Source: Mesorhizobium loti R88b | GTDB taxonomy: Bacteria; Pseudomonadota; Alphaproteobacteria; Rhizobiales; Rhizobiaceae | DNA: 64,000 nt | Assembly: GCF_013170845.1 (NCBI RefSeq) | Contig: NZ_CP033367.1 | Coordinates: forward strand, 6,015,001-6,079,000 | Direction of reading: 5' to 3' | Shown: one piece after another, positions 1 through 64,000 of the stretch | Layout: each line of letters begins with the position of its first letter | How positions within the stretch are numbered: position 1 is the first letter of the stretch | Made by a program: the position numbers and the translations under genes | The notes under the pieces: generated by a model | The model's input: only the letters and a program-made list of their open reading frames with translations | The model's database searches: none | Told to the model about the DNA's origin: nothing

Positions 1-349
1 GCATGCGCAAAGCCGGCAGGACAATCTGCGCGAACGTCAGCAGGCAGCCGACGGCCAGCGGGCCGCGCACCTTCTCGGCAAAGTCGCCGGCGACATCATG
101 CAAGGCGTCGGCATCGTTGAGCAGCCGCGCGGCTTCCTTGAGGAAGACGCGGCCGCCGGCCGTCAGCGAGAGACCGTGCGAATGCTTGCGGACAAAAAGC
201 TGGACGCCGAACTCGGTTTCCAGCTGCGCGATGGAGGCCGAAATCGATGGCGGCGAGACATTGACCTGTTCGGCCGCCTTGGCGATGGAGCCGGCTTCGC
301 CCACGGCGACGAAATATTCCAGCTGTCTGAGCGTGAAGCGTAGCGGCAT
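1..349 (-). CDS. LysR-family transcriptional regulator, N-terminal part (cut by window edge)
   Basis: The first 116 codons of a LysR-type regulator start at ATG 349 and run off the left edge. The opening LRQLEYFVAV, followed by an AAEQVNVSPPSISASIAQLE helix pair, is the standard LysR winged helix-turn-helix (residues about 4-62); the following linker helix (LTAGGRVFLKEAARLL) is also typical. The effector-binding domain is outside the window. It lies 49 bp downstream of the aldehyde dehydrogenase gene in the same direction, so it may be the last gene of that operon and regulate it; that is inference. Family assignment is firm, ligand unknown. Confidence 0.93.
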   Translation of the reverse strand, partial: MPLRFTLRQLEYFVAVGEAGSIAKAAEQVNVSPPSISASIAQLETEFGVQLFVRKHSHGLSLTAGGRVFLKEAARLLNDADALHDVAGDFAEKVRGPLAVGCLLTFAQIVLPALRM

Positions 350-398
350 GGCTGGCTATGTTGCCGGTTTGGCTGCTGCGATCAAGCCTTGGCGCCCA

Positions 399-1889
399 TC
401 AGTACTTGATCCATGTCGTTTTCAGCGCGGTGTATTTGTCGAGCGCATGCAGCGACAGGTCGCGGCCGAAGCCGGATTGCTTGAAGCCGCCGAACGGGGT
501 CATCGGGCTCAGCGCGTCAACCGTGTTGACGGAAACCGTGCCGGCATGGAGCCGGCCGGCGATGCGGTGCGCACGCGACAGGCTGTCGGTCCACAGCGAT
601 GCGGCCAGCCCGTATGGGCTGTCATTGGCAATACGGATCGCTTCCGCCTCGTCATCGAAGGCGATGACCGACAGCACCGGCCCAAAAATCTCGTCGCGGG
701 CAATCGGATCGGCGGGCGCGACATCGTCAAAGATGGTGGGCTGGATAAAGCTGCCGCGGCCGTTGACGGTGACCAGATCGCCGCCGGCAACCAGGCGCGC
801 GGTTTTCTTGCCGGCCTGGACAAACCGCATGACATTGGTCGCGTGGCGGGCATCGACCATCGCGCCCATTTTCGAAGCCGGATCGAGCGGATCGCCGGGT
901 TGGGTGGCCGCCGCACGCTGAACCAATTTCTCGACCAGAGCATCCTTGATGCCGCGTTGGACGAGCAGACGCGAATTGGCGGAGCAGACTTCGCCCTGGT
1001 TGAAGAAGATGCCGAAGGCCGCCATGTCGGCCGCCGCATCGAGATCCCTGCAATCGGCAAAGACAAGGTTGGGGCTCTTGCCGCCGGTTTCCAGCCAGAC
1101 CTGCTTCATGTTCGACTGACCGGAATACTGCAGGAACATCTTGCCGACGGCGGTCGAACCGGTGAAGGCAAGGCAATCCACATCCATATGGCGGCCAAGC
1201 GCCTGGCCGGCGGTTTCGCCGAGGCCCGGCACCACATTGAGCACGCCGGCAGGCAGGCCCGCTTCCATGGCCAGTTCCGCCAGCCGGAGCGCCGACAAGG
1301 GCGACTGCTCGGCGGGTTTCAGCACCACCGAATTGCCCGCCGCCAGTGCGGGCGCGCATTTCCAGGTCGCCATGTCGAGCGGGAAATTCCACGGCACCAC
1401 AGCGCCGACCACGCCAAGCGGCTCGCGCCGCACCAACACCAGATCGCCTTCGCCGGTCGGCGCCACCTCGCCGTAGATCTTGTCGATGGCTTCGCCATAC
1501 CATTGGAAGATCGCTGCCGAGCCGGGAACGTCGACCGAAGTGGCGTCGCTGACCAGCTTGCCCATGTCGAGCGATTCAAGCAGCGCCAGTTCATGCAGGT
1601 TTTCGCGCAGCAACCGTGCCAGCCGCAGCAGCACCTCCTTGCGGTGCCCCGGACTGGTGCGTGACCAGACGCCGTCGTTGAAGCTGCGCCGTGCAGCGGC
1701 AACCGCCAGATCGATGTCTTCTTCGCCACAGGACGCCACGTCGGCCAGCGTCTCGCCGGTTGCCGGGTTGACGCAGGCGAAGGTCCGGCCGGACCGCGCC
1801 GCAACCGGCTTGCCGTCGATGAACGCCTTGTCGCGAAAACGGACCGCCGACGCCCTGCCGATCCAGTCCTTGTGGCTGAGTTCGCTCAT
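399..1889 (-). CDS. NAD(P)-dependent aldehyde dehydrogenase (PuuC-like)
   Basis: A full-length aldehyde dehydrogenase of 496 residues, the usual size. The oxyanion-hole Asn is N168 in VVPWNFP, the general base E267 in LETGGKSP, and the nucleophile C302 in FNQGEVCSANSR. The overall pattern is closest to the gamma-glutamyl-gamma-aminobutyraldehyde dehydrogenase (PuuC/AldH) branch, which oxidises amine-derived aldehydes to acids in the cytoplasm. It starts 27 bp after the DUF1028 gene and sits near the end of the minus-strand operon that begins with an ABC importer, so its likely job is to oxidise the aldehyde made upstream by the GMC or flavin oxidoreductase. The exact substrate cannot be read from the sequence. 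Confidence 0.93.
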   Translation of the reverse strand: MSELSHKDWIGRASAVRFRDKAFIDGKPVAARSGRTFACVNPATGETLADVASCGEEDIDLAVAAARRSFNDGVWSRTSPGHRKEVLLRLARLLRENLHELALLESLDMGKLVSDATSVDVPGSAAIFQWYGEAIDKIYGEVAPTGEGDLVLVRREPLGVVGAVVPWNFPLDMATWKCAPALAAGNSVVLKPAEQSPLSALRLAELAMEAGLPAGVLNVVPGLGETAGQALGRHMDVDCLAFTGSTAVGKMFLQYSGQSNMKQVWLETGGKSPNLVFADCRDLDAAADMAAFGIFFNQGEVCSANSRLLVQRGIKDALVEKLVQRAAATQPGDPLDPASKMGAMVDARHATNVMRFVQAGKKTARLVAGGDLVTVNGRGSFIQPTIFDDVAPADPIARDEIFGPVLSVIAFDDEAEAIRIANDSPYGLAASLWTDSLSRAHRIAGRLHAGTVSVNTVDALSPMTPFGGFKQSGFGRDLSLHALDKYTALKTTWIKY

Positions 1890-1916
1890 CGCAGGTGACC
1901 CCTGGCCGTGTCTTGA

Positions 1917-2591
1917 CTATTCATCGCCCGGCACGCCGTAGCTCGGCGCAGCGGATGGGTTTATCGCGCGGGTCACATAGGCATCGAGCTGTGGCTTGTA
2001 GAGTTCCCAGAGGCTCGCCAGTTGCTCGATCGGGCAGTCGTCGGTCCAGTCGCAGCGCAAATCGGCGACCGGCCAGGCGACCTCGCGCACCAGCTTCATG
2101 CCGGCGGAATGGACAGGGCCGGCTTCGCCGCCCGCTTTGAGCGCGGCGCGCATGGTCGCAATGAGGCGGTCGCCTAGATGCCCCTCCGACGCCAGGAAGG
2201 CTTCGACCATGGCCTGCGGCACGCCGTCATGGGCCAGCATGTTGCCGCCGCAAGCGACGTTTTCCGCGCGTGCTTCCGCCCAGATGCCCAGCGCCCTGGG
2301 TCCCGAATGGATCGCGGTCGCCCCGGTGGCATCGACGGCCAGCACCTGCCGGTATTCGGGATAGGCGCCGGTGCGCTTCAGGATGGCGATTGCCTCGGCG
2401 GCCGAAGCGCCGCGAGCCAGCAATTCGAGGCCCCGCAGCCCAAGTGTCGGATCGGTGACGTTCTGGCTGGCAATGGCGCCGACGCCGGCCTGTGCATAGG
2501 CACAGCGCGCCGCCACCGCGGGCGACGAGGAGGATACCGCGACCCCGAACATGCCGGTGCGGCTGCAGCGCGCGACGATGGAGAAGGTCAT
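1917..2591 (-). CDS. DUF1028 family protein
   Basis: A 224-residue DUF1028 protein. The start MTFSIVARC, then a GVAVSSSSPAVAARC segment and an ASQNVTDPTLG segment, are hallmarks of this family, which is thought to have an Ntn-hydrolase-like fold; the biochemical role is not established. The gene starts 4 bp after the RidA stop codon, so the two are almost certainly co-translated. DUF1028 and RidA proteins often travel together in amine, amide or peptide degradation clusters, which fits the dehydrogenases around them. I infer a hydrolytic or deamidating step, with low certainty about the substrate. Confidence 0.85.
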   Translation of the reverse strand: MTFSIVARCSRTGMFGVAVSSSSPAVAARCAYAQAGVGAIASQNVTDPTLGLRGLELLARGASAAEAIAILKRTGAYPEYRQVLAVDATGATAIHSGPRALGIWAEARAENVACGGNMLAHDGVPQAMVEAFLASEGHLGDRLIATMRAALKAGGEAGPVHSAGMKLVREVAWPVADLRCDWTDDCPIEQLASLWELYKPQLDAYVTRAINPSAAPSYGVPGDE

Positions 2592-2595
2592 GCCA

Positions 2596-3012
2596 TCAAT
2601 CCGGAATTACGGCGGTGCCGTCGATCTCGACCAACCAGTCCGGCCGCGCCAGGGCCTGCACGACGAGGCCGGTCGAAACGGGGTGCACGCCTTTGATGTA
2701 CTCGCCCATGGTGCGGTAGACCGCCTCGCGATGGCGCACGTCGGTGATGTAGACCACCACCTTGACCAGATGTTCCATGGTGCCGCCGCATTCCTCGATC
2801 AGCTGGCGGATGTTCTGCATCACCTTGTGCGTCTGCTCGGCCGGGTCATGGCTGCCGATATTCTTGGCGGTATCGAGGTCCTGCGGACACTGGCCACGCA
2901 GATAGACGGTTCTGCCGCCCCGCGTAACGACGGCCTGACACAGATCGTTGTCGAGTTTCTGCTCCGGATAGGTGTCCTTGGTGTTGAACTTGCGAATTCT
3001 TGTATGGGCCAT
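2596..3012 (-). CDS. RidA/YjgF family enamine/imine deaminase
   Basis: A 138-residue RidA-superfamily protein, about ten residues longer than the classical form. It carries the family's C-terminal LARPDWLVEIDGTAV segment with the Arg and Glu that line the pocket between trimer subunits, and a KVVVYITDV strand in the middle. Such proteins hydrolyse reactive enamines/imines released by flavin- or PLP-dependent amine oxidations. Here it sits between a flavin monooxygenase and DUF1028 in one operon, consistent with clearing an imine intermediate. A GGAGAT Shine-Dalgarno sequence lies just before ATG 3012. Whether it is a housekeeping RidA or a pathway-specific subgroup cannot be decided here. Confidence 0.9.
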   Translation of the reverse strand: MAHTRIRKFNTKDTYPEQKLDNDLCQAVVTRGGRTVYLRGQCPQDLDTAKNIGSHDPAEQTHKVMQNIRQLIEECGGTMEHLVKVVVYITDVRHREAVYRTMGEYIKGVHPVSTGLVVQALARPDWLVEIDGTAVIPD

Positions 3013-3067
3013 CGTGATCTCCGTCGGATCGGCTCGAGGTCTGGGCTTCCGTTGCAGCTGCTGTTGG

Positions 3068-4342
3068 CTATGCCGCCTGGGTCTCGCGTCTAGCGGACGC
3101 GTGGTAAGCCAGATACTTGCGTTGCGTGGAAATGTGGTCGGCTACATGCTGGGCGTCGTGCCAGACGCCCCAGATGAAGCTGGATCCCCTGCGTGACTGC
3201 CACGGCAGCCCGAGGAAATAGATTCCGGGCTCGGTCGAAACGCCGCGCTGATGCCTCGGCTTGCCCTTTTCGTCGAACACATCAACGCCGAGCCAGCTGT
3301 AATCGACGGTAAATCCCGTTGCCCAGATGATCGAACCTATTCCCGCCTTTGCCAGATCCAACTGGAGGATGGGATTTGCCATGCATTGCGGGTCCGGCCC
3401 GATCTTGCGGGCGTCGGGCTCTTCCGGAAGGTCGAGGCCGTTGCGGGCAACATAGGCGTCTGCCTCGTCCAGCACCGACATGTAGTTTGCATCGCCGCGG
3501 GCGATGTTTCGGGTGAGATCAGGGGCAAAGCCCAGGACGCCATCCTTATAAGACTCCGTCCGGCCAACCAGCGTTATCCCTTGCGCAGCAAGACGCCGGA
3601 AATCGATCGTCTGTCCGCCACGCGCACCACTGACCGCGATGGTGACGTGTTCCGTGCCAGGCGCGGGGGCCTGTGCGTCCCACTTGCCGAGAACGCCCAG
3701 CCACCAGCAGAAGTCGCGCTCGCGATAGGCCCGCGGCGGCCGATCGTGCGGTCCGACCGAGAGGTAGACACGCCGCCCCGCACGCTGGAGTTCGTCCGCG
3801 ATCTGCACCCCGGAAGACCCCGAGCCGACCACCAGCACCGCACCTGCGGGCAACTGGCCGGGATTGCGATAGGCGCTGGAATGAATCTGCATTGGTCCGG
3901 CTTCGTTGGGAACGACTGAGGGAATGACGGGGTGCTGGAACGCTCCGGTGGCGGCAACCACGCTTCTGGCCTCGATCACGCCATCCGAGGTCTCGACCTG
4001 AAAACCCGGCCGGCCGACCAGCCTTTGCACCTTCCTGACCTCGACGCCGCAGCGAATGGGGGCGGCGATCATCTCCGCGTAGGCGACAAAATAATCGGCG
4101 ACCTTTTCCTTGCCGATAAAGGCATCCGGGCCAGCATCCGGAAACGCCATGCCCGGAAACCGGTCATGCCAGGCCGGACCATTGGCAACCAGCGAGTCCC
4201 ATCTTTCTGAGCGCCAGCGCTCGGCGATACGCTGCCGCTCAAGGATGAGATGAGGCACGCCGCACTTGCTCAGATGCTCGCTCATGGCCAGCCCCGCCTG
4301 GCCAGCGCCGACAACAAGCGTGTCTACTTTTTCAACTGACAT
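3068..4342 (-). CDS. Flavin-containing monooxygenase (CzcO/TrkA-like FAD oxidoreductase)
   Basis: A 424-residue FAD/NADPH monooxygenase. The N-terminal VVGAGQAGLAMSEHL is the FAD-binding GxGxxG motif; a second dinucleotide motif, VVGSGSSGVQIADEL, lies near the middle and would bind NADPH; the ATGAFQHP and IWATGFTVDY stretches are the ATG motifs of class B flavin monooxygenases. These enzymes insert oxygen into amines, sulfides or ketones. An AAAGGA Shine-Dalgarno precedes ATG 4342. It lies between the GMC oxidoreductase (115 bp upstream) and RidA, so N-oxidation of an amine substrate is a reasonable guess, but the substrate is unknown. Confidence 0.9.
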   Translation of the reverse strand: MSVEKVDTLVVGAGQAGLAMSEHLSKCGVPHLILERQRIAERWRSERWDSLVANGPAWHDRFPGMAFPDAGPDAFIGKEKVADYFVAYAEMIAAPIRCGVEVRKVQRLVGRPGFQVETSDGVIEARSVVAATGAFQHPVIPSVVPNEAGPMQIHSSAYRNPGQLPAGAVLVVGSGSSGVQIADELQRAGRRVYLSVGPHDRPPRAYRERDFCWWLGVLGKWDAQAPAPGTEHVTIAVSGARGGQTIDFRRLAAQGITLVGRTESYKDGVLGFAPDLTRNIARGDANYMSVLDEADAYVARNGLDLPEEPDARKIGPDPQCMANPILQLDLAKAGIGSIIWATGFTVDYSWLGVDVFDEKGKPRHQRGVSTEPGIYFLGLPWQSRRGSSFIWGVWHDAQHVADHISTQRKYLAYHASARRETQAA

Positions 4343-4456
4343 TGCAGCGGTCCTTTCTGGCTCTCTCCCCGAGATTTCCGCGGATGCGACGGAGATCAGA
4401 TTGCTGGTCTACCGGAGGGACCGAGCAGCGAAAATTACGATTTCATGTGGCAATGG

Positions 4457-6082
4457 TTAGCTTGTGCCTAAATGCGGCTGCGCCAAAATCGCCGTAGCCG
4501 CTTTTTCGCCGATCATCATGGATGGCGCATTGGTGTTGCCGCCGATCAATGTCGGCATGATCGAGGCATCCGCGACGCGCAGATTGTCGAAGCCGTGCAC
4601 CTTGAGGCTGGCAGGATCGACCACAGCCATGGTGTCCTTGCCCATCTTGGCCGTGCCGACCGGGTGATAAACGGTGAGCGCCTCGGCACGCAGATAGGCA
4701 AGGATCTCGTCATCGGTGACGACATCGGGTCCGGGCAGGATTTCCGGTCCGCGAATATCGGCAAAGACCGGCGAGGCCAGAATGGAGCGCGCGACCTTGA
4801 TGCCCTCGACAAGGGTCAGGGCATCCTGCTCGTCACTGAAGAAGCGGTGATCGATGTGCACGTTGCGGCGGGTGCCGTCGCGCTCGAGCATGATTTCGCC
4901 AACGCTGCCGGGCCGCAGCACGCAGGTGTGCACGGCATAGCCGTGGCCATATTCGACGAGCCGGCCGCGATGGCTGCGATAGCCGGGGACAAAGTGGAAT
5001 TGGACGTCGGGAACATCGCCGGCATATCTGGTCTTGGCGAAGCCGCCCGCCTCGACATAGTTGGTCGTCAGCATTCCCTTGCGGCGGACGAAATATTGAA
5101 ACGGTGCCGCCAGCATCGCCGGAAGATTGGCGAGCGACAGACCGAGCGTCCTGGTGCTCTTCGATCGCACCGTGATCATGCCGTCGACATGGTCGCGCAG
5201 GTTCTTGCCGACGCCCGGCACGTTCATGACCGGTTCTATTCCCGCCGCTTTCAGCTCCTCGGCCGGGCCGATGCCGGAAGCAAGCAGGATTCGCGGCGAT
5301 CCGATCGCGCCCGCGCTGAGCACCACTTCGGCGCGGCATGTCAGCCTTTGAGCTGCTCCGTCCCGGATCACATTGACACCGGTGACGCGCCCGCTTCCGA
5401 CTGCCAGATCAAGCACCTCGACGCCTGACAGGACCTGGAGGTTCGGGCGGCCGAGAACCGGCCGGATGAAGGCTGAATAGGCCGAGAAGCGCTCGCCCTT
5501 GTCCTGGGTGACATTGTAGATGCCGAGGCCGAGTTGGCCATCGGCATTGAAGTCACGGTTGTCGGGCAGCCCCACGCCCCTGCCCGCCTCTACCCACAGC
5601 CTGGACACCGCGTTGGGATCGCGCGGATTGTCGACCAGCAGTTCACCTTCGAAGCCGTGATAGGCCGGGTTCTGCGACAGGAGGTTCCGTTCCAGCGTCT
5701 TGAAGACCGGCAGGACATCGGCGTAGGACCACCCGGCACAGCCACGTGCCGCCCACTCATCGTAGTCCTGCGCGGCACCGCGAATATAGACCATCGAGTT
5801 GATCGAACTCGACCCGCCGAGAAGCTTGCCCCGGTTGACCGGTATGCGGCGGTTGTTGAGCAGCGGCTGCGGTACGCCTTTGTAGCCGTAGTCGAAAGTC
5901 GGATTGCCATAGAGCGAGAGGATGCCGGCCGGCACGCGCACCCTTGTGCGGTCATCGCTACCGCCAGCCTCGATCAGGCAGACACGGATTGCAGGATTGG
6001 CACTCAACCTGTTGGCCAGGACACAACCGGCCGAGCCCGCGCCGATGACGATATAGTCGAATTCCGCAGTCTCGATGCTCAT
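4457..6082 (-). CDS. GMC-family FAD oxidoreductase (choline dehydrogenase-like)
   Basis: A 541-residue glucose-methanol-choline oxidoreductase. FAD binding is shown by DYIVIGAGSAGCVLANRL at the N-terminus and the GMC signature GGSSSINSMVYIRG near residue 85. The catalytic His-Asn pair is visible at the C-terminus in VYHPVGTAKMG and NTNAPSMMIGEKAA. These enzymes oxidise primary alcohols to aldehydes, passing electrons to the respiratory chain or oxygen; the aldehyde dehydrogenase at 399-1889 would be the natural partner. It starts 5 bp after the ABC ATPase stop, so transport and oxidation genes are in one operon. Choline is only one of many possible substrates in this family. Confidence 0.92.
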   Translation of the reverse strand: MSIETAEFDYIVIGAGSAGCVLANRLSANPAIRVCLIEAGGSDDRTRVRVPAGILSLYGNPTFDYGYKGVPQPLLNNRRIPVNRGKLLGGSSSINSMVYIRGAAQDYDEWAARGCAGWSYADVLPVFKTLERNLLSQNPAYHGFEGELLVDNPRDPNAVSRLWVEAGRGVGLPDNRDFNADGQLGLGIYNVTQDKGERFSAYSAFIRPVLGRPNLQVLSGVEVLDLAVGSGRVTGVNVIRDGAAQRLTCRAEVVLSAGAIGSPRILLASGIGPAEELKAAGIEPVMNVPGVGKNLRDHVDGMITVRSKSTRTLGLSLANLPAMLAAPFQYFVRRKGMLTTNYVEAGGFAKTRYAGDVPDVQFHFVPGYRSHRGRLVEYGHGYAVHTCVLRPGSVGEIMLERDGTRRNVHIDHRFFSDEQDALTLVEGIKVARSILASPVFADIRGPEILPGPDVVTDDEILAYLRAEALTVYHPVGTAKMGKDTMAVVDPASLKVHGFDNLRVADASIMPTLIGGNTNAPSMMIGEKAATAILAQPHLGTS

Positions 6083-6087
6083 GCCCG

Positions 6088-6891
6088 CTAGTGCTCTTCG
6101 TCTTCGTCGTTCTTCAAGAGCTCGAGGATTTCCCGCTTCATGGCGATGAAGTTCGGCTCCATGACCAGATCCATGCTGCGCGGACGCGGCAAGCCGACGC
6201 GGATTTCCTTTTTGATCTGGCCGGGCCGGCCGGACATGACGAGCACCCGGTCCGCCAGCAGGATCGCCTCGTCAATGTCATGGGTGACGAACAGGACCGT
6301 CTTCTTGGAATGGTCCCAGATTCTCAGCAAAAGCCTCTGCATTGAGTGACGGGTCTGGCTGTCGAGCGCTCCGAAGGGTTCGTCCATCAGCAGCACTTGC
6401 GGATCATTGGCGAGCGCACGCGCAATCGCCACGCGCTGCTTCATGCCGCCCGACAGCTGCGAGGTATAATGGTTGGCGAATTTCGCCAGCCCGACCTCAT
6501 GGAGAAAATGCTCGACGATGGCCTTGCGCTCTGCCGCTGTCATGCCCTTCCGCTTCGGGCCGTATTCGACGTTCTGCGCCACGGTCAGCCAGGGAAACAG
6601 CGTATAGGCCTGAAACACCATGCCGCGATCCGGACCTGGCTCGGTGACCGGCTTGCCGCCGACAGAGATCATGCCGCCGGTGCGCTCCTCGAGGCCGGCG
6701 ACGAGATAGAGCAGGCTCGACTTGCCGCAGCCGGATGGGCCGACGATCACGCAGAACTCATTGGGCACCACATGGAACGAGATGCCGTCCAGCGCCAGCA
6801 CGGCGTTGTCGCCTGTGCCGTAGCGCAGGACCACATTGTCGATGGCGATATCGGAGCTCTTCGGTTTCGTCGTGAGTGTCAGGGCGTCCAT
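6088..6891 (-). CDS. ABC transporter ATP-binding protein (nitrate/sulfonate/taurine type)
   Basis: The ATPase of an SsuABC/TauABC-type importer, 267 residues from the chosen start. Walker A is GPSGCGKSS, the signature LSGGMKQRVAIARAL, Walker B LLMDEPFGALD, and the switch His lies in FVTHDIDEA. ATG 6891 is preferred over an upstream in-frame ATG at 6969, because a GAGGAG Shine-Dalgarno lies 8 bp before it and the longer form would overlap the permease gene by 65 bp. The permease stop codon overlaps this ribosome site, pointing to translational coupling. Together with the next two genes it forms a complete importer for a small organic compound. Confidence 0.94.
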   Translation of the reverse strand: MDALTLTTKPKSSDIAIDNVVLRYGTGDNAVLALDGISFHVVPNEFCVIVGPSGCGKSSLLYLVAGLEERTGGMISVGGKPVTEPGPDRGMVFQAYTLFPWLTVAQNVEYGPKRKGMTAAERKAIVEHFLHEVGLAKFANHYTSQLSGGMKQRVAIARALANDPQVLLMDEPFGALDSQTRHSMQRLLLRIWDHSKKTVLFVTHDIDEAILLADRVLVMSGRPGQIKKEIRVGLPRPRSMDLVMEPNFIAMKREILELLKNDEDEEH

Positions 6892-6904
6892 GTCAGCGAA
6901 CTCC

Positions 6905-7771
6905 TCAATTGGCCCAGGGGGCGACGAGGCGGCGAATGCCCCGGAACAATTGGTCGGTGCAAAGACCAAGGATGCCGATCATGGCGATGGCCATGAAGAT
7001 CACGTCGACCTGGAAGCCGCGCATGGCCTTGAGCGAGATGTAGCCAAGCCCGCTGCGGGCGGCGACGAGTTCGGCCACGACGAGATAGGTCCAGGCCCAG
7101 CCCATGGTGACGCGCAGCACATCCAGCACATTCGGAAGCGTGGCCGGAAAGACGATGTGGAAGACCGTGTCGCTTCGTTTGGTCCCGAGCGTATAGGCTG
7201 CGTTGACCAGGTCGCGCTGGACGCTGCGGGCGCTGTCGGCGATCATGACGAGCTGCTGGAAGAAGACGCCGAAGACGATGACGGCAACGCGCTGCTCGAT
7301 GCCGATGCCGATCCACAGGATGAAAAGCGGCACGAAGGACGTCACCGGCAGATAGCGGATGAAATTGACCAACGGTTCGAGCACGGCCTGGACGATGCGG
7401 TAAGTGCCCATCGTCAATCCAAGCGGCACCGCAACGATGCTCGAAATGACAAAGCCGATCAACACCACCTGGACGCTGGCGAACACATGCTCCCACAGCG
7501 ACCCGTCGGCGGCCATCCTGATGGTGGTGGTCAACACGGATTCGGGGCGAGGCAGGAACATTTCCTTGACCGCTCCGGAATAGGTCAACGCGAACCAGCC
7601 GCCGATGACGGCGATCCAGACCATGAAGCCCAGCGTGATGGAGAGAGAGCGCGGCACAGCCCGAAACGGTGTGGCGATGACTTTCAGGACGGATCGACCG
7701 GCCTGACCTTCTTCCACTCTCGCGGTCACGCCATTGCTGACCAGAGAGCTCGTGTTCGGTGCTAGTGTCAC
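6905..7771 (-). CDS. ABC transporter permease (SsuC/TauC-like)
   Basis: A 288-residue inner-membrane permease with about six hydrophobic segments and the cytoplasmic EAA loop near residues 190-210 (AAYTLGTKRSDTVFHIVFPA), which contacts the ATPase. The start codon is GTG 7771, preceded by an AAAAAGG ribosome site. The N-terminal 35 residues are hydrophilic and cytoplasmic. It is the middle gene of the SBP-permease-ATPase set, which belongs to the nitrate/sulfonate/taurine family; members also move pyrimidines, riboflavin precursors and aromatic acids, so the cargo stays open. Confidence 0.93.
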   Translation of the reverse strand: MTLAPNTSSLVSNGVTARVEEGQAGRSVLKVIATPFRAVPRSLSITLGFMVWIAVIGGWFALTYSGAVKEMFLPRPESVLTTTIRMAADGSLWEHVFASVQVVLIGFVISSIVAVPLGLTMGTYRIVQAVLEPLVNFIRYLPVTSFVPLFILWIGIGIEQRVAVIVFGVFFQQLVMIADSARSVQRDLVNAAYTLGTKRSDTVFHIVFPATLPNVLDVLRVTMGWAWTYLVVAELVAARSGLGYISLKAMRGFQVDVIFMAIAMIGILGLCTDQLFRGIRRLVAPWAN

Positions 7772-7795
7772 GGGATACCTTTTTGGGCCGCTTGG

Positions 7796-7822
7796 ACCGG
7801 AGGCGCGAGGTCCGCCTCCGGT
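7796..7822 (-). other. Intercistronic stem-loop between binding-protein and permease genes
   Basis: Perfect 10-bp inverted repeat, ACCGGAGGCG at 7796-7805 and its complement at 7813-7822, with a 7-base loop. It lies in the 97-bp gap between the binding-protein stop (7869) and the permease start (7771). No T-run follows on the minus strand, so a transcript-stabilising or processing role (more binding protein than membrane subunits) is more likely than full termination. Confidence 0.75.
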
Positions 7823-7868
7823 TCAGCCAAATCAACTTTGCAAGGTCAAGTTACTTCACAAGGCCAAT

Positions 7869-8858
7869 TTACTTAGCAAGGAAGGACGTATCGATGAGGT
7901 CGTCGTACTTGATGTCCATCTTGAGCTTGCCGAAACCGCCCCAGATATCGCCGCCCAGCTTGATCAGTTTGCCGGCTTCGCCAGTCTCGCCACCGGCGAA
8001 GAATTCGGCATTGCGCGCCTTGCCGTAGAAGTTCACGCCCGCGGCCGAGGAGGCGAAGTCCTTCGGCTCCTTCAGCCAGCCGCCGACGCCCTTGGCCATC
8101 ACCTCATAGGCCTTCTCCGGATTCTCCTTGATGAACTCGTTGGCCTTATAGAGGCCCTTCACCAGCGCCTCGACATCCTTGGGGTTCTTCGTGATGTAGT
8201 CGCAGTTGAGCGCCACCACATCGACGATCAAGCCCGGCGTCTTCGAGGAGTCGATCAGCACCTGTCCCTTGTTTTCCTTCTTGGCCAGCGTCAGATGCGG
8301 TTCCCAGGTGACGGCAACAGGAATGCGGTCGGCCATGAAGGCGGCGGCGGCATCGTCCGCCGTCATGTTGGTGATCTTCACATCGGCCTGGGTGAGACCG
8401 GCCTGCTTGAGCAGGATATTGAACCAGAACTGCGACACCGAGCCTTCGTTCAGCGCAACGTCCATGCCCTTGAGGTCGGCGACGCTCTTGATCCCGCTGG
8501 GCGCGAGAACGCCATCGCCGCCATGGCTGTCATCCAGCGCATAGACCGACTTGAAGCAGACATCCTTCGAACGATACTTCATGATCTCGTCGATGGTCGA
8601 GGCGCTGCCGTCGAGCTCGCCGGCGGCAACAGCCGCCATGTACAGCGATGCTTCCTCGATGATTTCGAGCGAGACATCGAGCCCACCTTCCTTGAAGTAG
8701 CCCATGTCACGGGCAAGGAAGAGCGGCCCGTATCCTACCCAGGTCGTCATGCCCAGTTTCAAGCTGCCAGCTTCGGCGTGGAGGCTCACCGATATGGCGC
8801 TGAGGGCAATCCCGGCCACAAGCGCGGCCCGGCGAAACTTCGAGATTATCGTCTTCAT
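7869..8858 (-). CDS. ABC transporter substrate-binding protein (NMT1/SsuA-like)
   Basis: A 329-residue periplasmic binding protein. Residues 1-30 form a Sec signal peptide (basic KFRR, hydrophobic core, cleavage near HAEA). The mature part opens LKLGMTTWVGYGPLFLARDMGYF, the usual first strand and helix of the NMT1/THI5 fold, and has an ITNMTADDAAAAFMADRIPVAVTWEPH segment typical of aliphatic sulfonate/nitrate-like binders. ATG 8858 is chosen over GTG 8861 because AGGGGA is then 5-6 bases away. It is the first gene of the operon that runs to the LysR gene at the left edge. Ligand unknown. Confidence 0.93.
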   Translation of the reverse strand: MKTIISKFRRAALVAGIALSAISVSLHAEAGSLKLGMTTWVGYGPLFLARDMGYFKEGGLDVSLEIIEEASLYMAAVAAGELDGSASTIDEIMKYRSKDVCFKSVYALDDSHGGDGVLAPSGIKSVADLKGMDVALNEGSVSQFWFNILLKQAGLTQADVKITNMTADDAAAAFMADRIPVAVTWEPHLTLAKKENKGQVLIDSSKTPGLIVDVVALNCDYITKNPKDVEALVKGLYKANEFIKENPEKAYEVMAKGVGGWLKEPKDFASSAAGVNFYGKARNAEFFAGGETGEAGKLIKLGGDIWGGFGKLKMDIKYDDLIDTSFLAK

Positions 8859-8878
8859 CACGTTCCCCTGTTTTTTGA

Positions 8879-8903
8879 GGTCGGGCGTTGTCCGCGCCCG
8901 ACC
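8879..8903 (-). other. 5'-leader stem-loop before the binding-protein gene
   Basis: Perfect 9-bp inverted repeat (GGTCGGGCG at 8879-8887 and its complement at 8895-8903, 7-base loop). On the minus-strand mRNA it is followed by TCAAAAAACAGGGGA, i.e. an A-rich stretch and the Shine-Dalgarno sequence. It could protect the 5' end or tune initiation; read on the plus strand it has no T-run, so it is not a convincing terminator. Confidence 0.65.
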
Positions 8904-9216
8904 AAATCCCGCTCCGACGCATCGCCGAAGCCTGTCGCCTGTTCATTTTTTCTTTTCTCAGCCGACGATGGAGCAAAGCACGCTGGGTGCGCTGCACAAA
9001 TTATGATTTTCAGTCGTTCGGCTTAGGCTGGACCTAACCAGACCGGCGCTGCATCCGCGCCCTCCGTAAACGTTGGCGCAAGAAGGCGTCGACAATCCCA
9101 ATGGACCGCGCGAAGGCAAGACGGACGGAAAAGCGCAAGCGCGGCAATTTTCTGACTGACAGTAAGAACTGAACGCCCTCCTGGCCCGATTGTCACCTCG
9201 AGGGGGGCAACCGCAA

Positions 9217-9295
9217 ATTAACGCAAAAGGGAAAATCGCCGCAAAAATATTCGAGGGTTCATCAACTATCGGGACCAATCGGCGATTTTTTGCAC
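9217..9295 (+). repeat. Intergenic repeat family, copy A
   Basis: One of three related copies in this window (others at 46738-46806 and 53221-53310), all in the same orientation. Shared core blocks are GGGAAAATCGCC, ATTCGAGG, CAACTATCGGGACCAATCGG and TTTGCAC. Compared with copy C it lacks about 10 bases (TTTTGATTTT) near the left end. It contains a perfect 10-bp inverted repeat, AAAATCGCCG at 9232-9241 and CGGCGATTTT at 9280-9289, so it can fold into a long stem-loop followed by T on either strand. The three copies do not share an open reading frame, so the conservation is at the DNA or RNA level. Confidence 0.8.
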
Positions 9296-9340
9296 TTGCA
9301 GCGTTGGACGGCGCGCCCACGGCCCGCGTCCTGGAATGCA

Positions 9341-10243
9341 CTATCCGAGAGTTTGACTGGCGAGTGCATAGGTTATCGGTGCAACCGCGGCGCCGACGGC
9401 AAAATCGGAGAGGCGTTTGCCCAGCGACATGGTGAGCACCGTGTCGAAAACCGGCATTCCGCTGTGCGACAGAAAGGCAGCGAACTCGCCATGGTCCATG
9501 TGGGTGTCGATCCGCAGGAAAGACCCCGAATGGTCGGCTACGTGCGGCCGCACTATCGCCACGGCGTCGGCGTCGCTTTCCGCCACGACCGGCCCCACGA
9601 CATGGCCCCGTCCAAACGGCCGACAGAGCGCGAAAGCGGTCAGCCTATCGCCCTTGAAAAGACCATAGCCGGCCGAGTGTGCGAAAAGCCTTTCGATGAG
9701 CGCCGCCCGCCTCACGCCGAAGCCTGTCGCATCGAGCGCAATCACGGCGGGAATATCATTTGCGTCCAAAGCCCGGACATCGCCTCGAATATTTGCCGGC
9801 CTCTCCTTCGTCTGCATGCGGGCGGTGCCCTGGCATTGATAAACGGTCTTCTCAGGCTGGAAGTCGAGCGAGAGATAGAGCCGCCTTGCCGCACGGGTTG
9901 CATTGAGGCGCAAGTCATGTCCGACTAGTCTGTCGAAGATCCGCTTCATCAGCCATTGTCCCGCCCCCAGCGTCTGGAGCCGCGGCGAGGTGATGACCAT
10001 GCCCACGGTCGCGAAGTCGGCGCCATGCGTGAACCACATGGCGGAACCGAGAACCCGGCCGATCTCATCGAGCGCCACGAGGCCTTGTCCCGATTGGCGC
10101 AGGAATTGCCAGTCTTCGGCGCGATGCGGCCATCCCACGGAGAGCGAGAGTGCGTGCAAACGGTCCAGCTCGACACCTTCGATGTCGTCGATGCGCATCG
10201 AGAAGGTGTCGATTTTCAAGCTTCCGGACGGCTTCAATTCCAT
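9341..10243 (-). CDS. Two-domain GNAT family N-acetyltransferase
   Basis: A 300-residue protein with two tandem GNAT-like halves. The first half (residues about 15-150) has the acetyl-CoA strand FATVGMVITSPRLQTLGAGQWLM in a degenerate QxxGxG/A form; the second half carries RPFGRGHVVGPVVA and SFLRIDTHMD. It is a clear paralogue of the gene at 19407-20246: both share WPHR..DW near the N-terminus, RPFGRG..GPV in the second half and YALA.Q.LG at the C-terminus. An AGGGGC ribosome site precedes ATG 10243. Its acceptor is unknown; linkage to two amine-catabolic regions suggests an amine or amino-acid derivative. Confidence 0.88.
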   Translation of the reverse strand: MELKPSGSLKIDTFSMRIDDIEGVELDRLHALSLSVGWPHRAEDWQFLRQSGQGLVALDEIGRVLGSAMWFTHGADFATVGMVITSPRLQTLGAGQWLMKRIFDRLVGHDLRLNATRAARRLYLSLDFQPEKTVYQCQGTARMQTKERPANIRGDVRALDANDIPAVIALDATGFGVRRAALIERLFAHSAGYGLFKGDRLTAFALCRPFGRGHVVGPVVAESDADAVAIVRPHVADHSGSFLRIDTHMDHGEFAAFLSHSGMPVFDTVLTMSLGKRLSDFAVGAAVAPITYALASQTLG

Positions 10244-10480
10244 GCCCCTGAAAGATACCGCATTAGAGCGCGGCGCACCGATGGCCGGCCCTGCCCCGTA
10301 ACGCTAGAACGAGCAGATCGGAACGATTTGCTCGAAAGCTGCGCAGCAACGCAAGATTCAACTGAAACACTTTCGCTTTCGGCACGCAATCGCGTCAGAA
10401 CGCGCACATCCTTTCCGGCAATGTTGGAAGTATGGTCGACGGCACCGATCCCGGCGAACCCGAAATGCTTGAGGGCTGGA

Positions 10481-11605
10481 ATGGACGTCTTCGACATCCT
10501 CGACCGTCTCGTCACCTTTCCATCGGTCGCCGGCAGGCCGAACGGTGACATCGCCGGCTGGATCGAGACCTATCTTGCTGAACACAGCATGCAGGTGACC
10601 CTGCTGCCAGGGCCGGAAGGCGACCGTTTCAATCTTTTCGCGACGATCGGCCCCGCCGATGTCCCGGGTTACATCCTGTCCGGCCACATGGACGTCGTCC
10701 CCGCCAGTGAGCCGCAATGGAGTTCGAACCCTTTCGCGTTGCGCCGGGAGGGCGAGCGGCTCTATGGACGTGGCACCACGGACATGAAGGGGTTTCTTGC
10801 CGCGACGCTCGCGGCCGTGCCCATGCTGGCGGGACAGCGCCTTGCCAGGCCAATCCACCTCGCCTTCTCCTATGACGAGGAGGTAGGGTGCCGCGGCGTG
10901 CCGCATCTGATCGCCCGCCTTCACGAGCTTTGCGCCAAGCCGCTCGGCGTCATCGTCGGCGAGCCGAGCGGCCTGCGCGCCGTGCGCGGCCACAAGGGCA
11001 AGGCGGCCGCTCGCGTGATCATCAGCGGGCGCTCCGGCCATTCCTCGCGGCCCGATCTCGGCCTCAACGCCATCCACGCCATGGCCGGTGCGCTGAGCGC
11101 CGCTGTGAGCGAAGCCGATCGGCTGATGAACGGTCCGTTCGACCCTGCCTTCGAGCCACCCTACTCCTCGCTGCAGGCGGGCGTGGTGGCGGGCGGACAT
11201 CAGGTCAACATCATCCCCGACACCTGTACGCTGGACCTTGAGGCACGCGCCATACCTGGCATCGACCCGGCGAGCCTGCTGGCGCCTGTAAAGGCGCGGG
11301 CAGAGGCCCTTGTGGCCGATGGCTTTCGCATCGAGTGGACACCGATGAGCGCCTATCCAGCGATGTCGCTGCCGCCAGGCGCGCCGCTTGCGGGACTGCT
11401 GCGCGAGTTGACAGGCGAGGTGCCGCTTGCCGCCGTCAGCTACGGCACGGAGGCCGGGCTTTACCAGGCCGCCGGGTTCGATGCGATCATCTGCGGCCCC
11501 GGCGACATCGCCCGCGCCCACAAGCCGGATGAGTACATTCTCACCAGCGAACTCACCGCCTGCCAGCGATTGGTCGAGGCGCTGGGCGCCCACTGCGCGG
11601 CTTGA
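10481..11605 (+). CDS. M20 family metallopeptidase/deacetylase (ArgE-like)
   Basis: A 374-residue zinc-dependent amidohydrolase close to acetylornithine deacetylase. Metal and catalytic residues are visible: H69 and D71 in SGHMDVVP, D101 in YGRGTTDMKG, the Glu pair E133-E134 in SYDEEVGCRG, and the Glu of VGEPSG; the lid domain begins after GHKGKAAARV. ATG 10481 is chosen because GAGGG lies 7 bases upstream; frames extending further left have no ribosome site and run into the divergent promoter region. It heads the plus-strand cluster with a hydroxyacid dehydrogenase and cupin, so it more likely deacylates an amine-pathway intermediate than serves arginine synthesis. Confidence 0.9.
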   Translation: MDVFDILDRLVTFPSVAGRPNGDIAGWIETYLAEHSMQVTLLPGPEGDRFNLFATIGPADVPGYILSGHMDVVPASEPQWSSNPFALRREGERLYGRGTTDMKGFLAATLAAVPMLAGQRLARPIHLAFSYDEEVGCRGVPHLIARLHELCAKPLGVIVGEPSGLRAVRGHKGKAAARVIISGRSGHSSRPDLGLNAIHAMAGALSAAVSEADRLMNGPFDPAFEPPYSSLQAGVVAGGHQVNIIPDTCTLDLEARAIPGIDPASLLAPVKARAEALVADGFRIEWTPMSAYPAMSLPPGAPLAGLLRELTGEVPLAAVSYGTEAGLYQAAGFDAIICGPGDIARAHKPDEYILTSELTACQRLVEALGAHCAA

Positions 11606-11617
11606 AGGGGAGCCGGA

Positions 11618-12541
11618 ATGACATTCCTGTTCAGTTCCGATGCGCAGCGCGGGGCGATCTTCGCCGATGCCTTCGCCAAGGAACTGCCTGATATCCCCTT
11701 CACGATGGATGCCGCAACGGTCGATCCCGACGCCGTGCGCTATCTCATTACCTGGACAGCGCCAGAAGACCTCGCCCGCTACAGCAAGCTGGAGATCCTG
11801 TTTTCCATTGGCGCCGGAGTGGACCAGTTCCGCTTCGATGCGGTGCCTGCGAACGTGAAGATCGTGCGTACGGTCGAGGAAGGCATCGTGCGCATGATGC
11901 AGGAGTATGTGACGCTTGCCGTGCTCGCCCTGCATCGCAATCTGCCGGGATATCTGGCGCAGCAGCGCGCCGGCGAATGGCGCGACATCCCCCAGTTGCA
12001 GGCTGGGTCGCGCCGGCTCGGCGTGCTCGGCCTCGGGCAGCTCGGCCAAGCCGTCCTCGACCGGCTGAAGCCCTTCGGCTTTCCACTCGCTGGATGGAGC
12101 CGTTCGCCGCGGCAGATCGAGGGGGTGACCTGTCATCATGGCGAGCTTGGGCTGGAGGAGATGCTCGCGGCCAGCGACATACTGATCTGCCTGCTGCCGC
12201 TGACCGAGGACACGCGCGGTTTCCTCGATGCCGATCTGTTTGCGAAGCTGCCCAAGGGCGCGGCGCTCGTCCATACCGGCCGGGGGCCGCAGCTTTGTCA
12301 AGAAGCCCTTGTCGCCGCGCTCGACAGCGGCCACCTTTCGGCGGCGATGATCGACGTCACCGATCCCGAACCGCTGCCCGCAGGCCATCCGTTCTGGTCG
12401 CATCAAAAGGTCATCCTGACCCCGCATGTCGCCAGCGTCACCCAACCTGTGACCGCTGCGCGGACCGTCATCGAAAACATCCGACGCCACCGCGCCGGGC
12501 TCGACCCGATCGGGCTCGTCGACCGCTCGCGCGGCTATTGA
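11618..12541 (+). CDS. D-isomer 2-hydroxyacid dehydrogenase (glyoxylate/hydroxypyruvate reductase A-like)
   Basis: A 307-residue NAD(P)-dependent 2-hydroxyacid dehydrogenase of the GhrA type. The cofactor motif is [17 protein letters not shown]; the catalytic Arg, Glu and His map to the [19 protein letters not shown] and LTPHVAS segments. GhrA proteins reduce glyoxylate and hydroxypyruvate to glycolate and glycerate. The gene starts 12 bp after the M20 gene with GAAGGGGAG as ribosome site, so they are co-transcribed. In this setting it may reduce a keto acid from the deacylated product; that is inference. Confidence 0.9.
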
Positions 12542-12549
12542 AGTCCAAA

Positions 12550-12918
12550 ATGAAAGGCCATCCCTTGTCCCTGCTCAAGACCGTCGATACCAACCCTGGC
12601 TTTCCGCCGCGCGAATCCGCGGCGCTGCCTGAACGGCTGATTGCCGGCAACCCCGCCTTCAAAACCTGGGCGCAGGATGTCGCCAAGGACGACCTCGTCC
12701 ATACCGGCGTCTGGGAGGCGACGCCCGGCGAAACGCGATCGATCAAGGGCGAGACTTTCGAGTTCTGCCACATCCTCTCGGGCGTGATCGAAATCACGCC
12801 CGACGGCGGCAAGCCGGTGACCTACCGCGCCGGCGACAGCTTCGTGATGAAACCCGGCTTCACCGGGATTTGGAAGACCATCGAAACGGTACGCAAGATC
12901 TACGTAACCGTAGGGTAA
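12550..12918 (+). CDS. Cupin domain protein (cupin_3 / ureidoglycine aminohydrolase-like)
   Basis: A 122-residue single-cupin protein. The second half shows the cupin_3 pattern: GVWEATPGETRS, then FEFCHILSGVIEI with the first metal motif, and RAGDSFVMKPGFTGIWKT followed by VRKIYV. It starts 9 bp after the dehydrogenase stop (ATG 12550; a TTG at 12565 is an alternative). Small cupins of this type commonly sit in amine and ureide catabolic clusters, where some act as isomerases or hydrolases and others have no known reaction. The genomic partner set is the only guide to function. Confidence 0.85.
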   Translation: MKGHPLSLLKTVDTNPGFPPRESAALPERLIAGNPAFKTWAQDVAKDDLVHTGVWEATPGETRSIKGETFEFCHILSGVIEITPDGGKPVTYRAGDSFVMKPGFTGIWKTIETVRKIYVTVG

Positions 12919-12925
12919 CGGGAGC

Positions 12926-12945
12926 GCGGAGGCGCCGGTCTCCGC
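12926..12945 (+). terminator. Short GC hairpin after the cupin gene (possible terminator)
   Basis: GCGGAG at 12926-12931 pairs with CTCCGC at 12940-12945 across an 8-base loop, 8 bp after the cupin stop, followed by AACAGATTTTGCC. The stem is only 6 bp and the T-run weak, so termination would be partial. The 147-bp gap to the next gene leaves room for a new promoter. Confidence 0.4.
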
Positions 12946-13065
12946 AACAGATTTTGCCGTCTGTCATCGCCGGCACACAACAATCATCCGCGACCGATCG
13001 CCGAACGGTGCATGCTGCGCTGCTGCCCGCGCTAGGCTCCTGCAGAATAGTCCAGAGTGGGTGCC

Positions 13066-14529
13066 ATGGGCCTGAGCTTCGACCCGGATACCGTATCCCT
13101 TCCCGGCGGCCATTTCATTGGCGGCGAGCTCATCGCGGCCGAGGGTGCTATCGAGATGCGCCGACCGTCGGACGGCAAGGTATACGCCGCTTGCCCCGTG
13201 GCCGGCGTCGATATGATCGGGCGTGCCGTGGAAAGCGCCAAGGCGGCGCTGAAGTCCAGCAACTGGGGTGGCGTTCGGCCGCGCGAACGGACGAAGGCGC
13301 TCCAGGCCTGGGCCGACCTGATCGAAGCGGAAGCCGAAACGTTGGCCAGGATCGAGGCGCTGTCCTCCACCCGGCCTGTCGGCCAGCTCGTTGCCGGCGA
13401 CATCGCGATAACCGCCGAGCAGATCCGCTTCTTTGCCGAATTCGCCGACAAGGAAGGCAGCGAGCTCGTGCCGACCGACGACGCCACGCTCGGCATGATC
13501 ATGAGCGAGCCCTATGGCGTGGTCGGCGCGATCACGCCCTGGAATTTTCCCATCTCGATGGCCGGATGGAAGCTTGGCCCGGCATTGGCCGCGGGCAATG
13601 CGGTCGTGCTGAAGCCGTCGGAAATGACGCCCCTCTCGGCAGTCTATATGGCGCAACTCGCCGTCAAAGCAGGCTTGCCGGCGGGGCTCATAAACGTGGT
13701 GCTGGGAGACGGTCCGACGACCGGCACGGCGCTGACCGGCCATGCCGAGGTCGCCAAGATCAGCTTCACCGGCTCGACCCGCGCCGGCTCGGCCATCATG
13801 GAGAACGTCGCCCGCACCGGCGTCAAGCCGATGACGCTGGAACTTGGCGGCAAGAGCCCGCAGATCGTCTTTGCCGATGCCGATCTGGACAAGGCGGCGA
13901 CGGCCATCGCCGGCAGCGTCACCTTCAACGCCGGCCAAGCCTGCGTGGCCGGCACGCGCCTGATCGTCGAGAGCAGCGTAGCCAACAGGCTGACGGCCGC
14001 GATCATGGAGAAGATGAAGGCGGTGCGGCCAGGCCCGACTTGGGACGACGCGACCCAATATTCGCCAATCATCTCAGAGCGGCAGCGGGCGCGTGTCGAC
14101 AGCATCGTGCAGGCCGCGATCGAGGCCGGCGGCGAATGCCTGACCGGCGGCGGCGTCATGGACAGCCCAGGCTATTTCTACCAGCCGACGCTGATCGCCG
14201 ATGTCGATCAGGCCAATCCGGCGATCGTCGAGGAAATCTTCGGCCCGGTCCTGACCATCCAGACCTTCGAGACCGAGGAAGAGGCGCTGGCGCTGTCTTC
14301 CCATCCGACCTACGGGCTGGCGTCCGGCCTGTTCACATCAGACCTGTCTCGCACGATCCGCTTCGCGCGCAGGCTTGAAGCGGGCACCGTCTGGGTCAAC
14401 CGCTACAGCCGCTCGCGTGACCATATCCTGCCGACCGGCGGCTACAAGCGCTCCGGCATCGGCAAGGACCTCGGCCGCGAGGTCTATCTCGCCAACCGCA
14501 GGACCAAAAGCGTCCTGATCAGCCTCTAG
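13066..14529 (+). CDS. Aldehyde dehydrogenase family protein (betaine-aldehyde-dehydrogenase-like)
   Basis: A 487-residue aldehyde dehydrogenase from ATG 13066 (GTG 13057 is an in-frame alternative; neither has a strong ribosome site). Catalytic residues are all present: N160 in ITPWNFP, E259 in LELGGKSP, and C293 in FNAGQACVAGTR. It oxidises an aldehyde to the acid with NAD(P)+. The C-terminal TGGYKRSGIGKDLGRE motif is typical of the betaine/aminoaldehyde group. It is followed after 4 bp by a tartrate-dehydrogenase-like gene, and after that by another aldehyde dehydrogenase, so the cluster handles at least two aldehyde steps. Confidence 0.92.
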   Translation: MGLSFDPDTVSLPGGHFIGGELIAAEGAIEMRRPSDGKVYAACPVAGVDMIGRAVESAKAALKSSNWGGVRPRERTKALQAWADLIEAEAETLARIEALSSTRPVGQLVAGDIAITAEQIRFFAEFADKEGSELVPTDDATLGMIMSEPYGVVGAITPWNFPISMAGWKLGPALAAGNAVVLKPSEMTPLSAVYMAQLAVKAGLPAGLINVVLGDGPTTGTALTGHAEVAKISFTGSTRAGSAIMENVARTGVKPMTLELGGKSPQIVFADADLDKAATAIAGSVTFNAGQACVAGTRLIVESSVANRLTAAIMEKMKAVRPGPTWDDATQYSPIISERQRARVDSIVQAAIEAGGECLTGGGVMDSPGYFYQPTLIADVDQANPAIVEEIFGPVLTIQTFETEEEALALSSHPTYGLASGLFTSDLSRTIRFARRLEAGTVWVNRYSRSRDHILPTGGYKRSGIGKDLGREVYLANRRTKSVLISL

Positions 14530-14533
14530 AGAG

Positions 14534-15583
14534 ATGCCGATGAAATCCTATTCGATCGCTACGATCCCCGGTGACGGTATCGGCCACGATGTGACCGCCG
14601 CAGCCTGGACGGTGCTGGAGGCCGCAGCCAACCAATCTGGCTTTGGCTTGACCGGAACCGAGTTCCCCTGGTCCTGCAAATTCTACAAGGAGACTGGCCG
14701 CATGATGCCGCAGGACGGCATCGAGACCTTGCGCGGCTTCGACGCCATCCTTCTCGGCGCCGTCGGCTGGCCGGCGCAGGTGCCGGATTCCGTTTCGCTG
14801 CACGGCCTGTTGCTGCCGATCCGCAAGGCCTTCGTGCAATATGCCAACATCCGGCCGCACCGCCTGCTGCCGGGCGTCACGGGGCCGCTGCGGGCAGAAA
14901 ATTTCGACATATTGTGCATCCGCGAGAACACCGAAGGCGAATATTCGGGTGCCGGCGGGCGCGTGCATCAGGGCACGCTGGACGAGGTCGCCGTGGAGAC
15001 CTCGATCTTCACCCGCGCTGGCGTCGAGCGCATCCTGCGCTTCGGCTTCGAGCAGGCGCGGTCGCGTCGGGGCAAGCTGGCTTCCGTCACCAAGTCCAAC
15101 GCGCAGAAATATTCGATGGTGTTCTGGGACGAGATCACGCGAAAGCTGGCCGCGGATTATCCGGACGTCGCCGTGACCAGCTATCATGTCGATGCGCTCG
15201 CCGCGCGCATGATCATGGCGCCGGAGAGCCTAGACGTGGTCGTCGCCTCCAACCTGTTTGGCGATATCCTCACCGACATCGGCGCGGCGATCCAGGGCGG
15301 GCTCGGCTACGCCGCCTCGGCCAACATCAATCCCGGCCGCTCGGCGCCCTCCATGTTCGAGCCCGTGCACGGCTCGGCGCCCGACATCGCCCATCTCGGC
15401 ATCGCCAACCCGATCGCCGCCATCTGGTCCGGCGCCATGATGCTCGAACATCTCGGCGAAACGGCCGCCGCCGGCCGGGTCATGCAAGCGGTCGAAGCGA
15501 CAACCGCGCGCGGCATCGGAACAACTCCCGGCAAGGACAGCACGAAAGCCATCACCGCCGCCATCGTCGCGGCACTCACCTGA
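14534..15583 (+). CDS. Isocitrate/isopropylmalate dehydrogenase family protein, tartrate dehydrogenase-like
   Basis: A 349-residue member of the beta-decarboxylating dehydrogenase family. IATIPGDGIGHDV opens the Rossmann-like fold, IRENTEGEYSG is the substrate-loop signature shared with IPMDH/TtuC, NLFGDILTDIGAA supplies the metal-binding Asp residues, and HGSAPDIAHLGIANPIA is the NAD-binding motif. The YANIRPHRLLPGV segment fits the tartrate/malate dehydrogenase branch better than leucine or TCA enzymes. ATG 14534 follows AGAG directly; ATG 14540 is an equally good start. It would oxidise and decarboxylate a 2- or 3-hydroxy acid, perhaps the product of the neighbouring aldehyde dehydrogenases. 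Confidence 0.9.
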   Translation: MPMKSYSIATIPGDGIGHDVTAAAWTVLEAAANQSGFGLTGTEFPWSCKFYKETGRMMPQDGIETLRGFDAILLGAVGWPAQVPDSVSLHGLLLPIRKAFVQYANIRPHRLLPGVTGPLRAENFDILCIRENTEGEYSGAGGRVHQGTLDEVAVETSIFTRAGVERILRFGFEQARSRRGKLASVTKSNAQKYSMVFWDEITRKLAADYPDVAVTSYHVDALAARMIMAPESLDVVVASNLFGDILTDIGAAIQGGLGYAASANINPGRSAPSMFEPVHGSAPDIAHLGIANPIAAIWSGAMMLEHLGETAAAGRVMQAVEATTARGIGTTPGKDSTKAITAAIVAALT

Positions 15584-15600
15584 TTGCAAGGTCATTTCCG

Positions 15601-17047
15601 ATGAAGAACCTGAAAAACAAAAGTCTCTTCCGCCAAGCTGGCCTGATTGGCGGCGAATGGGTCGCGGCCGGCTCCGGCAGGACAGTCGATGTCATCGATC
15701 CAGCAACCCAGGTGGCGATCGGCACGGTCCCCGACATGGCCGGTCCGGAGACCCACGCCGCCATCGAGGCCGCGGCTTCCGCCTATGCCGACTGGAAGAA
15801 GAAGACCAACGCCGAGCGCGCTGGTCTCCTGGAAGCCTGGCATGGCTTGATGCTGGCGCATCTGGACGATCTCGCGCTAATCCTGACGACGGAACAGGGC
15901 AAGCCGCTGGACGAGGCCAAAGGCGAGATCCGCTATGGCGCTTCCTTCGTCAAATGGTTCGCGGAGGAGGCTCGCCGCATCAATGGCCACACCATCCCTT
16001 CGCCCACGCCAGACCGGCGCATCATCGTGCAGAAGGAGCCGGTAGGCGTTTGCGGCATCATCACGCCGTGGAACTTTCCCAATGCGATGATCACCCGCAA
16101 GGTCGCGCCGGCATTGGCCGCCGGCTGCACGGTGGTGATCAAACCATCCGAATTCACGCCCTATTCGGCGCTGGCGCTCGGCGTGCTTGCCGAGCGCGCC
16201 GGCATCCCCGCCGGCGTCATCAACATCGTCACCGGTATGCCGACCGAGATCGGCAACGAGATCATGGCGAACGAGACCGTTCGCAAGATCTCCTTCACCG
16301 GATCGACGCGTGTCGGTTCGCTGCTGATGCGCGGGGCGGCCGACAGCGTGAAGCGGCTCAGCCTCGAACTCGGCGGCAATGCACCCTTCATCGTCTTCGA
16401 CGACGCCGATCTCGACCTCGCCATCGAGGGCGCGCTGGTCTCCAAGTTCCGCAATGGCGGCCAGACCTGCGTCTGCGCCAACCGCATCCTCGTCCAGGCC
16501 GGTGTCTATGAAACCTTCGCCGCGAAGCTTTCCGCGCGCGTCAACGCCATGACGGTGGGGCCGGGCACGCAGCCCGGCGTCGCCATCGGACCGATGATCA
16601 ATATGGCGGCGGTCGAGAAGATCAACCGCCATGTCGAGGACGCACTCGCCAAAGGTGCGGCGATTGTCACCGAGAAGCCCGCATTGCCCGACGGTCCTCA
16701 GTATGTCGCGCCGCTGGTGCTGACCGGCGCCACCAAAGACATGCAGCTTGCCGGTGAGGAAACGTTCGGTCCGGTCGCGCCGCTTTTCCGGTTCGAGACG
16801 GAAGAGGAAGCGATCGCGCTGGCCAATGCCACGCCCTACGGGCTTGCTTCCTACTTCTACACCGAAAACCTGAAACGCGCCTGGCGCGTGGGCGAGGCGC
16901 TGGAGTTCGGCATGGTGGGTCTCAACACCGGCTCGGTCTCGATCGAGGTCGCCCCCTTCGGCGGCGTCAAGCTGTCCGGCCTCGGCCGAGAGGGCGCGCA
17001 GGCCGGCATCGAGGAGTATCTCGAAATGAAAACGTTCCACATGGGAA

Positions 17048-17064
<17 letters not shown>
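15601..17064 (+). CDS. NAD(P)-dependent succinate-semialdehyde dehydrogenase-like aldehyde dehydrogenase (GabD family)
   Basis: A 487-residue aldehyde dehydrogenase with GabD features: N158 in ITPWNFPNAM, E256 in LELGGNAPFIVFDDADLD (Asn-Ala instead of Lys-Ser, typical of GabD), and C290 in GGQTCVCANR, including the second Cys two residues on. GabD oxidises succinate semialdehyde to succinate, the last step of GABA and putrescine breakdown, which fits the aminotransferase and amine-oxidase-like genes nearby. Unusually, the last six codons and the TAG stop (17062-17064) are made of the repeat array at 17048-17128, so the native C-terminus has been replaced by a short MGIGSRD-like tail. Confidence 0.92.
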
Positions 17065-18400
<1,336 letters not shown>

Positions 18401-18416
18401 TGGCGATCCGCCTGTT

Positions 18417-19085
18417 TCAGAGACCGACCACGCCTGCAAGACCCGAAATGTCCGATATCTCGACATAGCCATAGTACGGGTTGGCCGGTTCGTGGCCACG
18501 ATTGACCCAGACCTTGTTCTTGATGCCGAGATCGTGTGCCGACATCAGGTCGTAGCGGAACGATGACGAGCAGTGAAGGATATCCTCCGGGCCGCAACCC
18601 AACCTGTCGAACATGTATTCGAAGGCCTTGAAACGTGGCTTGTAAGCCTGCGCCTGCTCGGCCGTGTAGACGGCATGGAACGGCGCGCCGAGTTTCTCGA
18701 CATTGGACATGATCTGCGCGTTCATGGCGTTGGACAGGATGACCAGCGGAATCTCCTTGGCGACCTTCGCCAGGCCGGCCGGAACGTCAGCGTGAGGCCC
18801 CCAGGTCGGGACGCGCTCGTAGACCATCCCAGCATCTTCGGCGTTGAAGGCAACGCCGTTGCGCTTGCAGGCGCGCTCGAGCGCGTTATGAACGACATCG
18901 GCATAGGGCTTCCAGTCGCCCATGATCTCGTCGAGCCGATAGGCCGCGAAGTTCTTGATGAACTCCTGCATGCGCGGCTCGTCGAGCCGGCTGCCATAAA
19001 GATCGCGCGCCGCTTCCGCCATCTGAAAAAAGGTCAACGTCCCGTAGCAGTCGAAGGTAATGTATTTGGGCCTGAAGGAAGCCAT
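18417..19085 (-). CDS. Type II haloacid dehalogenase-like HAD hydrolase
   Basis: A 222-residue HAD-superfamily hydrolase. The nucleophile is D12 in ITFDCYGTL; motif II is VILSNAMN; motif III/IV residues are in YKPRFKAFEYM and the ILHCSSSFRYDLMSAHDLG segment, matching the haloacid-dehalogenase type II layout. Natural substrates of such cluster-linked enzymes are usually not haloacids. ATG 19085 is preceded by CGGAGAT. It is co-transcribed with the PuuB-like oxidase 16 bp downstream and is divergent from a GNAT gene. A second, diverged HAD of the same type lies at 21872-22594. Confidence 0.9.
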   Translation of the reverse strand: MASFRPKYITFDCYGTLTFFQMAEAARDLYGSRLDEPRMQEFIKNFAAYRLDEIMGDWKPYADVVHNALERACKRNGVAFNAEDAGMVYERVPTWGPHADVPAGLAKVAKEIPLVILSNAMNAQIMSNVEKLGAPFHAVYTAEQAQAYKPRFKAFEYMFDRLGCGPEDILHCSSSFRYDLMSAHDLGIKNKVWVNRGHEPANPYYGYVEISDISGLAGVVGL

Positions 19086-19406
19086 GTCCGTCGATCTCCG
19101 GTGGAAGCACGTCCGTGCTGGGATGTATTTCATCATAGGATAGCAGGCGGCGACCCACCTGACCGAAATCGCCCTCCCGGAAGCAGAAAGTTCCGTATCC
19201 GCCATCCGGTTTGGCACGCTGTAGCATCTTGCCTGTCGATAGCAGCGCTACGCGCGGCGTGAAGTGCATCCGTCGCCGACGGTGTCAGCACAAGATGCGG
19301 CGCACCCCTCGCGTTACGGTGAAAGATACTGCCCGAGCCAAGGCCTTCAGGCGATCTGCGGCGCGCCGATGACCGAGACTTGGGCACCAGACGGAAGGGA
19401 TGCCTC
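19086..19406. other. Divergent intergenic region (321 bp)
   Basis: Separates the minus-strand HAD/oxidase pair from the plus-strand GNAT/aminotransferase genes, so it should hold promoters for both. I find only short palindromes (for example CCGTCGCCGACGG near 19270) and no convincing coding sequence or promoter boxes. Confidence 0.5.
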
Positions 19407-20246
19407 ATGCAGCAGGGCGAGATCGAACTCCAGGCCTTCGAGCCGGATCATATCGACGGCGCCGTGGCGCTTTCTCGCCAGGAGAATTGGCCGCACCGCC
19501 CGCATGACTGGCAGATGGCGCTGCAGCTCTCGAACGGTGCGGTCGCGGTCGACGACCAGGGCCGCGTCACCGGAACCATCCTGGTCACCCCCTACGGCAT
19601 GGACTGCGCCATGATCAACATGGTGATCGTCGACAGGACTGTGCGGGGTAAAGGGCTCGGGCGCCGGCTGATGGATCAGGCCTTCGCCCTTGCCGGCGAC
19701 CGTCCGCTGCGGCTCGTCGCGACAGCGGACGGCATGCCTCTCTATGAAAAGCTCGGCTTCGTGGCGTCCGGTACGATCCGGCAACATCAGGGCAGCGTTG
19801 CCAAGCTTGGTGCGCCCGACGACGTGGAAGCCGCAGGCACCGCTGATCTCCCGGAAATCAAGGCGCTGGACCGCGACGCCTACGGCGCCGATCGAGAAAC
19901 TCTGATCGATGCGCTGGCGCAGCGCGGCCAATTCGCGGTCATCCGCCGCAACGGCGCCATCGAGGCCTATGCCGCGATCCGCCCATTCGGACGCGGCGAG
20001 GTGATCGGTCCGGTCATCGCGGGAAGCGTCGAAGCCGCCAAAGACCTGATCCGCTTCTTCGCCGCCCCGCGCGCCGGCGCCTTCCTGCGCGTGGATACCG
20101 GCAGCGGGACCGGCATCGCAGGCTGGCTGGAGGACATCGGCCTCGCCCATGTTGGCGGCGGCGTGGCCATGGACCGTCCACCCAAGACGAGCATGGAACA
20201 GGCCAGACCCAGAGTTTACGCCCTCGCCAACCAGGCGCTCGGCTAG
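19407..20246 (+). CDS. Two-domain GNAT family N-acetyltransferase
   Basis: A 279-residue tandem-GNAT protein, paralogous to 9341-10243. The first half has a good acetyl-CoA motif, IVDRTVRGKGLGRRLMDQA (Q/RxxGxG/A form), followed by LYEKLGFVASGTI; the second half has YAAIRPFGRGEVIGPV and FLRVDTGSG. ATG 19407 is chosen because GGAAGGGA lies just upstream. It starts the unit that continues 12 bp later with the class III aminotransferase, suggesting that it acylates the amine substrate or intermediate handled by that enzyme. Acceptor not known. Confidence 0.9.
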   Translation: MQQGEIELQAFEPDHIDGAVALSRQENWPHRPHDWQMALQLSNGAVAVDDQGRVTGTILVTPYGMDCAMINMVIVDRTVRGKGLGRRLMDQAFALAGDRPLRLVATADGMPLYEKLGFVASGTIRQHQGSVAKLGAPDDVEAAGTADLPEIKALDRDAYGADRETLIDALAQRGQFAVIRRNGAIEAYAAIRPFGRGEVIGPVIAGSVEAAKDLIRFFAAPRAGAFLRVDTGSGTGIAGWLEDIGLAHVGGGVAMDRPPKTSMEQARPRVYALANQALG

Positions 20247-20258
20247 TCGGAGAACAAC

Positions 20259-21662
20259 ATGCTCGCCAATTCCCTGATCGAACTCGATCGCGCCCATCTC
20301 ATCCACCCGGTCTCTTCATACCGTGGTCATGAGGCGCAAGGCGTGCGCGTCTTGAAATCGGCGAAGGGTGCGACCGTGACCGATGCGTCCGGCAAGCAAC
20401 TCGTCGACGGTTTCGCCGGGCTATGGTGCGTCAATGCCGGCTACGGCCACGACAGCATCGTCGAAGCGGCGGCCCGGCAGATGCGCGAGCTTCCCTACGC
20501 CACCGCCTATTTCGACCTCGGCTCGGAGCCGGCCATCCGGCTCGCCTCGGAGCTGGCCGAGCGTGCGCCAGGCGACCTCAATCACGTCTTTTTCACGCTT
20601 GGCGGGTCGGACGCGGTCGACAGCACGATCCGTTTCGTCCGCTACTATTGGAATGCCAGGGGCGAGCCGCAACGCGACCAGTTCATTTCCATCGAGCAGG
20701 GTTATCACGGCTCGTCGGTGGTCGGCGCGGGCCTGACCGCCCTGCCCGCCTTTCACGCCGGTTTCGGCATTCCCTTTGAATGGCAGCATAAGATCCCCTC
20801 CCCCTATCCCTATCGCAACCCGGTGGGCGAGGACGGGAACGCGATCATTGCCGCATCGCGCGCCGCGCTGAAGGCCAAGATCGAGGAGATCGGGCCGGAG
20901 CGGGTCGCTGCCTTCTATGCCGAGCCGATCCAGGGTTCGGGCGGCGTCATCGTTCCGCCGAAAGGCTGGATCAAGGCGATGCGCGAGCTCTGCCGGGAGT
21001 ACGGCATCCTGTTCATCGCCGACGAGGTGATCACCGGCTTCGGCCGCACAGGCCCCTTGTTCGCCTGCACCGATGAGGACATCGTTCCCGATTTCATGAC
21101 GACCGCGAAGGGGCTGACCTCGGGCTATGTTCCCATGGGCGCCGTGTTCATGGCCGATCATGTCTACGACGTCATCGCCGATGGCGCGGGCGCGTCGGCG
21201 ATCGGCCATGGCTACACCTATTCCGCCCATCCCGTCAGCGCCGCCGTCGCACTCGAGGTGTTGAAGCTTTACGAAAACGGCCTGTTGGAGAATGGCATCA
21301 AGGCCGGCGCCCGCCTGATGGCGGGCTTGGAGGGCCTGAGGGACCATCCGCTGGTTGGCGACGTGCGCGGCCGCGGCATGCTTGCCGCGATCGAACTGGT
21401 GGTCGACAAGCAGAAGAAGACACCGCTTCCGGCATCGGCGATGCCGGCGCGGCGTGTCTTCGACAGGGCATGGGACAACGGCCTGATCATCCGTGCCTTT
21501 GCGCATGGGGTTCTCGGCTATGCGCCGCCGCTCTGCTGCACCGACGCCGAAATCGATACGATCGTCGAGCGCACGCGGCGGACGCTCGACCAGACGCTGG
21601 ACGATCCCGATGTCCGCCAGGCCCGGCATGACGGGCGGCGAGTACCACGCGTTTCGAAATAG
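20259..21662 (+). CDS. Class III PLP-dependent aminotransferase (putrescine/omega-amine:pyruvate type)
   Basis: A 467-residue class III aminotransferase. The PLP-binding lysine is K284 in TTAKGLTSGYVP, the preceding Asp lies in FIADEVITGFGRTG, and HGYTYSAHPVSAA provides the cofactor-contact Thr. The N-terminal DGFAGLWCVNAGYGHDSIVEAA matches the SpuC/putrescine-pyruvate and beta-alanine-pyruvate group. It moves the amino group of a terminal amine to pyruvate, giving an aldehyde for the aldehyde dehydrogenases at 13066 or 15601. The genes around it (GNAT, HAD, PuuB-like oxidase, GabD-like) support polyamine or related omega-amine breakdown, but the exact amine is not determinable. Confidence 0.92.
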   Translation: MLANSLIELDRAHLIHPVSSYRGHEAQGVRVLKSAKGATVTDASGKQLVDGFAGLWCVNAGYGHDSIVEAAARQMRELPYATAYFDLGSEPAIRLASELAERAPGDLNHVFFTLGGSDAVDSTIRFVRYYWNARGEPQRDQFISIEQGYHGSSVVGAGLTALPAFHAGFGIPFEWQHKIPSPYPYRNPVGEDGNAIIAASRAALKAKIEEIGPERVAAFYAEPIQGSGGVIVPPKGWIKAMRELCREYGILFIADEVITGFGRTGPLFACTDEDIVPDFMTTAKGLTSGYVPMGAVFMADHVYDVIADGAGASAIGHGYTYSAHPVSAAVALEVLKLYENGLLENGIKAGARLMAGLEGLRDHPLVGDVRGRGMLAAIELVVDKQKKTPLPASAMPARRVFDRAWDNGLIIRAFAHGVLGYAPPLCCTDAEIDTIVERTRRTLDQTLDDPDVRQARHDGRRVPRVSK

Positions 21663-21871
21663 CGCCGGGACAGACGATTTCGCAATTTTGTGCCGCGCCC
21701 TCACGCCTTTTCGGCGAATCCAGCGCGGGGGAAGTGCCAGACTGCGTTTAAGACAAGGCCAGAAAGCCCAAGTTTCCGGGTTTTAGAAAAAGGCCAGCGC
21801 CCCGGACAGCACGGAATTTTGTTCTGTTCAGCACGATGTAATTCGGCCCTGCGCAGAGGAGAGCTAAATTT

Positions 21872-22594
21872 TTGGCCAGGGGTTTCAGCGAATTCAAATA
21901 TATGAGCTTCGACGTCGTCGGCACGCTGATCGACTTCGAAGGCGGCATTACGACCTGCCTGGCGGGGATTGCCGCCGACGCTGGCGTGTCCATTGATGGC
22001 GAAGCAGCGCTGGCCCTGTATCGGAAAGCCCGCTACATGCCCGATGCGGGCCTGTTCCCCGACGATCTCGTACGTGTCTACATGGTCATCGCGCCGCGGC
22101 TCGGCCTGCCGGCCGAAGAGAAATACGGCGTCCGCCTGAGAGATTCCGCCAGCGTCTGGCAAGGCTTCCCCGACAGCGCGGCAGCATTGGCCGAACTTGC
22201 GAAATCCCACAAGCTGGTTGCCATGACCAACGCTCGGCGCTGGGCGCTTGATCATTTCGAGAAGCAACTCGGATCGCCCTTCTTCGCCACGTTCACCGCC
22301 GACGACACCGGCACGGAGAAACCGGACCCGGCTTATTTCCAGAAGGTCTTCGATTTCGTGGCTTCCCGGGGCGATAGCAAGGACGACATCCTGCACGTCG
22401 CGCAAAGCCAGTACCACGACATCGGCATATCCCGGGCGCTTGGCATGACCAACTGCTGGATCGAGCGCCGGCACGCCCAGCAGGGCTATGGCGGCACGAT
22501 CGAGCCGGAGCGCTTCACCGTGCCGGACTACCACTTCACCTCAATGGCCGCGTTGGCGGCGGCAGTGCGGGAAAGCCTGAAGGAACGAACCTGA
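21872..22594 (+). CDS. HAD superfamily hydrolase (haloacid dehalogenase type II-like)
   Basis: A 240-residue HAD hydrolase, a distant paralogue of 18417-19085. The nucleophile is D14 in MSFDVVGTL; motif II lies in LVAMTNARRWAL; the Lys is in TGTEKPDPAYFQKVF; and ILHVAQSQYHDIGISRALG matches the last motif. The best start is TTG 21872, with GAGGAGAG about 8 bases upstream; ATG 21902 would remove the first ten residues. It lies 64 bp before the peptide-type ABC importer and may share its transcript. Substrate unknown. Confidence 0.87.
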   Translation: MARGFSEFKYMSFDVVGTLIDFEGGITTCLAGIAADAGVSIDGEAALALYRKARYMPDAGLFPDDLVRVYMVIAPRLGLPAEEKYGVRLRDSASVWQGFPDSAAALAELAKSHKLVAMTNARRWALDHFEKQLGSPFFATFTADDTGTEKPDPAYFQKVFDFVASRGDSKDDILHVAQSQYHDIGISRALGMTNCWIERRHAQQGYGGTIEPERFTVPDYHFTSMAALAAAVRESLKERT

Positions 22595-22658
22595 GCCCAA
22601 ACCCGGAAAGCCGCAACAAGACGAGCATCCCGGAAAAACAAACAGAAAGGGGAATGAT

Positions 22659-24269
22659 ATGACCGACAAGATCACGAACTGGACCAGCGCAGACGATGCC
22701 ATGGTCGAAAATGCCATTCGGCGGGGCGCGAGCCGCCGCGAACTTCTCAAGATGCTGCTGGCCGGCGGCGCCGCGGTTGCCGCGGGCAGCGTGGTGCTCG
22801 GCCGTGCCACGCAAGCCGTGGCCGCCACGCCGGTTTCCGGCGGAACCTTCAAGGCGGCAGGCTGGTCGTCCTCGACCGCCGACACGCTCGACCCGGCAAA
22901 GGCGTCACTGTCCACCGACTATGTCCGCTGCTGCTCGCTCTACAACCGCCTGACTTTCCTCGACAAGGATGGCGTCACGCAGATGGAGCTGGCTGAAAGC
23001 TTCGACAGCAAGGACGCCAAGACCTGGACCGTGAAGCTGCGCAAGGGCGTCACCTTCCACGACGGCAAGGACCTCACCGCCGACGACGTCGTCTTCTCGA
23101 TGAAGCGCCATCTCGATCCGGCGGTCGGTTCCAAGGTCGCCAAGATCGCCGCGCAGATGACCGGCTTCAAGGCGGTCGACAAGTCGACCGTAGAAATCAC
23201 GCTGGCCGATCCGAATGCCGACCTGCCGACCATCCTGGCGCTGCATCACTTCATGATCGTGGCGGACGGCACCACCGACTTCTCCAAGGGCAACGGCACC
23301 GGCGCTTTCGTGCTGCAGACGTTCGAACCGGGCGTGCGGTCGGTCGTCACCAAGAACAAGAACTACTGGAAATCGGGCCAGCCTTACCTGGACTCGTTCG
23401 AATTCATCGCCATCAGCGACGACAGCGCCCGCGTCAACGCTCTGCTTTCCGGTGACATCAATTTCGCGGCCGCGATCAATCCGCGTGCGATGAAGCTCAT
23501 TGGCGGCCAGCAGGGCTTCGAATTGTCGAAGACGACCTCGGGCAACTACACCGACCTCAACATCCGGCTCGACATGGATCCGGGCAACAAGGCCGACTTC
23601 GTGGCCGGCATGAAATACCTGGTCAACCGCGAGCAGATCGTCAAATCGGCATTGCGGGGCCTCGGCGAAATCGGCAACGACCAGCCTGTCTCGCCGGCAA
23701 ATATCTTCCACAATGCCGACCTCAAGCCGAAGGCCTTCGACCCGGACAAGGCCAAGTTCCACTTCCAGAAGTCGGGCCTGCTCGGTCAGTCGATCCCCGT
23801 GGTCGCCTCCGATGCCGCGACCTCGTCGATCGACATGGCGGTGATCATCCAGGCCGCTGGCGCGGACATCGGCATGAAGCTCGACGTCCAGCGCGTCCCG
23901 TCCGACGGATATTGGGACAATTACTGGCTCAAGGCGCCGATCCATTTCGGCAACATCAATCCACGTCCGACGCCAGACATCCTGTTCTCGCTCCTCTACG
24001 CCTCCAACGCGCCCTGGAACGAAAGCCAGTACAAGTCGGAGAAGTTCGACAAGCTGATGATCGAGGCGCGCGGCTCGCTCGACCAGGCCAAGCGCAAGGA
24101 AATCTACGGCCAGATGCAGACCATGGTCTCCGAGGAGGCCGGCACCATCATCCCGGCCTACATTTCCAACGTGGATGCCCTCTCCAGCAAGGTGAAGGGT
24201 TTGGAGGCGAACCCGCTTGGTGGCATGATGGGCTACGCAATGGCGGAATATCTCTGGCTCGAAGCCTGA
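22659..24269 (+). CDS. Peptide/opine-type ABC transporter substrate-binding protein (SBP family 5), Tat-exported
   Basis: A 536-residue family 5 extracellular binding protein (DppA/OppA type). Unlike most of the family it has a twin-arginine signal: SRRELLK at residues 25-31, then a short hydrophobic stretch and cleavage near TQAVAA (about 56). The mature domain contains the family signature region AKTWTVKLRKGVTFHDGKDL. Folding before export would suit a cofactor or tightly bound ligand. An AAAGGGGA ribosome site precedes the start. It is followed by DppB, DppC and a fused DppDF, completing an importer for peptides, opines or similar amines. Confidence 0.93.
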   Translation: MTDKITNWTSADDAMVENAIRRGASRRELLKMLLAGGAAVAAGSVVLGRATQAVAATPVSGGTFKAAGWSSSTADTLDPAKASLSTDYVRCCSLYNRLTFLDKDGVTQMELAESFDSKDAKTWTVKLRKGVTFHDGKDLTADDVVFSMKRHLDPAVGSKVAKIAAQMTGFKAVDKSTVEITLADPNADLPTILALHHFMIVADGTTDFSKGNGTGAFVLQTFEPGVRSVVTKNKNYWKSGQPYLDSFEFIAISDDSARVNALLSGDINFAAAINPRAMKLIGGQQGFELSKTTSGNYTDLNIRLDMDPGNKADFVAGMKYLVNREQIVKSALRGLGEIGNDQPVSPANIFHNADLKPKAFDPDKAKFHFQKSGLLGQSIPVVASDAATSSIDMAVIIQAAGADIGMKLDVQRVPSDGYWDNYWLKAPIHFGNINPRPTPDILFSLLYASNAPWNESQYKSEKFDKLMIEARGSLDQAKRKEIYGQMQTMVSEEAGTIIPAYISNVDALSSKVKGLEANPLGGMMGYAMAEYLWLEA

Positions 24270-24277
24270 GGGAAACC

Positions 24278-24307
24278 TGCCGGGGGTCGGTCGGCCGGTC
24301 CCCGGCA
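24278..24307 (+). other. Intercistronic stem-loop between SBP and first permease gene
   Basis: TGCCGGGG at 24278-24285 pairs perfectly with its complement at 24300-24307, with a further G-T pair inside and a loop of about 12 bases. It occupies the 88-bp gap before the permease start. There is no T-run, so a processing or stability element is more likely than a terminator. Confidence 0.7.
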
Positions 24308-24357
24308 CTGCATTGCGCAAGATTGTTTGGCTGAATGCAACCGCAGGGAGCGCTTCC

Positions 24358-25308
24358 ATGACGTCTGGGGTTCTCAACCTCGTGCTGAAGCGGCTGGGGA
24401 TTGCGGTCGTCACGCTTCTGATCGTTCTATTCGCCGTGTTTTTCGCCACCAGCATGCTGCCTGGCGACACCGCGTCGATCCTGCTCGGCCAGGCAGCGAC
24501 CCCGGAAGCCGTCGCCGGCCTGCGCGATGCCATGCATCTCAACGATCCTGCAATCCTGCGCTTCCTGCGTTGGCTTCTCGGCCTGCTCCACGGCGACCTC
24601 GGCACCTCCTATGCCAATGACATGCCGGTCGCGGCACTGATCGGCGGCCGCTTCGTCAACACCCTGAAGCTAGCCGGCATCACCACACTGCTCTCGGTGC
24701 CGCTGGCACTGACGCTGGGCATCACCGCCGCCATGTTGCGCGGTTCCTTCTATGACCGCACCGTCACCATTCTTTCGATCGGCATCATCTCCGTCCCGGA
24801 ATTCATGGTCGCGACGCTGGCGGTCCTGCTTTTCGCCGTCTATCTCAAATGGCTGCCGGCGCTGTCCTCGGTCAACGAGGCGCATTCGCTGACCGACCTC
24901 GTGCGCATCTATGCAATGCCGGTGATCACGCTCACCTTCGTCATCTCCGCCCAGATGATCCGCATGACGCGCGCCGCAGTGATCGAGACGCTTTCCACAC
25001 CTTATGTCGAGATGGCGCTTCTGAAAGGCGCCTCACGCAGCCGCATGGTGCTCAAGCACGCACTTCCCAATGCGCTCGGGCCGATCGTCAACGCGGTTGC
25101 GCTGTCGCTGTCCTATCTGGTCGGCGGCGTCATCATCGTGGAGACGATCTTCAACTATCCCGGCATTGCCAAGCTGATGGTCGACGCGGTCGCGACCCGC
25201 GACCTTCCGCTCATCCAGAGCTGCGCGATCATCTTCTGCCTCGGTTATCTCGTCCTCATCACGACCGCCGACATCATCGCCGTCATTTCCAACCCGAGGC
25301 TCAGATAA
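24358..25308 (+). CDS. ABC transporter permease (DppB family)
   Basis: A 316-residue inner-membrane permease of the DppB/OppB type, with one N-terminal transmembrane segment, a periplasmic loop, and about five more segments. The EAA-loop region reads EMALLKGASRSRMVLKHALPNALGP near residue 220-245, where it docks to the ATPase. ATG 24358 is chosen because AGGGAG lies upstream; an earlier in-frame start at 24313 has none. It pairs with the DppC protein encoded 2 bp downstream. Confidence 0.94.
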   Translation: MTSGVLNLVLKRLGIAVVTLLIVLFAVFFATSMLPGDTASILLGQAATPEAVAGLRDAMHLNDPAILRFLRWLLGLLHGDLGTSYANDMPVAALIGGRFVNTLKLAGITTLLSVPLALTLGITAAMLRGSFYDRTVTILSIGIISVPEFMVATLAVLLFAVYLKWLPALSSVNEAHSLTDLVRIYAMPVITLTFVISAQMIRMTRAAVIETLSTPYVEMALLKGASRSRMVLKHALPNALGPIVNAVALSLSYLVGGVIIVETIFNYPGIAKLMVDAVATRDLPLIQSCAIIFCLGYLVLITTADIIAVISNPRLR

Positions 25309-25310
25309 CG

Positions 25311-26156
25311 ATGGCGCGTGCCGTAGCCTCCCGACGATCCTTCCTGGGCCACAGCTATAATCTCGTGGGCGTCGTGGCCTCGCTGGTCATCCTGGCGTGG
25401 ACGCTGATCGCCATCTTCGCACCCACCATCATTCCCCATTCGATCGGCGACATCGTCGACGACGATTATTTCGGCCCGATGCGTCAGGGCCTATGGCTCG
25501 GCTCGGACTATCTGGGGCGTGATATGCTTTCGCGGGTTCTGATGGGCGCACGCTACACTGTCGGGATATCGCTTGCGGCCGTCTGCATCGCCTGCTTCTC
25601 AGGCGTCGTGCTGGGGATGATCGCGGCCGTCACCGGCGGCTGGCTCGACAGCTGCCTCAGCCGCTTCCTCGACGCCATGAACTCCATCCCCAGCAAGCTG
25701 TTCGGCCTTGTGGTCGTCGCGGCGGTCGGCTCGTCGATCCCAGCGCTGATCGTGACGCTCGCCGTCATCTATATACCGGGCGCCTACCGCTTCGCGCGGG
25801 CGCTCGCGGTCAACATCAACACCATGGACTTCATAACCGTCGCCCGTGTCCGCGGCGAAAGCACAGCCTATCTCATCGGCTCAGAGATCCTGCCCAACAT
25901 CATCCGCCCGGTGCTGGCCGACTTCGGCCTGCGCTTCGTCTTCATCGTGCTTTTGCTCTCCGGCCTGTCCTTCCTGGGGCTGGGTCTGCAGCCGCCACTC
26001 GCCGACTGGGGCGCGCTGGTGCGCGAGAACATTGGCGGCCTGCCCTTCGCGGCGCCCGCCGTCATCATTCCGTCGCTGGCGATCGCCAGCCTCACCATCA
26101 GCGTCAACCTGCTGATCGACAACCTGCCGCAGAAGATCAGGGACAGGGACGCATGA
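25311..26156 (+). CDS. ABC transporter permease (DppC family)
   Basis: A 281-residue DppC-type permease. The N-terminal segment is followed by LGSDYLGRDMLSRVLMGAR, the hallmark of DppC/OppC, and by an EAA loop around DFITVARVRGESTAYLIGSEILPN. The last four bases overlap the start of the ATPase gene (ATGA), indicating translational coupling. Forms the membrane pore together with the DppB protein. Confidence 0.94.
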   Translation: MARAVASRRSFLGHSYNLVGVVASLVILAWTLIAIFAPTIIPHSIGDIVDDDYFGPMRQGLWLGSDYLGRDMLSRVLMGARYTVGISLAAVCIACFSGVVLGMIAAVTGGWLDSCLSRFLDAMNSIPSKLFGLVVVAAVGSSIPALIVTLAVIYIPGAYRFARALAVNINTMDFITVARVRGESTAYLIGSEILPNIIRPVLADFGLRFVFIVLLLSGLSFLGLGLQPPLADWGALVRENIGGLPFAAPAVIIPSLAIASLTISVNLLIDNLPQKIRDRDA

Positions 26157-27808
26157 CCAATCTCGTCGAGGTCAGGAACCTGAGGATTGAGGCGACGACC
26201 GACGCCGGTCGTGTCGTCGAAATCATCAAGGGCGTCAGCCTCGACATCGCCGATGGCGAAATCGTCGCCCTGATCGGTGAGAGCGGCTCCGGCAAGACCA
26301 CGATCGCGCTCTCGCTGATGGGCTATGCGCGGCCTGGCTGCCGGATCATCGGCGGCGAGATCAATGTCAACGGCAAGAACATGGCGGCACTTTCCGAAAA
26401 GCAACGCGCCAAATTGCGCGGCACCGACATTGCCTATGTTCCGCAAAGTGCCGCCGCCGCCTTCAACCCCTCGTCCACCATCATGGAGCAGGTGATCGAG
26501 GTCACGCGCATCCACGGCCTGATGCCGCCCGAGCAGGCGCGAAAGCGCGCGGTCGAGCTCTTCCGGGCCTTGTCGTTGCCGGATCCGGAAGGGATCGGCG
26601 CGCGTTATCCGCACCAGGTTTCGGGCGGGCAGTTGCAGCGGCTGGCGGCGGCCATGGCGCTCATCGGCGATCCCAAGCTGATGATCTTCGACGAGCCGAC
26701 GACGGCACTCGACGTAACGACGCAGATCGACGTGCTGAAGGCCTTCAAGTCGGTCATGCGGGCGGGCGGAATAGCTGGGGTCTACGTTTCCCACGATCTC
26801 GCGGTCGTCGCCCAGATCGCCGACCGCATCGTCGTGTTGAAAGGCGGCGAAGTGCAGGAGACCGGCACCACCGCGGCAATCCTTTCGGCTGCTCAGCATC
26901 CCTACACGCGCGAACTGCTGGCCGCCTTCGAACCCAAGCCGCGGCAGGCCCATGCGGACGCGGATGCCGGGACGAAACAGCTGCTGCGCATCGACAATGT
27001 GACGGCCGGCTATGGCGCGGTGCGGGCTGACGGGCTGCCGCTTATCCGCGCTGTCGATTCCGTCAGCCTGATCGTCGAGAAGGGACGCAATCTCGGCGTC
27101 ATCGGCGAATCCGGCTGCGGAAAATCGACGCTGGCGCGCGTCATCGCCGGCATCCATCCGGCGGCGGCCGGCGACATCATTTTCGACGGCAGGGAGCTGG
27201 AGCGCACCGCGGGGAAGCGCAGCCAGGACCATCTGCGCGAGATGCAGATCGTGTTCCAATATGCCGACACCGCGCTCAATCCAGCCAAGCCGGTGGAGGA
27301 CATCATCTCCCGCCCGTTGGCCTTCTATCACCGGCTCGACAGGCAGGCGCGCTCGAAGCGCGTCGACGAGCTGCTCGACATGGTCCGCCTGCCGAGGGGC
27401 CTGCGCTACCGCCATCCGTCAGAGCTCTCCGGCGGCCAGAAGCAGCGCGTGAACTTCGCGCGCGCTTTGGCGGCCGACCCCAAGCTCATCATCTGCGACG
27501 AAATCACTTCGGCGCTCGACACGGTGGTGGCGGCCGCGGTGATAGAGCTGCTCAAGGAGCTGCAGCGCGAGTTAGGCCTTTCCTACATTTTCATCAGCCA
27601 TGACCTCTCCGTCGTCGAAGCGATCTGCGACGAAATCATGGTCATGTATAATGGGCAGCGGGTGGAGCAGATCACGCCCGACAGACTGCAGGCGCCCACC
27701 CACCCCTATTCCAAGCTTCTGTTCTCCTCCGTTCCGAAGCTTGACCCGACGTGGCTCGATGGCCTCGTCCGCGACCCCGAGCTCGTGAGCCAGTACGGCC
27801 ACCGCTAG
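26153..27808 (+). CDS. Fused dipeptide ABC transporter ATP-binding protein (DppD-DppF in one chain)
   Basis: A 551-residue protein with two complete nucleotide-binding domains. The first has Walker A GESGSGKTT (residues 42-50), signature VSGGQLQRLAAAMAL and Walker B LMIFDEPTTALD; the second has Walker A GESGCGKST (about 319-327), signature LSGGQKQRVNFARAL and Walker B IICDEITSALD. Separate DppD and DppF are the textbook state; the fusion is also seen in other proteobacteria and fixes the 1:1 stoichiometry. Energises the DppBC-type importer upstream. Confidence 0.94.
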   Translation: MTNLVEVRNLRIEATTDAGRVVEIIKGVSLDIADGEIVALIGESGSGKTTIALSLMGYARPGCRIIGGEINVNGKNMAALSEKQRAKLRGTDIAYVPQSAAAAFNPSSTIMEQVIEVTRIHGLMPPEQARKRAVELFRALSLPDPEGIGARYPHQVSGGQLQRLAAAMALIGDPKLMIFDEPTTALDVTTQIDVLKAFKSVMRAGGIAGVYVSHDLAVVAQIADRIVVLKGGEVQETGTTAAILSAAQHPYTRELLAAFEPKPRQAHADADAGTKQLLRIDNVTAGYGAVRADGLPLIRAVDSVSLIVEKGRNLGVIGESGCGKSTLARVIAGIHPAAAGDIIFDGRELERTAGKRSQDHLREMQIVFQYADTALNPAKPVEDIISRPLAFYHRLDRQARSKRVDELLDMVRLPRGLRYRHPSELSGGQKQRVNFARALAADPKLIICDEITSALDTVVAAAVIELLKELQRELGLSYIFISHDLSVVEAICDEIMVMYNGQRVEQITPDRLQAPTHPYSKLLFSSVPKLDPTWLDGLVRDPELVSQYGHR

Positions 27809-27810
27809 AG

Positions 27811-27910
27811 TAATTCCAGGAAAAGTGTGAACGGTTTTCCGTCCGGAATTGCGTCAAAACCAATGCATGTCGCCTAGAAGTGTGCACGGTTCTGGGGCAA
27901 CGACATGCAT
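27811..27910. repeat. Two adjacent rhizobial-type palindromic intergenic elements (bidirectional terminator)
   Basis: Element 1 has nested inverted repeats: AATTCC (27812) with GGAATT (27845) and GGAAAA (27819) with TTTTCC (27835). Element 2 has a perfect 10-bp inverted repeat, ATGCATGTCG (27863-27872) and CGACATGCAT (27901-27910). Both loops contain the related string AAGTGTG(A/C)ACGGTT, so the elements look like diverged relatives. They fill the 130-bp space between two convergent genes and probably end transcription from both sides. Similar palindromes are common between genes in Mesorhizobium-like genomes (from memory, not checked). Confidence 0.65.
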
Positions 27911-27938
27911 CAAAGCAAAGACTGAAAACGGCGGAGCC

Positions 27939-28415
27939 TTACCGCGGAAACAGGCTGGGCAGCGGCATGTGTGCCTTGACGATGGGGGACTTCAGCACGA
28001 CGAAGCTGAAATACTTGTCGATGCCGATATCCATGTCGGTCAGCCGCTCCATGATGGTCTGGTACTCGGCTATGCCGGCGGTCACGAATTTCATCAGATA
28101 GTCATAGCCACCCGAGACCAGATGGCATTCGATGACCTGGTCGATCTTCTCCACGACAGCGAGAAACCGGGCGAAGTCCACCTGGCGGTGGTTCTTCAAG
28201 GTGATTTCGGTGAACACGGTCAGCGTCTGGCCAAGCTTGCCGATATTGATCTGCGCGGAATAGCCCTCAATGTAGCCCTCCGATTGCAGTCTCTTGACCC
28301 GCATCAGGCAAGGGCTCGGCGACAGATGAACCAGCTCAGCCAGTTCCACGTTGGTAATGCGGCCGTTCTTCTGCAATTCGTGAAGAATTTTGATATCGAT
28401 CCGATCCAGTTTCAT
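27939..28415 (-). CDS. Lrp/AsnC family transcriptional regulator
   Basis: A 158-residue leucine-responsive-type regulator. The helix-turn-helix covers residues about 5-45 (LDRIDIKILHELQKNGRITNVELAEL), with the SPSPCLMRVKRLQSEGYI recognition part, followed by a RAM ligand-binding domain with the VIECHLVSGGYDYLMKF strand. ATG 28415 is chosen as the conserved Lrp start (MKLDRIDIKIL). It is divergent from a DadA-like FAD oxidase at 28639, and in many proteobacteria such a pair means that Lrp activates the oxidase in response to its amino acid substrate. Confidence 0.93.
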   Translation of the reverse strand: MKLDRIDIKILHELQKNGRITNVELAELVHLSPSPCLMRVKRLQSEGYIEGYSAQINIGKLGQTLTVFTEITLKNHRQVDFARFLAVVEKIDQVIECHLVSGGYDYLMKFVTAGIAEYQTIMERLTDMDIGIDKYFSFVVLKSPIVKAHMPLPSLFPR

Positions 28416-28638
28416 GGCCGTCTCCGCAGAACGTATGCAGCAGCACAAAATGCTGCCGTACCAACAGCCATCGACATTACCACAGCCCATTGGCCTGTCC
28501 ATCCAAGCGGACAGCGCTTTGGAACGCAGCGGCTCCCGATTTTACCCGAACGTACGGAATAAAATTCTGCTTCGGCCGCAACTGCGGCAGCGGCTGCCTG
28601 CGCAACACGGTAGATTGGCGCTTCAAGGCAGAGACACC

Positions 28639-29964
28639 ATGCGCGCACCACTGCAGCAAATCGAGACATCCGGCGAACTGCCGAAATCCGCGGACGCGGT
28701 GGTGATCGGCGGCGGCATCGTCGGCATCTTCGCGGCCTATTACCTGGCACGGCGTGGCATGAAGGTCGCGCTTGTCGAAAAGGGCCGCATCGGCGCCGAG
28801 CAGTCCTCGCGGAACTGGGGATGGTGCCGCCAGCAGAACCGCGACGCGCGCGAGTTGCCGATGGCGACAAGAAGCATCGATCTGTGGGGCAGCTTTGCGG
28901 CAAAAACTGGCGAAGACACCGGCTTCCGCCGCTGCGGCCTGCTCTATCTCAGCAATGACGAGGCGGAACTGGCTGGCTGGGCACGATGGCGTGACTTCGC
29001 CAGGACGGCCGGCGTCACCACGCACATGCTCGACAGCGCCGAAGCCAGCGAGCGGGGCCGCGCCACGGGCCGGACCTGGAGGGGCGGCGTATTCTCGCCG
29101 ACCGACGGCACCGCCGATCCGTCGCGGGCCGCGCCCGCGGTCGCCCGCGCCATCCTCAAGTTCGGCGGCTCCGTGCACCAGAATTGCGCCGCGCGCGGTA
29201 TCGAGACCGAAGGCGGACGCCTGAGCGGTGTGGTCACCGAAAGCGGAACGATCCGGACCAAGGTGGCGGTGCTGGCCGGCGGCGCTTGGGCCTCCTCCTT
29301 TTGCCGGCAGTTCGCGTTCCGTTTTCCGCAGGCGTCGATTCGCTCCTCCATCCTGTCCGTCTCGCCAGGCGCGGTGGGTCTGCCGGATGCGCTGCACACG
29401 GCAAGTATTTCGGTCACGCGTCGCGGCGACGGAGGCTACACGCTCGCTATAAGTGGACGCGGGCGTGTGGACGTGACGCCGCAGCAGTTGCGCTTCTCCT
29501 CGCAGTTCCTGCCCATGTTCCTGAAGCGGTGGCGCAGCCTCGCACCCGGCGGCCTGCAGGGCATGCGCTCGGGCCACGAAACGCTCCGACACTGGCGGCT
29601 CGACCAGCCGACGCCGATGGAGCGGATGCGCATCCTCGATCCGGTTCCTGACCAGGCGACCATCCGCCTGGCCCACGCCCGGGCGCTCGAGCTGCTGCCG
29701 GCACTGCGCCAGACCAGGATCAGCGCGACCTGGGCCGGCTACATCGACAGCACGCCGGACGGCGTGCCTGCCATCGGCGAGATCAATACCGTTCCTGGTT
29801 TCTTCCTGGCTGCCGGGTTCTCGGGGCATGGCTTCGGCATCGGGCCCGGCGCCGGGCACCTCGTCGCCGATCTGATGACTGGCTCCGAACCGATCGTCGA
29901 TCCGCAATCCTATGATCCCAGGCGCTTCGACGCTTCGGCCTGGGGGAAGGTCGCCGACTTCTAA
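28639..29964 (+). CDS. FAD-dependent oxidoreductase (DadA/OrdL-like)
   Basis: A 441-residue flavoprotein with the FAD motif AVVIGGGIVGIFAAYYLARRG, then EQSSRNWGWCRQQNRD, a box found in a subgroup of amino-acid/amine oxidoreductases, and the C-terminal GFSGHGFGIGPGAGHLVADL. ATG 28639 follows AAGGCAGAG. Likely oxidises a D-amino or N-alkyl amino acid, delivering electrons to the quinone pool. Divergent from an Lrp regulator with 223 bp between the start codons, which probably contains the Lrp-controlled promoter. Substrate not identifiable. Confidence 0.88.
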   Translation: MRAPLQQIETSGELPKSADAVVIGGGIVGIFAAYYLARRGMKVALVEKGRIGAEQSSRNWGWCRQQNRDARELPMATRSIDLWGSFAAKTGEDTGFRRCGLLYLSNDEAELAGWARWRDFARTAGVTTHMLDSAEASERGRATGRTWRGGVFSPTDGTADPSRAAPAVARAILKFGGSVHQNCAARGIETEGGRLSGVVTESGTIRTKVAVLAGGAWASSFCRQFAFRFPQASIRSSILSVSPGAVGLPDALHTASISVTRRGDGGYTLAISGRGRVDVTPQQLRFSSQFLPMFLKRWRSLAPGGLQGMRSGHETLRHWRLDQPTPMERMRILDPVPDQATIRLAHARALELLPALRQTRISATWAGYIDSTPDGVPAIGEINTVPGFFLAAGFSGHGFGIGPGAGHLVADLMTGSEPIVDPQSYDPRRFDASAWGKVADF

Positions 29965-30123
29965 GGCGCGATCCGTTCCGACAGCCAGACATGCTCTCCC
30001 GAACGCCATCACCTAGCCGGCGTGAACCGGCCCGACTGGCCAAAGGCAAGGAAGACGAAACGATCGGCTGCGTTTCGCTCTCGTCAATGCATCAAAGTGG
30101 GTTCCGGTACCGGCTTGCCTATT

Positions 30124-30153
30124 TGGTATGCTGGTATAACATGTAGATGGTAT
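30124..30153 (+). promoter_or_regulatory. Predicted GntR (FadR-type) operator upstream of sugar importer 1: three TGGTAT repeats
   Basis: TGGTAT occurs at 30124-30129, 30132-30137 and 30148-30153, i.e. at spacings of 8 and 16 bases. The middle copy is CTGGTAT (30131-30137), the reverse complement of ATACCAG found at 34878, 35861 and 44084. TATAAC at 30135-30140 could be a -10 box. Direct GGTATA-type repeats are what the FadR-family regulator NanR binds, which supports the operator reading. The regulator is probably the GntR protein at 43244. Confidence 0.65.
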
Positions 30154-30194
30154 GGTGTCTCTCGAATGAGGCGCCGTAACGGAATGGCATGCAA

Positions 30195-30216
30195 GCCGAC
30201 CGTGTTGGCCGGTATT
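30195..30216 (+). other. Leader hairpin with U-tract before binding-protein 1
   Basis: GCCGAC (30195-30200) pairs with GTTGGC (30204-30209; one G-T pair) around a 3-base loop, followed by CGGTATTTTTGGGAGG, so a T5 run leads straight into the Shine-Dalgarno sequence. A similar arrangement occurs before binding-protein 2 at 36026-36053. Possible attenuator or 5'-end stabiliser. Confidence 0.45.
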
Positions 30217-30232
30217 TTTGGGAGGAAGTATC

Positions 30233-31255
30233 ATGAAGTTTGCAATCGTGGCGGCGCTTGCCAGCGCCGCGCTGGGGAGCGTGTCTGTGCTGCCGGCAAT
30301 GGCGTCATCGGACGCACCCGTCATAGCGCTGACCAACGCCTATTACGGCAACACCTGGCGGCATCAGATGGTGGAAGCCTTCGAAGCCTCCGCCAAGGAA
30401 GCAAAGGCCGCCGGGCAGATCTCCGACTATATCGTCATGAACGGCGACGGCTCGGTGGCGCAGCAGAACAGCCAGATCGCCGAACTGATCCTCAAGAAGG
30501 TTGATGTGCTCGCCGTCGATGCCGCCTCGGAAACCGCGGTCAACGGCATCATCGAAAAAGCCTGCAAGGCCGGCATCATCGTCGTGTCCTTCGATTCAGT
30601 CGCCTCGGCGCCTTGCAACTACCAGCTCAATTTCGACTTCAAGGGCTACAAGGCGACCCAGGCCGAGGCCGTCTTCAAGATGCTCGACGGCAAGGGCAAT
30701 GTCATCCAGGTACGCGGCGTCAAGGGCTCGGCCCCGGACAACGACATGTTCAACGCCCAGCAGTCGGTGCTGGCGAAATATCCCGATATCAAGGTTGTCG
30801 CGACCGTCTATGGCCAGGCGACCGCCTCGGTGGCGCAGGCCGCCATCGCCAATGTCCTGCCCTCGCTGCCGCATGTCGATGCGGTGCTCGGCCAAGGTGG
30901 CAGCGACGATGTCGGCATCGCCCAGGCCTTTGTCCAATATGGCGGCGACTATGCCGGCAAGATGCCGATCATCGAAGGCGGCGGCGGCACCGATTTCGTC
31001 AAATGGTGGGCCGACGAGAACGCCAAGAACGGCTACCAGACGGTCTCGATGAACACGACGCCCGGCATTGGCGGCGCTGCTTTCTGGCTCGGCCTGTCCC
31101 TGCTCAAGGGCGCCAAGGCACCCAAGATGATGATCATGCCTGTCGCGACCGTCGATGCCAGCAACCTCAAGGAATACGCCAAGCTGCCGGGCGGCCAGAT
31201 CATCAGCCCCAGCTATTCGCTCGACTGGGTCAAGCAGAACCTGCTGAGCAAGTAA
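30233..31255 (+). CDS. Sugar ABC transporter substrate-binding protein 1 (RbsB-like, periplasmic)
   Basis: A 340-residue binding protein of the ribose/galactose type. Residues 1-24 are a Sec signal peptide ending at AMA. The mature part starts with PVIALTNAYYGNTWRHQM, the first beta-alpha unit of the fold, and has the hinge-region motif VDVLAVDAASETAVNGIIEKA. GGGAGGAAG lies just before the start. First gene of an operon with a fused ATPase-permease and a second permease; a GntR-type operator stands in front, placing it in the apiose regulon. D-apiose, D-apionate or a pectin-derived relative are candidate ligands; none is proven. Confidence 0.93.
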   Translation: MKFAIVAALASAALGSVSVLPAMASSDAPVIALTNAYYGNTWRHQMVEAFEASAKEAKAAGQISDYIVMNGDGSVAQQNSQIAELILKKVDVLAVDAASETAVNGIIEKACKAGIIVVSFDSVASAPCNYQLNFDFKGYKATQAEAVFKMLDGKGNVIQVRGVKGSAPDNDMFNAQQSVLAKYPDIKVVATVYGQATASVAQAAIANVLPSLPHVDAVLGQGGSDDVGIAQAFVQYGGDYAGKMPIIEGGGGTDFVKWWADENAKNGYQTVSMNTTPGIGGAAFWLGLSLLKGAKAPKMMIMPVATVDASNLKEYAKLPGGQIISPSYSLDWVKQNLLSK

Positions 31256-31269
31256 CGCGACCAGCGCAT

Positions 31270-31300
31270 GGGTCGGGCGCCGAAATGGCGCGCCCGATCC
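31270..31300 (+). other. Intercistronic stem-loop between SBP 1 and the ATPase-permease gene
   Basis: Stem of 11 pairs (31270-31280 with 31290-31300, one G-T pair; arm GGGTCGGGCGC) with a 9-base loop, followed by only TTT. It lies in the 70-bp gap after the binding-protein stop, while later genes of the operon overlap. Probably makes the binding-protein mRNA more abundant than the membrane subunits. Confidence 0.7.
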
Positions 31301-31325
31301 TTTGCCGTGAAGAAACGGAGGACGA

Positions 31326-33799
<2,474 letters not shown>

Positions 33800-33803
<4 letters not shown>

Positions 33804-34831
33804 ATGCGCTGTCCGCCTTCACGTTCTGGGCCCAGAAAAACCGCTGGATCTGGGCGGCGATCGGGGTGCTTCTGCTCTGGCTGGTGCTCTCCGTGGTCAC
33901 CAACCGGTTCAGCCTGTCCAGCCTGTCGGGCATCATCCTGTCGGCCTCGTTCCTGACGGTCGTCGGCATCGGCCAGATGTTCGTCGTCACCACCGGGCGC
34001 GGCAACATCGACCTCTCCGTCGCTTCGGTGATCACGCTCAGCGCCTTCGTCGCGCTGCTGACCATCAAGGGCCAGGATGCCAACCTCGCCATTGGTGTCG
34101 CCGCTGCCGTCCTGCTCGGACTCGCGGTAGGCCTGCTCAATTCGTTGCTCGTCGTCGGCCTCGGCATTCCGGCGATCATCGCGACGCTCGCGACAGGCTA
34201 TGTGCTGGCGACCGCGACGCTGCTGTCGAACCGCGCGATACCCGGTTTTGCCGTCAGCCCGGCGTTGAAAGGTCTGGCGACGGGCCGCATCTCGGGTGTT
34301 CCGATCATGGCCATCATTGCCATTCTCGGCGTGGCGGCAGCCTCCTTCGTGCTGCGCTACACCGTGTTCGGACAACTTCTGTCGGCGGTCGGCCAGAACC
34401 GCGCGGCCGCCCGGCTCGCCGCCATCAACAACGGCTGGGTGATCGCGGCGGCGTTCATCATCTCTTCGGTGCTGGCCTCGCTCGACGGCCTGCTGCTCGG
34501 CGCCTATATCGGCGGCGCCTTCCTCGAAATGGGCCAGCCCTATCTGCTGCAGTCGATCGCCGCCGTGGTGCTCGGCGGCACGCTGATCTTCGGCGGCTCG
34601 GCGACCGCGCTCGGCACCCTGTTCGCCAGCATCCTGCTCATCCTGATCGTCACCACCATGCAGATCATCGGGCTGCCTCCCGGCGCCCAGGATATCGTCC
34701 AGGGCATCGTCGTCATCTTCGTCCTGGCGCTGGCGGGGCGACAGGCATTGGCGCGCCGCGCCATTGTCGATCCCACGGCCGCCGCGGCGGCGAAGACAGA
34801 GCCAGGCGCTGCCGCGTCCCAGTCGAAGTGA
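33800..34831 (+). CDS. Sugar ABC transporter permease (RbsC family)
   Basis: A 343-residue inner-membrane permease with 8-10 hydrophobic segments. The signature VVTTGRGNIDLSVASVITLSA corresponds to the conserved GGIDLSVG region of RbsC. ATG 33800 overlaps the stop codon of the fusion gene. It would form a heterodimeric pore with the C-terminal permease half of the preceding protein. The 107-bp gap after it holds a regulatory site and ends this operon or starts the next unit. Confidence 0.93.
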
Positions 34832-34863
34832 CGACCACAACCAATGATTCCTCTTGCCAAATT

Positions 34864-34884
34864 CTGGTAGAGTGATCATACCAG
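34864..34884 (+). promoter_or_regulatory. Predicted GntR operator upstream of apnO (perfect dyad)
   Basis: CTGGTA (34864-34869) and TACCAG (34879-34884) form a perfect 6-bp dyad separated by 9 bases, followed directly by the A/T-rich TATATAA, which could serve as a -10 region. It contains the same ATACCAG core (34878-34884) as the sites at 30131 (reverse strand), 35861 and 44084. It lies 55 bp before ATG 34939. Confidence 0.7.
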
Positions 34885-34938
34885 TATATAAGATGACGAT
34901 CGCAAGACGATCGCCTATGGATCAAGGAGCAAGGCCAG

Positions 34939-35766
34939 ATGACAACGATTGCGCTGTTCGGTGCGGGCGGGAAAATGGGCTACCGCCTGTCGACCAATTT
35001 TCGCGGATCGGACTACACGATCCGCCATGTCGAGATCAGCGAGGCGGGCAAGGAGCGGCTGAAAACCGGTCTGGGCTTCGACGCGATCGGCGTCGATGAG
35101 GCGCTTGAAGGGGCCGATGTGGTGATCCTGGCGGTGCCGGACACGCATATCGGCAAGGTCGCCACCAGCATCGAAAGCAAGCTTGCGGCAGGCACAATGG
35201 TCGTTGTGCTCGATGCGGCGGCACCGTTCGCCGGGCATCTGCCTGATCGTCCCGATCTCACCTATTTCGTCACCCATCCCTGCCACCCGCCGATCTTCAA
35301 TGACGAGACCGATATGGCCGCCAAGAAGGACTTTTTCGGCGGCGTCAAAGCCAAGCAGCATTTTGTCAGTGCCCTGATGCAAGGACCTGAGGAAGACTAC
35401 GCCAAGGGCGAGAAGATCGCCCAGATCATCTGGGCGCCGGTGATGCGCTCGCACCGCGTCACGGTCGAACACATGGCGCTGCTGGAGCCCGGCCTGTCGG
35501 AAACGGTGTGCGCTTCGCTGCTCGTCGTCATGAAGGAAGCGCTCGACGAGGTCGTGGCGCGCGGCGTCGACCGGCAGGCGGCGCTAGATTTCCTGCTCGG
35601 CCACATGAATGTGCTCGGCGCCGTCATCTTCGGCGAGACCAAGGGCGTGTTCTCCGATGCCTGCAACAAGGCCATCGAATTCGGCAAGCCAGTGCTGATG
35701 CGTGACGACTGGAAGCGCGTCTTCGAGCCGGAAGAAATCGCCGCCAGCATCCAGCGCATCACTTGA
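34939..35766 (+). CDS. apnO: D-apionate oxidoisomerase
   Basis: A 275-residue dehydrogenase with an N-terminal Rossmann domain (IALFGAGGKMGYRLS, residues 4-18; VVILAVPDTHIG) and a helical domain related to the C-terminal part of 6-phosphogluconate dehydrogenase (VTHPCHPPIFN, GHMNVLGAVIFGE). This domain pair is that of D-apionate oxidoisomerase, which converts D-apionate with NAD+ to 3-oxo-isoapionate by oxidation coupled to carboxylate migration. The assignment rests on family resemblance plus the presence of all partner enzymes (ApsD, ApnL, OiaK, OiaX) in the next 11 kb. It has its own operator-promoter and a terminator-like hairpin behind it. Confidence 0.87.
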   Translation: MTTIALFGAGGKMGYRLSTNFRGSDYTIRHVEISEAGKERLKTGLGFDAIGVDEALEGADVVILAVPDTHIGKVATSIESKLAAGTMVVVLDAAAPFAGHLPDRPDLTYFVTHPCHPPIFNDETDMAAKKDFFGGVKAKQHFVSALMQGPEEDYAKGEKIAQIIWAPVMRSHRVTVEHMALLEPGLSETVCASLLVVMKEALDEVVARGVDRQAALDFLLGHMNVLGAVIFGETKGVFSDACNKAIEFGKPVLMRDDWKRVFEPEEIAASIQRIT

Positions 35767-35785
35767 GAGGGCGGGCTCGGATTTC

Positions 35786-35808
35786 CCTTCTCCCTCAAAG
35801 GGAGAAGG
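35786..35808 (+). terminator. Terminator-like hairpin after apnO
   Basis: Perfect 10-bp stem, CCTTCTCCCT (35786-35795) with AGGGAGAAGG (35799-35808), and a CAA loop, 19 bp after the apnO stop. No strong T-run on the plus strand, but TTT precedes the left arm, so minus-strand reads end in AAA. Hairpins of CTTCTCCC/GGGAGAAG type are frequent repeats in rhizobial spacers. Confidence 0.6.
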
Positions 35809-35850
35809 AAGAACATCAACCCGTCAGATACAGATCACCTTAATTAGTGA

Positions 35851-35878
35851 TTGACTCATCATACCAGTTGGCTAAGCT
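35851..35878 (+). promoter_or_regulatory. Predicted promoter plus GntR operator for importer 2 - apsD - apnL operon
   Basis: TTGACT (35851-35856) and TAAGCT (35873-35878) are spaced by 16 bases like a sigma-70 promoter. ATACCAG (35861-35867) lies between them, and the stretch ACTCATCATACCAGTT matches the site at 44077 in 14 of 16 positions. An operator in the spacer is a classic repression geometry. Confidence 0.6.
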
Positions 35879-36008
35879 GCTCCCGCGCTCGGATTGAAGC
35901 CGGGACGAGCGGAGGATGGCGAGGAACGGGGAGCGAAAATCGGTTCGGTTGGAAAGTCGGCAAGCGGCTTTGCCTGACCGAGCCTGTGCTGCCCGCACTG
36001 CCTGATGA

Positions 36009-37010
<1,002 letters not shown>

Positions 37011-37030
37011 GCCGGCGCAATGCAATCCGC

Positions 37031-37057
37031 GAGGGGCGAACCCGGGGTTCGTCCCTC
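37031..37057 (+). other. Intercistronic stem-loop between SBP 2 and the lipoprotein gene
   Basis: Near-perfect stem of 12 pairs, GAGGGGCGAACC (37031-37042) with GGTTCGTCCCTC (37046-37057; one G-T pair), with a 3-base loop. It lies 21 bp after the binding-protein stop and is followed by GTCTCCGTTTCCC. Fourth example in this window of a strong hairpin directly after an importer binding-protein gene. Confidence 0.75.
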
Positions 37058-37087
37058 GTCTCCGTTTCCCTGGGATGCTTGACCGCG

Positions 37088-37732
37088 ATGCCGAAGAAGT
37101 TGACCTGGCTGACACTTGTCGCGCTCGCCGGCATCAGCCTCAGTGCCTGCAAGATTCTGCCGACGCCCTCCGCGCAAGACGGCGCCAATGCGTCCGGCTT
37201 CAACCCGGATAAGATGGTCGAGGATATCTGGGTGGCGAAGGTCATCCCGTACCTGCTGCAGAAGGCCGGGCCGTTTGCCGAGGTCCATGCGCTGGCGAAG
37301 ACCGATCAGGCGGCAGCCGGCGCCAAATACGGCAACCCCAAGAAACAAGCGAATTCGCCATGGACCTTCGCGGTCCGCGTCGAGGGCAAGATCGTTGCCG
37401 CCAACACGCAGTCGCGCGCGGCAACGATGGATATCGACGTCGATGGTGACGGCAAGGCGGATGCGCGGGTGCAGATCGGGCCGGCGATACGCGGAACCGC
37501 ACTGCGCGACAGCCTCGACTTCGTCCAGTTCAACGATTTCACCAACCAGATCGACTTCGCCCAGTTCGGCAAGGCGTTCAATGCCTATGCCGACAAGACC
37601 GTGCTGTCGAAGCTGCCGCGCGAGGCGCTGGAGGGCCGCACCGCCAAGGTGCTCGGCGCCTATACGATCGAAGGCGGCCAGGACCTGCCGCTGGTGACCC
37701 CGGCGGAGGCCGAGATCGGGCCGAAGCCATGA
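37088..37732 (+). CDS. DUF2291 family lipoprotein
   Basis: A 214-residue predicted lipoprotein. The signal peptide ends in a lipobox, ISLSAC, with the lipidated Cys at residue 21, so the protein is anchored to the outer face of a membrane. The rest matches DUF2291, a family known almost only from sugar ABC operons of rhizobia and relatives; its role is not established and may be in ligand capture or transporter assembly. ATG 37088 is preferred over TTG 37079. The end overlaps the ATPase gene by 4 bp. Confidence 0.88.
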   Translation: MPKKLTWLTLVALAGISLSACKILPTPSAQDGANASGFNPDKMVEDIWVAKVIPYLLQKAGPFAEVHALAKTDQAAAGAKYGNPKKQANSPWTFAVRVEGKIVAANTQSRAATMDIDVDGDGKADARVQIGPAIRGTALRDSLDFVQFNDFTNQIDFAQFGKAFNAYADKTVLSKLPREALEGRTAKVLGAYTIEGGQDLPLVTPAEAEIGPKP

Positions 37733-39303
37733 ACATGTCGGCCGGTCACGAAATCATCCTGAAGCTGGAAGACGTCTCGAAAGTCTATGCCGGCACCGTC
37801 GCGGTCAAGCAGGCCAATTTCGAGGTGCGCAAGGGCGCGGTCAATGTGCTGGTCGGTGAGAACGGCGCCGGCAAATCGACGCTGATGAAGATCATCGCCG
37901 GCGTCGAGCAGCCGACGGCCGGTCGCATCCTGCTCGACGGCAGGGAGGTTTCGTTCTCGTCCTCGGGTGACGCGGTGAACCGTGGCATCGGCATGGTGTT
38001 CCAGGAATTGAACCTGTTCGGCAACATGACGGTTGCCGAGAACATTTTCGCCACGCGCGAGATCACCAACCGGTTTCGCAAGATCGACCGCAAGGAGCAG
38101 GAACGGCGGGCCGGTGAATTCCTCGATCGGCTCGAAGCCGGTATCCGGCCGGACATGCTGGTCGAGGATCTGCGCATCGGCCAGCAGCAATTGGTCGAGA
38201 TCGCCAAGGCCGTCTCGCTCGACGCGCGCATCCTGATCATGGACGAGCCGACCTCGGCGCTAAGCGCCGCTGAAGTCGAGATCCTGTTCAAGGTGATCGC
38301 CGACCTCAAGGCGCGTGGCGTGGCGATCGTCTATATCTCGCACCGGCTCGAGGAACTCATCCGCATCGGTGACTACATCACCGTGCTGCGCGATGGCCGC
38401 ATCACCGGCCAGGAGGACGTGAAAAACGTCGACACGCAATGGATCGTGCGGCAGATGATCGGCTCGGACGCCAAGGATTTCGCCAAGGCCGACGGCCATG
38501 TGCCGGGCGAAGAGATTTTCCGCGCCGAGGACATCTGCCTGCCGCGCGCCACCGGCGGACTGGCGGTCGACCACGTCTCGCTGTCGCTGCGCGCCGGCGA
38601 GATTTTGGGCATCTACGGCCTGATGGGCGCCGGGCGCAGCGAGCTGTTCGACTGCATCATGGGCCGCCATGGCCATGCCAGCGGCAAGATCTTCATCGAG
38701 GGAAACCATATCAGGGAACGCGACACGACGCGGCGCATCAAGCGCGGGCTGGCGCTGATCCCGGAAGACCGCCAGCGCGAGGGCCTGGTGTCGATTCTCT
38801 CCGTCGCCAGCAATTTGACATTGGCGAGCCTGTCGCGCTTCGTCACCCTGTTCCACATCCGAGGCGGCGCCGAGCGGCAGGCCGTGGTGCAGATGGTACG
38901 GGAGCTCGCGATCAAGGTCGCCGACCCGGCGCAAGAGGTCTCGTCGCTGTCTGGCGGCAACCAGCAAAAGGTGGTGATCGGCAAGGCGCTGCTCACCGGA
39001 CCGAAGGTGCTTTTGATGGACGAGCCGAGCCGCGGCATCGATGTCGGCGCCAAGGCCGACGTCTTCCGCACCATGCGCAAGCTGTCGCGGGATGGGCTGG
39101 GCATCCTCTTCGCCACCTCCGACCTCGACGAGGTGATGGCACTGTCCGACCGGATCGCGGTGATGAGCAATGGCAAACTGACCGGCATGTTCGACCGCGC
39201 CGAGGCAACGGAAGCCGCGATCGTCGCCGCATCGGCGCTCGGCCACGGACCTGCACCTCTTGCCCCCGCACATCTTGCCCCCCGACATGGAAAGCAACGC
39301 TGA
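37729..39303 (+). CDS. Sugar ABC transporter ATP-binding protein (RbsA/MglA family)
   Basis: A 524-residue double-domain sugar ATPase. Domain 1: Walker A GENGAGKST (43-51), signature region RIGQQQLVEIAKA, Walker B ILIMDEPTSALS. Domain 2: GLMGAGRSELFD in the degenerate Walker A place, LSGGNQQKVVIGKALL, and VLLMDEPSRGID. Overlaps both neighbours (ATGA before, TGATG after), so subunits are made together. Powers the second importer of the apiose regulon. Confidence 0.94.
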   Translation: MNMSAGHEIILKLEDVSKVYAGTVAVKQANFEVRKGAVNVLVGENGAGKSTLMKIIAGVEQPTAGRILLDGREVSFSSSGDAVNRGIGMVFQELNLFGNMTVAENIFATREITNRFRKIDRKEQERRAGEFLDRLEAGIRPDMLVEDLRIGQQQLVEIAKAVSLDARILIMDEPTSALSAAEVEILFKVIADLKARGVAIVYISHRLEELIRIGDYITVLRDGRITGQEDVKNVDTQWIVRQMIGSDAKDFAKADGHVPGEEIFRAEDICLPRATGGLAVDHVSLSLRAGEILGIYGLMGAGRSELFDCIMGRHGHASGKIFIEGNHIRERDTTRRIKRGLALIPEDRQREGLVSILSVASNLTLASLSRFVTLFHIRGGAERQAVVQMVRELAIKVADPAQEVSSLSGGNQQKVVIGKALLTGPKVLLMDEPSRGIDVGAKADVFRTMRKLSRDGLGILFATSDLDEVMALSDRIAVMSNGKLTGMFDRAEATEAAIVAASALGHGPAPLAPAHLAPRHGKQR

Positions 39304-40367
39304 TGACTGACATTCCGGCCAGGGCAGCTCACTCTTCGGCCTCCAGCGGCTCCGCGCTGCTGACGCTGATGAAGCTCAGGACCTTCATCGCACTGATCGC
39401 CGTGCTGGTGTTCTTCTCCATCGCGGCGCCGAACTTCCTGTCGGCCGCCAATCTGATCCTGATGGCCAAGCACGTGGCGCTCAACGCCTTCCTCGCCATG
39501 GGCATGACCTTTGTCATCATCACCGGCGGAATCGACCTTTCGGTCGGTTCGATCGTCGGCCTGTGCGGCATGGTGGCCGGCTATCTCGTGCTCAACGGCA
39601 TCGATCTGCAGATCGGCTACACCATCTATTTCAACGTGGTCGAGATCGCATTGATCACGCTGCTGGTCGGCATATTGATCGGCGCCGTCAACGGATTGCT
39701 GATCACCAGGCTCAATGTCGCCCCCTTTATCGCCACGCTCGGCGTGCTCTATGTGGCGCGCGGCCTGGCGCTGCTGTCTTCGGACGGGCGCACCTTCCCC
39801 AATCTGGTTGGCAAGCCGGAACTCGGCACCACCGGCTTCGGCTTCCTTGGCGCCGGCCGGCTCGCCGGCCTGCCCGTCTCGATCTGGATGCTGATCGTGG
39901 TGGCACTGGGTGCCGCCTATCTCGCCCGGTACACGCCGCTCGGCCGCCACATCTTCGCCGTCGGCGGCAATGAGCGCGCGGCACGCATCTCGGGCGTGCG
40001 CGTCAACATGGTCAAGATGTTCGTCTACATGTTCTCCGGCTTCTGCGCGGCGATCGTCGGCCTGATCATCTCGTCGGAGCTGATGGCCTCGCATCCGGCG
40101 ACGGGCGAAAGCTTCGAGTTGAATGCTATTGCCGCGGCAGTGCTTGGCGGCACCTCGATGTCTGGCGGCCGCGGCACGATCGGCGGCACCATCGTCGGCG
40201 CCTTCGTCATCGGCATCCTGTCGGACGGGCTGGTGATGATGGGCGTGAGCTCCTTCTGGCAGATGGTGATCAAGGGGCTTGTCATCATCGTCGCCGTCGT
40301 CGTCGACCAGGCGCAGCGCCGGCTTCAGCAGCGCGTTACCCTGATGCAGATGGCAAAGGCGGGTTGA
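39303..40367 (+). CDS. Sugar ABC transporter permease (RbsC family)
   Basis: A 354-residue permease with about ten hydrophobic segments. The family motif FVIITGGIDLSVGSIVGL is textbook RbsC, as is GGTSMSGGRGTIGGTIVGAF near the C-terminus. A homodimer would form the pore of importer 2. The start ATG overlaps the ATPase stop (TGATG); apsD follows after 2 bp, so transport and the first catabolic step are translated from one message. Confidence 0.94.
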   Translation: MTDIPARAAHSSASSGSALLTLMKLRTFIALIAVLVFFSIAAPNFLSAANLILMAKHVALNAFLAMGMTFVIITGGIDLSVGSIVGLCGMVAGYLVLNGIDLQIGYTIYFNVVEIALITLLVGILIGAVNGLLITRLNVAPFIATLGVLYVARGLALLSSDGRTFPNLVGKPELGTTGFGFLGAGRLAGLPVSIWMLIVVALGAAYLARYTPLGRHIFAVGGNERAARISGVRVNMVKMFVYMFSGFCAAIVGLIISSELMASHPATGESFELNAIAAAVLGGTSMSGGRGTIGGTIVGAFVIGILSDGLVMMGVSSFWQMVIKGLVIIVAVVVDQAQRRLQQRVTLMQMAKAG

Positions 40368-40369
40368 TC

Positions 40370-41404
40370 ATGGCGAGCTTGAGTGGAGCGCTGATCGGCT
40401 GCGGCTTCTTCGCAGTCAACCAGATGCATGCCTGGAGCGACATCGACGGCGCCTCGATCATCGCCATCTGCGACCGCGATCCGGAACGGTTGCGGATCGT
40501 TGGCGACCAGTTCGGCATCGCGAGGCGCTACACCGATGCAGCGGCGCTGTTCGCGGCCGAGACGCTCGACTTCGTCGACATCGCCACCACCGTGGTCAGC
40601 CATCGGCCGCTGGTCGAGATGGCGGCCGCCCACCGCGTTCCGGTGATCTGCCAGAAACCCTTCGCGCCGACGCTGACAGACGCCAAGGCGATGGTCGCGG
40701 CCTGCGCCAACGCCGGCGTGCCGCTGATGGTGCATGAGAATTTCCGCTGGCAGTCGCCGATCCAGGCGGTGCGCGCCGTACTCGACAGCGGGGAGATCGG
40801 TACGCCCTTCTTCGGGCGCATCTCCTTCCGCTCCGCCTATGACGTGTTTTCCGGCCAGCCCTACCTGGCGACGGGAAAGCGCTTCATCATCGAGGATCTC
40901 GGCATCCATATCCTCGACATTGCACGTTTCCTGCTGGGCGACGTCTCGAGCCTCACCGCCCGGACGGCACGCATCAACCCGGCCATCGCGGGCGAGGATG
41001 TCGCCACCGTGCTGATGGATCACAAGAGCGGCGCCACCTCCGTGGTCGATTGCAGCTATGCGACCAGGCTTGCCGTCGAGCCGTTTCCCGAAACGCTGAT
41101 CGAGATCGACGGCAGCGACGGCACGATCCGGCTGGCGCAGGGATACCAGCTCACCGTCACCGGCAAGAGCGGCACAACGGTCACCGACATCTCGCCGCCG
41201 CTTCTGCCCTGGGCATCGCGGCCATGGCACAACATCCAGGAAAGCGTGCTGGCGATCCAGCGGCACTGGGTCGACTGCCTTGCATCAGGCAAGGAGCCAG
41301 CAACCTCGGGCGCCGACAACCTCAAGACATTCGCGCTGGTCGAGGCGACCTATGCCGGCGCCGCGAGCCGGCAACCGGTGCAGATCGACGACCTGCTGAA
41401 GTGA
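40370..41404 (+). CDS. apsD: D-apiose dehydrogenase (Gfo/Idh/MocA family)
   Basis: A 344-residue NAD(P)-dependent sugar dehydrogenase. The Rossmann start ALIGCGFFAVNQMHAW carries the GxGxxx motif, and K96 in ICQKPFAPT is the conserved catalytic-site Lys (EKP motif variant QKP). D-apiose dehydrogenase oxidises D-apiose to D-apionolactone, the first step of the oxidative route. Assignment follows from the gene lying directly between an importer and a D-apionate lactonase, with apnO, oiaX and oiaK close by. By sequence alone it could only be called a Gfo/Idh/MocA protein. Confidence 0.85.
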   Translation: MASLSGALIGCGFFAVNQMHAWSDIDGASIIAICDRDPERLRIVGDQFGIARRYTDAAALFAAETLDFVDIATTVVSHRPLVEMAAAHRVPVICQKPFAPTLTDAKAMVAACANAGVPLMVHENFRWQSPIQAVRAVLDSGEIGTPFFGRISFRSAYDVFSGQPYLATGKRFIIEDLGIHILDIARFLLGDVSSLTARTARINPAIAGEDVATVLMDHKSGATSVVDCSYATRLAVEPFPETLIEIDGSDGTIRLAQGYQLTVTGKSGTTVTDISPPLLPWASRPWHNIQESVLAIQRHWVDCLASGKEPATSGADNLKTFALVEATYAGAASRQPVQIDDLLK

Positions 41405-43239
41405 CCGTGGATCGCTTCCTGCTCGTGGGCACACGCGCGGTGGAAGCCGAGCCGGTCCGGCTCAGCGCCGGCCCGCTCAGCGCCGATTTCGTCAACGGCA
41501 ATCTGCGAACCATCCGCCATGGCGGCACGGAGGTCTTGCGCGCCATCGCCTATATCGTGCGCGACCGCGACTGGGGCACTTACGAGCCAGTGCTGGCGGA
41601 TTTGACCATCGACCAAAGTGCCGATGCTTTCTCCGTCAGTTATACGGCGACCTGCGCCGGACCGGGCGGAAGCCGGCTCGCCTTTTTCGCGACCATCAAG
41701 GGTTCAGCGGACGGACGGCTGGTGTTCGACGTCAGCGCGCTGCCCGAAAGCGATTTCGAGACCAACCGCTGCGGCTTCTGCATCCTGCATCCGATCGCCG
41801 GCCTTGCCGGCAGCCCGGTGATGGTGGAGCACACCGACGGCAGCGTGGTGGCGACGAAACTGCCTGATCTCATCGACCCTTGGCAGCCTTTCAAAAATCT
41901 GCGCGCCATCAAGCATGAAGTGAGCCCCGCCGTCAGCGCCGAATGCCGCATGGAAGGCGACGTTTTCGAGATGGAGGACCAGCGCAACTGGTCCGATGCC
42001 TCCTACAAGACCTATGTGCGGCCACTGGCGCTACCATGGCCCTATGTGTTGCCGGCCGGCGAGACCAACCGCCAGACGATCAGCCTGCGCATTGCCAGCG
42101 ACGCCAAGACGCCGGCTGCAGCCAAGGCATCCGGCGCGGTCCGCGTGACGCTTGGCGAGCCCGGTCCGGCGCTGCCGGATGTCGGCGTCATCATCTATCC
42201 CAGCGATGTCGAGACAGTGCTGGCGAACCTCGCCACCTTGTCCGTGCTCGGCCCGCAACAACTGCTGTTTCACCACGATCCGACGCGCGGTCACGGGCTC
42301 GACGCCCTGCGTTCTTTCGCCCGGCTTGCCGACGCCTATCGCGCCCGGACAACGCTCGAATGTGTGATCGCCTGCACCGGCGATCTCGATGCCGAACTTG
42401 CAGAGGTCGCCGACATGGTGCGCCGGGCAGGTCTGCGGCTCGACGCCATCGCGGTGTCGCCTTCGGTCGACCGGCAGTCGACTCCGCCGGGCAGTGCCTG
42501 GCCGCCCTGCCCACCGCTCGAACATGTCTATGCCGCCGCGCGGCGCGCCTTTCCTGATATCCGTCTCGGTGGCGGCATGTTCAGCTATTTCACCGAGCTC
42601 AACCGCAAGCGCGTTCCGGCCGGACTGCTCGACTTCATCACCCACTGCACCTGCCCGATCGTGCACGCCGCCGACGATCTCAGCGTCATGCAGTCGCTGG
42701 AGGCGTTGCCGTTCATCACCCGGTCGGCGCGGGCGATCTTCGGCGACAAGCCCTACCGGATCGGACCTTCGACCATTGCCATGCGGCAGAACCCCTATGG
42801 CGGCGCGACCAAGGAGAATCCGCGGCGACAGCGCATCGCCATGGCCAACAGTGATCCGCGCCACAACGGCCTGTTCGCGGCCGCATGGACCATCGGCTAT
42901 GCCGCGCGCGTCGCGCCGGCCGGGCTGGAGATGCTGACGTTGTCCGGCTTCACCGGACCGTTCGGTCTGCTGGCGGCATCCGGTGAACCCGTTGCTGAAG
43001 GGTCGCCGCGACCGATCTTCGAGGCCATCAAAGGGCTTTGCGAGCTGTCTGGGCTCGCCGATGTGTCCGCAAGGACAAGCGACGAGACGAGGATTGCGGC
43101 GCTGGCCGGCCGGTCCGCCTCGGGCGAGACCATCGTGTGGCTGGCGAACCTGACGGCGGACGATGTCGCGGTCGACACGTCCGCGCTTGGCCAGGGTCAT
43201 CTCGTCATGGCGCCCTACGCCATTACCCGGATCGGCTAA
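41401..43239 (+). CDS. apnL: D-apionate lactonase
   Basis: A 612-residue protein of the D-apionate lactonase family: an N-terminal beta-rich part (DFVNGNLRTIRHGGTEVLRAIAY; FCILHPIAGLAG) and a TIM-barrel-like middle (GVIIYPSDVETVLANLATL; LGGGMFSYFTELNRKR), resembling glycoside-hydrolase folds. It opens D-apionolactone to D-apionate. GTG 41401 is chosen because it overlaps the apsD stop (GTGA); GTG 41407 is the alternative. The stop lies 4 bp from the convergent GntR gene. The specific name rests on the family plus the full set of apiose genes around it. Confidence 0.87.
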   Translation: MTVDRFLLVGTRAVEAEPVRLSAGPLSADFVNGNLRTIRHGGTEVLRAIAYIVRDRDWGTYEPVLADLTIDQSADAFSVSYTATCAGPGGSRLAFFATIKGSADGRLVFDVSALPESDFETNRCGFCILHPIAGLAGSPVMVEHTDGSVVATKLPDLIDPWQPFKNLRAIKHEVSPAVSAECRMEGDVFEMEDQRNWSDASYKTYVRPLALPWPYVLPAGETNRQTISLRIASDAKTPAAAKASGAVRVTLGEPGPALPDVGVIIYPSDVETVLANLATLSVLGPQQLLFHHDPTRGHGLDALRSFARLADAYRARTTLECVIACTGDLDAELAEVADMVRRAGLRLDAIAVSPSVDRQSTPPGSAWPPCPPLEHVYAAARRAFPDIRLGGGMFSYFTELNRKRVPAGLLDFITHCTCPIVHAADDLSVMQSLEALPFITRSARAIFGDKPYRIGPSTIAMRQNPYGGATKENPRRQRIAMANSDPRHNGLFAAAWTIGYAARVAPAGLEMLTLSGFTGPFGLLAASGEPVAEGSPRPIFEAIKGLCELSGLADVSARTSDETRIAALAGRSASGETIVWLANLTADDVAVDTSALGQGHLVMAPYAITRIG

Positions 43240-43243
43240 GAGC

Positions 43244-43957
43244 CTACTTTTCGGAGTTCATAACGTAGAGCGCGCGCGAGCGTTCGAGATGCTTGATCAT
43301 CGACTTCTCGGCACCCTCGGGGTCCCTCTGCTCGATGCGGTCGACGATCTCTTCGTGCTCGGTCAGCGTATACTTTTCCTTGCCGGTCCAGATCAGCATC
43401 TCGGTGTGATATTCCTTCAGCCAGCCGAGCATGGCCTCGCTGACAGCGACATAGATCGGGTTGCCCGAAATCGCTGCGATCTGGGTGTGGAAGTTCATGT
43501 CGGCGGAAATGAAGGCGTCGGAATCGCCGCGCGCGGCACGCTGCTCGGCGACGGTTGCCTTGAGCCGCTGCACATCCTCGACGGTGGCCTTTTCAGCGGC
43601 CTCCCTGACCATGCCGCGCTCGAAGAAGATGCGCGCGGTCTTGAGGTGCTCGAGCGTGTCCTTCGATGACGACAGGATGATCTTGGCCGCGCCGTCGACC
43701 TGTTTGATGATCGACTTGGCGGTGAGTTGCAGCACCTTGGCCCGCTCGCCATGCGAAATAGCGACAAGCCCCATATTGCTCAGCGCCTGCATCGCCTCGC
43801 GGATGGCCGGCCGGCCAACCTCGAAGCGCTCCATCAATTCGCGCTCCGACGGCATGTCGTCGCCCGGCTGCAGCTCGCCGCTGGTGATCAGCCGCTTCAG
43901 CCTTGCAAAGACTTCGTCGGAAAGTTTGCGCCGGACGATCGGCTCCGAACGGTTCAT
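43244..43957 (-). CDS. GntR family regulator (FadR/FCD subfamily), predicted apiose regulon repressor
   Basis: A 237-residue FadR-type regulator. The winged helix-turn-helix is at residues about 9-75 (RLITSGELQPGDDMPSERELMERFEVGRPAIREAMQAL), and an all-helical FCD ligand-binding domain follows (VLQLTAKSI to the C-terminus), with DMNFHTQIAAISGN contributing metal/ligand residues. It is convergent with apnL and divergent from oiaX-oiaK. Four ATACCAG-type sites stand before every apiose transcription unit, including one overlapping a perfect TATAAT -10 box of its own promoter, so autoregulated repression relieved by a pathway sugar acid is predicted. Confidence 0.92.
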   Translation of the reverse strand: MNRSEPIVRRKLSDEVFARLKRLITSGELQPGDDMPSERELMERFEVGRPAIREAMQALSNMGLVAISHGERAKVLQLTAKSIIKQVDGAAKIILSSSKDTLEHLKTARIFFERGMVREAAEKATVEDVQRLKATVAEQRAARGDSDAFISADMNFHTQIAAISGNPIYVAVSEAMLGWLKEYHTEMLIWTGKEKYTLTEHEEIVDRIEQRDPEGAEKSMIKHLERSRALYVMNSEK

Positions 43958-44080
43958 CGTGACGAATCACTCCCTGGCCCGGTTCCTGTTTAGCATTGCC
44001 GGCGCGATTCCCGGAATGCCTGCGCCTTGCCCGCCGCTTCGCACGAGGTCGGGATATTTGCTTGCAATACTTATGTACTC

Positions 44081-44090
44081 ATTATACCAG
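44081..44090. promoter_or_regulatory. Predicted GntR operator between gntR and oiaX, overlapping the gntR -10 box
   Basis: ATACCAG at 44084-44090, preceded by TACTCATT as at the site upstream of importer 2. On the minus strand, 44086-44081 reads TATAAT, a perfect -10 hexamer pointing towards gntR; TTGCAA at 44062-44067 could be a -35 box pointing towards oiaX. One bound regulator could thus control both divergent units. Confidence 0.65.
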
Positions 44091-44142
44091 ATTTCAGACG
44101 CGACGGAACTTTTTTCGGACCCTTTCGACCGGCCGGCTCCCC

Positions 44143-45393
44143 ATGATCACCTTCACCTATCGCATCGAAACGTCAGATAGCATCGAGGCGCTGGCGGCCA
44201 AGATCGCCAGCGACCAGTCGACCGGCACCTTCGTTGCCCTGCCCGGCGAGACCGAAGAGCTGAAGGCACGCGTGGCAGCGCGAGTGCTGGCGATCCGGCA
44301 TCTGCACGATGCCGAGCAACCGTCCATTCCCGAGGCCGGCAGCGGGCCATTCAAGCGCGCCGATGTCGACATTGCATTCCCGTTCGATGCGATCGGCACG
44401 GACCTTTCGGCGCTTATGACCATCGCCATCGGCGGCACCTATTCGATCAAGGGCCTGTCGGGCATCCGCGTCGTCGACATGAAGCTGCCGCAAGAATTCA
44501 AGGGCGCCCATCCCGGCCCGCAATTCGGCGTCGCGGGCAGCCGCCGTCTGACCGGTGTCGAGGGCCGCCCTATCATCGGCACCATCGTCAAGCCGGCGCT
44601 GGGCTTGCGGCCACCCGAGACGGCCGCGATGGTGGGCGAACTGATCGAGGCCGGCGTCGATTTCATCAAGGACGATGAGAAGCTGATGAGCCCGGCTTAT
44701 TCGCCGCTAGCGGAACGGGTGAAGGCGATCATGCCGCTGATCCTCGACCACGAGCAGAAGACCGGCAAGAAGGTGATGTATGCCTTCGGCATCTCGCATG
44801 CCGACCCGGACGAGATGATGCGCAACCACGATCTGGTGCTTGCGGCCGGCGGCAATTGCGCCGTGGTCAACATCAACTCCATCGGCTTCGGCGGCATGGC
44901 CTATCTCAGAAAGCGCTCCGGCCTGGTGCTGCACGCCCACCGCAATGGCTGGGACATCCTCACCCGCCATCCCGGCCTCGGCATGGATTTCAAGGTGTGG
45001 CAACAGTTCTGGCGGCTGCTTGGCGTCGACCAGTTCCAGATCAACGGCATCGCCTCGAAATACTGGGAGCCGGACGCGTCCTTCATCCGCTCCTTCGAGG
45101 CAGTAACGACACCGCTGTTTTCTCCCGACGATTGCGCCCTGCCGGTCGCCGGCTCAGGCCAATGGGGTGGACAGGCGCCCGAAACCTATGAGCGCACCGG
45201 GCGGACGGTCGATCTGCTCTATCTCTGCGGAGGTGGCATCGTCAGCCATCCGGACGGCCCGGGTGCAGGCGTGCGCGCCGTGCAGCAGGCTTGGCAGGCC
45301 GCAGTCGCCGGCATTCCGCTGGCGGACTATGCCACCAGCCATGTCGAGCTGGCGCGCTCGATCGAAAAGTTCGGCGACGGCAAGGCGGCGTGA
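44143..45393 (+). CDS. oiaX: RuBisCO-like protein, 3-oxo-isoapionate-4-phosphate decarboxylase
   Basis: A 416-residue form IV RuBisCO-like protein. Active-site elements kept: K150 in TIVKPALGL, the carbamylated Lys K176 with metal ligands D178 and E179 in DFIKDDEKL, H264-A-H266-R267 in LHAHRNG, and phosphate-binding glycines in LCGGGIVSHP. Loop 6 is NGIASKYWEP (K306) instead of the RuBisCO GKLEG form, so it is not a CO2-fixing enzyme. With DUF1537 kinase and apnO beside it, the role is decarboxylation of 3-oxo-isoapionate 4-phosphate to L-erythrulose 1-phosphate and CO2. The start has no clear Shine-Dalgarno sequence (GGCTCCCC before ATG). Confidence 0.88.
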   Translation: MITFTYRIETSDSIEALAAKIASDQSTGTFVALPGETEELKARVAARVLAIRHLHDAEQPSIPEAGSGPFKRADVDIAFPFDAIGTDLSALMTIAIGGTYSIKGLSGIRVVDMKLPQEFKGAHPGPQFGVAGSRRLTGVEGRPIIGTIVKPALGLRPPETAAMVGELIEAGVDFIKDDEKLMSPAYSPLAERVKAIMPLILDHEQKTGKKVMYAFGISHADPDEMMRNHDLVLAAGGNCAVVNINSIGFGGMAYLRKRSGLVLHAHRNGWDILTRHPGLGMDFKVWQQFWRLLGVDQFQINGIASKYWEPDASFIRSFEAVTTPLFSPDDCALPVAGSGQWGGQAPETYERTGRTVDLLYLCGGGIVSHPDGPGAGVRAVQQAWQAAVAGIPLADYATSHVELARSIEKFGDGKAA

Positions 45394-46736
45394 GCGAGGT
45401 CATGCAGAACCTGCTGCTGAGCTATTATGGCGACGACCTCACCGGTTCGACCGACGTCATGGAGGCGCTCGAGCTCGGCGGTGTGTCGACGGTGCTGTTC
45501 ATGCGCCAGCCGGACGCGGCGCAGCTCGCGCAATTCTCGCACTGCCGCGCTGTTGGGCTGGCAGGCACCAGCCGCAGCGAGACGCCGCAGTGGATGGACA
45601 CGCATCTCAAGGATGCCTTCGGCTGGCTGAAGACGTTGAACGCCGCCATCTGCCACTACAAGATCTGCTCGACCTTCGATTCCAGCCCGATGATCGGCAA
45701 CATCGGCCGGGCGATCGAGATCGGACGCGCCGTCTTTGCACAGGACTGCGTGCCGCTGCTGGTCGGCGCACCGCAGCTCAAACGCTACACGGCGTTCGGC
45801 CATCTGTTCGCGGCCTATCGCGACCGATACTACCGCATCGACCGCCATCCGGTGATGAGCCGCCACCCGACCACGCCGATGGACGAAGCGGACCTTCTGA
45901 TCCATCTGTCGCGGCAGACCGAGCTTGCCTCGGGATTGCTCGATCTGGCGACGCTGCAGTCCGCGTCGCGATCGCAGGCATTCGATCACCTTGTCAGGAA
46001 TAGCGCGGCCATCGTGCTTGTCGATGTCGACAGCCGGGAGACCCAGGCGCTGGCTGGCAAGGAGATATGGCACAGGCGCAAGCCAAGCGGTTCCTTCGTC
46101 GCCGGCTCCTCCGGCATCGAGTATGCATTGCTCGCCGAATGGGCGGAGGCTGCCACCGTGGACGCCGAGCCTCGCTTTTCGCCGCCGGGCGCAGCCGATC
46201 GGATCGCGGTGGTGTCGGGCAGCTGCTCGCCGACCACGGAACGGCAGATCCGCCATGCGCTGACCGACGGCTTCGACGGCATCAACGTTGATCCGGTAGA
46301 ACTGATCTCAGAGACTTCCGAACAAGCGATCGCGCGCGCGGCGACGGCGGCCCGCGGCAGCTTGCAGGCCGGGCGCAGCGTCATCCTCTACACTGCGCTC
46401 GGGCCCACGGCGGATCGCGGCACCGAGATCGACCGCCAGGAAGGTGCTCGCCACAAGCTCGGCCGCGGCCTTGGCACGTTGCTTCGGCAACTGACCGAGC
46501 AGCAGGAATTAAAGCGTGTCATCATCGCCGGCGGCGACACGTCGAGCCACGCGCTGGGACAGATGGGCGTCGATGCGCTGACGGTCAGGATGCCGCTGCC
46601 CGCCTCGCCGGGTTCGCCACTGTGCGTCGCCCATTCGCGTGTCAATGCCATCGACGGGCTGGAGGTCGCGCTGAAGGGTGGGCAGGTCGGAACCGACCGC
46701 TATTTCTCAGCCATTCGCGACGGTCGTGGTGGTTGA
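45390..46736 (+). CDS. oiaK: 3-oxo-isoapionate kinase (DUF1537/four-carbon acid sugar kinase family)
   Basis: A 448-residue kinase from GTG 45390, which overlaps the oiaX stop (GTGA); ATG 45402 is the alternative start. The N-terminal substrate domain begins LLSYYGDDLTGSTDVMEAL, diagnostic of DUF1537, and the C-terminal nucleotide-binding domain has VVSGSCSPTTERQI and IIAGGDTSSHALGQMG. It phosphorylates 3-oxo-isoapionate with ATP, making the substrate for the RuBisCO-like decarboxylase encoded just upstream. Specific name inferred from the co-occurring apiose genes; the family also includes erythronate and threonate kinases. Confidence 0.87.
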   Translation: MSEVMQNLLLSYYGDDLTGSTDVMEALELGGVSTVLFMRQPDAAQLAQFSHCRAVGLAGTSRSETPQWMDTHLKDAFGWLKTLNAAICHYKICSTFDSSPMIGNIGRAIEIGRAVFAQDCVPLLVGAPQLKRYTAFGHLFAAYRDRYYRIDRHPVMSRHPTTPMDEADLLIHLSRQTELASGLLDLATLQSASRSQAFDHLVRNSAAIVLVDVDSRETQALAGKEIWHRRKPSGSFVAGSSGIEYALLAEWAEAATVDAEPRFSPPGAADRIAVVSGSCSPTTERQIRHALTDGFDGINVDPVELISETSEQAIARAATAARGSLQAGRSVILYTALGPTADRGTEIDRQEGARHKLGRGLGTLLRQLTEQQELKRVIIAGGDTSSHALGQMGVDALTVRMPLPASPGSPLCVAHSRVNAIDGLEVALKGGQVGTDRYFSAIRDGRGG

Positions 46737-46737
46737 C

Positions 46738-46806
46738 GTTACACTTCTAATTTTAAAGTGAAAATTGTCGAAAAAATATTCTGAGGTTACACCAACTATC
46801 GGGGCC
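46738..46806 (+). repeat. Intergenic repeat family, copy B (right end missing)
   Basis: Begins 1 bp after the oiaK stop. It shares with copy C the left block (TTACACTTCTAATTTTAAAG here, TTACGCTTTTGATTTTAAAG there), the GAAAAT and AAAAAATA blocks, and CACCAACTATCGGG. The match stops at 46806; the right arm (AATCGG..CGATTT..TTGCAC) is absent and an hlyD-like fragment starts in its place. Same orientation as copies A and C. Confidence 0.75.
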
Positions 46807-46974
46807 TGTGCGCGGCAGGCTGACACGAACCGTGTAGAAGCCCGCGCCGCTGCGCTCGTCGACGCTGAGATCGGCGGAGATCTCGTTGACCACCCCGTTC
46901 AGTTCCGGCGTCACGCGCTGATTGAATGCCGAGAGCTTCAGCGCAACATCCTGACCCATATGTCCAGACGCCAC
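46807..46974 (-). pseudogene. Remnant of an HlyD/PrsE-type type I secretion adaptor
   Basis: About 48 codons on the minus strand (46956 down to 46813) read GQDVALKLSAFNQRVTPELN, then GVVNEISADLSVDER and GAGFYTVRVSLP. This is the conserved C-terminal region of membrane-fusion proteins of type I secretion systems (HlyD/PrsE family), normally around residues 340-400 of a 430-residue protein. Both ends are lost: the 3' side breaks off exactly where repeat copy B begins, and upstream there is no further family sequence before the next gene. It is a dead fragment, left by deletion or recombination. Confidence 0.75.
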
Positions 46975-46986
46975 TGGTCTGCAGTG

Positions 46987-48165
46987 CTAGACGACAGGTT
47001 TCAACAGGGCACGATCCGCGATTTCCATGCCGAAACCGGGCGCGCTTCCGATCTTCAGCCGGCCGTTGCCTGGCAGTTCCTCGCCGGAAAACAATTTGCC
47101 GAACACTGGCCGGATCGTCCGGCCGTCCGGGCTGGCCGCCACATATTCGCAGAGCGGTTCGGCCGGCTGGCTGGCGATGAAGTGGTAGGAGTAAGGGCCG
47201 GAGCCGTGTGGGATGACGGGGATGTCATAGGCCGCGGCATGGGAGGCGATCTGTAGAAGCGCGGTCAATCCGCCGACCCACATGACATCGGGCTGCAGGA
47301 TGTCGACGGTCCTCTCCTTGATCAGCTCGCGAAAACCGTAACGCGTGTATTCGTGTTCGCCGGTCGTCCATTTCAGCGTCGGATGCGCCTGCTTCAACAG
47401 CCGGAACCCGTCGACATCGTCGGGGTGCAGCACTTCCTCCCACCAGAAGATGCCGAGATGCTTGGCTGCCTCGGCCAGGCGGATGGCATAGGGGACGGTG
47501 AGCGACATGTAGCAATCGACCATCAGCGGGTAGTCGGCGCCCACCTTCTCGCGCTGGGCCGAGAGATAGGCGACGTTCTTGACCAGGCCGCCCTCGCCGT
47601 CGAAATGGCTGTGCGGCAGGGGCACCTTGGCGCCCCAGAAACCGAGCTCCTTGACCGCGTCGGGTGCCGGGCCGGTGCAGTAGAAGCTGATCTCGTCGTG
47701 GCATTTGCCGCCGATCAGATTGTAGACCGGTTCGTCGCGGAGCTTGCCGATCAAATCCCACAGCGCCAGATCGACGACAGAGATGGTGGCGATCGGCAGG
47801 CCCTTGCGGCCATAGGGCATCGAGGCACGGAACATCTGGTCCCAGATCCTGGTGATGTTGCGCGCATCCTCGCCAATCAGAAACCGCGAAAAGTGATGCT
47901 TGACCAGCCAGGCGGCGGGGTAACCGCCGAACCCCGTGGCGACGCCGGTGACGCCGGCTTCGGTTTCGAGCTCGACCACGATCGAGCCCATCACGCCGAT
48001 CCCCCAGGAGGAGCGCGACGCCTTGTATTGTTGGTGACCCGACATCGGATTTGCGATCAGCGTGTCGATCAGCCAATGGCCCTTGCCCTGCTGGAAATAG
48101 TCGCCGCCGTCGCCCTCGCTCTCGACGAGAAAGACGCGCACATCCTTGATGGTGAAATTCGGCAT
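46987..48165 (-). CDS. rhmD: L-rhamnonate dehydratase (enolase superfamily)
   Basis: A 392-residue enolase-superfamily enzyme. The N-terminal GGDYFQQGKGHWLIDTLIANP matches the rhamnonate dehydratase cap that closes over the substrate. Barrel residues are in place: metal ligands D217 (LMVDCYMS), E243 (WWEEVLHP) and E270 (TTGEHEY), and the catalytic H320 in VIPHGSGPYSYHF. It removes water from L-rhamnonate to give 2-keto-3-deoxy-L-rhamnonate. Last gene of the minus-strand rhamnose unit; its stop is only 12 bp from the hlyD remnant. Related sugar acids such as L-lyxonate may also be accepted. Confidence 0.9.
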   Translation of the reverse strand: MPNFTIKDVRVFLVESEGDGGDYFQQGKGHWLIDTLIANPMSGHQQYKASRSSWGIGVMGSIVVELETEAGVTGVATGFGGYPAAWLVKHHFSRFLIGEDARNITRIWDQMFRASMPYGRKGLPIATISVVDLALWDLIGKLRDEPVYNLIGGKCHDEISFYCTGPAPDAVKELGFWGAKVPLPHSHFDGEGGLVKNVAYLSAQREKVGADYPLMVDCYMSLTVPYAIRLAEAAKHLGIFWWEEVLHPDDVDGFRLLKQAHPTLKWTTGEHEYTRYGFRELIKERTVDILQPDVMWVGGLTALLQIASHAAAYDIPVIPHGSGPYSYHFIASQPAEPLCEYVAASPDGRTIRPVFGKLFSGEELPGNGRLKIGSAPGFGMEIADRALLKPVV

Positions 48166-48184
48166 GACGGGATCCAGCTACGCC

Positions 48185-48244
48185 CTCTAGTTCTGATGGA
48201 AGACTTCTAACTCTGATGGAAGAATTCTAATTCTGGTGAAAGAC
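48185..48244 (-). repeat. Three tandem 20-bp units: triplicated 3' end of rhaM
   Basis: Units at 48225-48244, 48205-48224 and 48185-48204. On the minus strand each contains a version of TTCCATCAGA(A/G)TTAG, i.e. codons for FHQ(N/S) and a TAG stop at the same place (48227, 48207, 48187). The first unit is the real end of rhaM; the other two are non-coding copies behind it in the gap before rhmD. Units differ from each other at 3-5 positions, so the duplication is not brand new. Confidence 0.8.
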
Positions 48245-48544
48245 TGGCGTGAGTTCGACGACCTGCGGCGTGCCGTCATCATTGTAGTCCATGATGTCGG
48301 CCATGAATTTCCACCAGCGCCGGTTGATCTCGGTGCCTGGCAGCGCGGCCATCGTGTGGTCCTTGGTTCGTATCAGCGTGGCGAACAGGAAGTCGGTTTC
48401 GGCGTCGTGCCAGATCGAATAGTCGGAGACACCGGCATCGCGCAGCGCTTGCGTCAATTCGGGCCAGATCTCATCATGCCGCTTCTTGTATTCGGCGATG
48501 CGGCCCGGATGGACCTTCATGCGAAAAGCGATGCGCTCGGCCAT
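48227..48544 (-). CDS. rhaM: L-rhamnose mutarotase
   Basis: A 105-residue RhaM/RhaU-type mutarotase, the usual size. It opens [28 protein letters not shown], with the catalytic His of the KRHDEIWPE segment, and has [17 protein letters not shown] and [11 protein letters not shown], all diagnostic. It interconverts the alpha and beta anomers of L-rhamnose so that the dehydrogenase can use them. It starts 12 bp after the SDR gene. Its final codons are repeated twice behind the stop. Confidence 0.94.
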
Positions 48545-48556
48545 TCGCGTTCCTCC

Positions 48557-49342
48557 CTATTGCAGGTTGACGTATAGCCCGCCATCAACGAGCAGCGCGG
48601 CGCCCGTGACATAGGACGCCATGTCCGAAGCCAGGAAGGCCACGACCTTGGCGACGTCGGACGGTTCGCCGAAGCGGCCGAGCGGGATGCGCTTGTCGAG
48701 ATAGGCGCGCTTTTGCGGGTCGGACCAGTCGTCCTTGTTGATGTCGGTGGCGATGGCGCCCGGCATGACGGAATTGCAGCGGATGCCATAAGGACCAAGC
48801 GCGATGGCCACGGACTGCATCAGCGAATGAACGCCCGCCTTGGTCGGCGTGTAATGGCTCTGCATGGCGCCGCCCACCAGCGCCGAGATCGACGACGTGG
48901 CGACAATGGCGCCGCCCGTGCCTTGGTCCTTCATGCGGTTGGCCGCCGCCTGCACCGCAAAGAAGGCGCCGTTCAGATTGACGTCGACCACTTGCCGCAG
49001 CAGTTCGGGCGGCATGTCGAGGAATGTGTGGAACGGGCAAATACCCGCATTGGAGGCCAGGATGTCGACGCCGCCAAAGGCATCGACCGCAGCCTGCACC
49101 AGTTCGGTGCTGACCGCAGGCTCGGCGATGTTGCCTTCTATGGCGATGGCCTTGCGGCCAAGCGCCTCGATCTCGGCCACAGTCTCGTCAGCCGCTTTAT
49201 CGCGCGAAAATCCGCTATCCGCGCCGCCGAAATAATTGATGACCACGTCGGCACCCTGGCGAGCGAACTCGACCGCGATGCCGCGGCCGATGCCACGTGA
49301 GCCGCCGGTGACGATGGCGCGTTTTCCTTCAAGCAGCATCAA
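48557..49342 (-). CDS. SDR family oxidoreductase, probable L-rhamnose 1-dehydrogenase
   Basis: A 261-residue classical short-chain dehydrogenase. Cofactor motif TGGSRGIG (12-19), NAG at 98-100, catalytic S150/S151 region (ATSSIS), Y164 and K168 in SHYTPTKAG. The extended loop after the first strand (FGGADSGFSRDKAADET) is seen in L-rhamnose 1-dehydrogenases, which make L-rhamnono-lactone with NAD(P)+. Its position directly before rhaM and rhmD supports this. No lactonase gene is adjacent; spontaneous opening or ApnL could fill the gap. Confidence 0.85.
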   Translation of the reverse strand: MMLLEGKRAIVTGGSRGIGRGIAVEFARQGADVVINYFGGADSGFSRDKAADETVAEIEALGRKAIAIEGNIAEPAVSTELVQAAVDAFGGVDILASNAGICPFHTFLDMPPELLRQVVDVNLNGAFFAVQAAANRMKDQGTGGAIVATSSISALVGGAMQSHYTPTKAGVHSLMQSVAIALGPYGIRCNSVMPGAIATDINKDDWSDPQKRAYLDKRIPLGRFGEPSDVAKVVAFLASDMASYVTGAALLVDGGLYVNLQ

Positions 49343-49350
49343 GTCGGCCC

Positions 49351-49812
49351 CTAGCGGATGCGGAACGGGATCGGATCGGCGCCGGAGAGCACGTCGAGCG
49401 TGGTTTTGCGGATATGCGCGACGTGCGCTGCCATCGCAACTTCAGCAGCCTTGGGGTCGCCGGCCGCGAGAGCACTGACGATGGCGTCGTGATCCCTGGC
49501 CGACTGGTCGAGCACGCCAGGCATTTCTGACGCCTTCCTGCGCTGGTCGACGGCGAGGCTATAAAGCGATCGTGAGACTTGATCGAGAAAGGCGTTGTTG
49601 GCCGCGGTTCCGATCAGCTCGTGAAACTCGACATCGGCAACGCGAAACGCCACCGCATCGCTGACGGTGCGATAGGCCACCTCGACCAGTTCGGCGAAGC
49701 GTTCGAGCTGCTGCCGCGGCGTCGAGGCCACAAATCCCGCCGACGGCATCGTTGGAATGCGCTCTGCCGTATTGCTCGACGCGATGTATCGTTCGGCGCG
49801 CAGCGGCCGCAT
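49351..49812 (-). pseudogene. Truncated GntR regulator: FCD ligand-binding domain only
   Basis: The 153-residue frame matches only the FCD domain of a FadR-type regulator, from about its first-second helix (ERYIASSNTAERIPTM) through RVADVEFHELIGTAANNAFLD to DHDAIVSALAAGDPKAAEVAMAAHV and the C-terminus. The DNA-binding winged helix, which should occupy about 75 residues in front, is absent: upstream in all three minus frames lies only the antisense of the isomerase gene. With 12 bp between this frame and the divergent start at 49825 there is also no room for a shared promoter. A deletion removed the regulator head and probably the old promoter region. Confidence 0.75.
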
Positions 49813-49824
49813 GGAGGAGGTGGA

Positions 49825-50643
49825 ATGAGACTCAGCGTTACCAGTTGGTCGTTTCCGCAGCTCACACTCGATGAAGTCGGCGGGCTTGCCAGGGTGCTTG
49901 GCGTCGAAGGCATCGATGTCGGCTATTTCTATCGTTCAGCGCTCGACAAGGCGCGGTTGCTCAAGACACCGGAGGCCTATGGCGAAGAGATCCGCAACGC
50001 CTCGCCGGTCGCCGTCTCCAACCTCTACCATCTCTTCGGCAATTCCGTTGCAGAGCGAAACCTCGCCAGCCCCGCGCATCGCGGGGAAAACCTCGCCGAC
50101 TTCCAGCAGGCATTGAGATTCTGCGTCGCGGTCGGATCGCCGACGGTGTTCATCCTGCCCGGCATTATCAACGGTGCGCAGAGCCGCAAACAGGCACTCG
50201 CGGAAACCGTAGAATCGCTGAAGCCCCTGCTTGACGCGGCTGCACCCACCGGGGTGGGCGTCTGCGTCGAGCCGCATGTCCATTCCTATCTCGAGAGCCC
50301 GTCAATGACGGCTGAACTGTGCGAACGGGCGGCGGGCGTGAAGCTCGCCATCGACTATGCGCATTTCGCTGTTTCCGGCTACCGGCAAGAGGAGATCGAT
50401 GCGCTTGCGCCCTGGTTCGGGCATGCGCATCTGCGTCAGGCGCGCCCCGGCGCGCTGCAGACCAAGCTTGAGGAAGGAACGCTCAACTTCCCGGCGATGT
50501 TCTCGACGTTTCGCGATGCCGGTTTCGACGGCTGGCTGGCTTGCGAATATGTGCACCAGGGCTATTTCGACACTGTGCATGACGATGTGCTGACGGAAAC
50601 CGTGAAGATGCGCGATCTGTTTCGCGCCTGGAGTGCCGCATGA
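49825..50643 (+). CDS. Sugar phosphate isomerase/epimerase family TIM-barrel protein
   Basis: A 272-residue AP-endonuclease-2-type TIM barrel as in xylose isomerase-like epimerases. Likely metal ligands are the Glu of CVEPHVHSY, the Asp/His of AIDYAHFAV, the His of GHAHLRQARPG and the Glu of ACEYVHQGY. A strong GGAGGAGG ribosome site precedes ATG 49825. It overlaps the next SDR gene by 4 bp (ATGA), and three SDRs follow. It probably isomerises or epimerises a keto or deoxy sugar (acid) in the pathway of this module; the reaction is not known. Confidence 0.85.
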   Translation: MRLSVTSWSFPQLTLDEVGGLARVLGVEGIDVGYFYRSALDKARLLKTPEAYGEEIRNASPVAVSNLYHLFGNSVAERNLASPAHRGENLADFQQALRFCVAVGSPTVFILPGIINGAQSRKQALAETVESLKPLLDAAAPTGVGVCVEPHVHSYLESPSMTAELCERAAGVKLAIDYAHFAVSGYRQEEIDALAPWFGHAHLRQARPGALQTKLEEGTLNFPAMFSTFRDAGFDGWLACEYVHQGYFDTVHDDVLTETVKMRDLFRAWSAA

Positions 50644-51452
50644 GTTCGGGTACCATCATCGTCACCGGCGGGGCCGGCGGCATCGGGCGTGCCATCGCGG
50701 CGCGGCTCTGCAAAGACGGTTATCGCGTCGTCATCGCCGACCGTGACGGCGCCGCCGCGGAGGCCGTTGCAAAAGCGACAGGCTGCGATTTCGAAGTCAT
50801 CGACATCGGCGACGAGGCTTCGGTGGTGGCAGGTGTGAAGGCCGCTGCCGGCCGGCATGGCGGGCTTTTCGGCCTGGTCAACAATGCCGGCGTCCACATG
50901 CAGGCCCTGGTGGTCGAGACAGCCGTCGACGATTGGGACCGCATCTTCCGCATCAACAGCCGCGGCACCTTCTTGATGTGCCGCGAGGCCGCGCGCATCA
51001 TGGCGGCGCAGCAAGCTGGCCAGATGGTCAACATCACCACCAAGCTCGGCTTCGGCAATCCGTTCTCGTCCGCCTATATCGCATCGAAGAACGCTATCTG
51101 GGGGCTGACCCAGTGCCTGGCCATCGAGATGGCGTCCAGCGGCGTGCGCGTCAACGCGGTAGCACCCGGGCATGTCGGGCCGGGAACCGGCATGGAAGCG
51201 CTGTTCCGTCAGAAGGCCGATAAGCTCGGCAAGAGCTGGGAGGACTTCGAGGCGGATGTGGTCGCGACCATTCCGCTGCACCGCTGGTGCAAGCCGGAGG
51301 ACGTCGCCGGCGCGGTGGCATGGCTGATGGGGCCGGACGCCAGCTTCGTGACCGGCGAACTCATCAACATCACCGGCGGCTTCCAGGCCTATGCCGCGAC
51401 CCCCGCCGCTGACGCGGTGCGGGAAGCCGGCTTGCGGGGACCGTCGAAATGA
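50640..51452 (+). CDS. SDR family oxidoreductase
   Basis: A 270-residue short-chain dehydrogenase: TGGAGGIG (9-16), D34 after strand 2 (VVIADRD) suggesting NAD(H), NNAG (81-84), Y146 and K150 in AYIASK. The catalytic Ser position is taken by T133 (NITTKLGFG), an unusual but tolerated change. It overlaps both neighbours by 4 bp. Candidate for the 4-dehydrogenase of 2-keto-3-deoxy-L-rhamnonate or for a different hydroxyl of a pectin sugar; not assignable with confidence. Confidence 0.88.
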   Translation: MSSGTIIVTGGAGGIGRAIAARLCKDGYRVVIADRDGAAAEAVAKATGCDFEVIDIGDEASVVAGVKAAAGRHGGLFGLVNNAGVHMQALVVETAVDDWDRIFRINSRGTFLMCREAARIMAAQQAGQMVNITTKLGFGNPFSSAYIASKNAIWGLTQCLAIEMASSGVRVNAVAPGHVGPGTGMEALFRQKADKLGKSWEDFEADVVATIPLHRWCKPEDVAGAVAWLMGPDASFVTGELINITGGFQAYAATPAADAVREAGLRGPSK

Positions 51453-52225
51453 CGCGTTTGCTGGAGGGGGAAGTCGCACTGGTCACCGGCGCGCGGACCG
51501 GGCTCGGTGCCGCGACCGTGGCTGCCCTGGCGGGGCTTGGCGCCACCGTCATTGCCTCCGGGCGCCATGCCGGAGATTGCGGCGCGGTTGTCGATGCCGT
51601 GACAGCGGGCGGCGGCAAGGCTTGCGATTTCATGCTCGACGTCGCGGATCTGGATGCGATCCCGCATCGCGTCGCAGAGGCGCTCCAGCGCTACGGACGG
51701 ATCGACATCCTCGTCAACAACGCCGCGACCATCGCACCGATGACGCGCCTGGCCGAACTCGACGCCAGGGCCTTCGACGCCGCGTTCACCCTCAATGTCA
51801 GTGGTCCGGCGGCCTTGACCGCAGCGCTCTGGCCCCATTTCGGCGGCGGCCGTATCATCAATATCGTCAGCGGCGCGGCAACCCGCGCAATGTCCGGCTG
51901 GGCCGCCTATTGCGCCTCCAAGGCGGCCTTGCTGATGCTGACAAAGTCGATCGCACTCGAAGGCGAAGCCAGCGGCATCTTGGGATTCGCCCTTGCGCCC
52001 GGACTGGTCGACACCGGCATGCAAGCCGCCATTCGCGACGCCAGGATCAATGCGGTCTCCGACATTCCCCGCGAAAACCTCGACCCGCCGGAGCGCGCGG
52101 CGCAGATGATCGCCTGGCTTGCAACCGGTTTGGCTGACGACCTTGCCGGCGACTATGTCGATGTGCGGCAGCCGGGACTGCAAGAGCGCGTCGCCGCGGA
52201 CCTATCGAACAACGCCAAGGATTGA
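51449..52225 (+). CDS. SDR family oxidoreductase
   Basis: A 258-residue short-chain dehydrogenase: TGARTGLG (13-20), ASGR after strand 2 (R39, NADP-leaning), NNAA in place of NNAG, S141, Y154 and K158 (AAYCASK). Overlaps the preceding gene by 4 bp. It differs clearly from the SDRs on both sides, so the three are separate enzymes and not a recent triplication. Role within the module unknown. Confidence 0.88.
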   Translation: MTRLLEGEVALVTGARTGLGAATVAALAGLGATVIASGRHAGDCGAVVDAVTAGGGKACDFMLDVADLDAIPHRVAEALQRYGRIDILVNNAATIAPMTRLAELDARAFDAAFTLNVSGPAALTAALWPHFGGGRIINIVSGAATRAMSGWAAYCASKAALLMLTKSIALEGEASGILGFALAPGLVDTGMQAAIRDARINAVSDIPRENLDPPERAAQMIAWLATGLADDLAGDYVDVRQPGLQERVAADLSNNAKD

Positions 52226-52230
52226 ACGGA

Positions 52231-52977
52231 ATGAACAGAATCGATCTTGAAGGACAGGCCGCCGTCGTGACCGGCGGAGCGCAGGGACTGGGCCTGGCCT
52301 TTGCCAGGCGGATGATCGCATCGGGCGCAAAAGTGAGCCTGTGGGACATGAACCAGGCAGGCCTGGACGCAGCGGTTGCCCAGCTCGGCGCGGCAGCCAG
52401 TGCAGTCGTGGTGGACATCACCGATGCCGAGGCAGTGCTTGCCGCGCACGCCCGCACCGAAAAGGAGACAGGAGCCGTCTCGATCCTGGTCAATTCGGCT
52501 GGCATTGCCGGACCCAACCACACACTCGATGAGTACCCGCTCGACGCCTGGCGGCGCGTCATCGACATCAATCTCAACGGAACCTTTCACGTCAACCGCG
52601 CCGTCGTGCCGGCGATGAAGGCGCGCAATTACGGCCGCATCGTCAACGTCGCCTCGATCGCCGGCAAGGAAGGCAATCCCAACGCTTCGGCCTATTCGGC
52701 GTCCAAGGCGGGCGTGATCGGGCTGACCAAGTCGCTGGGCAAGGAGCTTGCCGGCTACGACATAGCGGTCAACTGCGTCACGCCGGCGGCTGCGCGCACG
52801 CCGATCTTCGACCAGATGAAACAGGAGCATATCGACTACATGCTGTCCAAGATCCCGCGTGCTCGGTTCCTGGAAGTCGACGAGGCGGCAAACATGGTCG
52901 CCTGGCTGGTCTCCAAGGAAAACAGTTTTACCACCGCATCGGTCTTCGATCTGTCAGGCGGTCGCGCCACCTATTGA
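52231..52977 (+). CDS. SDR family oxidoreductase (possible 2-keto-3-deoxy sugar acid dehydrogenase)
   Basis: A 248-residue short-chain dehydrogenase: TGGAQGLG (14-21), D39 in SLWDMN (NAD-type), S142, Y155 and K159 in SAYSASK. The C-terminal half (VNCVTPAAARTPIFDQM, SKIPRARFLEVDEAANMVAWL) resembles SDRs acting on 2-keto-3-deoxy-L-rhamnonate or -fuconate. In the diketo-hydrolase route for L-rhamnose such an enzyme follows rhamnonate dehydratase; the hydrolase that should come next is not in this window. ATG 52231 is used; TTG 52222 is an alternative. Confidence 0.86.
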   Translation: MNRIDLEGQAAVVTGGAQGLGLAFARRMIASGAKVSLWDMNQAGLDAAVAQLGAAASAVVVDITDAEAVLAAHARTEKETGAVSILVNSAGIAGPNHTLDEYPLDAWRRVIDINLNGTFHVNRAVVPAMKARNYGRIVNVASIAGKEGNPNASAYSASKAGVIGLTKSLGKELAGYDIAVNCVTPAAARTPIFDQMKQEHIDYMLSKIPRARFLEVDEAANMVAWLVSKENSFTTASVFDLSGGRATY

Positions 52978-53220
52978 TTTGCAAACCAGGCAAATTCGCG
53001 GAGGCATGCGGCTAGCGGCTTGATCCCCGGTTTGATGGGGCATTCTTGTCGTCCGCATCAAGGATGTGCCATGGGCTGATCGCGCGAAAAACTACGCCGT
53101 AGCACTCCGGACGACGCTAACCCCTACCCCTACTCGATTGTTCAAATGGCATGACCCGCTGAAATTACAGTCAAATATCTTCACCAACAGCACGAAGTCC
53201 GACACCAGGACCGTCAAAAA

Positions 53221-53310
53221 ATTACGCTTTTGATTTTAAAGGGAAAATCGCCACAAAAAATACTTCGAGGTTTCACCAACTATCGGGACCAATCGGACGA
53301 TTTCTTGCAC
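53221..53310 (+). repeat. Intergenic repeat family, copy C (longest)
   Basis: Runs from ATTACGC to TTGCAC. It shares GGGAAAATCGCC, CAACTATCGGGACCAATCGG and TTGCAC with copy A and the left 50 bases with copy B. GAAATCG-type and CGATTTC arms flank the core, as in copy A, though less perfectly. Direct orientation with copies A and B; B and C bracket the rhamnose module. Confidence 0.8.
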
Positions 53311-53403
53311 ATCTGGGCTTTCGACGAGGCGCGTCCGCCGTCTCGAAAAGTACCGTCACCCGCTGCAAATGGGGCATTTCTCGTTGCGAAATCAATGGTC
53401 ATG

Positions 53404-53431
53404 GTGGGTCTGGATGGCGCGCCAGACCCAC
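53404..53431. terminator. Perfect terminator-like hairpin between convergent operons
   Basis: GTGGGTCTGG (53404-53413) pairs perfectly with CCAGACCCAC (53422-53431) with an 8-base loop; TGGCGCGCCA inside can extend it in an alternative fold. TAATTTCATT follows on the plus strand. Placed 427 bp after the SDR stop and 167 bp after the minus-strand dehydrogenase stop, it likely ends transcription of the latter or both. Confidence 0.65.
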
Positions 53432-53597
53432 TAATTTCATTGGCCTTTTCGTGGCCCAAATCTGAAATCTTCCTCTATTGTTCCGCACGGTCCCGCACGC
53501 CCGCCATAAACTCGAAACTGATTGCCACCTTCCCCTGCCGTATCGTGCCGCTGGGCGATGGCGCATCAAGCGCCACCTTCGAGCGGCGGATCGAGAC

Positions 53598-55118
53598 TCA
53601 GAAAAATCCCAGCGCTTTGGTCGAGTAGCTGACCAGCAGATTCTTTGTCTGTTGATAATGGTCGAGCATCATCTTGTGGTTTTCCCGCCCGAACCCGGAA
53701 GCTTTGTAACCGCCGAAGGCGGCATGGGCGGGATAGGCGTGATAGCAATTGGTCCACACCCGTCCCGCCTGGATGCCGCGCCCTACCCGGTAGGCATCGT
53801 TGCCATTGCGCGACCAGACGCCGGCACCGAGACCATAGATGGTGTCATTGCCGATGCGGATCGCATCCTCGACAGTCTTGAACGTCGTGACCGACAGGAC
53901 AGGACCAAAAATCTCCTCTTGGAAGATCCGCATGCTGTTGTCGCCGCTGAACACGGTCGGCTTCACGAAGTAGCCCTTGTCGAGGTCGCCACCGAGATCG
54001 GCGCGCTCGCCGCCAGTCAGGCATTTGGCGCCTTCCTGCTTGCCGATCTCGATATAGTCGAGGATCTTGGTCAACTGATCTTCGGAAGCCTGCGCGCCCA
54101 TCTGCGTCAAAGGGTCGAGCGGATCGCCGACCTTGATCTTCGCAACGCGGGCAACCGCGCGCTCCATGAACTTGTCGAAGATCGATTCTTGGACGAGCGC
54201 TCGCGAAGGGCAGGTGCAGACCTCGCCTTTGTTGAACGCAAAAAGGGCGAAGCCTTCAAGCGCCTTGTCAAAGAATTCGTCGTCGGCATCCATCACGTCG
54301 GCCATGAAGATGTTCGGCGACTTGCCGCCCAATTCCATGGTCTGCGGAATAAGGTGCTCGGCCGCATACCCCATGATCTGCCTTCCCGTCGTCGTCTCGC
54401 CGGTGAACGACACCTTGGAAATGCGCGGATTGGCGGCGATTGCCCGACCGACCGACGCGCCCGGACCGGTGATGACGTTGAGCACGCCGGGCGGCAGGAT
54501 ATCCGCCGTGATACCGGCGAAGATCAAGAGCGTCAGCGGTGTGTTGGAGGCCGGCTTGATCACCGTGCAATTGCCAGCCGCAAGCGCCGGCGCGATCTTC
54601 CATGCCGCCATCAGCAGCGGGAAATTCCAGGGAATGATCTGGCCGACGACACCCAGCGGCTCCTTGAAGTGATAAGCGATGGTGTCGTCATCAATTGTCG
54701 AAATGGAGCCTTCGTCAGCGCGGATGCAACCTGCGAAGTACCGGAAATGGTCGATGGCAAGCGGCACGTCGGCACCCCGCGTCTCGCGGATCGGCTTGCC
54801 GTTGTCCAGCGTTTCGGCCAGCGCCAGCAGCTCGAGATTCTCCTCCATGCGGTCGGCGACTTTGTTGAGCAGCCGCGACCGCTCGGCAGGCGCCATGCGC
54901 GCCCAGCCGTCCTTGGCCTTATAGGCTGCGTCGAGCGCGGCTTCCACGTCCGCAGGCGTCGACTTCGCGACCTCGACCAGGCGTTGGCCGTTGATTGGGC
55001 TGTAGTCGGTGAAATACTGCCCGTCCAACGGCGCGACCCATTTCCCGCCGATGAAGTTGCCATAGCGGGCTGGAATATTTCCCTTGGAGCGGATGAGTTC
55101 GAGGGCGTGCTGGGACAT
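53598..55118 (-). CDS. Aldehyde dehydrogenase (AldB/ExaC-like, acetaldehyde oxidising)
   Basis: A 506-residue aldehyde dehydrogenase with N165 (IIPWNFP), E262 (MELGGKSPN) and C301 in [12 protein letters not shown]; the double Cys and the C-terminal [24 protein letters not shown] are typical of the AldB/ExaC acetaldehyde dehydrogenase group. ATG 55118 is chosen because AAGGAAG lies upstream. It is divergent from a zinc alcohol dehydrogenase with 147 bp between, so the pair can take ethanol to acetate. A FixK/FNR-type box lies in the shared promoter region. Confidence 0.92.
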
Positions 55119-55198
55119 GGCAACTTCCTTGTCTTGAAGCCCGGGAACATCCCAGGGCCAACGGAAACCCAGCCTTACGGCCTGCCCCGATACACACA

Positions 55199-55212
55199 TT
55201 GATTTCGGTCAA
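55199..55212. promoter_or_regulatory. FixK/FNR-type binding site (anaerobox)
   Basis: TTGATTTCGGTCAA fits the FixK2/FNR consensus TTG(A/C)-N6-(T/G)CAA exactly and the strict TTGAT-N4-ATCAA form with one mismatch. It lies 53 bp before the alcohol dehydrogenase start, a distance that allows class II activation, and 80 bp from the divergent aldehyde dehydrogenase start. Confidence 0.65.
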
Positions 55213-55265
55213 AGCGCCTTACGCCCCGATGCTTAGTTTGCCTTCATCGACAAAGGAGTTGGATC

Positions 55266-56339
55266 ATGGTCAAGACGATGAAGGCCGCCGTCGTACGGGC
55301 ATTCGGCAAGCCGCTTACGATCGAGGATGTGCCGGTCCCCGTACCCGGGCCAGGTGAACTGCTCGTCAAGGTCATCGCCTGCGGCGTTTGCCATACGGAC
55401 CTGCATGCCGCCTCGGGCGACTGGCCGGTGAAGCCTGTGCCGCCCTTCATCCCCGGCCATGAAGTGGCGGGCGTTGTAGCCGCGCTCGGGCCAGGAGTGA
55501 GCGATTTCAAGGAGGGTGATCCGGTCGGCGTCGCCTGGCTGCACGACGCCTGCCTGAGCTGCGAATATTGCGAGACCGGTTGGGAGACGCTGTGCGAGCA
55601 TCAGCACGATACCGGCTATAGCTGCGATGGCGGCTTCGCCGAATATGTCATCGCTTCGGCGGCCTTCACCGCGCGCCTTCCAGCCGGTGTCGATTTCGCC
55701 CAGATGGCCCCGATCCTGTGCGCTGGCGTTACCACCTATAAGGGGTTGAAGGAGACCGAGGCACGTCCGGGCGAATGGGTGGCGATTTCAGGCATAGGCG
55801 GTCTCGGCCATGTGGCGGTCCAGTATGCCAAGGCGATGGGCTTCAAGGTTGTGGCGCTCGACGTCACGCCCGACAAGCTCGCTCTGGCGCGTGCGACCGG
55901 AGCGGATGTGGCCATCGACGCCCGCTCCCCGAACGCTGTGGCGGAGGTGCTCAAGGCGACAGGTGGCGGTGCCCACGGCATTCTGGTGACGGCCGTCTCG
56001 CCACCAGCCTTTTCCCAGGCGGTGCACATGGTGCGCCGCAAGGGTACGGTCGCCCTGGTCGGTCTGCCGGCGGGAGAATTCCCGACCCCGATCTTCGACG
56101 TCGTGCTGAAGCGCATCACCTTGCGCGGATCCATCGTCGGCACGCGACGCGATCTCGATGAGGCCATCGCCTTCGCCGCCGAGGGCAAGGTCCGGGCCGA
56201 GATCACCAAAGCGCCGTTGGGCGACATCAATGCTGTCCTCGCCCGGCTCAAGGCGGGCAAGATCGACGGCCGCGTGGTGCTGGATCTCACCGCGCCGATA
56301 GAGACCAGTGCGAGGAAGACCGAAGCCGCATACGCGTAA
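55266..56339 (+). CDS. Zinc-dependent alcohol dehydrogenase (AdhA/AdhP type)
   Basis: A 357-residue medium-chain alcohol dehydrogenase. Catalytic zinc ligands are C42 (GVCHTDLH) and H65-E66 (GHEVAG), with a third Cys in ILCAGVTTYKGL; structural zinc is held by C96, C99, C102 and C110. The NAD motif is GIGGLGHVAVQYAKAMG. It interconverts ethanol or similar primary alcohols and aldehydes. AAAGGAG precedes ATG 55266. The upstream FixK/FNR box implies induction at low oxygen, where it would help to recycle NADH. Confidence 0.93.
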   Translation: MVKTMKAAVVRAFGKPLTIEDVPVPVPGPGELLVKVIACGVCHTDLHAASGDWPVKPVPPFIPGHEVAGVVAALGPGVSDFKEGDPVGVAWLHDACLSCEYCETGWETLCEHQHDTGYSCDGGFAEYVIASAAFTARLPAGVDFAQMAPILCAGVTTYKGLKETEARPGEWVAISGIGGLGHVAVQYAKAMGFKVVALDVTPDKLALARATGADVAIDARSPNAVAEVLKATGGGAHGILVTAVSPPAFSQAVHMVRRKGTVALVGLPAGEFPTPIFDVVLKRITLRGSIVGTRRDLDEAIAFAAEGKVRAEITKAPLGDINAVLARLKAGKIDGRVVLDLTAPIETSARKTEAAYA

Positions 56340-56346
56340 AGACATC

Positions 56347-56388
56347 CGGCGGCCGAGCATCTCGATTTCAGGCGAAGCTTGGCCGCCG
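56347..56388 (+). terminator. Possible hairpin terminator after the alcohol dehydrogenase gene
   Basis: CGGCGGCC (56347-56354) and GGCCGCCG (56381-56388) are perfect inverted repeats with a 26-base loop, 8 bp after the stop codon. No T-run follows, so any termination would be inefficient. Confidence 0.4.
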
Positions 56389-56444
56389 CCAAGGATTGAT
56401 CTCGCACAAGGACCGAGGCATCCGCGGCATCTACGTTTCCGCGG

Positions 56445-56876
56445 ATGATCCTCAATCTGCTCATCGGCACCGTCGTCATCAGTCTGACGGTCCTGGTCCA
56501 CACGTTTGGCCTGATCGCCGTTACCCATGCGATGGGATATCTTGTGGCGCGGTTTCGCATGCATGGACGTCACAGCCGTATGATCGCAATGATCAGCGTG
56601 GTGATGGGGCTCTTCGCGGTGATGACCACCGAGATTTGGCTCTGGGCCGGACTGTACCGGCTGCTTGATATCTTCGCCGACTTCGAGACCGCCCTATATT
56701 TCTCGACCATTACCTTTTCAACGGTCGGCTATGGCGACGTCGTACCCGCTCATGCATGGCGCGTGCTGGCGGCACTGGGGGGCGTGAACGGATTTCTGCT
56801 CATTGGCTGGTCGACCGCCTACCTGATCGCAGCGGGAACCCGCATCGGCCCGTTCAAGGCCGGCGAGCATTTCTGA
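56445..56876 (+). CDS. Small ion channel protein (two-TM K+ channel type)
   Basis: A 143-residue membrane protein with hydrophobic segments at about 5-32, 47-70 and 105-130. A pore loop, TITFSTVGYGDVVP (TVGYGD at 93-98), carries the canonical potassium selectivity filter. No cytoplasmic RCK or nucleotide-binding domain is attached. It probably tetramerises in the inner membrane to conduct K+. It lies 105 bp after the alcohol dehydrogenase; a weak FNR-like sequence upstream was not accepted. Family call firm, ion specificity inferred from the filter. Confidence 0.88.
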   Translation: MILNLLIGTVVISLTVLVHTFGLIAVTHAMGYLVARFRMHGRHSRMIAMISVVMGLFAVMTTEIWLWAGLYRLLDIFADFETALYFSTITFSTVGYGDVVPAHAWRVLAALGGVNGFLLIGWSTAYLIAAGTRIGPFKAGEHF

Positions 56877-56985
56877 TCGAGGTTCAAACCACCACCGAAT
56901 GACGGCTCGAATGAGAATTTCCATCACCGCAATTATAGCTGCAACATGACGCCGAGGTCGAACACCCGTGATCCTGACGCACAGA

Positions 56986-57699
56986 TCAAACACCATCGTT
57001 GGATGCGTCCCAACGTTCGATCCGACCCTGCCAGTAGACGGTTTCCTTCCCGTCGATTTCCCAGGCGACCTCTCCGGCAGACGGAAGCCACATATTACCG
57101 TGCTGACGATAGTCGGAGAAACGGCCGCGCCACGGAGTTGGCAGGATTGGTGCCGTGGCCGAACGCGGTCTATCCGGCGCAAAGGCACCGGCAATCCTCC
57201 CCTCGCTGTCGAGGCTGAGCGTGACTTCGGCCGCTGTCTCTCCCACGCCGGCGCTCACGGCCAGACTGTCGGGACCGTCTTCACGCCAGCGCAGGGTGGT
57301 GTTGAAGAGAATAGCGTCGGGCGCCCAGGCAAGTTCTGCAAGGTATCGCATCAGCTCGCCGCGCATCAGCGCCGAGGAGTGCTCGGCGCGGGCGATCGGG
57401 ATGACCCCGAGCGCCATGACATCCAACCGCCCCTGGCCGCCCTTCAACGCATCGCGCACCGAGATCATGCCGAAGGGACCAAACCGTGCCCGCCAGTCGA
57501 AGGCACATTCGCACGTGGAGACTGTTTGTGTTGCGGAAAATGACATCCAGGACGTGGCGCCAAGCCGCTGTTTCATCCGTCCGGTTTGCTTGAGCTTGAC
57601 CGTCGTTCGGCTCATCTCGGGACTGGCGCCGAGACGTAGCGCCAGGTCATAGACGGCGGCTGGCAACCGCTTCCTGATCAGAAGATCATCCTCAGCCAT
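56986..57699 (-). CDS. DUF6544-like protein of unknown function
   Basis: A 237-residue protein that I associate with the DUF6544 family from the pattern of a TVKLKQTGRMKQ strand, FDWRARFGPFGMISVRDAL, ALMRGELMRYLAELAWAPDAI, WREDG, PTPWRGRFSDYRQHGNMWLP and the end VYWQGRIERW; the assignment is from memory. No signal peptide or transmembrane segment. ATG 57699 sits 7 bases after GAGGAAGG; the adjacent ATG 57702 is possible. It follows a membrane-protein gene and an Acg-type nitroreductase in one operon. Function unknown. Confidence 0.7.
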   Translation of the reverse strand: MAEDDLLIRKRLPAAVYDLALRLGASPEMSRTTVKLKQTGRMKQRLGATSWMSFSATQTVSTCECAFDWRARFGPFGMISVRDALKGGQGRLDVMALGVIPIARAEHSSALMRGELMRYLAELAWAPDAILFNTTLRWREDGPDSLAVSAGVGETAAEVTLSLDSEGRIAGAFAPDRPRSATAPILPTPWRGRFSDYRQHGNMWLPSAGEVAWEIDGKETVYWQGRIERWDASNDGV

Positions 57700-57713
57700 C
57701 ATGCGGCCTTCCT

Positions 57714-58082
57714 CTATGTTGACGCATTGCTCCACCTCGCGAGCGTGGCCGCTATCCCGGCCACATAGAGGGTCCCGAAGATCAGCTTGTTGTGGCGCGC
57801 GAGCCATTCCGGAAGATAGATGTCGAAGTTATCGCGTCGGTCGCCGGTGTAGCCCGCAGCGACGGATGTGAGGGGGCACTGCCATCCGTTCAGGACCAGC
57901 ACGAGCACCTCCACCAGGACGACGCCGATCGACAGCGCCGCGTGGAAAAAGTCGCCCCGCAAGGCGAACAACCAGATCGCGAGGATGCAGGCGACGAAGA
58001 AGACCCAGACGACAGTGTGAATGGCCTTGATTGTCACGAGCCGTGCCGCCGATGCGGGTGGGTTCTGAACGGGAGCGTTCAA
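57714..58082 (-). CDS. Small membrane protein (DUF2784-like)
   Basis: A 122-residue protein with three predicted membrane segments (about 18-42, 45-68 and 97-115). NGWQCPLT followed by YTGDRRDNFDIYLPEWL recalls DUF2784 proteins, in which a CPLT motif sits between helices. It overlaps the upstream nitroreductase-like gene by 4 bp (ATGA) and is followed by the DUF6544-like gene. Function unknown; the tight coupling suggests a joint role with the flavoprotein. Confidence 0.7.
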   Translation of the reverse strand: MNAPVQNPPASAARLVTIKAIHTVVWVFFVACILAIWLFALRGDFFHAALSIGVVLVEVLVLVLNGWQCPLTSVAAGYTGDRRDNFDIYLPEWLARHNKLIFGTLYVAGIAATLARWSNAST

Positions 58083-59176
58083 GATATGATTACTCTTTCT
58101 GCTGGCCGGCGCGCCGAGAAGGGGAGCGCGGCTCCGTAGCCGAAGCGCATGACGAGGTCAGGACGTCGCCCGGGCATGCCGACAAGCGTCGCCAATTCCG
58201 GCCGCAGGCCAGCGATTTCGACGGGCTGATTGATGAAAGCGTGCTTGAGGCCGAGCGCGGTTGCCTGCAATGCGAAACGCTGGCAGGCGCGGCCTGCCAG
58301 AACCCAATGCTCGCGGTCATCCTTTTGTGCGACGAAGACGGCGACGCCGGCCGAAGAGGCGAGCTGTCGAGCGTATTTTTCGTTCTCGGCCTTGGCTTTG
58401 AAGACGAGATCGAACATGACCCGACCAAGCCATTCCGGAAGGGTGGGATTGCCGGTTGATGCGCTGAAGAGGCCATCGCCGGTCACCATCGCCTGCCGGG
58501 GGCTGAAGCGCAGCCAGGTCTTCAGTTCGCGCACGAAGGCGGCGTCGGCGATCTGCGCATTGTTGCCCGCGACGACCAGGTCGCGCACGCGGTCGATCCG
58601 TGGCCGATCCGTGATAAGAACGTGATCGACGCCCGGCACGGCCACTGCAGCTGAAAGCGTCTGCAAGTCTCGGCTGCTGACCGCTTTGCCGTCATAGTCG
58701 CCACGTGTCGATTGCCGCTTCGGGATCGCATCGAACAGCGCCGGCTCGATAGGTGTCCTGCCGCCGAACGCGAACATCACGGCACCGTCATTCGCGGGGT
58801 TGAAACTGAGTTCGCCCGGCTTTCCACGCGCGCTGCCGGCGATGGCCAGGTTTTCCGCAGCGCAACCGAGACTGGCAAACAGATGATGATTGTCCGGGTC
58901 GACAATCGCGATCTGTCGCGCCATGTCGGGCAGAATTTCTATCCCGACATCACTGACTTTGAAGAGCCACGGCTGGGTGTTGTGGCTATTCGCAGCAAGC
59001 GTCGCGTAGCGGATCAGATCGCTCGTCCCAGGCGCCTGCTTCAGTGCCGAGCGGGTCGCGGCCACCGAGGCGTTGTATTCCGCCATCGATCCCATGTTTC
59101 GGAGCCCGAAATAGGTTGCTGCGGCGCCGGCGACCATCAGGGCGCCTCCGCCGATCAGATATTGTCGCCTATTCAT
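58079..59176 (-). CDS. Acg-family FMN-binding nitroreductase-like protein
   Basis: A 365-residue protein of the nitroreductase superfamily, Acg branch. It begins with a signal-like stretch (MNRRQYLIGGGALMVAGAAATYF; an RR pair followed by a hydrophobic segment), so it may be exported by Tat or anchored. TLAANSHNTQPWLFKV is the FMN/active-site segment and LFASLGCAAENLAIA the following helix. The Mycobacterium relative Acg belongs to the hypoxia (DosR) regulon and may sequester FMN. ATG 59176 is chosen as the start of the signal. It fits the low-oxygen theme of this block. Confidence 0.85.
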   Translation of the reverse strand: MNRRQYLIGGGALMVAGAAATYFGLRNMGSMAEYNASVAATRSALKQAPGTSDLIRYATLAANSHNTQPWLFKVSDVGIEILPDMARQIAIVDPDNHHLFASLGCAAENLAIAGSARGKPGELSFNPANDGAVMFAFGGRTPIEPALFDAIPKRQSTRGDYDGKAVSSRDLQTLSAAVAVPGVDHVLITDRPRIDRVRDLVVAGNNAQIADAAFVRELKTWLRFSPRQAMVTGDGLFSASTGNPTLPEWLGRVMFDLVFKAKAENEKYARQLASSAGVAVFVAQKDDREHWVLAGRACQRFALQATALGLKHAFINQPVEIAGLRPELATLVGMPGRRPDLVMRFGYGAALPFSARRPAERVIIS

Positions 59177-59272
59177 CGCTTTTGGCCGATCTGTCTTCGA
59201 CAATCGCGAAGCGGCCAACAACGACCGGTGCGGTTGTCTTCAAATGAGTTAACTCGCAAAATCGACTGTGCC

Positions 59273-61669
59273 CTAGGAATTGGCGGACCATCGCCAGTCC
59301 CGGATCTCCGGCATGTCGACGCCGTGCTTTCGGATGTAGCGATCGTGTTCGACCAGCTTGTCGCGGATCGCTTGCTTGGCGTAGACGGCCGCCGCGCCAA
59401 GCCTTGGCACCCGGTCGATCACGTCGGCGACAAGATGAAAGCGGTCGAGCCTGTTGCGGACGACCATGTCGAAGGTGGTCGTCGTCGAGCCTTCTTCCTC
59501 GTAGCCACGAACGTGCATGTTGTCGTGATTGGTGCGCTTGTATGCCAGACGATGAATGAGCCAGGGATAACCGTGATAGGCGAAGATCACCGGCTTGTCC
59601 TTGGTGAACAATGCGTCGAAATCGCTGTCCGTGAGACCATGCGGATGCTGAGACTTTGGCTGCAGGGTCATTAAGTCAACGACGTTGACGACCCGCACTT
59701 TCAGATCCGGAATATACCCCCGAAGCAGATCGACGGCGGCAAGCGTCTCGACCGTGGGCACATCGCCGGCGCAGGCCATCACCACGTCGGGATCGCCACC
59801 GCGATCATTGCTTGCCCATTCCCAGATGCCGATGCCTTGCGTGCAGTGCTTGATTGCCGCATCCATGTCGAGCCATTGCGGCGCCGGCGCCTTGCCCGCG
59901 ACGATGACGTTGATCCGGTCCCAGCTTCTGAGACAGTGGTCGGTGACGTAGAGCAGCGTGTTGGCATCCGGCGGCAGATAGACGCGGACGGTATCGGCCT
60001 TCTTGTTGACGACGTGGTCGATGAAGCCCGGGTCCTGATGGCTGAAGCCGTTGTGGTCCTGCTGCCAGACATGGGATGTGAGCAGGTAGTTCAAGGACGC
60101 GATCGGCTGCCGCCATGGCACGTCGCGCGAGGTCTTCAGCCATTTCGCATGTTGGTTGAACATCGAATCGATAATGTGGATGAAGGCCTCGTAGCAGGAA
60201 AACAACCCATGGCGTCCGGTCAGCAGATAGCCTTCCAGCCAACCCTGGCAAAGATGCTCGCTGAGTACTTCCATGACGCGTCCCGAAGGTGCCAGATGAT
60301 CGTCCTCCGATGTGGCGCTGGCATCCCAGGCGCGGTTGGTGACTTCAAAGAGTGCCTGGAGGCGGTTGGAGGCCGTCTCGTCAGGCCCGAAAACCCGAAA
60401 GTTGCGCGTCGCATCGTTGGCCTTCATGACATCACGCAGGAATGTTCCCATCACTCGCGTTGCCTCGGCCTCAGCAGCGCCCGGAGACGCCACGGCTACT
60501 GCATAGCCGGTATAATCGGGTAGCCGCAGCGGGCGCTTCAGGGCGCCGCCATTGGCGCGCGGATTGGCGCTCATGCGCCTGTTGCCAGCAGGCGCCAACG
60601 CCGCGATCTCGGCGTGCAACCGTCCGGCTTCGTCGAACAATTCCTGCGGCTGGTAACTGCGCAGCCAGTCTTCCAGCAGTTTGAGATGCCCCGGCTTGGT
60701 CATGTCGCTGAACGGCACCTGGTGTGAACGCCATGACCCTTCCGTCTTGAGGCCGTCGACGGACTTCGGCCCGGTCCAGCCCTTGGGGCTGCGCAGGACG
60801 ATCATCGGCCAGCGCGGGCGCGCGGAGACGCCGGCTTTGCGTGCGTCATGCTGGATCTGCTTTATCCGCTGAAAGGCCCCTTCCATGGCCGCCGCCATCT
60901 TCTGATGCATGATCTCCGGCTCCTCGCCTTCGACGAAGATCGGGTCGTAGCCGTAGCCTCGAAAGAGAGCCTCCAACTCCTCCGGGGATATGCGCGCCAG
61001 CACGGTCGGGTTGGCGATCTTGAAGCCATTCAGGTGCAGGATCGGCAACACCGCTCCGTCGGCGGCCGGATTGAGGAACTTGTTGGAATGCCATGATGCC
61101 GCCAGCGGGCCGGTTTCGGCTTCGCCGTCGCCGACAACACAGGCGACGATCAGATCGGGATTGTCGAGGACGGCGCCGTGGGCATGCGCAAGCGAATAGC
61201 CGAGTTCGCCGCCTTCATGGATCGAGCCGGGAGTCTCGGGCGCGGCATGGCTTGGAATGCCGCCTGGAAACGAGAATTGCCGCACAAGGCGGCGCAATCC
61301 GTCCTCGTCCCGGGAGATGTCGGGATAGAGTTCGCTGTAGGTGCCCTCGAGATAGGTGTTTGCGACGATACCTGGCGCGCCATGTCCGGGGCCGGCAATG
61401 AACAGGACGTCGAGATCCCTCGCCTTGATGATCCGGTTCAGATGGACATAGATGAAGTTCAGGCCTGGCGTCGTCCCCCAATGGCCGAGCAGGCGCGGTT
61501 TGACGTGCTCGAGTTTGAGAGGTTCGCGCAGGAGCGGATTGTCGAGGAGATAGACCTGTCCCACCGACAGGTAATTCGCCGCGCGCCACCAGGCGTGCAT
61601 GAGCTTGAGCGTATTCGGCTCCAGAACAGTTGGTTCTGTCGCCAAACCCTGAGGTTTATGTACTGTCAT
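59273..61669 (-). CDS. xfp: Phosphoketolase (xylulose-5-phosphate/fructose-6-phosphate)
   Basis: A 798-residue thiamine-diphosphate enzyme of the usual size. Typical segments are [59 protein letters not shown], the ThDP motif [23 protein letters not shown] and [17 protein letters not shown]. It splits xylulose 5-phosphate (or fructose 6-phosphate) with phosphate into acetyl phosphate and glyceraldehyde 3-phosphate (or erythrose 4-phosphate), giving ATP without oxygen when paired with acetate kinase. AGGAG lies 8 bases before ATG 61669. It starts 33 bp after the P-type ATPase stop, in one operon. Erythrose 4-phosphate links it chemically to the C4 end product of the apiose route, but there is no shared regulation visible. 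Confidence 0.96.
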
Positions 61670-61702
61670 TGCGATACTCCTGATGACGTCAAAAATGAAT
61701 GG

Positions 61703-64000
61703 TCACGCGTGGATCCGGGCCGCGCGCGATGCCGGGCCGACGGCCAGAGGTTTCAACAGTTCCGCCGACACGAGGTAGGCGATCACGATGGCGCCGATGC
61801 CTGCCAGCATCGGCACGGAAGGCGTTTCAAAGCCGAACCAGAGGCCGAGAGGCGTGAACGGCAGAACCATGGCAACGACCAATGCCACGAGCGAGGAGGC
61901 CGCCAGGGGCAAGCGGGGAAGATCCTGCCAAGGCCGGCCATTGGTGCGGATGATGAAGATGACGAGGATTTGCGTTGCCATGGATTCCAGGAACCAGGCG
62001 GTGCGGAACTCCGCGGCAGAGGCATGGAAGATCAGCAGCAGCGCCCCGAAGGTCATGAAATCGAACAGCGAGGAGAGCGGTCCCATAACACCGGCGAACC
62101 GCATCAGGCCGCGCATGTCCCAGACCTGCGGCCGCGCCGTGGCTTCGGCCCGGACGCCGTCGAAGGGAATGCCGAGTTCGGACAGGTCGTAGAGCAGGTT
62201 GTTCAACAGGATCTGCGTCGGCAGCATGGGCAGGAATGGCAGTGCCATGGCCGCTACCGCCATCGACAGCATGTTGCCGAAATTCGAACTGGCGCCCATG
62301 CGCACGTATTTGAGGATATTGGCGAATGTCCGCCGGCCCTGCTCGACGCCGTCAGCGACGACTTCGAGGTCGGATGCCAGGAGGATCATGTCGGCGGCGG
62401 CCTGCGCCACGCCGCTTGCGCCGTCGACCGAGAGGCCGATGTCGGCAACCTTGAGTGCTGGCGCGTCGTTGATGCCGTCACCGAGATAGCCGACAATGGC
62501 GCCCCTGGCCTGCAGCGCCTTTATGATCCGGGATTTCTGGTCCGGCGCCAGTCGTCCATAGGCGTCGACCGACTGGACCTGGACCGCGAGCGCTTCATCG
62601 CTCAACGCCACGATGTCGGCGCCGGACAGGACTTTCCCGGCATTCAGGCCGACAAGTCCGGCAAGTCGCTTGACCACAACCGGATCGTCGCCGGACAGGA
62701 TCTTGAGCCTGACACCGGCATTTGCAAGGCGGGCTATCGCGGCAGCGGCAGTAGGTTTGGGCGGGTCGGCGAAGGCGCATAGCCCCTCGAAAACGAGGTT
62801 TGCCTCGTCGGCCGATTCCACGTCATGGGTCGATCCCGACCATGGGCGTGAGGCCACGGCGATGGTTCTCAAACCATCGCCTGCCAGGGCATGAACCCGT
62901 TCGATCGCCTGAGCTCGTTCAGGCTCCCCCACCCGAATGGACGTGTCTCCGGTTCGCTGGGTGGAGCAGAGCGCCAGGACCGCTTCCGGCGCGCCCTTGA
63001 CGATGAGCAGCAGGCCCTCTGGACCGGCCGCGAGCACGGACCCCAGCCGCCGGCTGAAATCGAAGGCATGCCGGCCCGACAGGGTCCAGCCCCGCGATGC
63101 ATCGGCCGAGCCCTGGATCAGCGCCGCATCGAGCGAACCGCGATCGCCACCGAGATCGGCCGCGATGGCGCCGAGCCGGGCGGCGCGCGCATCCTCGCTG
63201 CCGGCCGGGTCGAGACTGCGGGCAAGCGTGATCTCCGCCGAGGTCAGTGTGCCGGTCTTGTCCGTGCACAGCACCGTCATCGCGCCAAGGTCATGGATCG
63301 AGGCAAGCCGTTTGACGATGACCTTGCGACGCGCCATGCGCATGGCGCCGCGCGACAGGGTGACGGTCGTGATCATCGGCAGGAGTTCGGGCGTCAGGCC
63401 AACGCCAAGCGCCACCGCGAACAGCACCGAGTCCAGCACCGAGCGGCCAAGCAGCACGCGGGTGGCAAGGACGACAACCACCAGCGCCAGGCTCAGCCGC
63501 GCGATGACAAGGCCGAACTGATGCAGATCGCGCTCGAACGGCGATGGCGCTTGTGCCTCGGCGAGTGCCGACGCGGCGGCGCCAAACACAGTCGACCGGC
63601 CGGTGCCGACGACGAGCGCTATCGCTTCACCGGTCTGCGTGACCGCACCCCGGAACAAGGCATTCGCCGCTTCTCCGGGGCTTGTCGCCGTGACCACGCC
63701 CGAACGCTTCTCGACCGCATAGGGTTCACCGGTCAGCGCCGCCTCGCCGGCGGTGCAGGCCGTGCTGTCGAGGATCAGGGCGTCCGCGGGGATGATGTCG
63801 CCGGCGCGGACGCGCAGGATGTCGCCGGGGACGACTTTTTCGACGTCGATCTGGCGAAAGGAGCCGTCTCGCTTGACTTCGGCCTTCAGCGCCACGGAAC
63901 GCCGCAGCACTTCGGCCGCCTTGACCGCGTGTCCCTCCTGCACGGTATCCAGGCCGATCGAAAGCACAAGAATCGCGACGATGATCCCGCCGCCGATCAC
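61703..64000 (-). CDS. mgtA: Magnesium-transporting P-type ATPase (MgtA family), C-terminal 765 residues
   Basis: The N-terminus lies beyond the right edge; 765 residues are visible of about 890-900. The actuator TGE is in AALTGEPYAVEKRS, the transmembrane motif VGLTPELLPMITT is typical of type IIIB (MgtA/MgtB) pumps, the phosphorylated Asp lies in CTDKTGTLTSAE, and the hinge motif is LGDGINDAPALK. The C-terminal segments after MGASSNFGNMLSMAVAA form TM5-TM10. It imports Mg2+ at ATP cost. Genes of this type next to phosphoketolase and alcohol dehydrogenase are frequent in low-oxygen clusters of proteobacteria, where the transported ion is not always verified. Confidence 0.92.
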   Translation of the reverse strand: MIGGGIIVAILVLSIGLDTVQEGHAVKAAEVLRRSVALKAEVKRDGSFRQIDVEKVVPGDILRVRAGDIIPADALILDSTACTAGEAALTGEPYAVEKRSGVVTATSPGEAANALFRGAVTQTGEAIALVVGTGRSTVFGAAASALAEAQAPSPFERDLHQFGLVIARLSLALVVVVLATRVLLGRSVLDSVLFAVALGVGLTPELLPMITTVTLSRGAMRMARRKVIVKRLASIHDLGAMTVLCTDKTGTLTSAEITLARSLDPAGSEDARAARLGAIAADLGGDRGSLDAALIQGSADASRGWTLSGRHAFDFSRRLGSVLAAGPEGLLLIVKGAPEAVLALCSTQRTGDTSIRVGEPERAQAIERVHALAGDGLRTIAVASRPWSGSTHDVESADEANLVFEGLCAFADPPKPTAAAAIARLANAGVRLKILSGDDPVVVKRLAGLVGLNAGKVLSGADIVALSDEALAVQVQSVDAYGRLAPDQKSRIIKALQARGAIVGYLGDGINDAPALKVADIGLSVDGASGVAQAAADMILLASDLEVVADGVEQGRRTFANILKYVRMGASSNFGNMLSMAVAAMALPFLPMLPTQILLNNLLYDLSELGIPFDGVRAEATARPQVWDMRGLMRFAGVMGPLSSLFDFMTFGALLLIFHASAAEFRTAWFLESMATQILVIFIIRTNGRPWQDLPRLPLAASSLVALVVAMVLPFTPLGLWFGFETPSVPMLAGIGAIVIAYLVSAELLKPLAVGPASRAARIHA

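Follow-up and report, generated by a model that had tools for sequence, protein, structure and literature searches.

D-Apiose is a sugar of plant cell walls and glycosides, and clusters for its catabolism were reportedly described by Carter et al. in 2018. Those clusters are known here through PMC6302742; similar to them, the locus of Mesorhizobium loti R88b described below encodes OiaX and ApnL proteins that score over their model cut-offs, an OiaK-like kinase and sugar ABC importers. No report of a regulator or operator of apiose catabolism appears among the top open-licence PMC matches; Carter et al. 2018 may mention one. The word "regulator" is absent from the text of PMC11747546.

The closest described regulator is NanR of Escherichia coli, which belongs to the same NCBIfam subfamily (NF003011) as the GntR protein encoded at this locus. 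The E. coli NanR operator, (GGTATA)3, is a set of direct repeats with spacings of 9 and 8 bp, and the operator of nanA, CTGGTATAACAGGTATAAAGGTATA (NC_000913), shares the half-site TGGTAT with the sites described below, three of which are not GGTATA repeats. According to PMC8012715, a single GGTATA is bound poorly by NanR, one of whose two monomers is presumed to contact non-consensus DNA, and a 32-residue N-terminal extension mediates cooperative stacking; nine DNA-contact residues have been proposed, three of them arginines proposed to read bases. The FadR subfamily, as described in PMC4494728, uses palindromes of the form GT-N3-AC, and has in common with the present system a GntR/FCD protein and a TGGT-type half-site.

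The window, by which we mean the whole stretch of 64,000 nucleotides that was analysed, contains the following features (matrix scores are explained below).

30124..30153, plus strand: predicted operator of importer 1, direct TGGTAT repeats at 30124, 30132 and 30148; fourth matrix score (10.8, at 30131-30148)
30233..34831, plus strand: importer 1, comprising a binding protein, a fused ATPase-permease and a permease (domain and model matches)
34864..34884, no strand assigned: predicted operator of apnO, the dyad CTGGTAGAGTGATCATACCAG; third matrix score (12.9, at 34867-34884), its other arm fifth (10.4)
34939..35766, plus strand: apnO-type dehydrogenase (PF16896, 238.8 bits; no named NCBIfam model passed)
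35848..35867, minus strand: predicted operator of importer 2-apsD-apnL, CTGGTATGATGAGTCAATCA; second matrix score (17.2, at 35850-35867)
36069..40367, plus strand: importer 2, comprising a binding protein, a DUF2291 lipoprotein, an ATPase and a permease (domain and model matches)
40364..43239, plus strand: apsD-type dehydrogenase of the GFO/IDH/MocA family (PF01408/PF22725) and the lactonase gene apnL (NF049900)
43244..43957, minus strand: gntR, a NanR-subfamily GntR/FCD regulator and the proposed ligand of the operators (NF003011, 359.8 bits, cut-off 260)
44071..44090, minus strand: predicted operator of gntR and oiaX, CTGGTATAATGAGTACATAA; best matrix score (27.5, at 44073-44090), its core kept in 105 of 105 loci
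44143..45393, plus strand: oiaX, 3-oxo-isoapionate-4-phosphate decarboxylase (NF042437, 780.5 bits, cut-off 700)
45402..46736, plus strand (start approximate): oiaK-like kinase (NF042436, 471 bits, under the cut-off of 700)

ApnL scores 949 bits against a model cut-off of 750, and no named model passes its cut-off for apsD; the names apnO and apsD rest on context, that of apnO also on the earlier note. The OiaK-like kinase falls well under its model cut-off despite following a full-scoring oiaX. In importer 1, the ATPase and one permease are fused into a single protein of 825 residues (31326-33803).

The earlier note, made from the letters of this DNA, had proposed ATACCAG as an operator word shared by these units. 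The word stands exactly where it had been placed, at 30131-30137 (minus strand), 34878-34884, 35861-35867, 41143-41149 and 44084-44090, and, as was conceded there, it is not unique: the copy at 41143-41149 lies inside apsD. The 7.2-Mb genome holds 450 copies, compared with 382 of the reversed control word. Five copies in 64 kb are borderline (expected mean 1.79; at least five in 4 of 100 window shuffles), and the bare 7-mer was rejected as a site predictor on these counts. The apsD copy was likewise rejected as a site, being outside the best 15 matrix places in the window. Across the four spacers, which measure 268, 107, 302 and 185 bp, ATACCAG is the sole shared 7-mer; after dinucleotide shuffling, a 7-mer of any kind was shared by all four in 9 of 2000 cases, a test that corrects for the word having been chosen after the fact. 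The longer word said to be common to two of the sites, ACTCATNATACCAG, does occur exactly twice in the genome, both times in the window; at up to two mismatches it has 34 genome places against 24 for its reverse, a descriptive figure for a word derived from these very sites. For CTGGTATRATSASTNNNNCA, the corresponding numbers are 5 and 4, with the top three places in the cluster from which the word was built. The useful unit is a predicted, conserved operator of about 14-20 bp, roughly CTGGTATRAT(G/C)A(G/C)T, of which ATACCAG is the strong half.

A held-out matrix finds the same places. The matrix was built from 12 distinct sequences of 46 sites, all upstream of oiaX and all from outside the Mesorhizobium-type set, and was scored on both strands of the window. 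Its four top places are the four sites listed above; after the other apnO arm, the next place scores 8.4, and the maximum in the reversed window is 9.2. The importer 1 score and those near it are little above this control maximum, so the weakest operators rest more on conservation than on score.

Comparison of related loci shows that the motif is kept upstream of orthologous apiose operons. The oiaX loci compared were 80 of 434 confirmed in a contig search, 30 from a family search and the window itself; the gntR/oiaX spacer was obtained from 106 of them, leaving 105 (102 distinct) once the duplicate of the window was removed. This spacer contains ATTATACCA in all 105 loci and ACTCATTATACCAG in 100. 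Among the 43 loci that do not belong to the Mesorhizobium-type set, conservation is 95-100% at every base of ATACTCATTATACCAG and drops outside it, save for a TGG arm (79-88%) that lies five bases to the left in the frame of the dyad. Upstream of importer 2, ACTCAT(C/T)ATACCAG is found in 59 of 60 Mesorhizobium-type loci. Upstream of apnO, 46 of 48 Mesorhizobium-type loci carry the dyad form TGGTA-N8-ATACCA, and 18 of 20 other loci carry the form ACTCAT(C/T)ATACCA. For importer 1, 146 genomes of the genus were searched and the 30 best loci, the window among them, were compared; TGGTATAAYRTG is present in 29 of these, and a TGGTAT pair spaced by 8 bp in 27. The three repeats described for importer 1 can all be read in the window, but the third does not hold up as a fixed part, recurring in 17 of the 30 loci. 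Such conservation at all four positions refutes chance recurrence of a 7-mer, an explanation that could draw on the number of genome copies and the borderline count in the window, that the shuffled spacers also oppose, and that is now scarcely credible.

In the leaders of both importers, hairpins that resemble terminators and carry runs of T separate the operator from the start codon, at 30195-30209 and 36026-36043 (shuffle means 0.5 and 0.3). Among the importer 1 leaders, a stem followed by T's occurs in 18 of 30, and a consensus fold predicted no structure.

The presence of the site also follows that of the regulator. In a sample of 297 genomes of the family, with the exact word ACTCATYATACCWG taken as the site, the word occurs in 53 genomes and in 27 of the 109 genera sampled, while its reversed form has one match in all. 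The regulator is over cut-off in 80 of the 297 genomes and OiaX in 59. The regulator is present in 52 of the 53 genomes with a site and in 28 of the 244 without one (Fisher test, with kinship ignored). The regulator is present in every one of the 59 OiaX genomes, the exact site in 48; of the 11 that lack the exact word, eight carry a variant site before oiaX, among them G248 (locus L092), with scores of 12.5-28.6 for the variant sites of the other seven. In the remaining three of the 59 (G003, G079 and G220), no site over a score of 8 was found near oiaX, and in G079 and G220 GGTAT/ATACC halves remain in the spacer. Four site genomes have the regulator without an OiaX over cut-off: G090 and G180 hold clusters of the apiose type whose RuBisCO-like protein has 40-45% identity, and G260 and G268 have a RuBisCO-like match within 0.1 kb of the site, as judged from positions alone. 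In G199, the only genome with a site but no regulator, the word falls within an ORF of 279 codons.

Most site places, 78 of 86, lie within 20 kb of a match to the regulator or to oiaX. Six of the remaining eight were inspected: three precede apnO, two are at transport genes (G180), and one is the intragenic copy of G199. In G094, G283 and G257, the site stands before apnO, which is followed by SBP2; the contig lacks gntR in the first two, and gntR is 51 kb away in the third. The two exact sites of G180 (L248 and L249) lie apart from the gntR contig region and precede other putative ABC importer genes, 29-33% identical to those of the window, which are possible further members of the regulon. 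In five genomes (G256, G137, G013, G248 and G178; loci L089, L090, L092, L113 and L116), oiaX lacks gntR as its immediate neighbour, and the site is still found before oiaX. The detached gntR is 1-9 kb off in four of these and on another contig in G178, where it has its own copy of the site upstream (L216).

The protein encoded by gntR has the Pfam domains GntR and FCD, and its best PDB match is E. coli NanR, with 91 of 235 aligned residues identical. The half-site had been likened to that of NanR on the strength of its letters, and the link proves stronger than was claimed: of 46 NF003011 matches in the genome, the local GntR is the only one over cut-off. Seven of the nine proposed NanR DNA contacts are identical in this protein, all three of the proposed base-reading arginines among them; the two that differ are Asn89, replaced by His, and Ser71, replaced by Ala. 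Arginines of this sort are common in the FadR subfamily, so they show fit and not specificity. The ligand pocket diverges from that of a sialic acid sensor. All four Zn ligands are kept (D153, H157, H201 and H223, an Asp-His3 set), whereas of the 13 listed Neu5Ac contacts six are identical, six are changed and one is unaligned. This combination would fit a metal-assisted pocket for another sugar acid. The N-terminal extension is 20 residues shorter than that of E. coli NanR, residue 1 aligning with E. coli residue 21.

These observations are best accounted for, with a probability of roughly 0.83, if a single local, autoregulated NanR-subfamily GntR repressor of apiose uptake and catabolism uses the four sites as its operators. 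A predicted operator lies at the promoter region of gntR itself and before oiaX, apnO and both importers, an arrangement expected of an autoregulated repressor. We infer that, without inducer, a GntR dimer would sit on each operator and hold the five units repressed. The dimer over the gntR/oiaX promoter region would bring about autoregulation together with control of oiaX-oiaK, a second dimer would cover the probable promoter of importer 2-apsD-apnL, and dimers at apnO and importer 1 would lie within the leaders. Release could be brought about by a sugar acid of the pathway, whether apionate, 3-oxo-isoapionate or its phosphate, which the conserved Asp-His3 metal site, together with Arg109, would anchor in the FCD pocket.

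As a set, the predicted operators are real sequence features, well conserved and linked to the regulator, and constitute a new predicted regulon. D-Apiose catabolism thereby gains a concrete predicted regulator, operator and regulon, and importer 1 and unlinked importers would be tied to the pathway by regulation instead of neighbourhood. The regulon also points to a member of the NanR subfamily acting outside sialic acid metabolism.

Several observations weigh against control by one local regulator. A second good half is missing from three of the four sites, and a single GGTATA is bound poorly in E. coli; the importer 1 score is little above the control maximum, three OiaX genomes have no site over a score of 8 near oiaX, and the sigma-70 scan placed no promoter pair on a site. 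In addition, CTGGTATGATAATT is found upstream of an FCD regulator paralog in the same genome (G000:C1:347448; L157), possibly as a site of cross-talk. The half-site is therefore not unique to the local GntR. Since it is common in the family, another FCD-GntR paralog, of which the 45 NF003011 matches below cut-off provide a supply, might read the sites wholly or in part. We regard this as improbable, given that site presence follows the NanR-subfamily protein so closely across the family and that gntR either adjoins a site or, detached as in G178, has its own, which fits autoregulation.

The positions of the sites relative to promoter elements bear on the mode of action. Read on the strand of gntR, the gntR/oiaX site includes a TATAAT hexamer (minus strand; ATTATA at 44081-44086), and TTGACT, read by eye, precedes the importer 2 site. 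A sigma-70 scan found no promoter in the gntR/oiaX, importer 2 or apnO spacers; its one match in the importer 1 spacer, at 30205-30234, does not overlap the operator. The earlier description of a gntR TATAAT box is confirmed as to the letters and not as to the promoter, and its placing of the importer 2 site between -35 and -10 boxes is likewise unconfirmed by the scan. The same two hexamers could mean that the conserved words serve chiefly as promoter elements rather than as an operator for a regulator. That seems most unlikely, as the scan puts no promoter pair on the sites, CTGGTAT recurs at differing promoter positions (the direct repeats of importer 1, the dyad of apnO), its orientation is flipped in L089 and L116, and its site form is almost confined to genomes that have the regulator.

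With the gntR/oiaX site over TATAAT and the importer 2 site after TTGACT, occlusion is the simplest reading of how the repressor would act. The local GntR may instead bind the same sites as an activator, or act in both ways, as suggested by the annotation of K-12 NanR as a dual regulator; this is an unlikely alternative, because, judged by eye, the sites of oiaX/gntR and importer 2 coincide with probable core promoter elements or fall between them, which fits occlusion.

All four sites contain CTGGTAT and with it the GGTAT half-site of NanR-type operators. The apnO site is an inverted repeat, the perfect dyad CTGGTA-N9-TACCAG that had been described and that is read directly at 34864-34884, and is the only clean dyad among the sites of the window. 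At importer 1, TGGTAT recurs as a direct repeat with a spacing of 8 bp, close to the (GGTATA)3 operator of E. coli, and the other two sites have one clear half. The class consensuses, in which the first 8-12 letters after C served for finding the sites and only the remainder is informative, are CTGGTATAATGAGTATtcCA for oiaX in other genera (the Mesorhizobium type being identical to the window site), CTGGTATgATCACtCTACCA for apnO of the Mesorhizobium type and CTGGTATGATGAGTCAATcA for other apnO, CTGGTATgATGAGTCAAtCA for importer 2 and CTGGTATAAtATGTAccTG for importer 1. When all six classes are taken together, the strongest partner half is inverted and 7 bp on (3.37 of 6 against a mean of 1.57), and the strongest direct one is at 9 bp (2.6 against 1.56). 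A test with 4-mers gives z 3.1 for the inverted form GT-N11-AC, the best partner arm, z 2.1 for the FadR form GT-N3-AC and z 3.0 for a direct offset of 5 bp. Because this last offset makes no sense as a repeat, many offsets were compared and the sequences are related, the geometry tests are suggestive only and the difference from FadR is unsettled. Clean inverted forms occur in relatives, GGTATGATCATCATACC in G088 and CTGGTATGGTCGCGATACCAG in G079.

Together, these patterns suggest that each operator consists of a strong half-site, CTGGTATRAT, and a weaker partner half whose geometry is unsettled. By analogy with NanR on non-consensus DNA, the asymmetric sites could be single-dimer sites. A more tentative reading, which we consider possible though doubtful, is that a single NanR-type dimer, its stacking extension shortened, recognises TGGTAT in two geometries within one regulon: at apnO and in relatives such as G088 and G079 it would read the inverted form TGGTAT-N7-ATACCA (GT-N11-AC), and at importer 1 direct repeats with the 8-9 bp spacing of E. 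coli. If true, this clade would show the GntR family moving between palindromic and direct-repeat operators; the regulon in any case offers a test of change in half-site geometry within one GntR subfamily.

Paralogous clusters occur in several relatives. In the wider class of NanR-like proteins (L210-L215), no common site was seen by eye. In G133, G148, G151, G160 and G166, clusters that combine a different RuBisCO-like protein with a GntR of 43-45% identity have no site over a score of 8. In G155, a second cluster (L222, G155:C1:74500-94400, 1300-5597) is divergent from importer 1 and encodes apnO-like (50% identity), RuBisCO-like (44%) and NanR-like (43%) proteins. Given this second cluster beside importer 1 in G155, and a single NanR-subfamily protein over cut-off in the genome of the window, importer 1 may have arrived together with a cluster of this kind. 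The spacers by the second GntR in G155 and the other five clusters (L222-L227) share, by eye, TTATATGATGACATAACG-like words with a TATGATGA core; these words are perhaps the operator of a paralogous regulator, with the TATGATGA core in common with the apiose operator.
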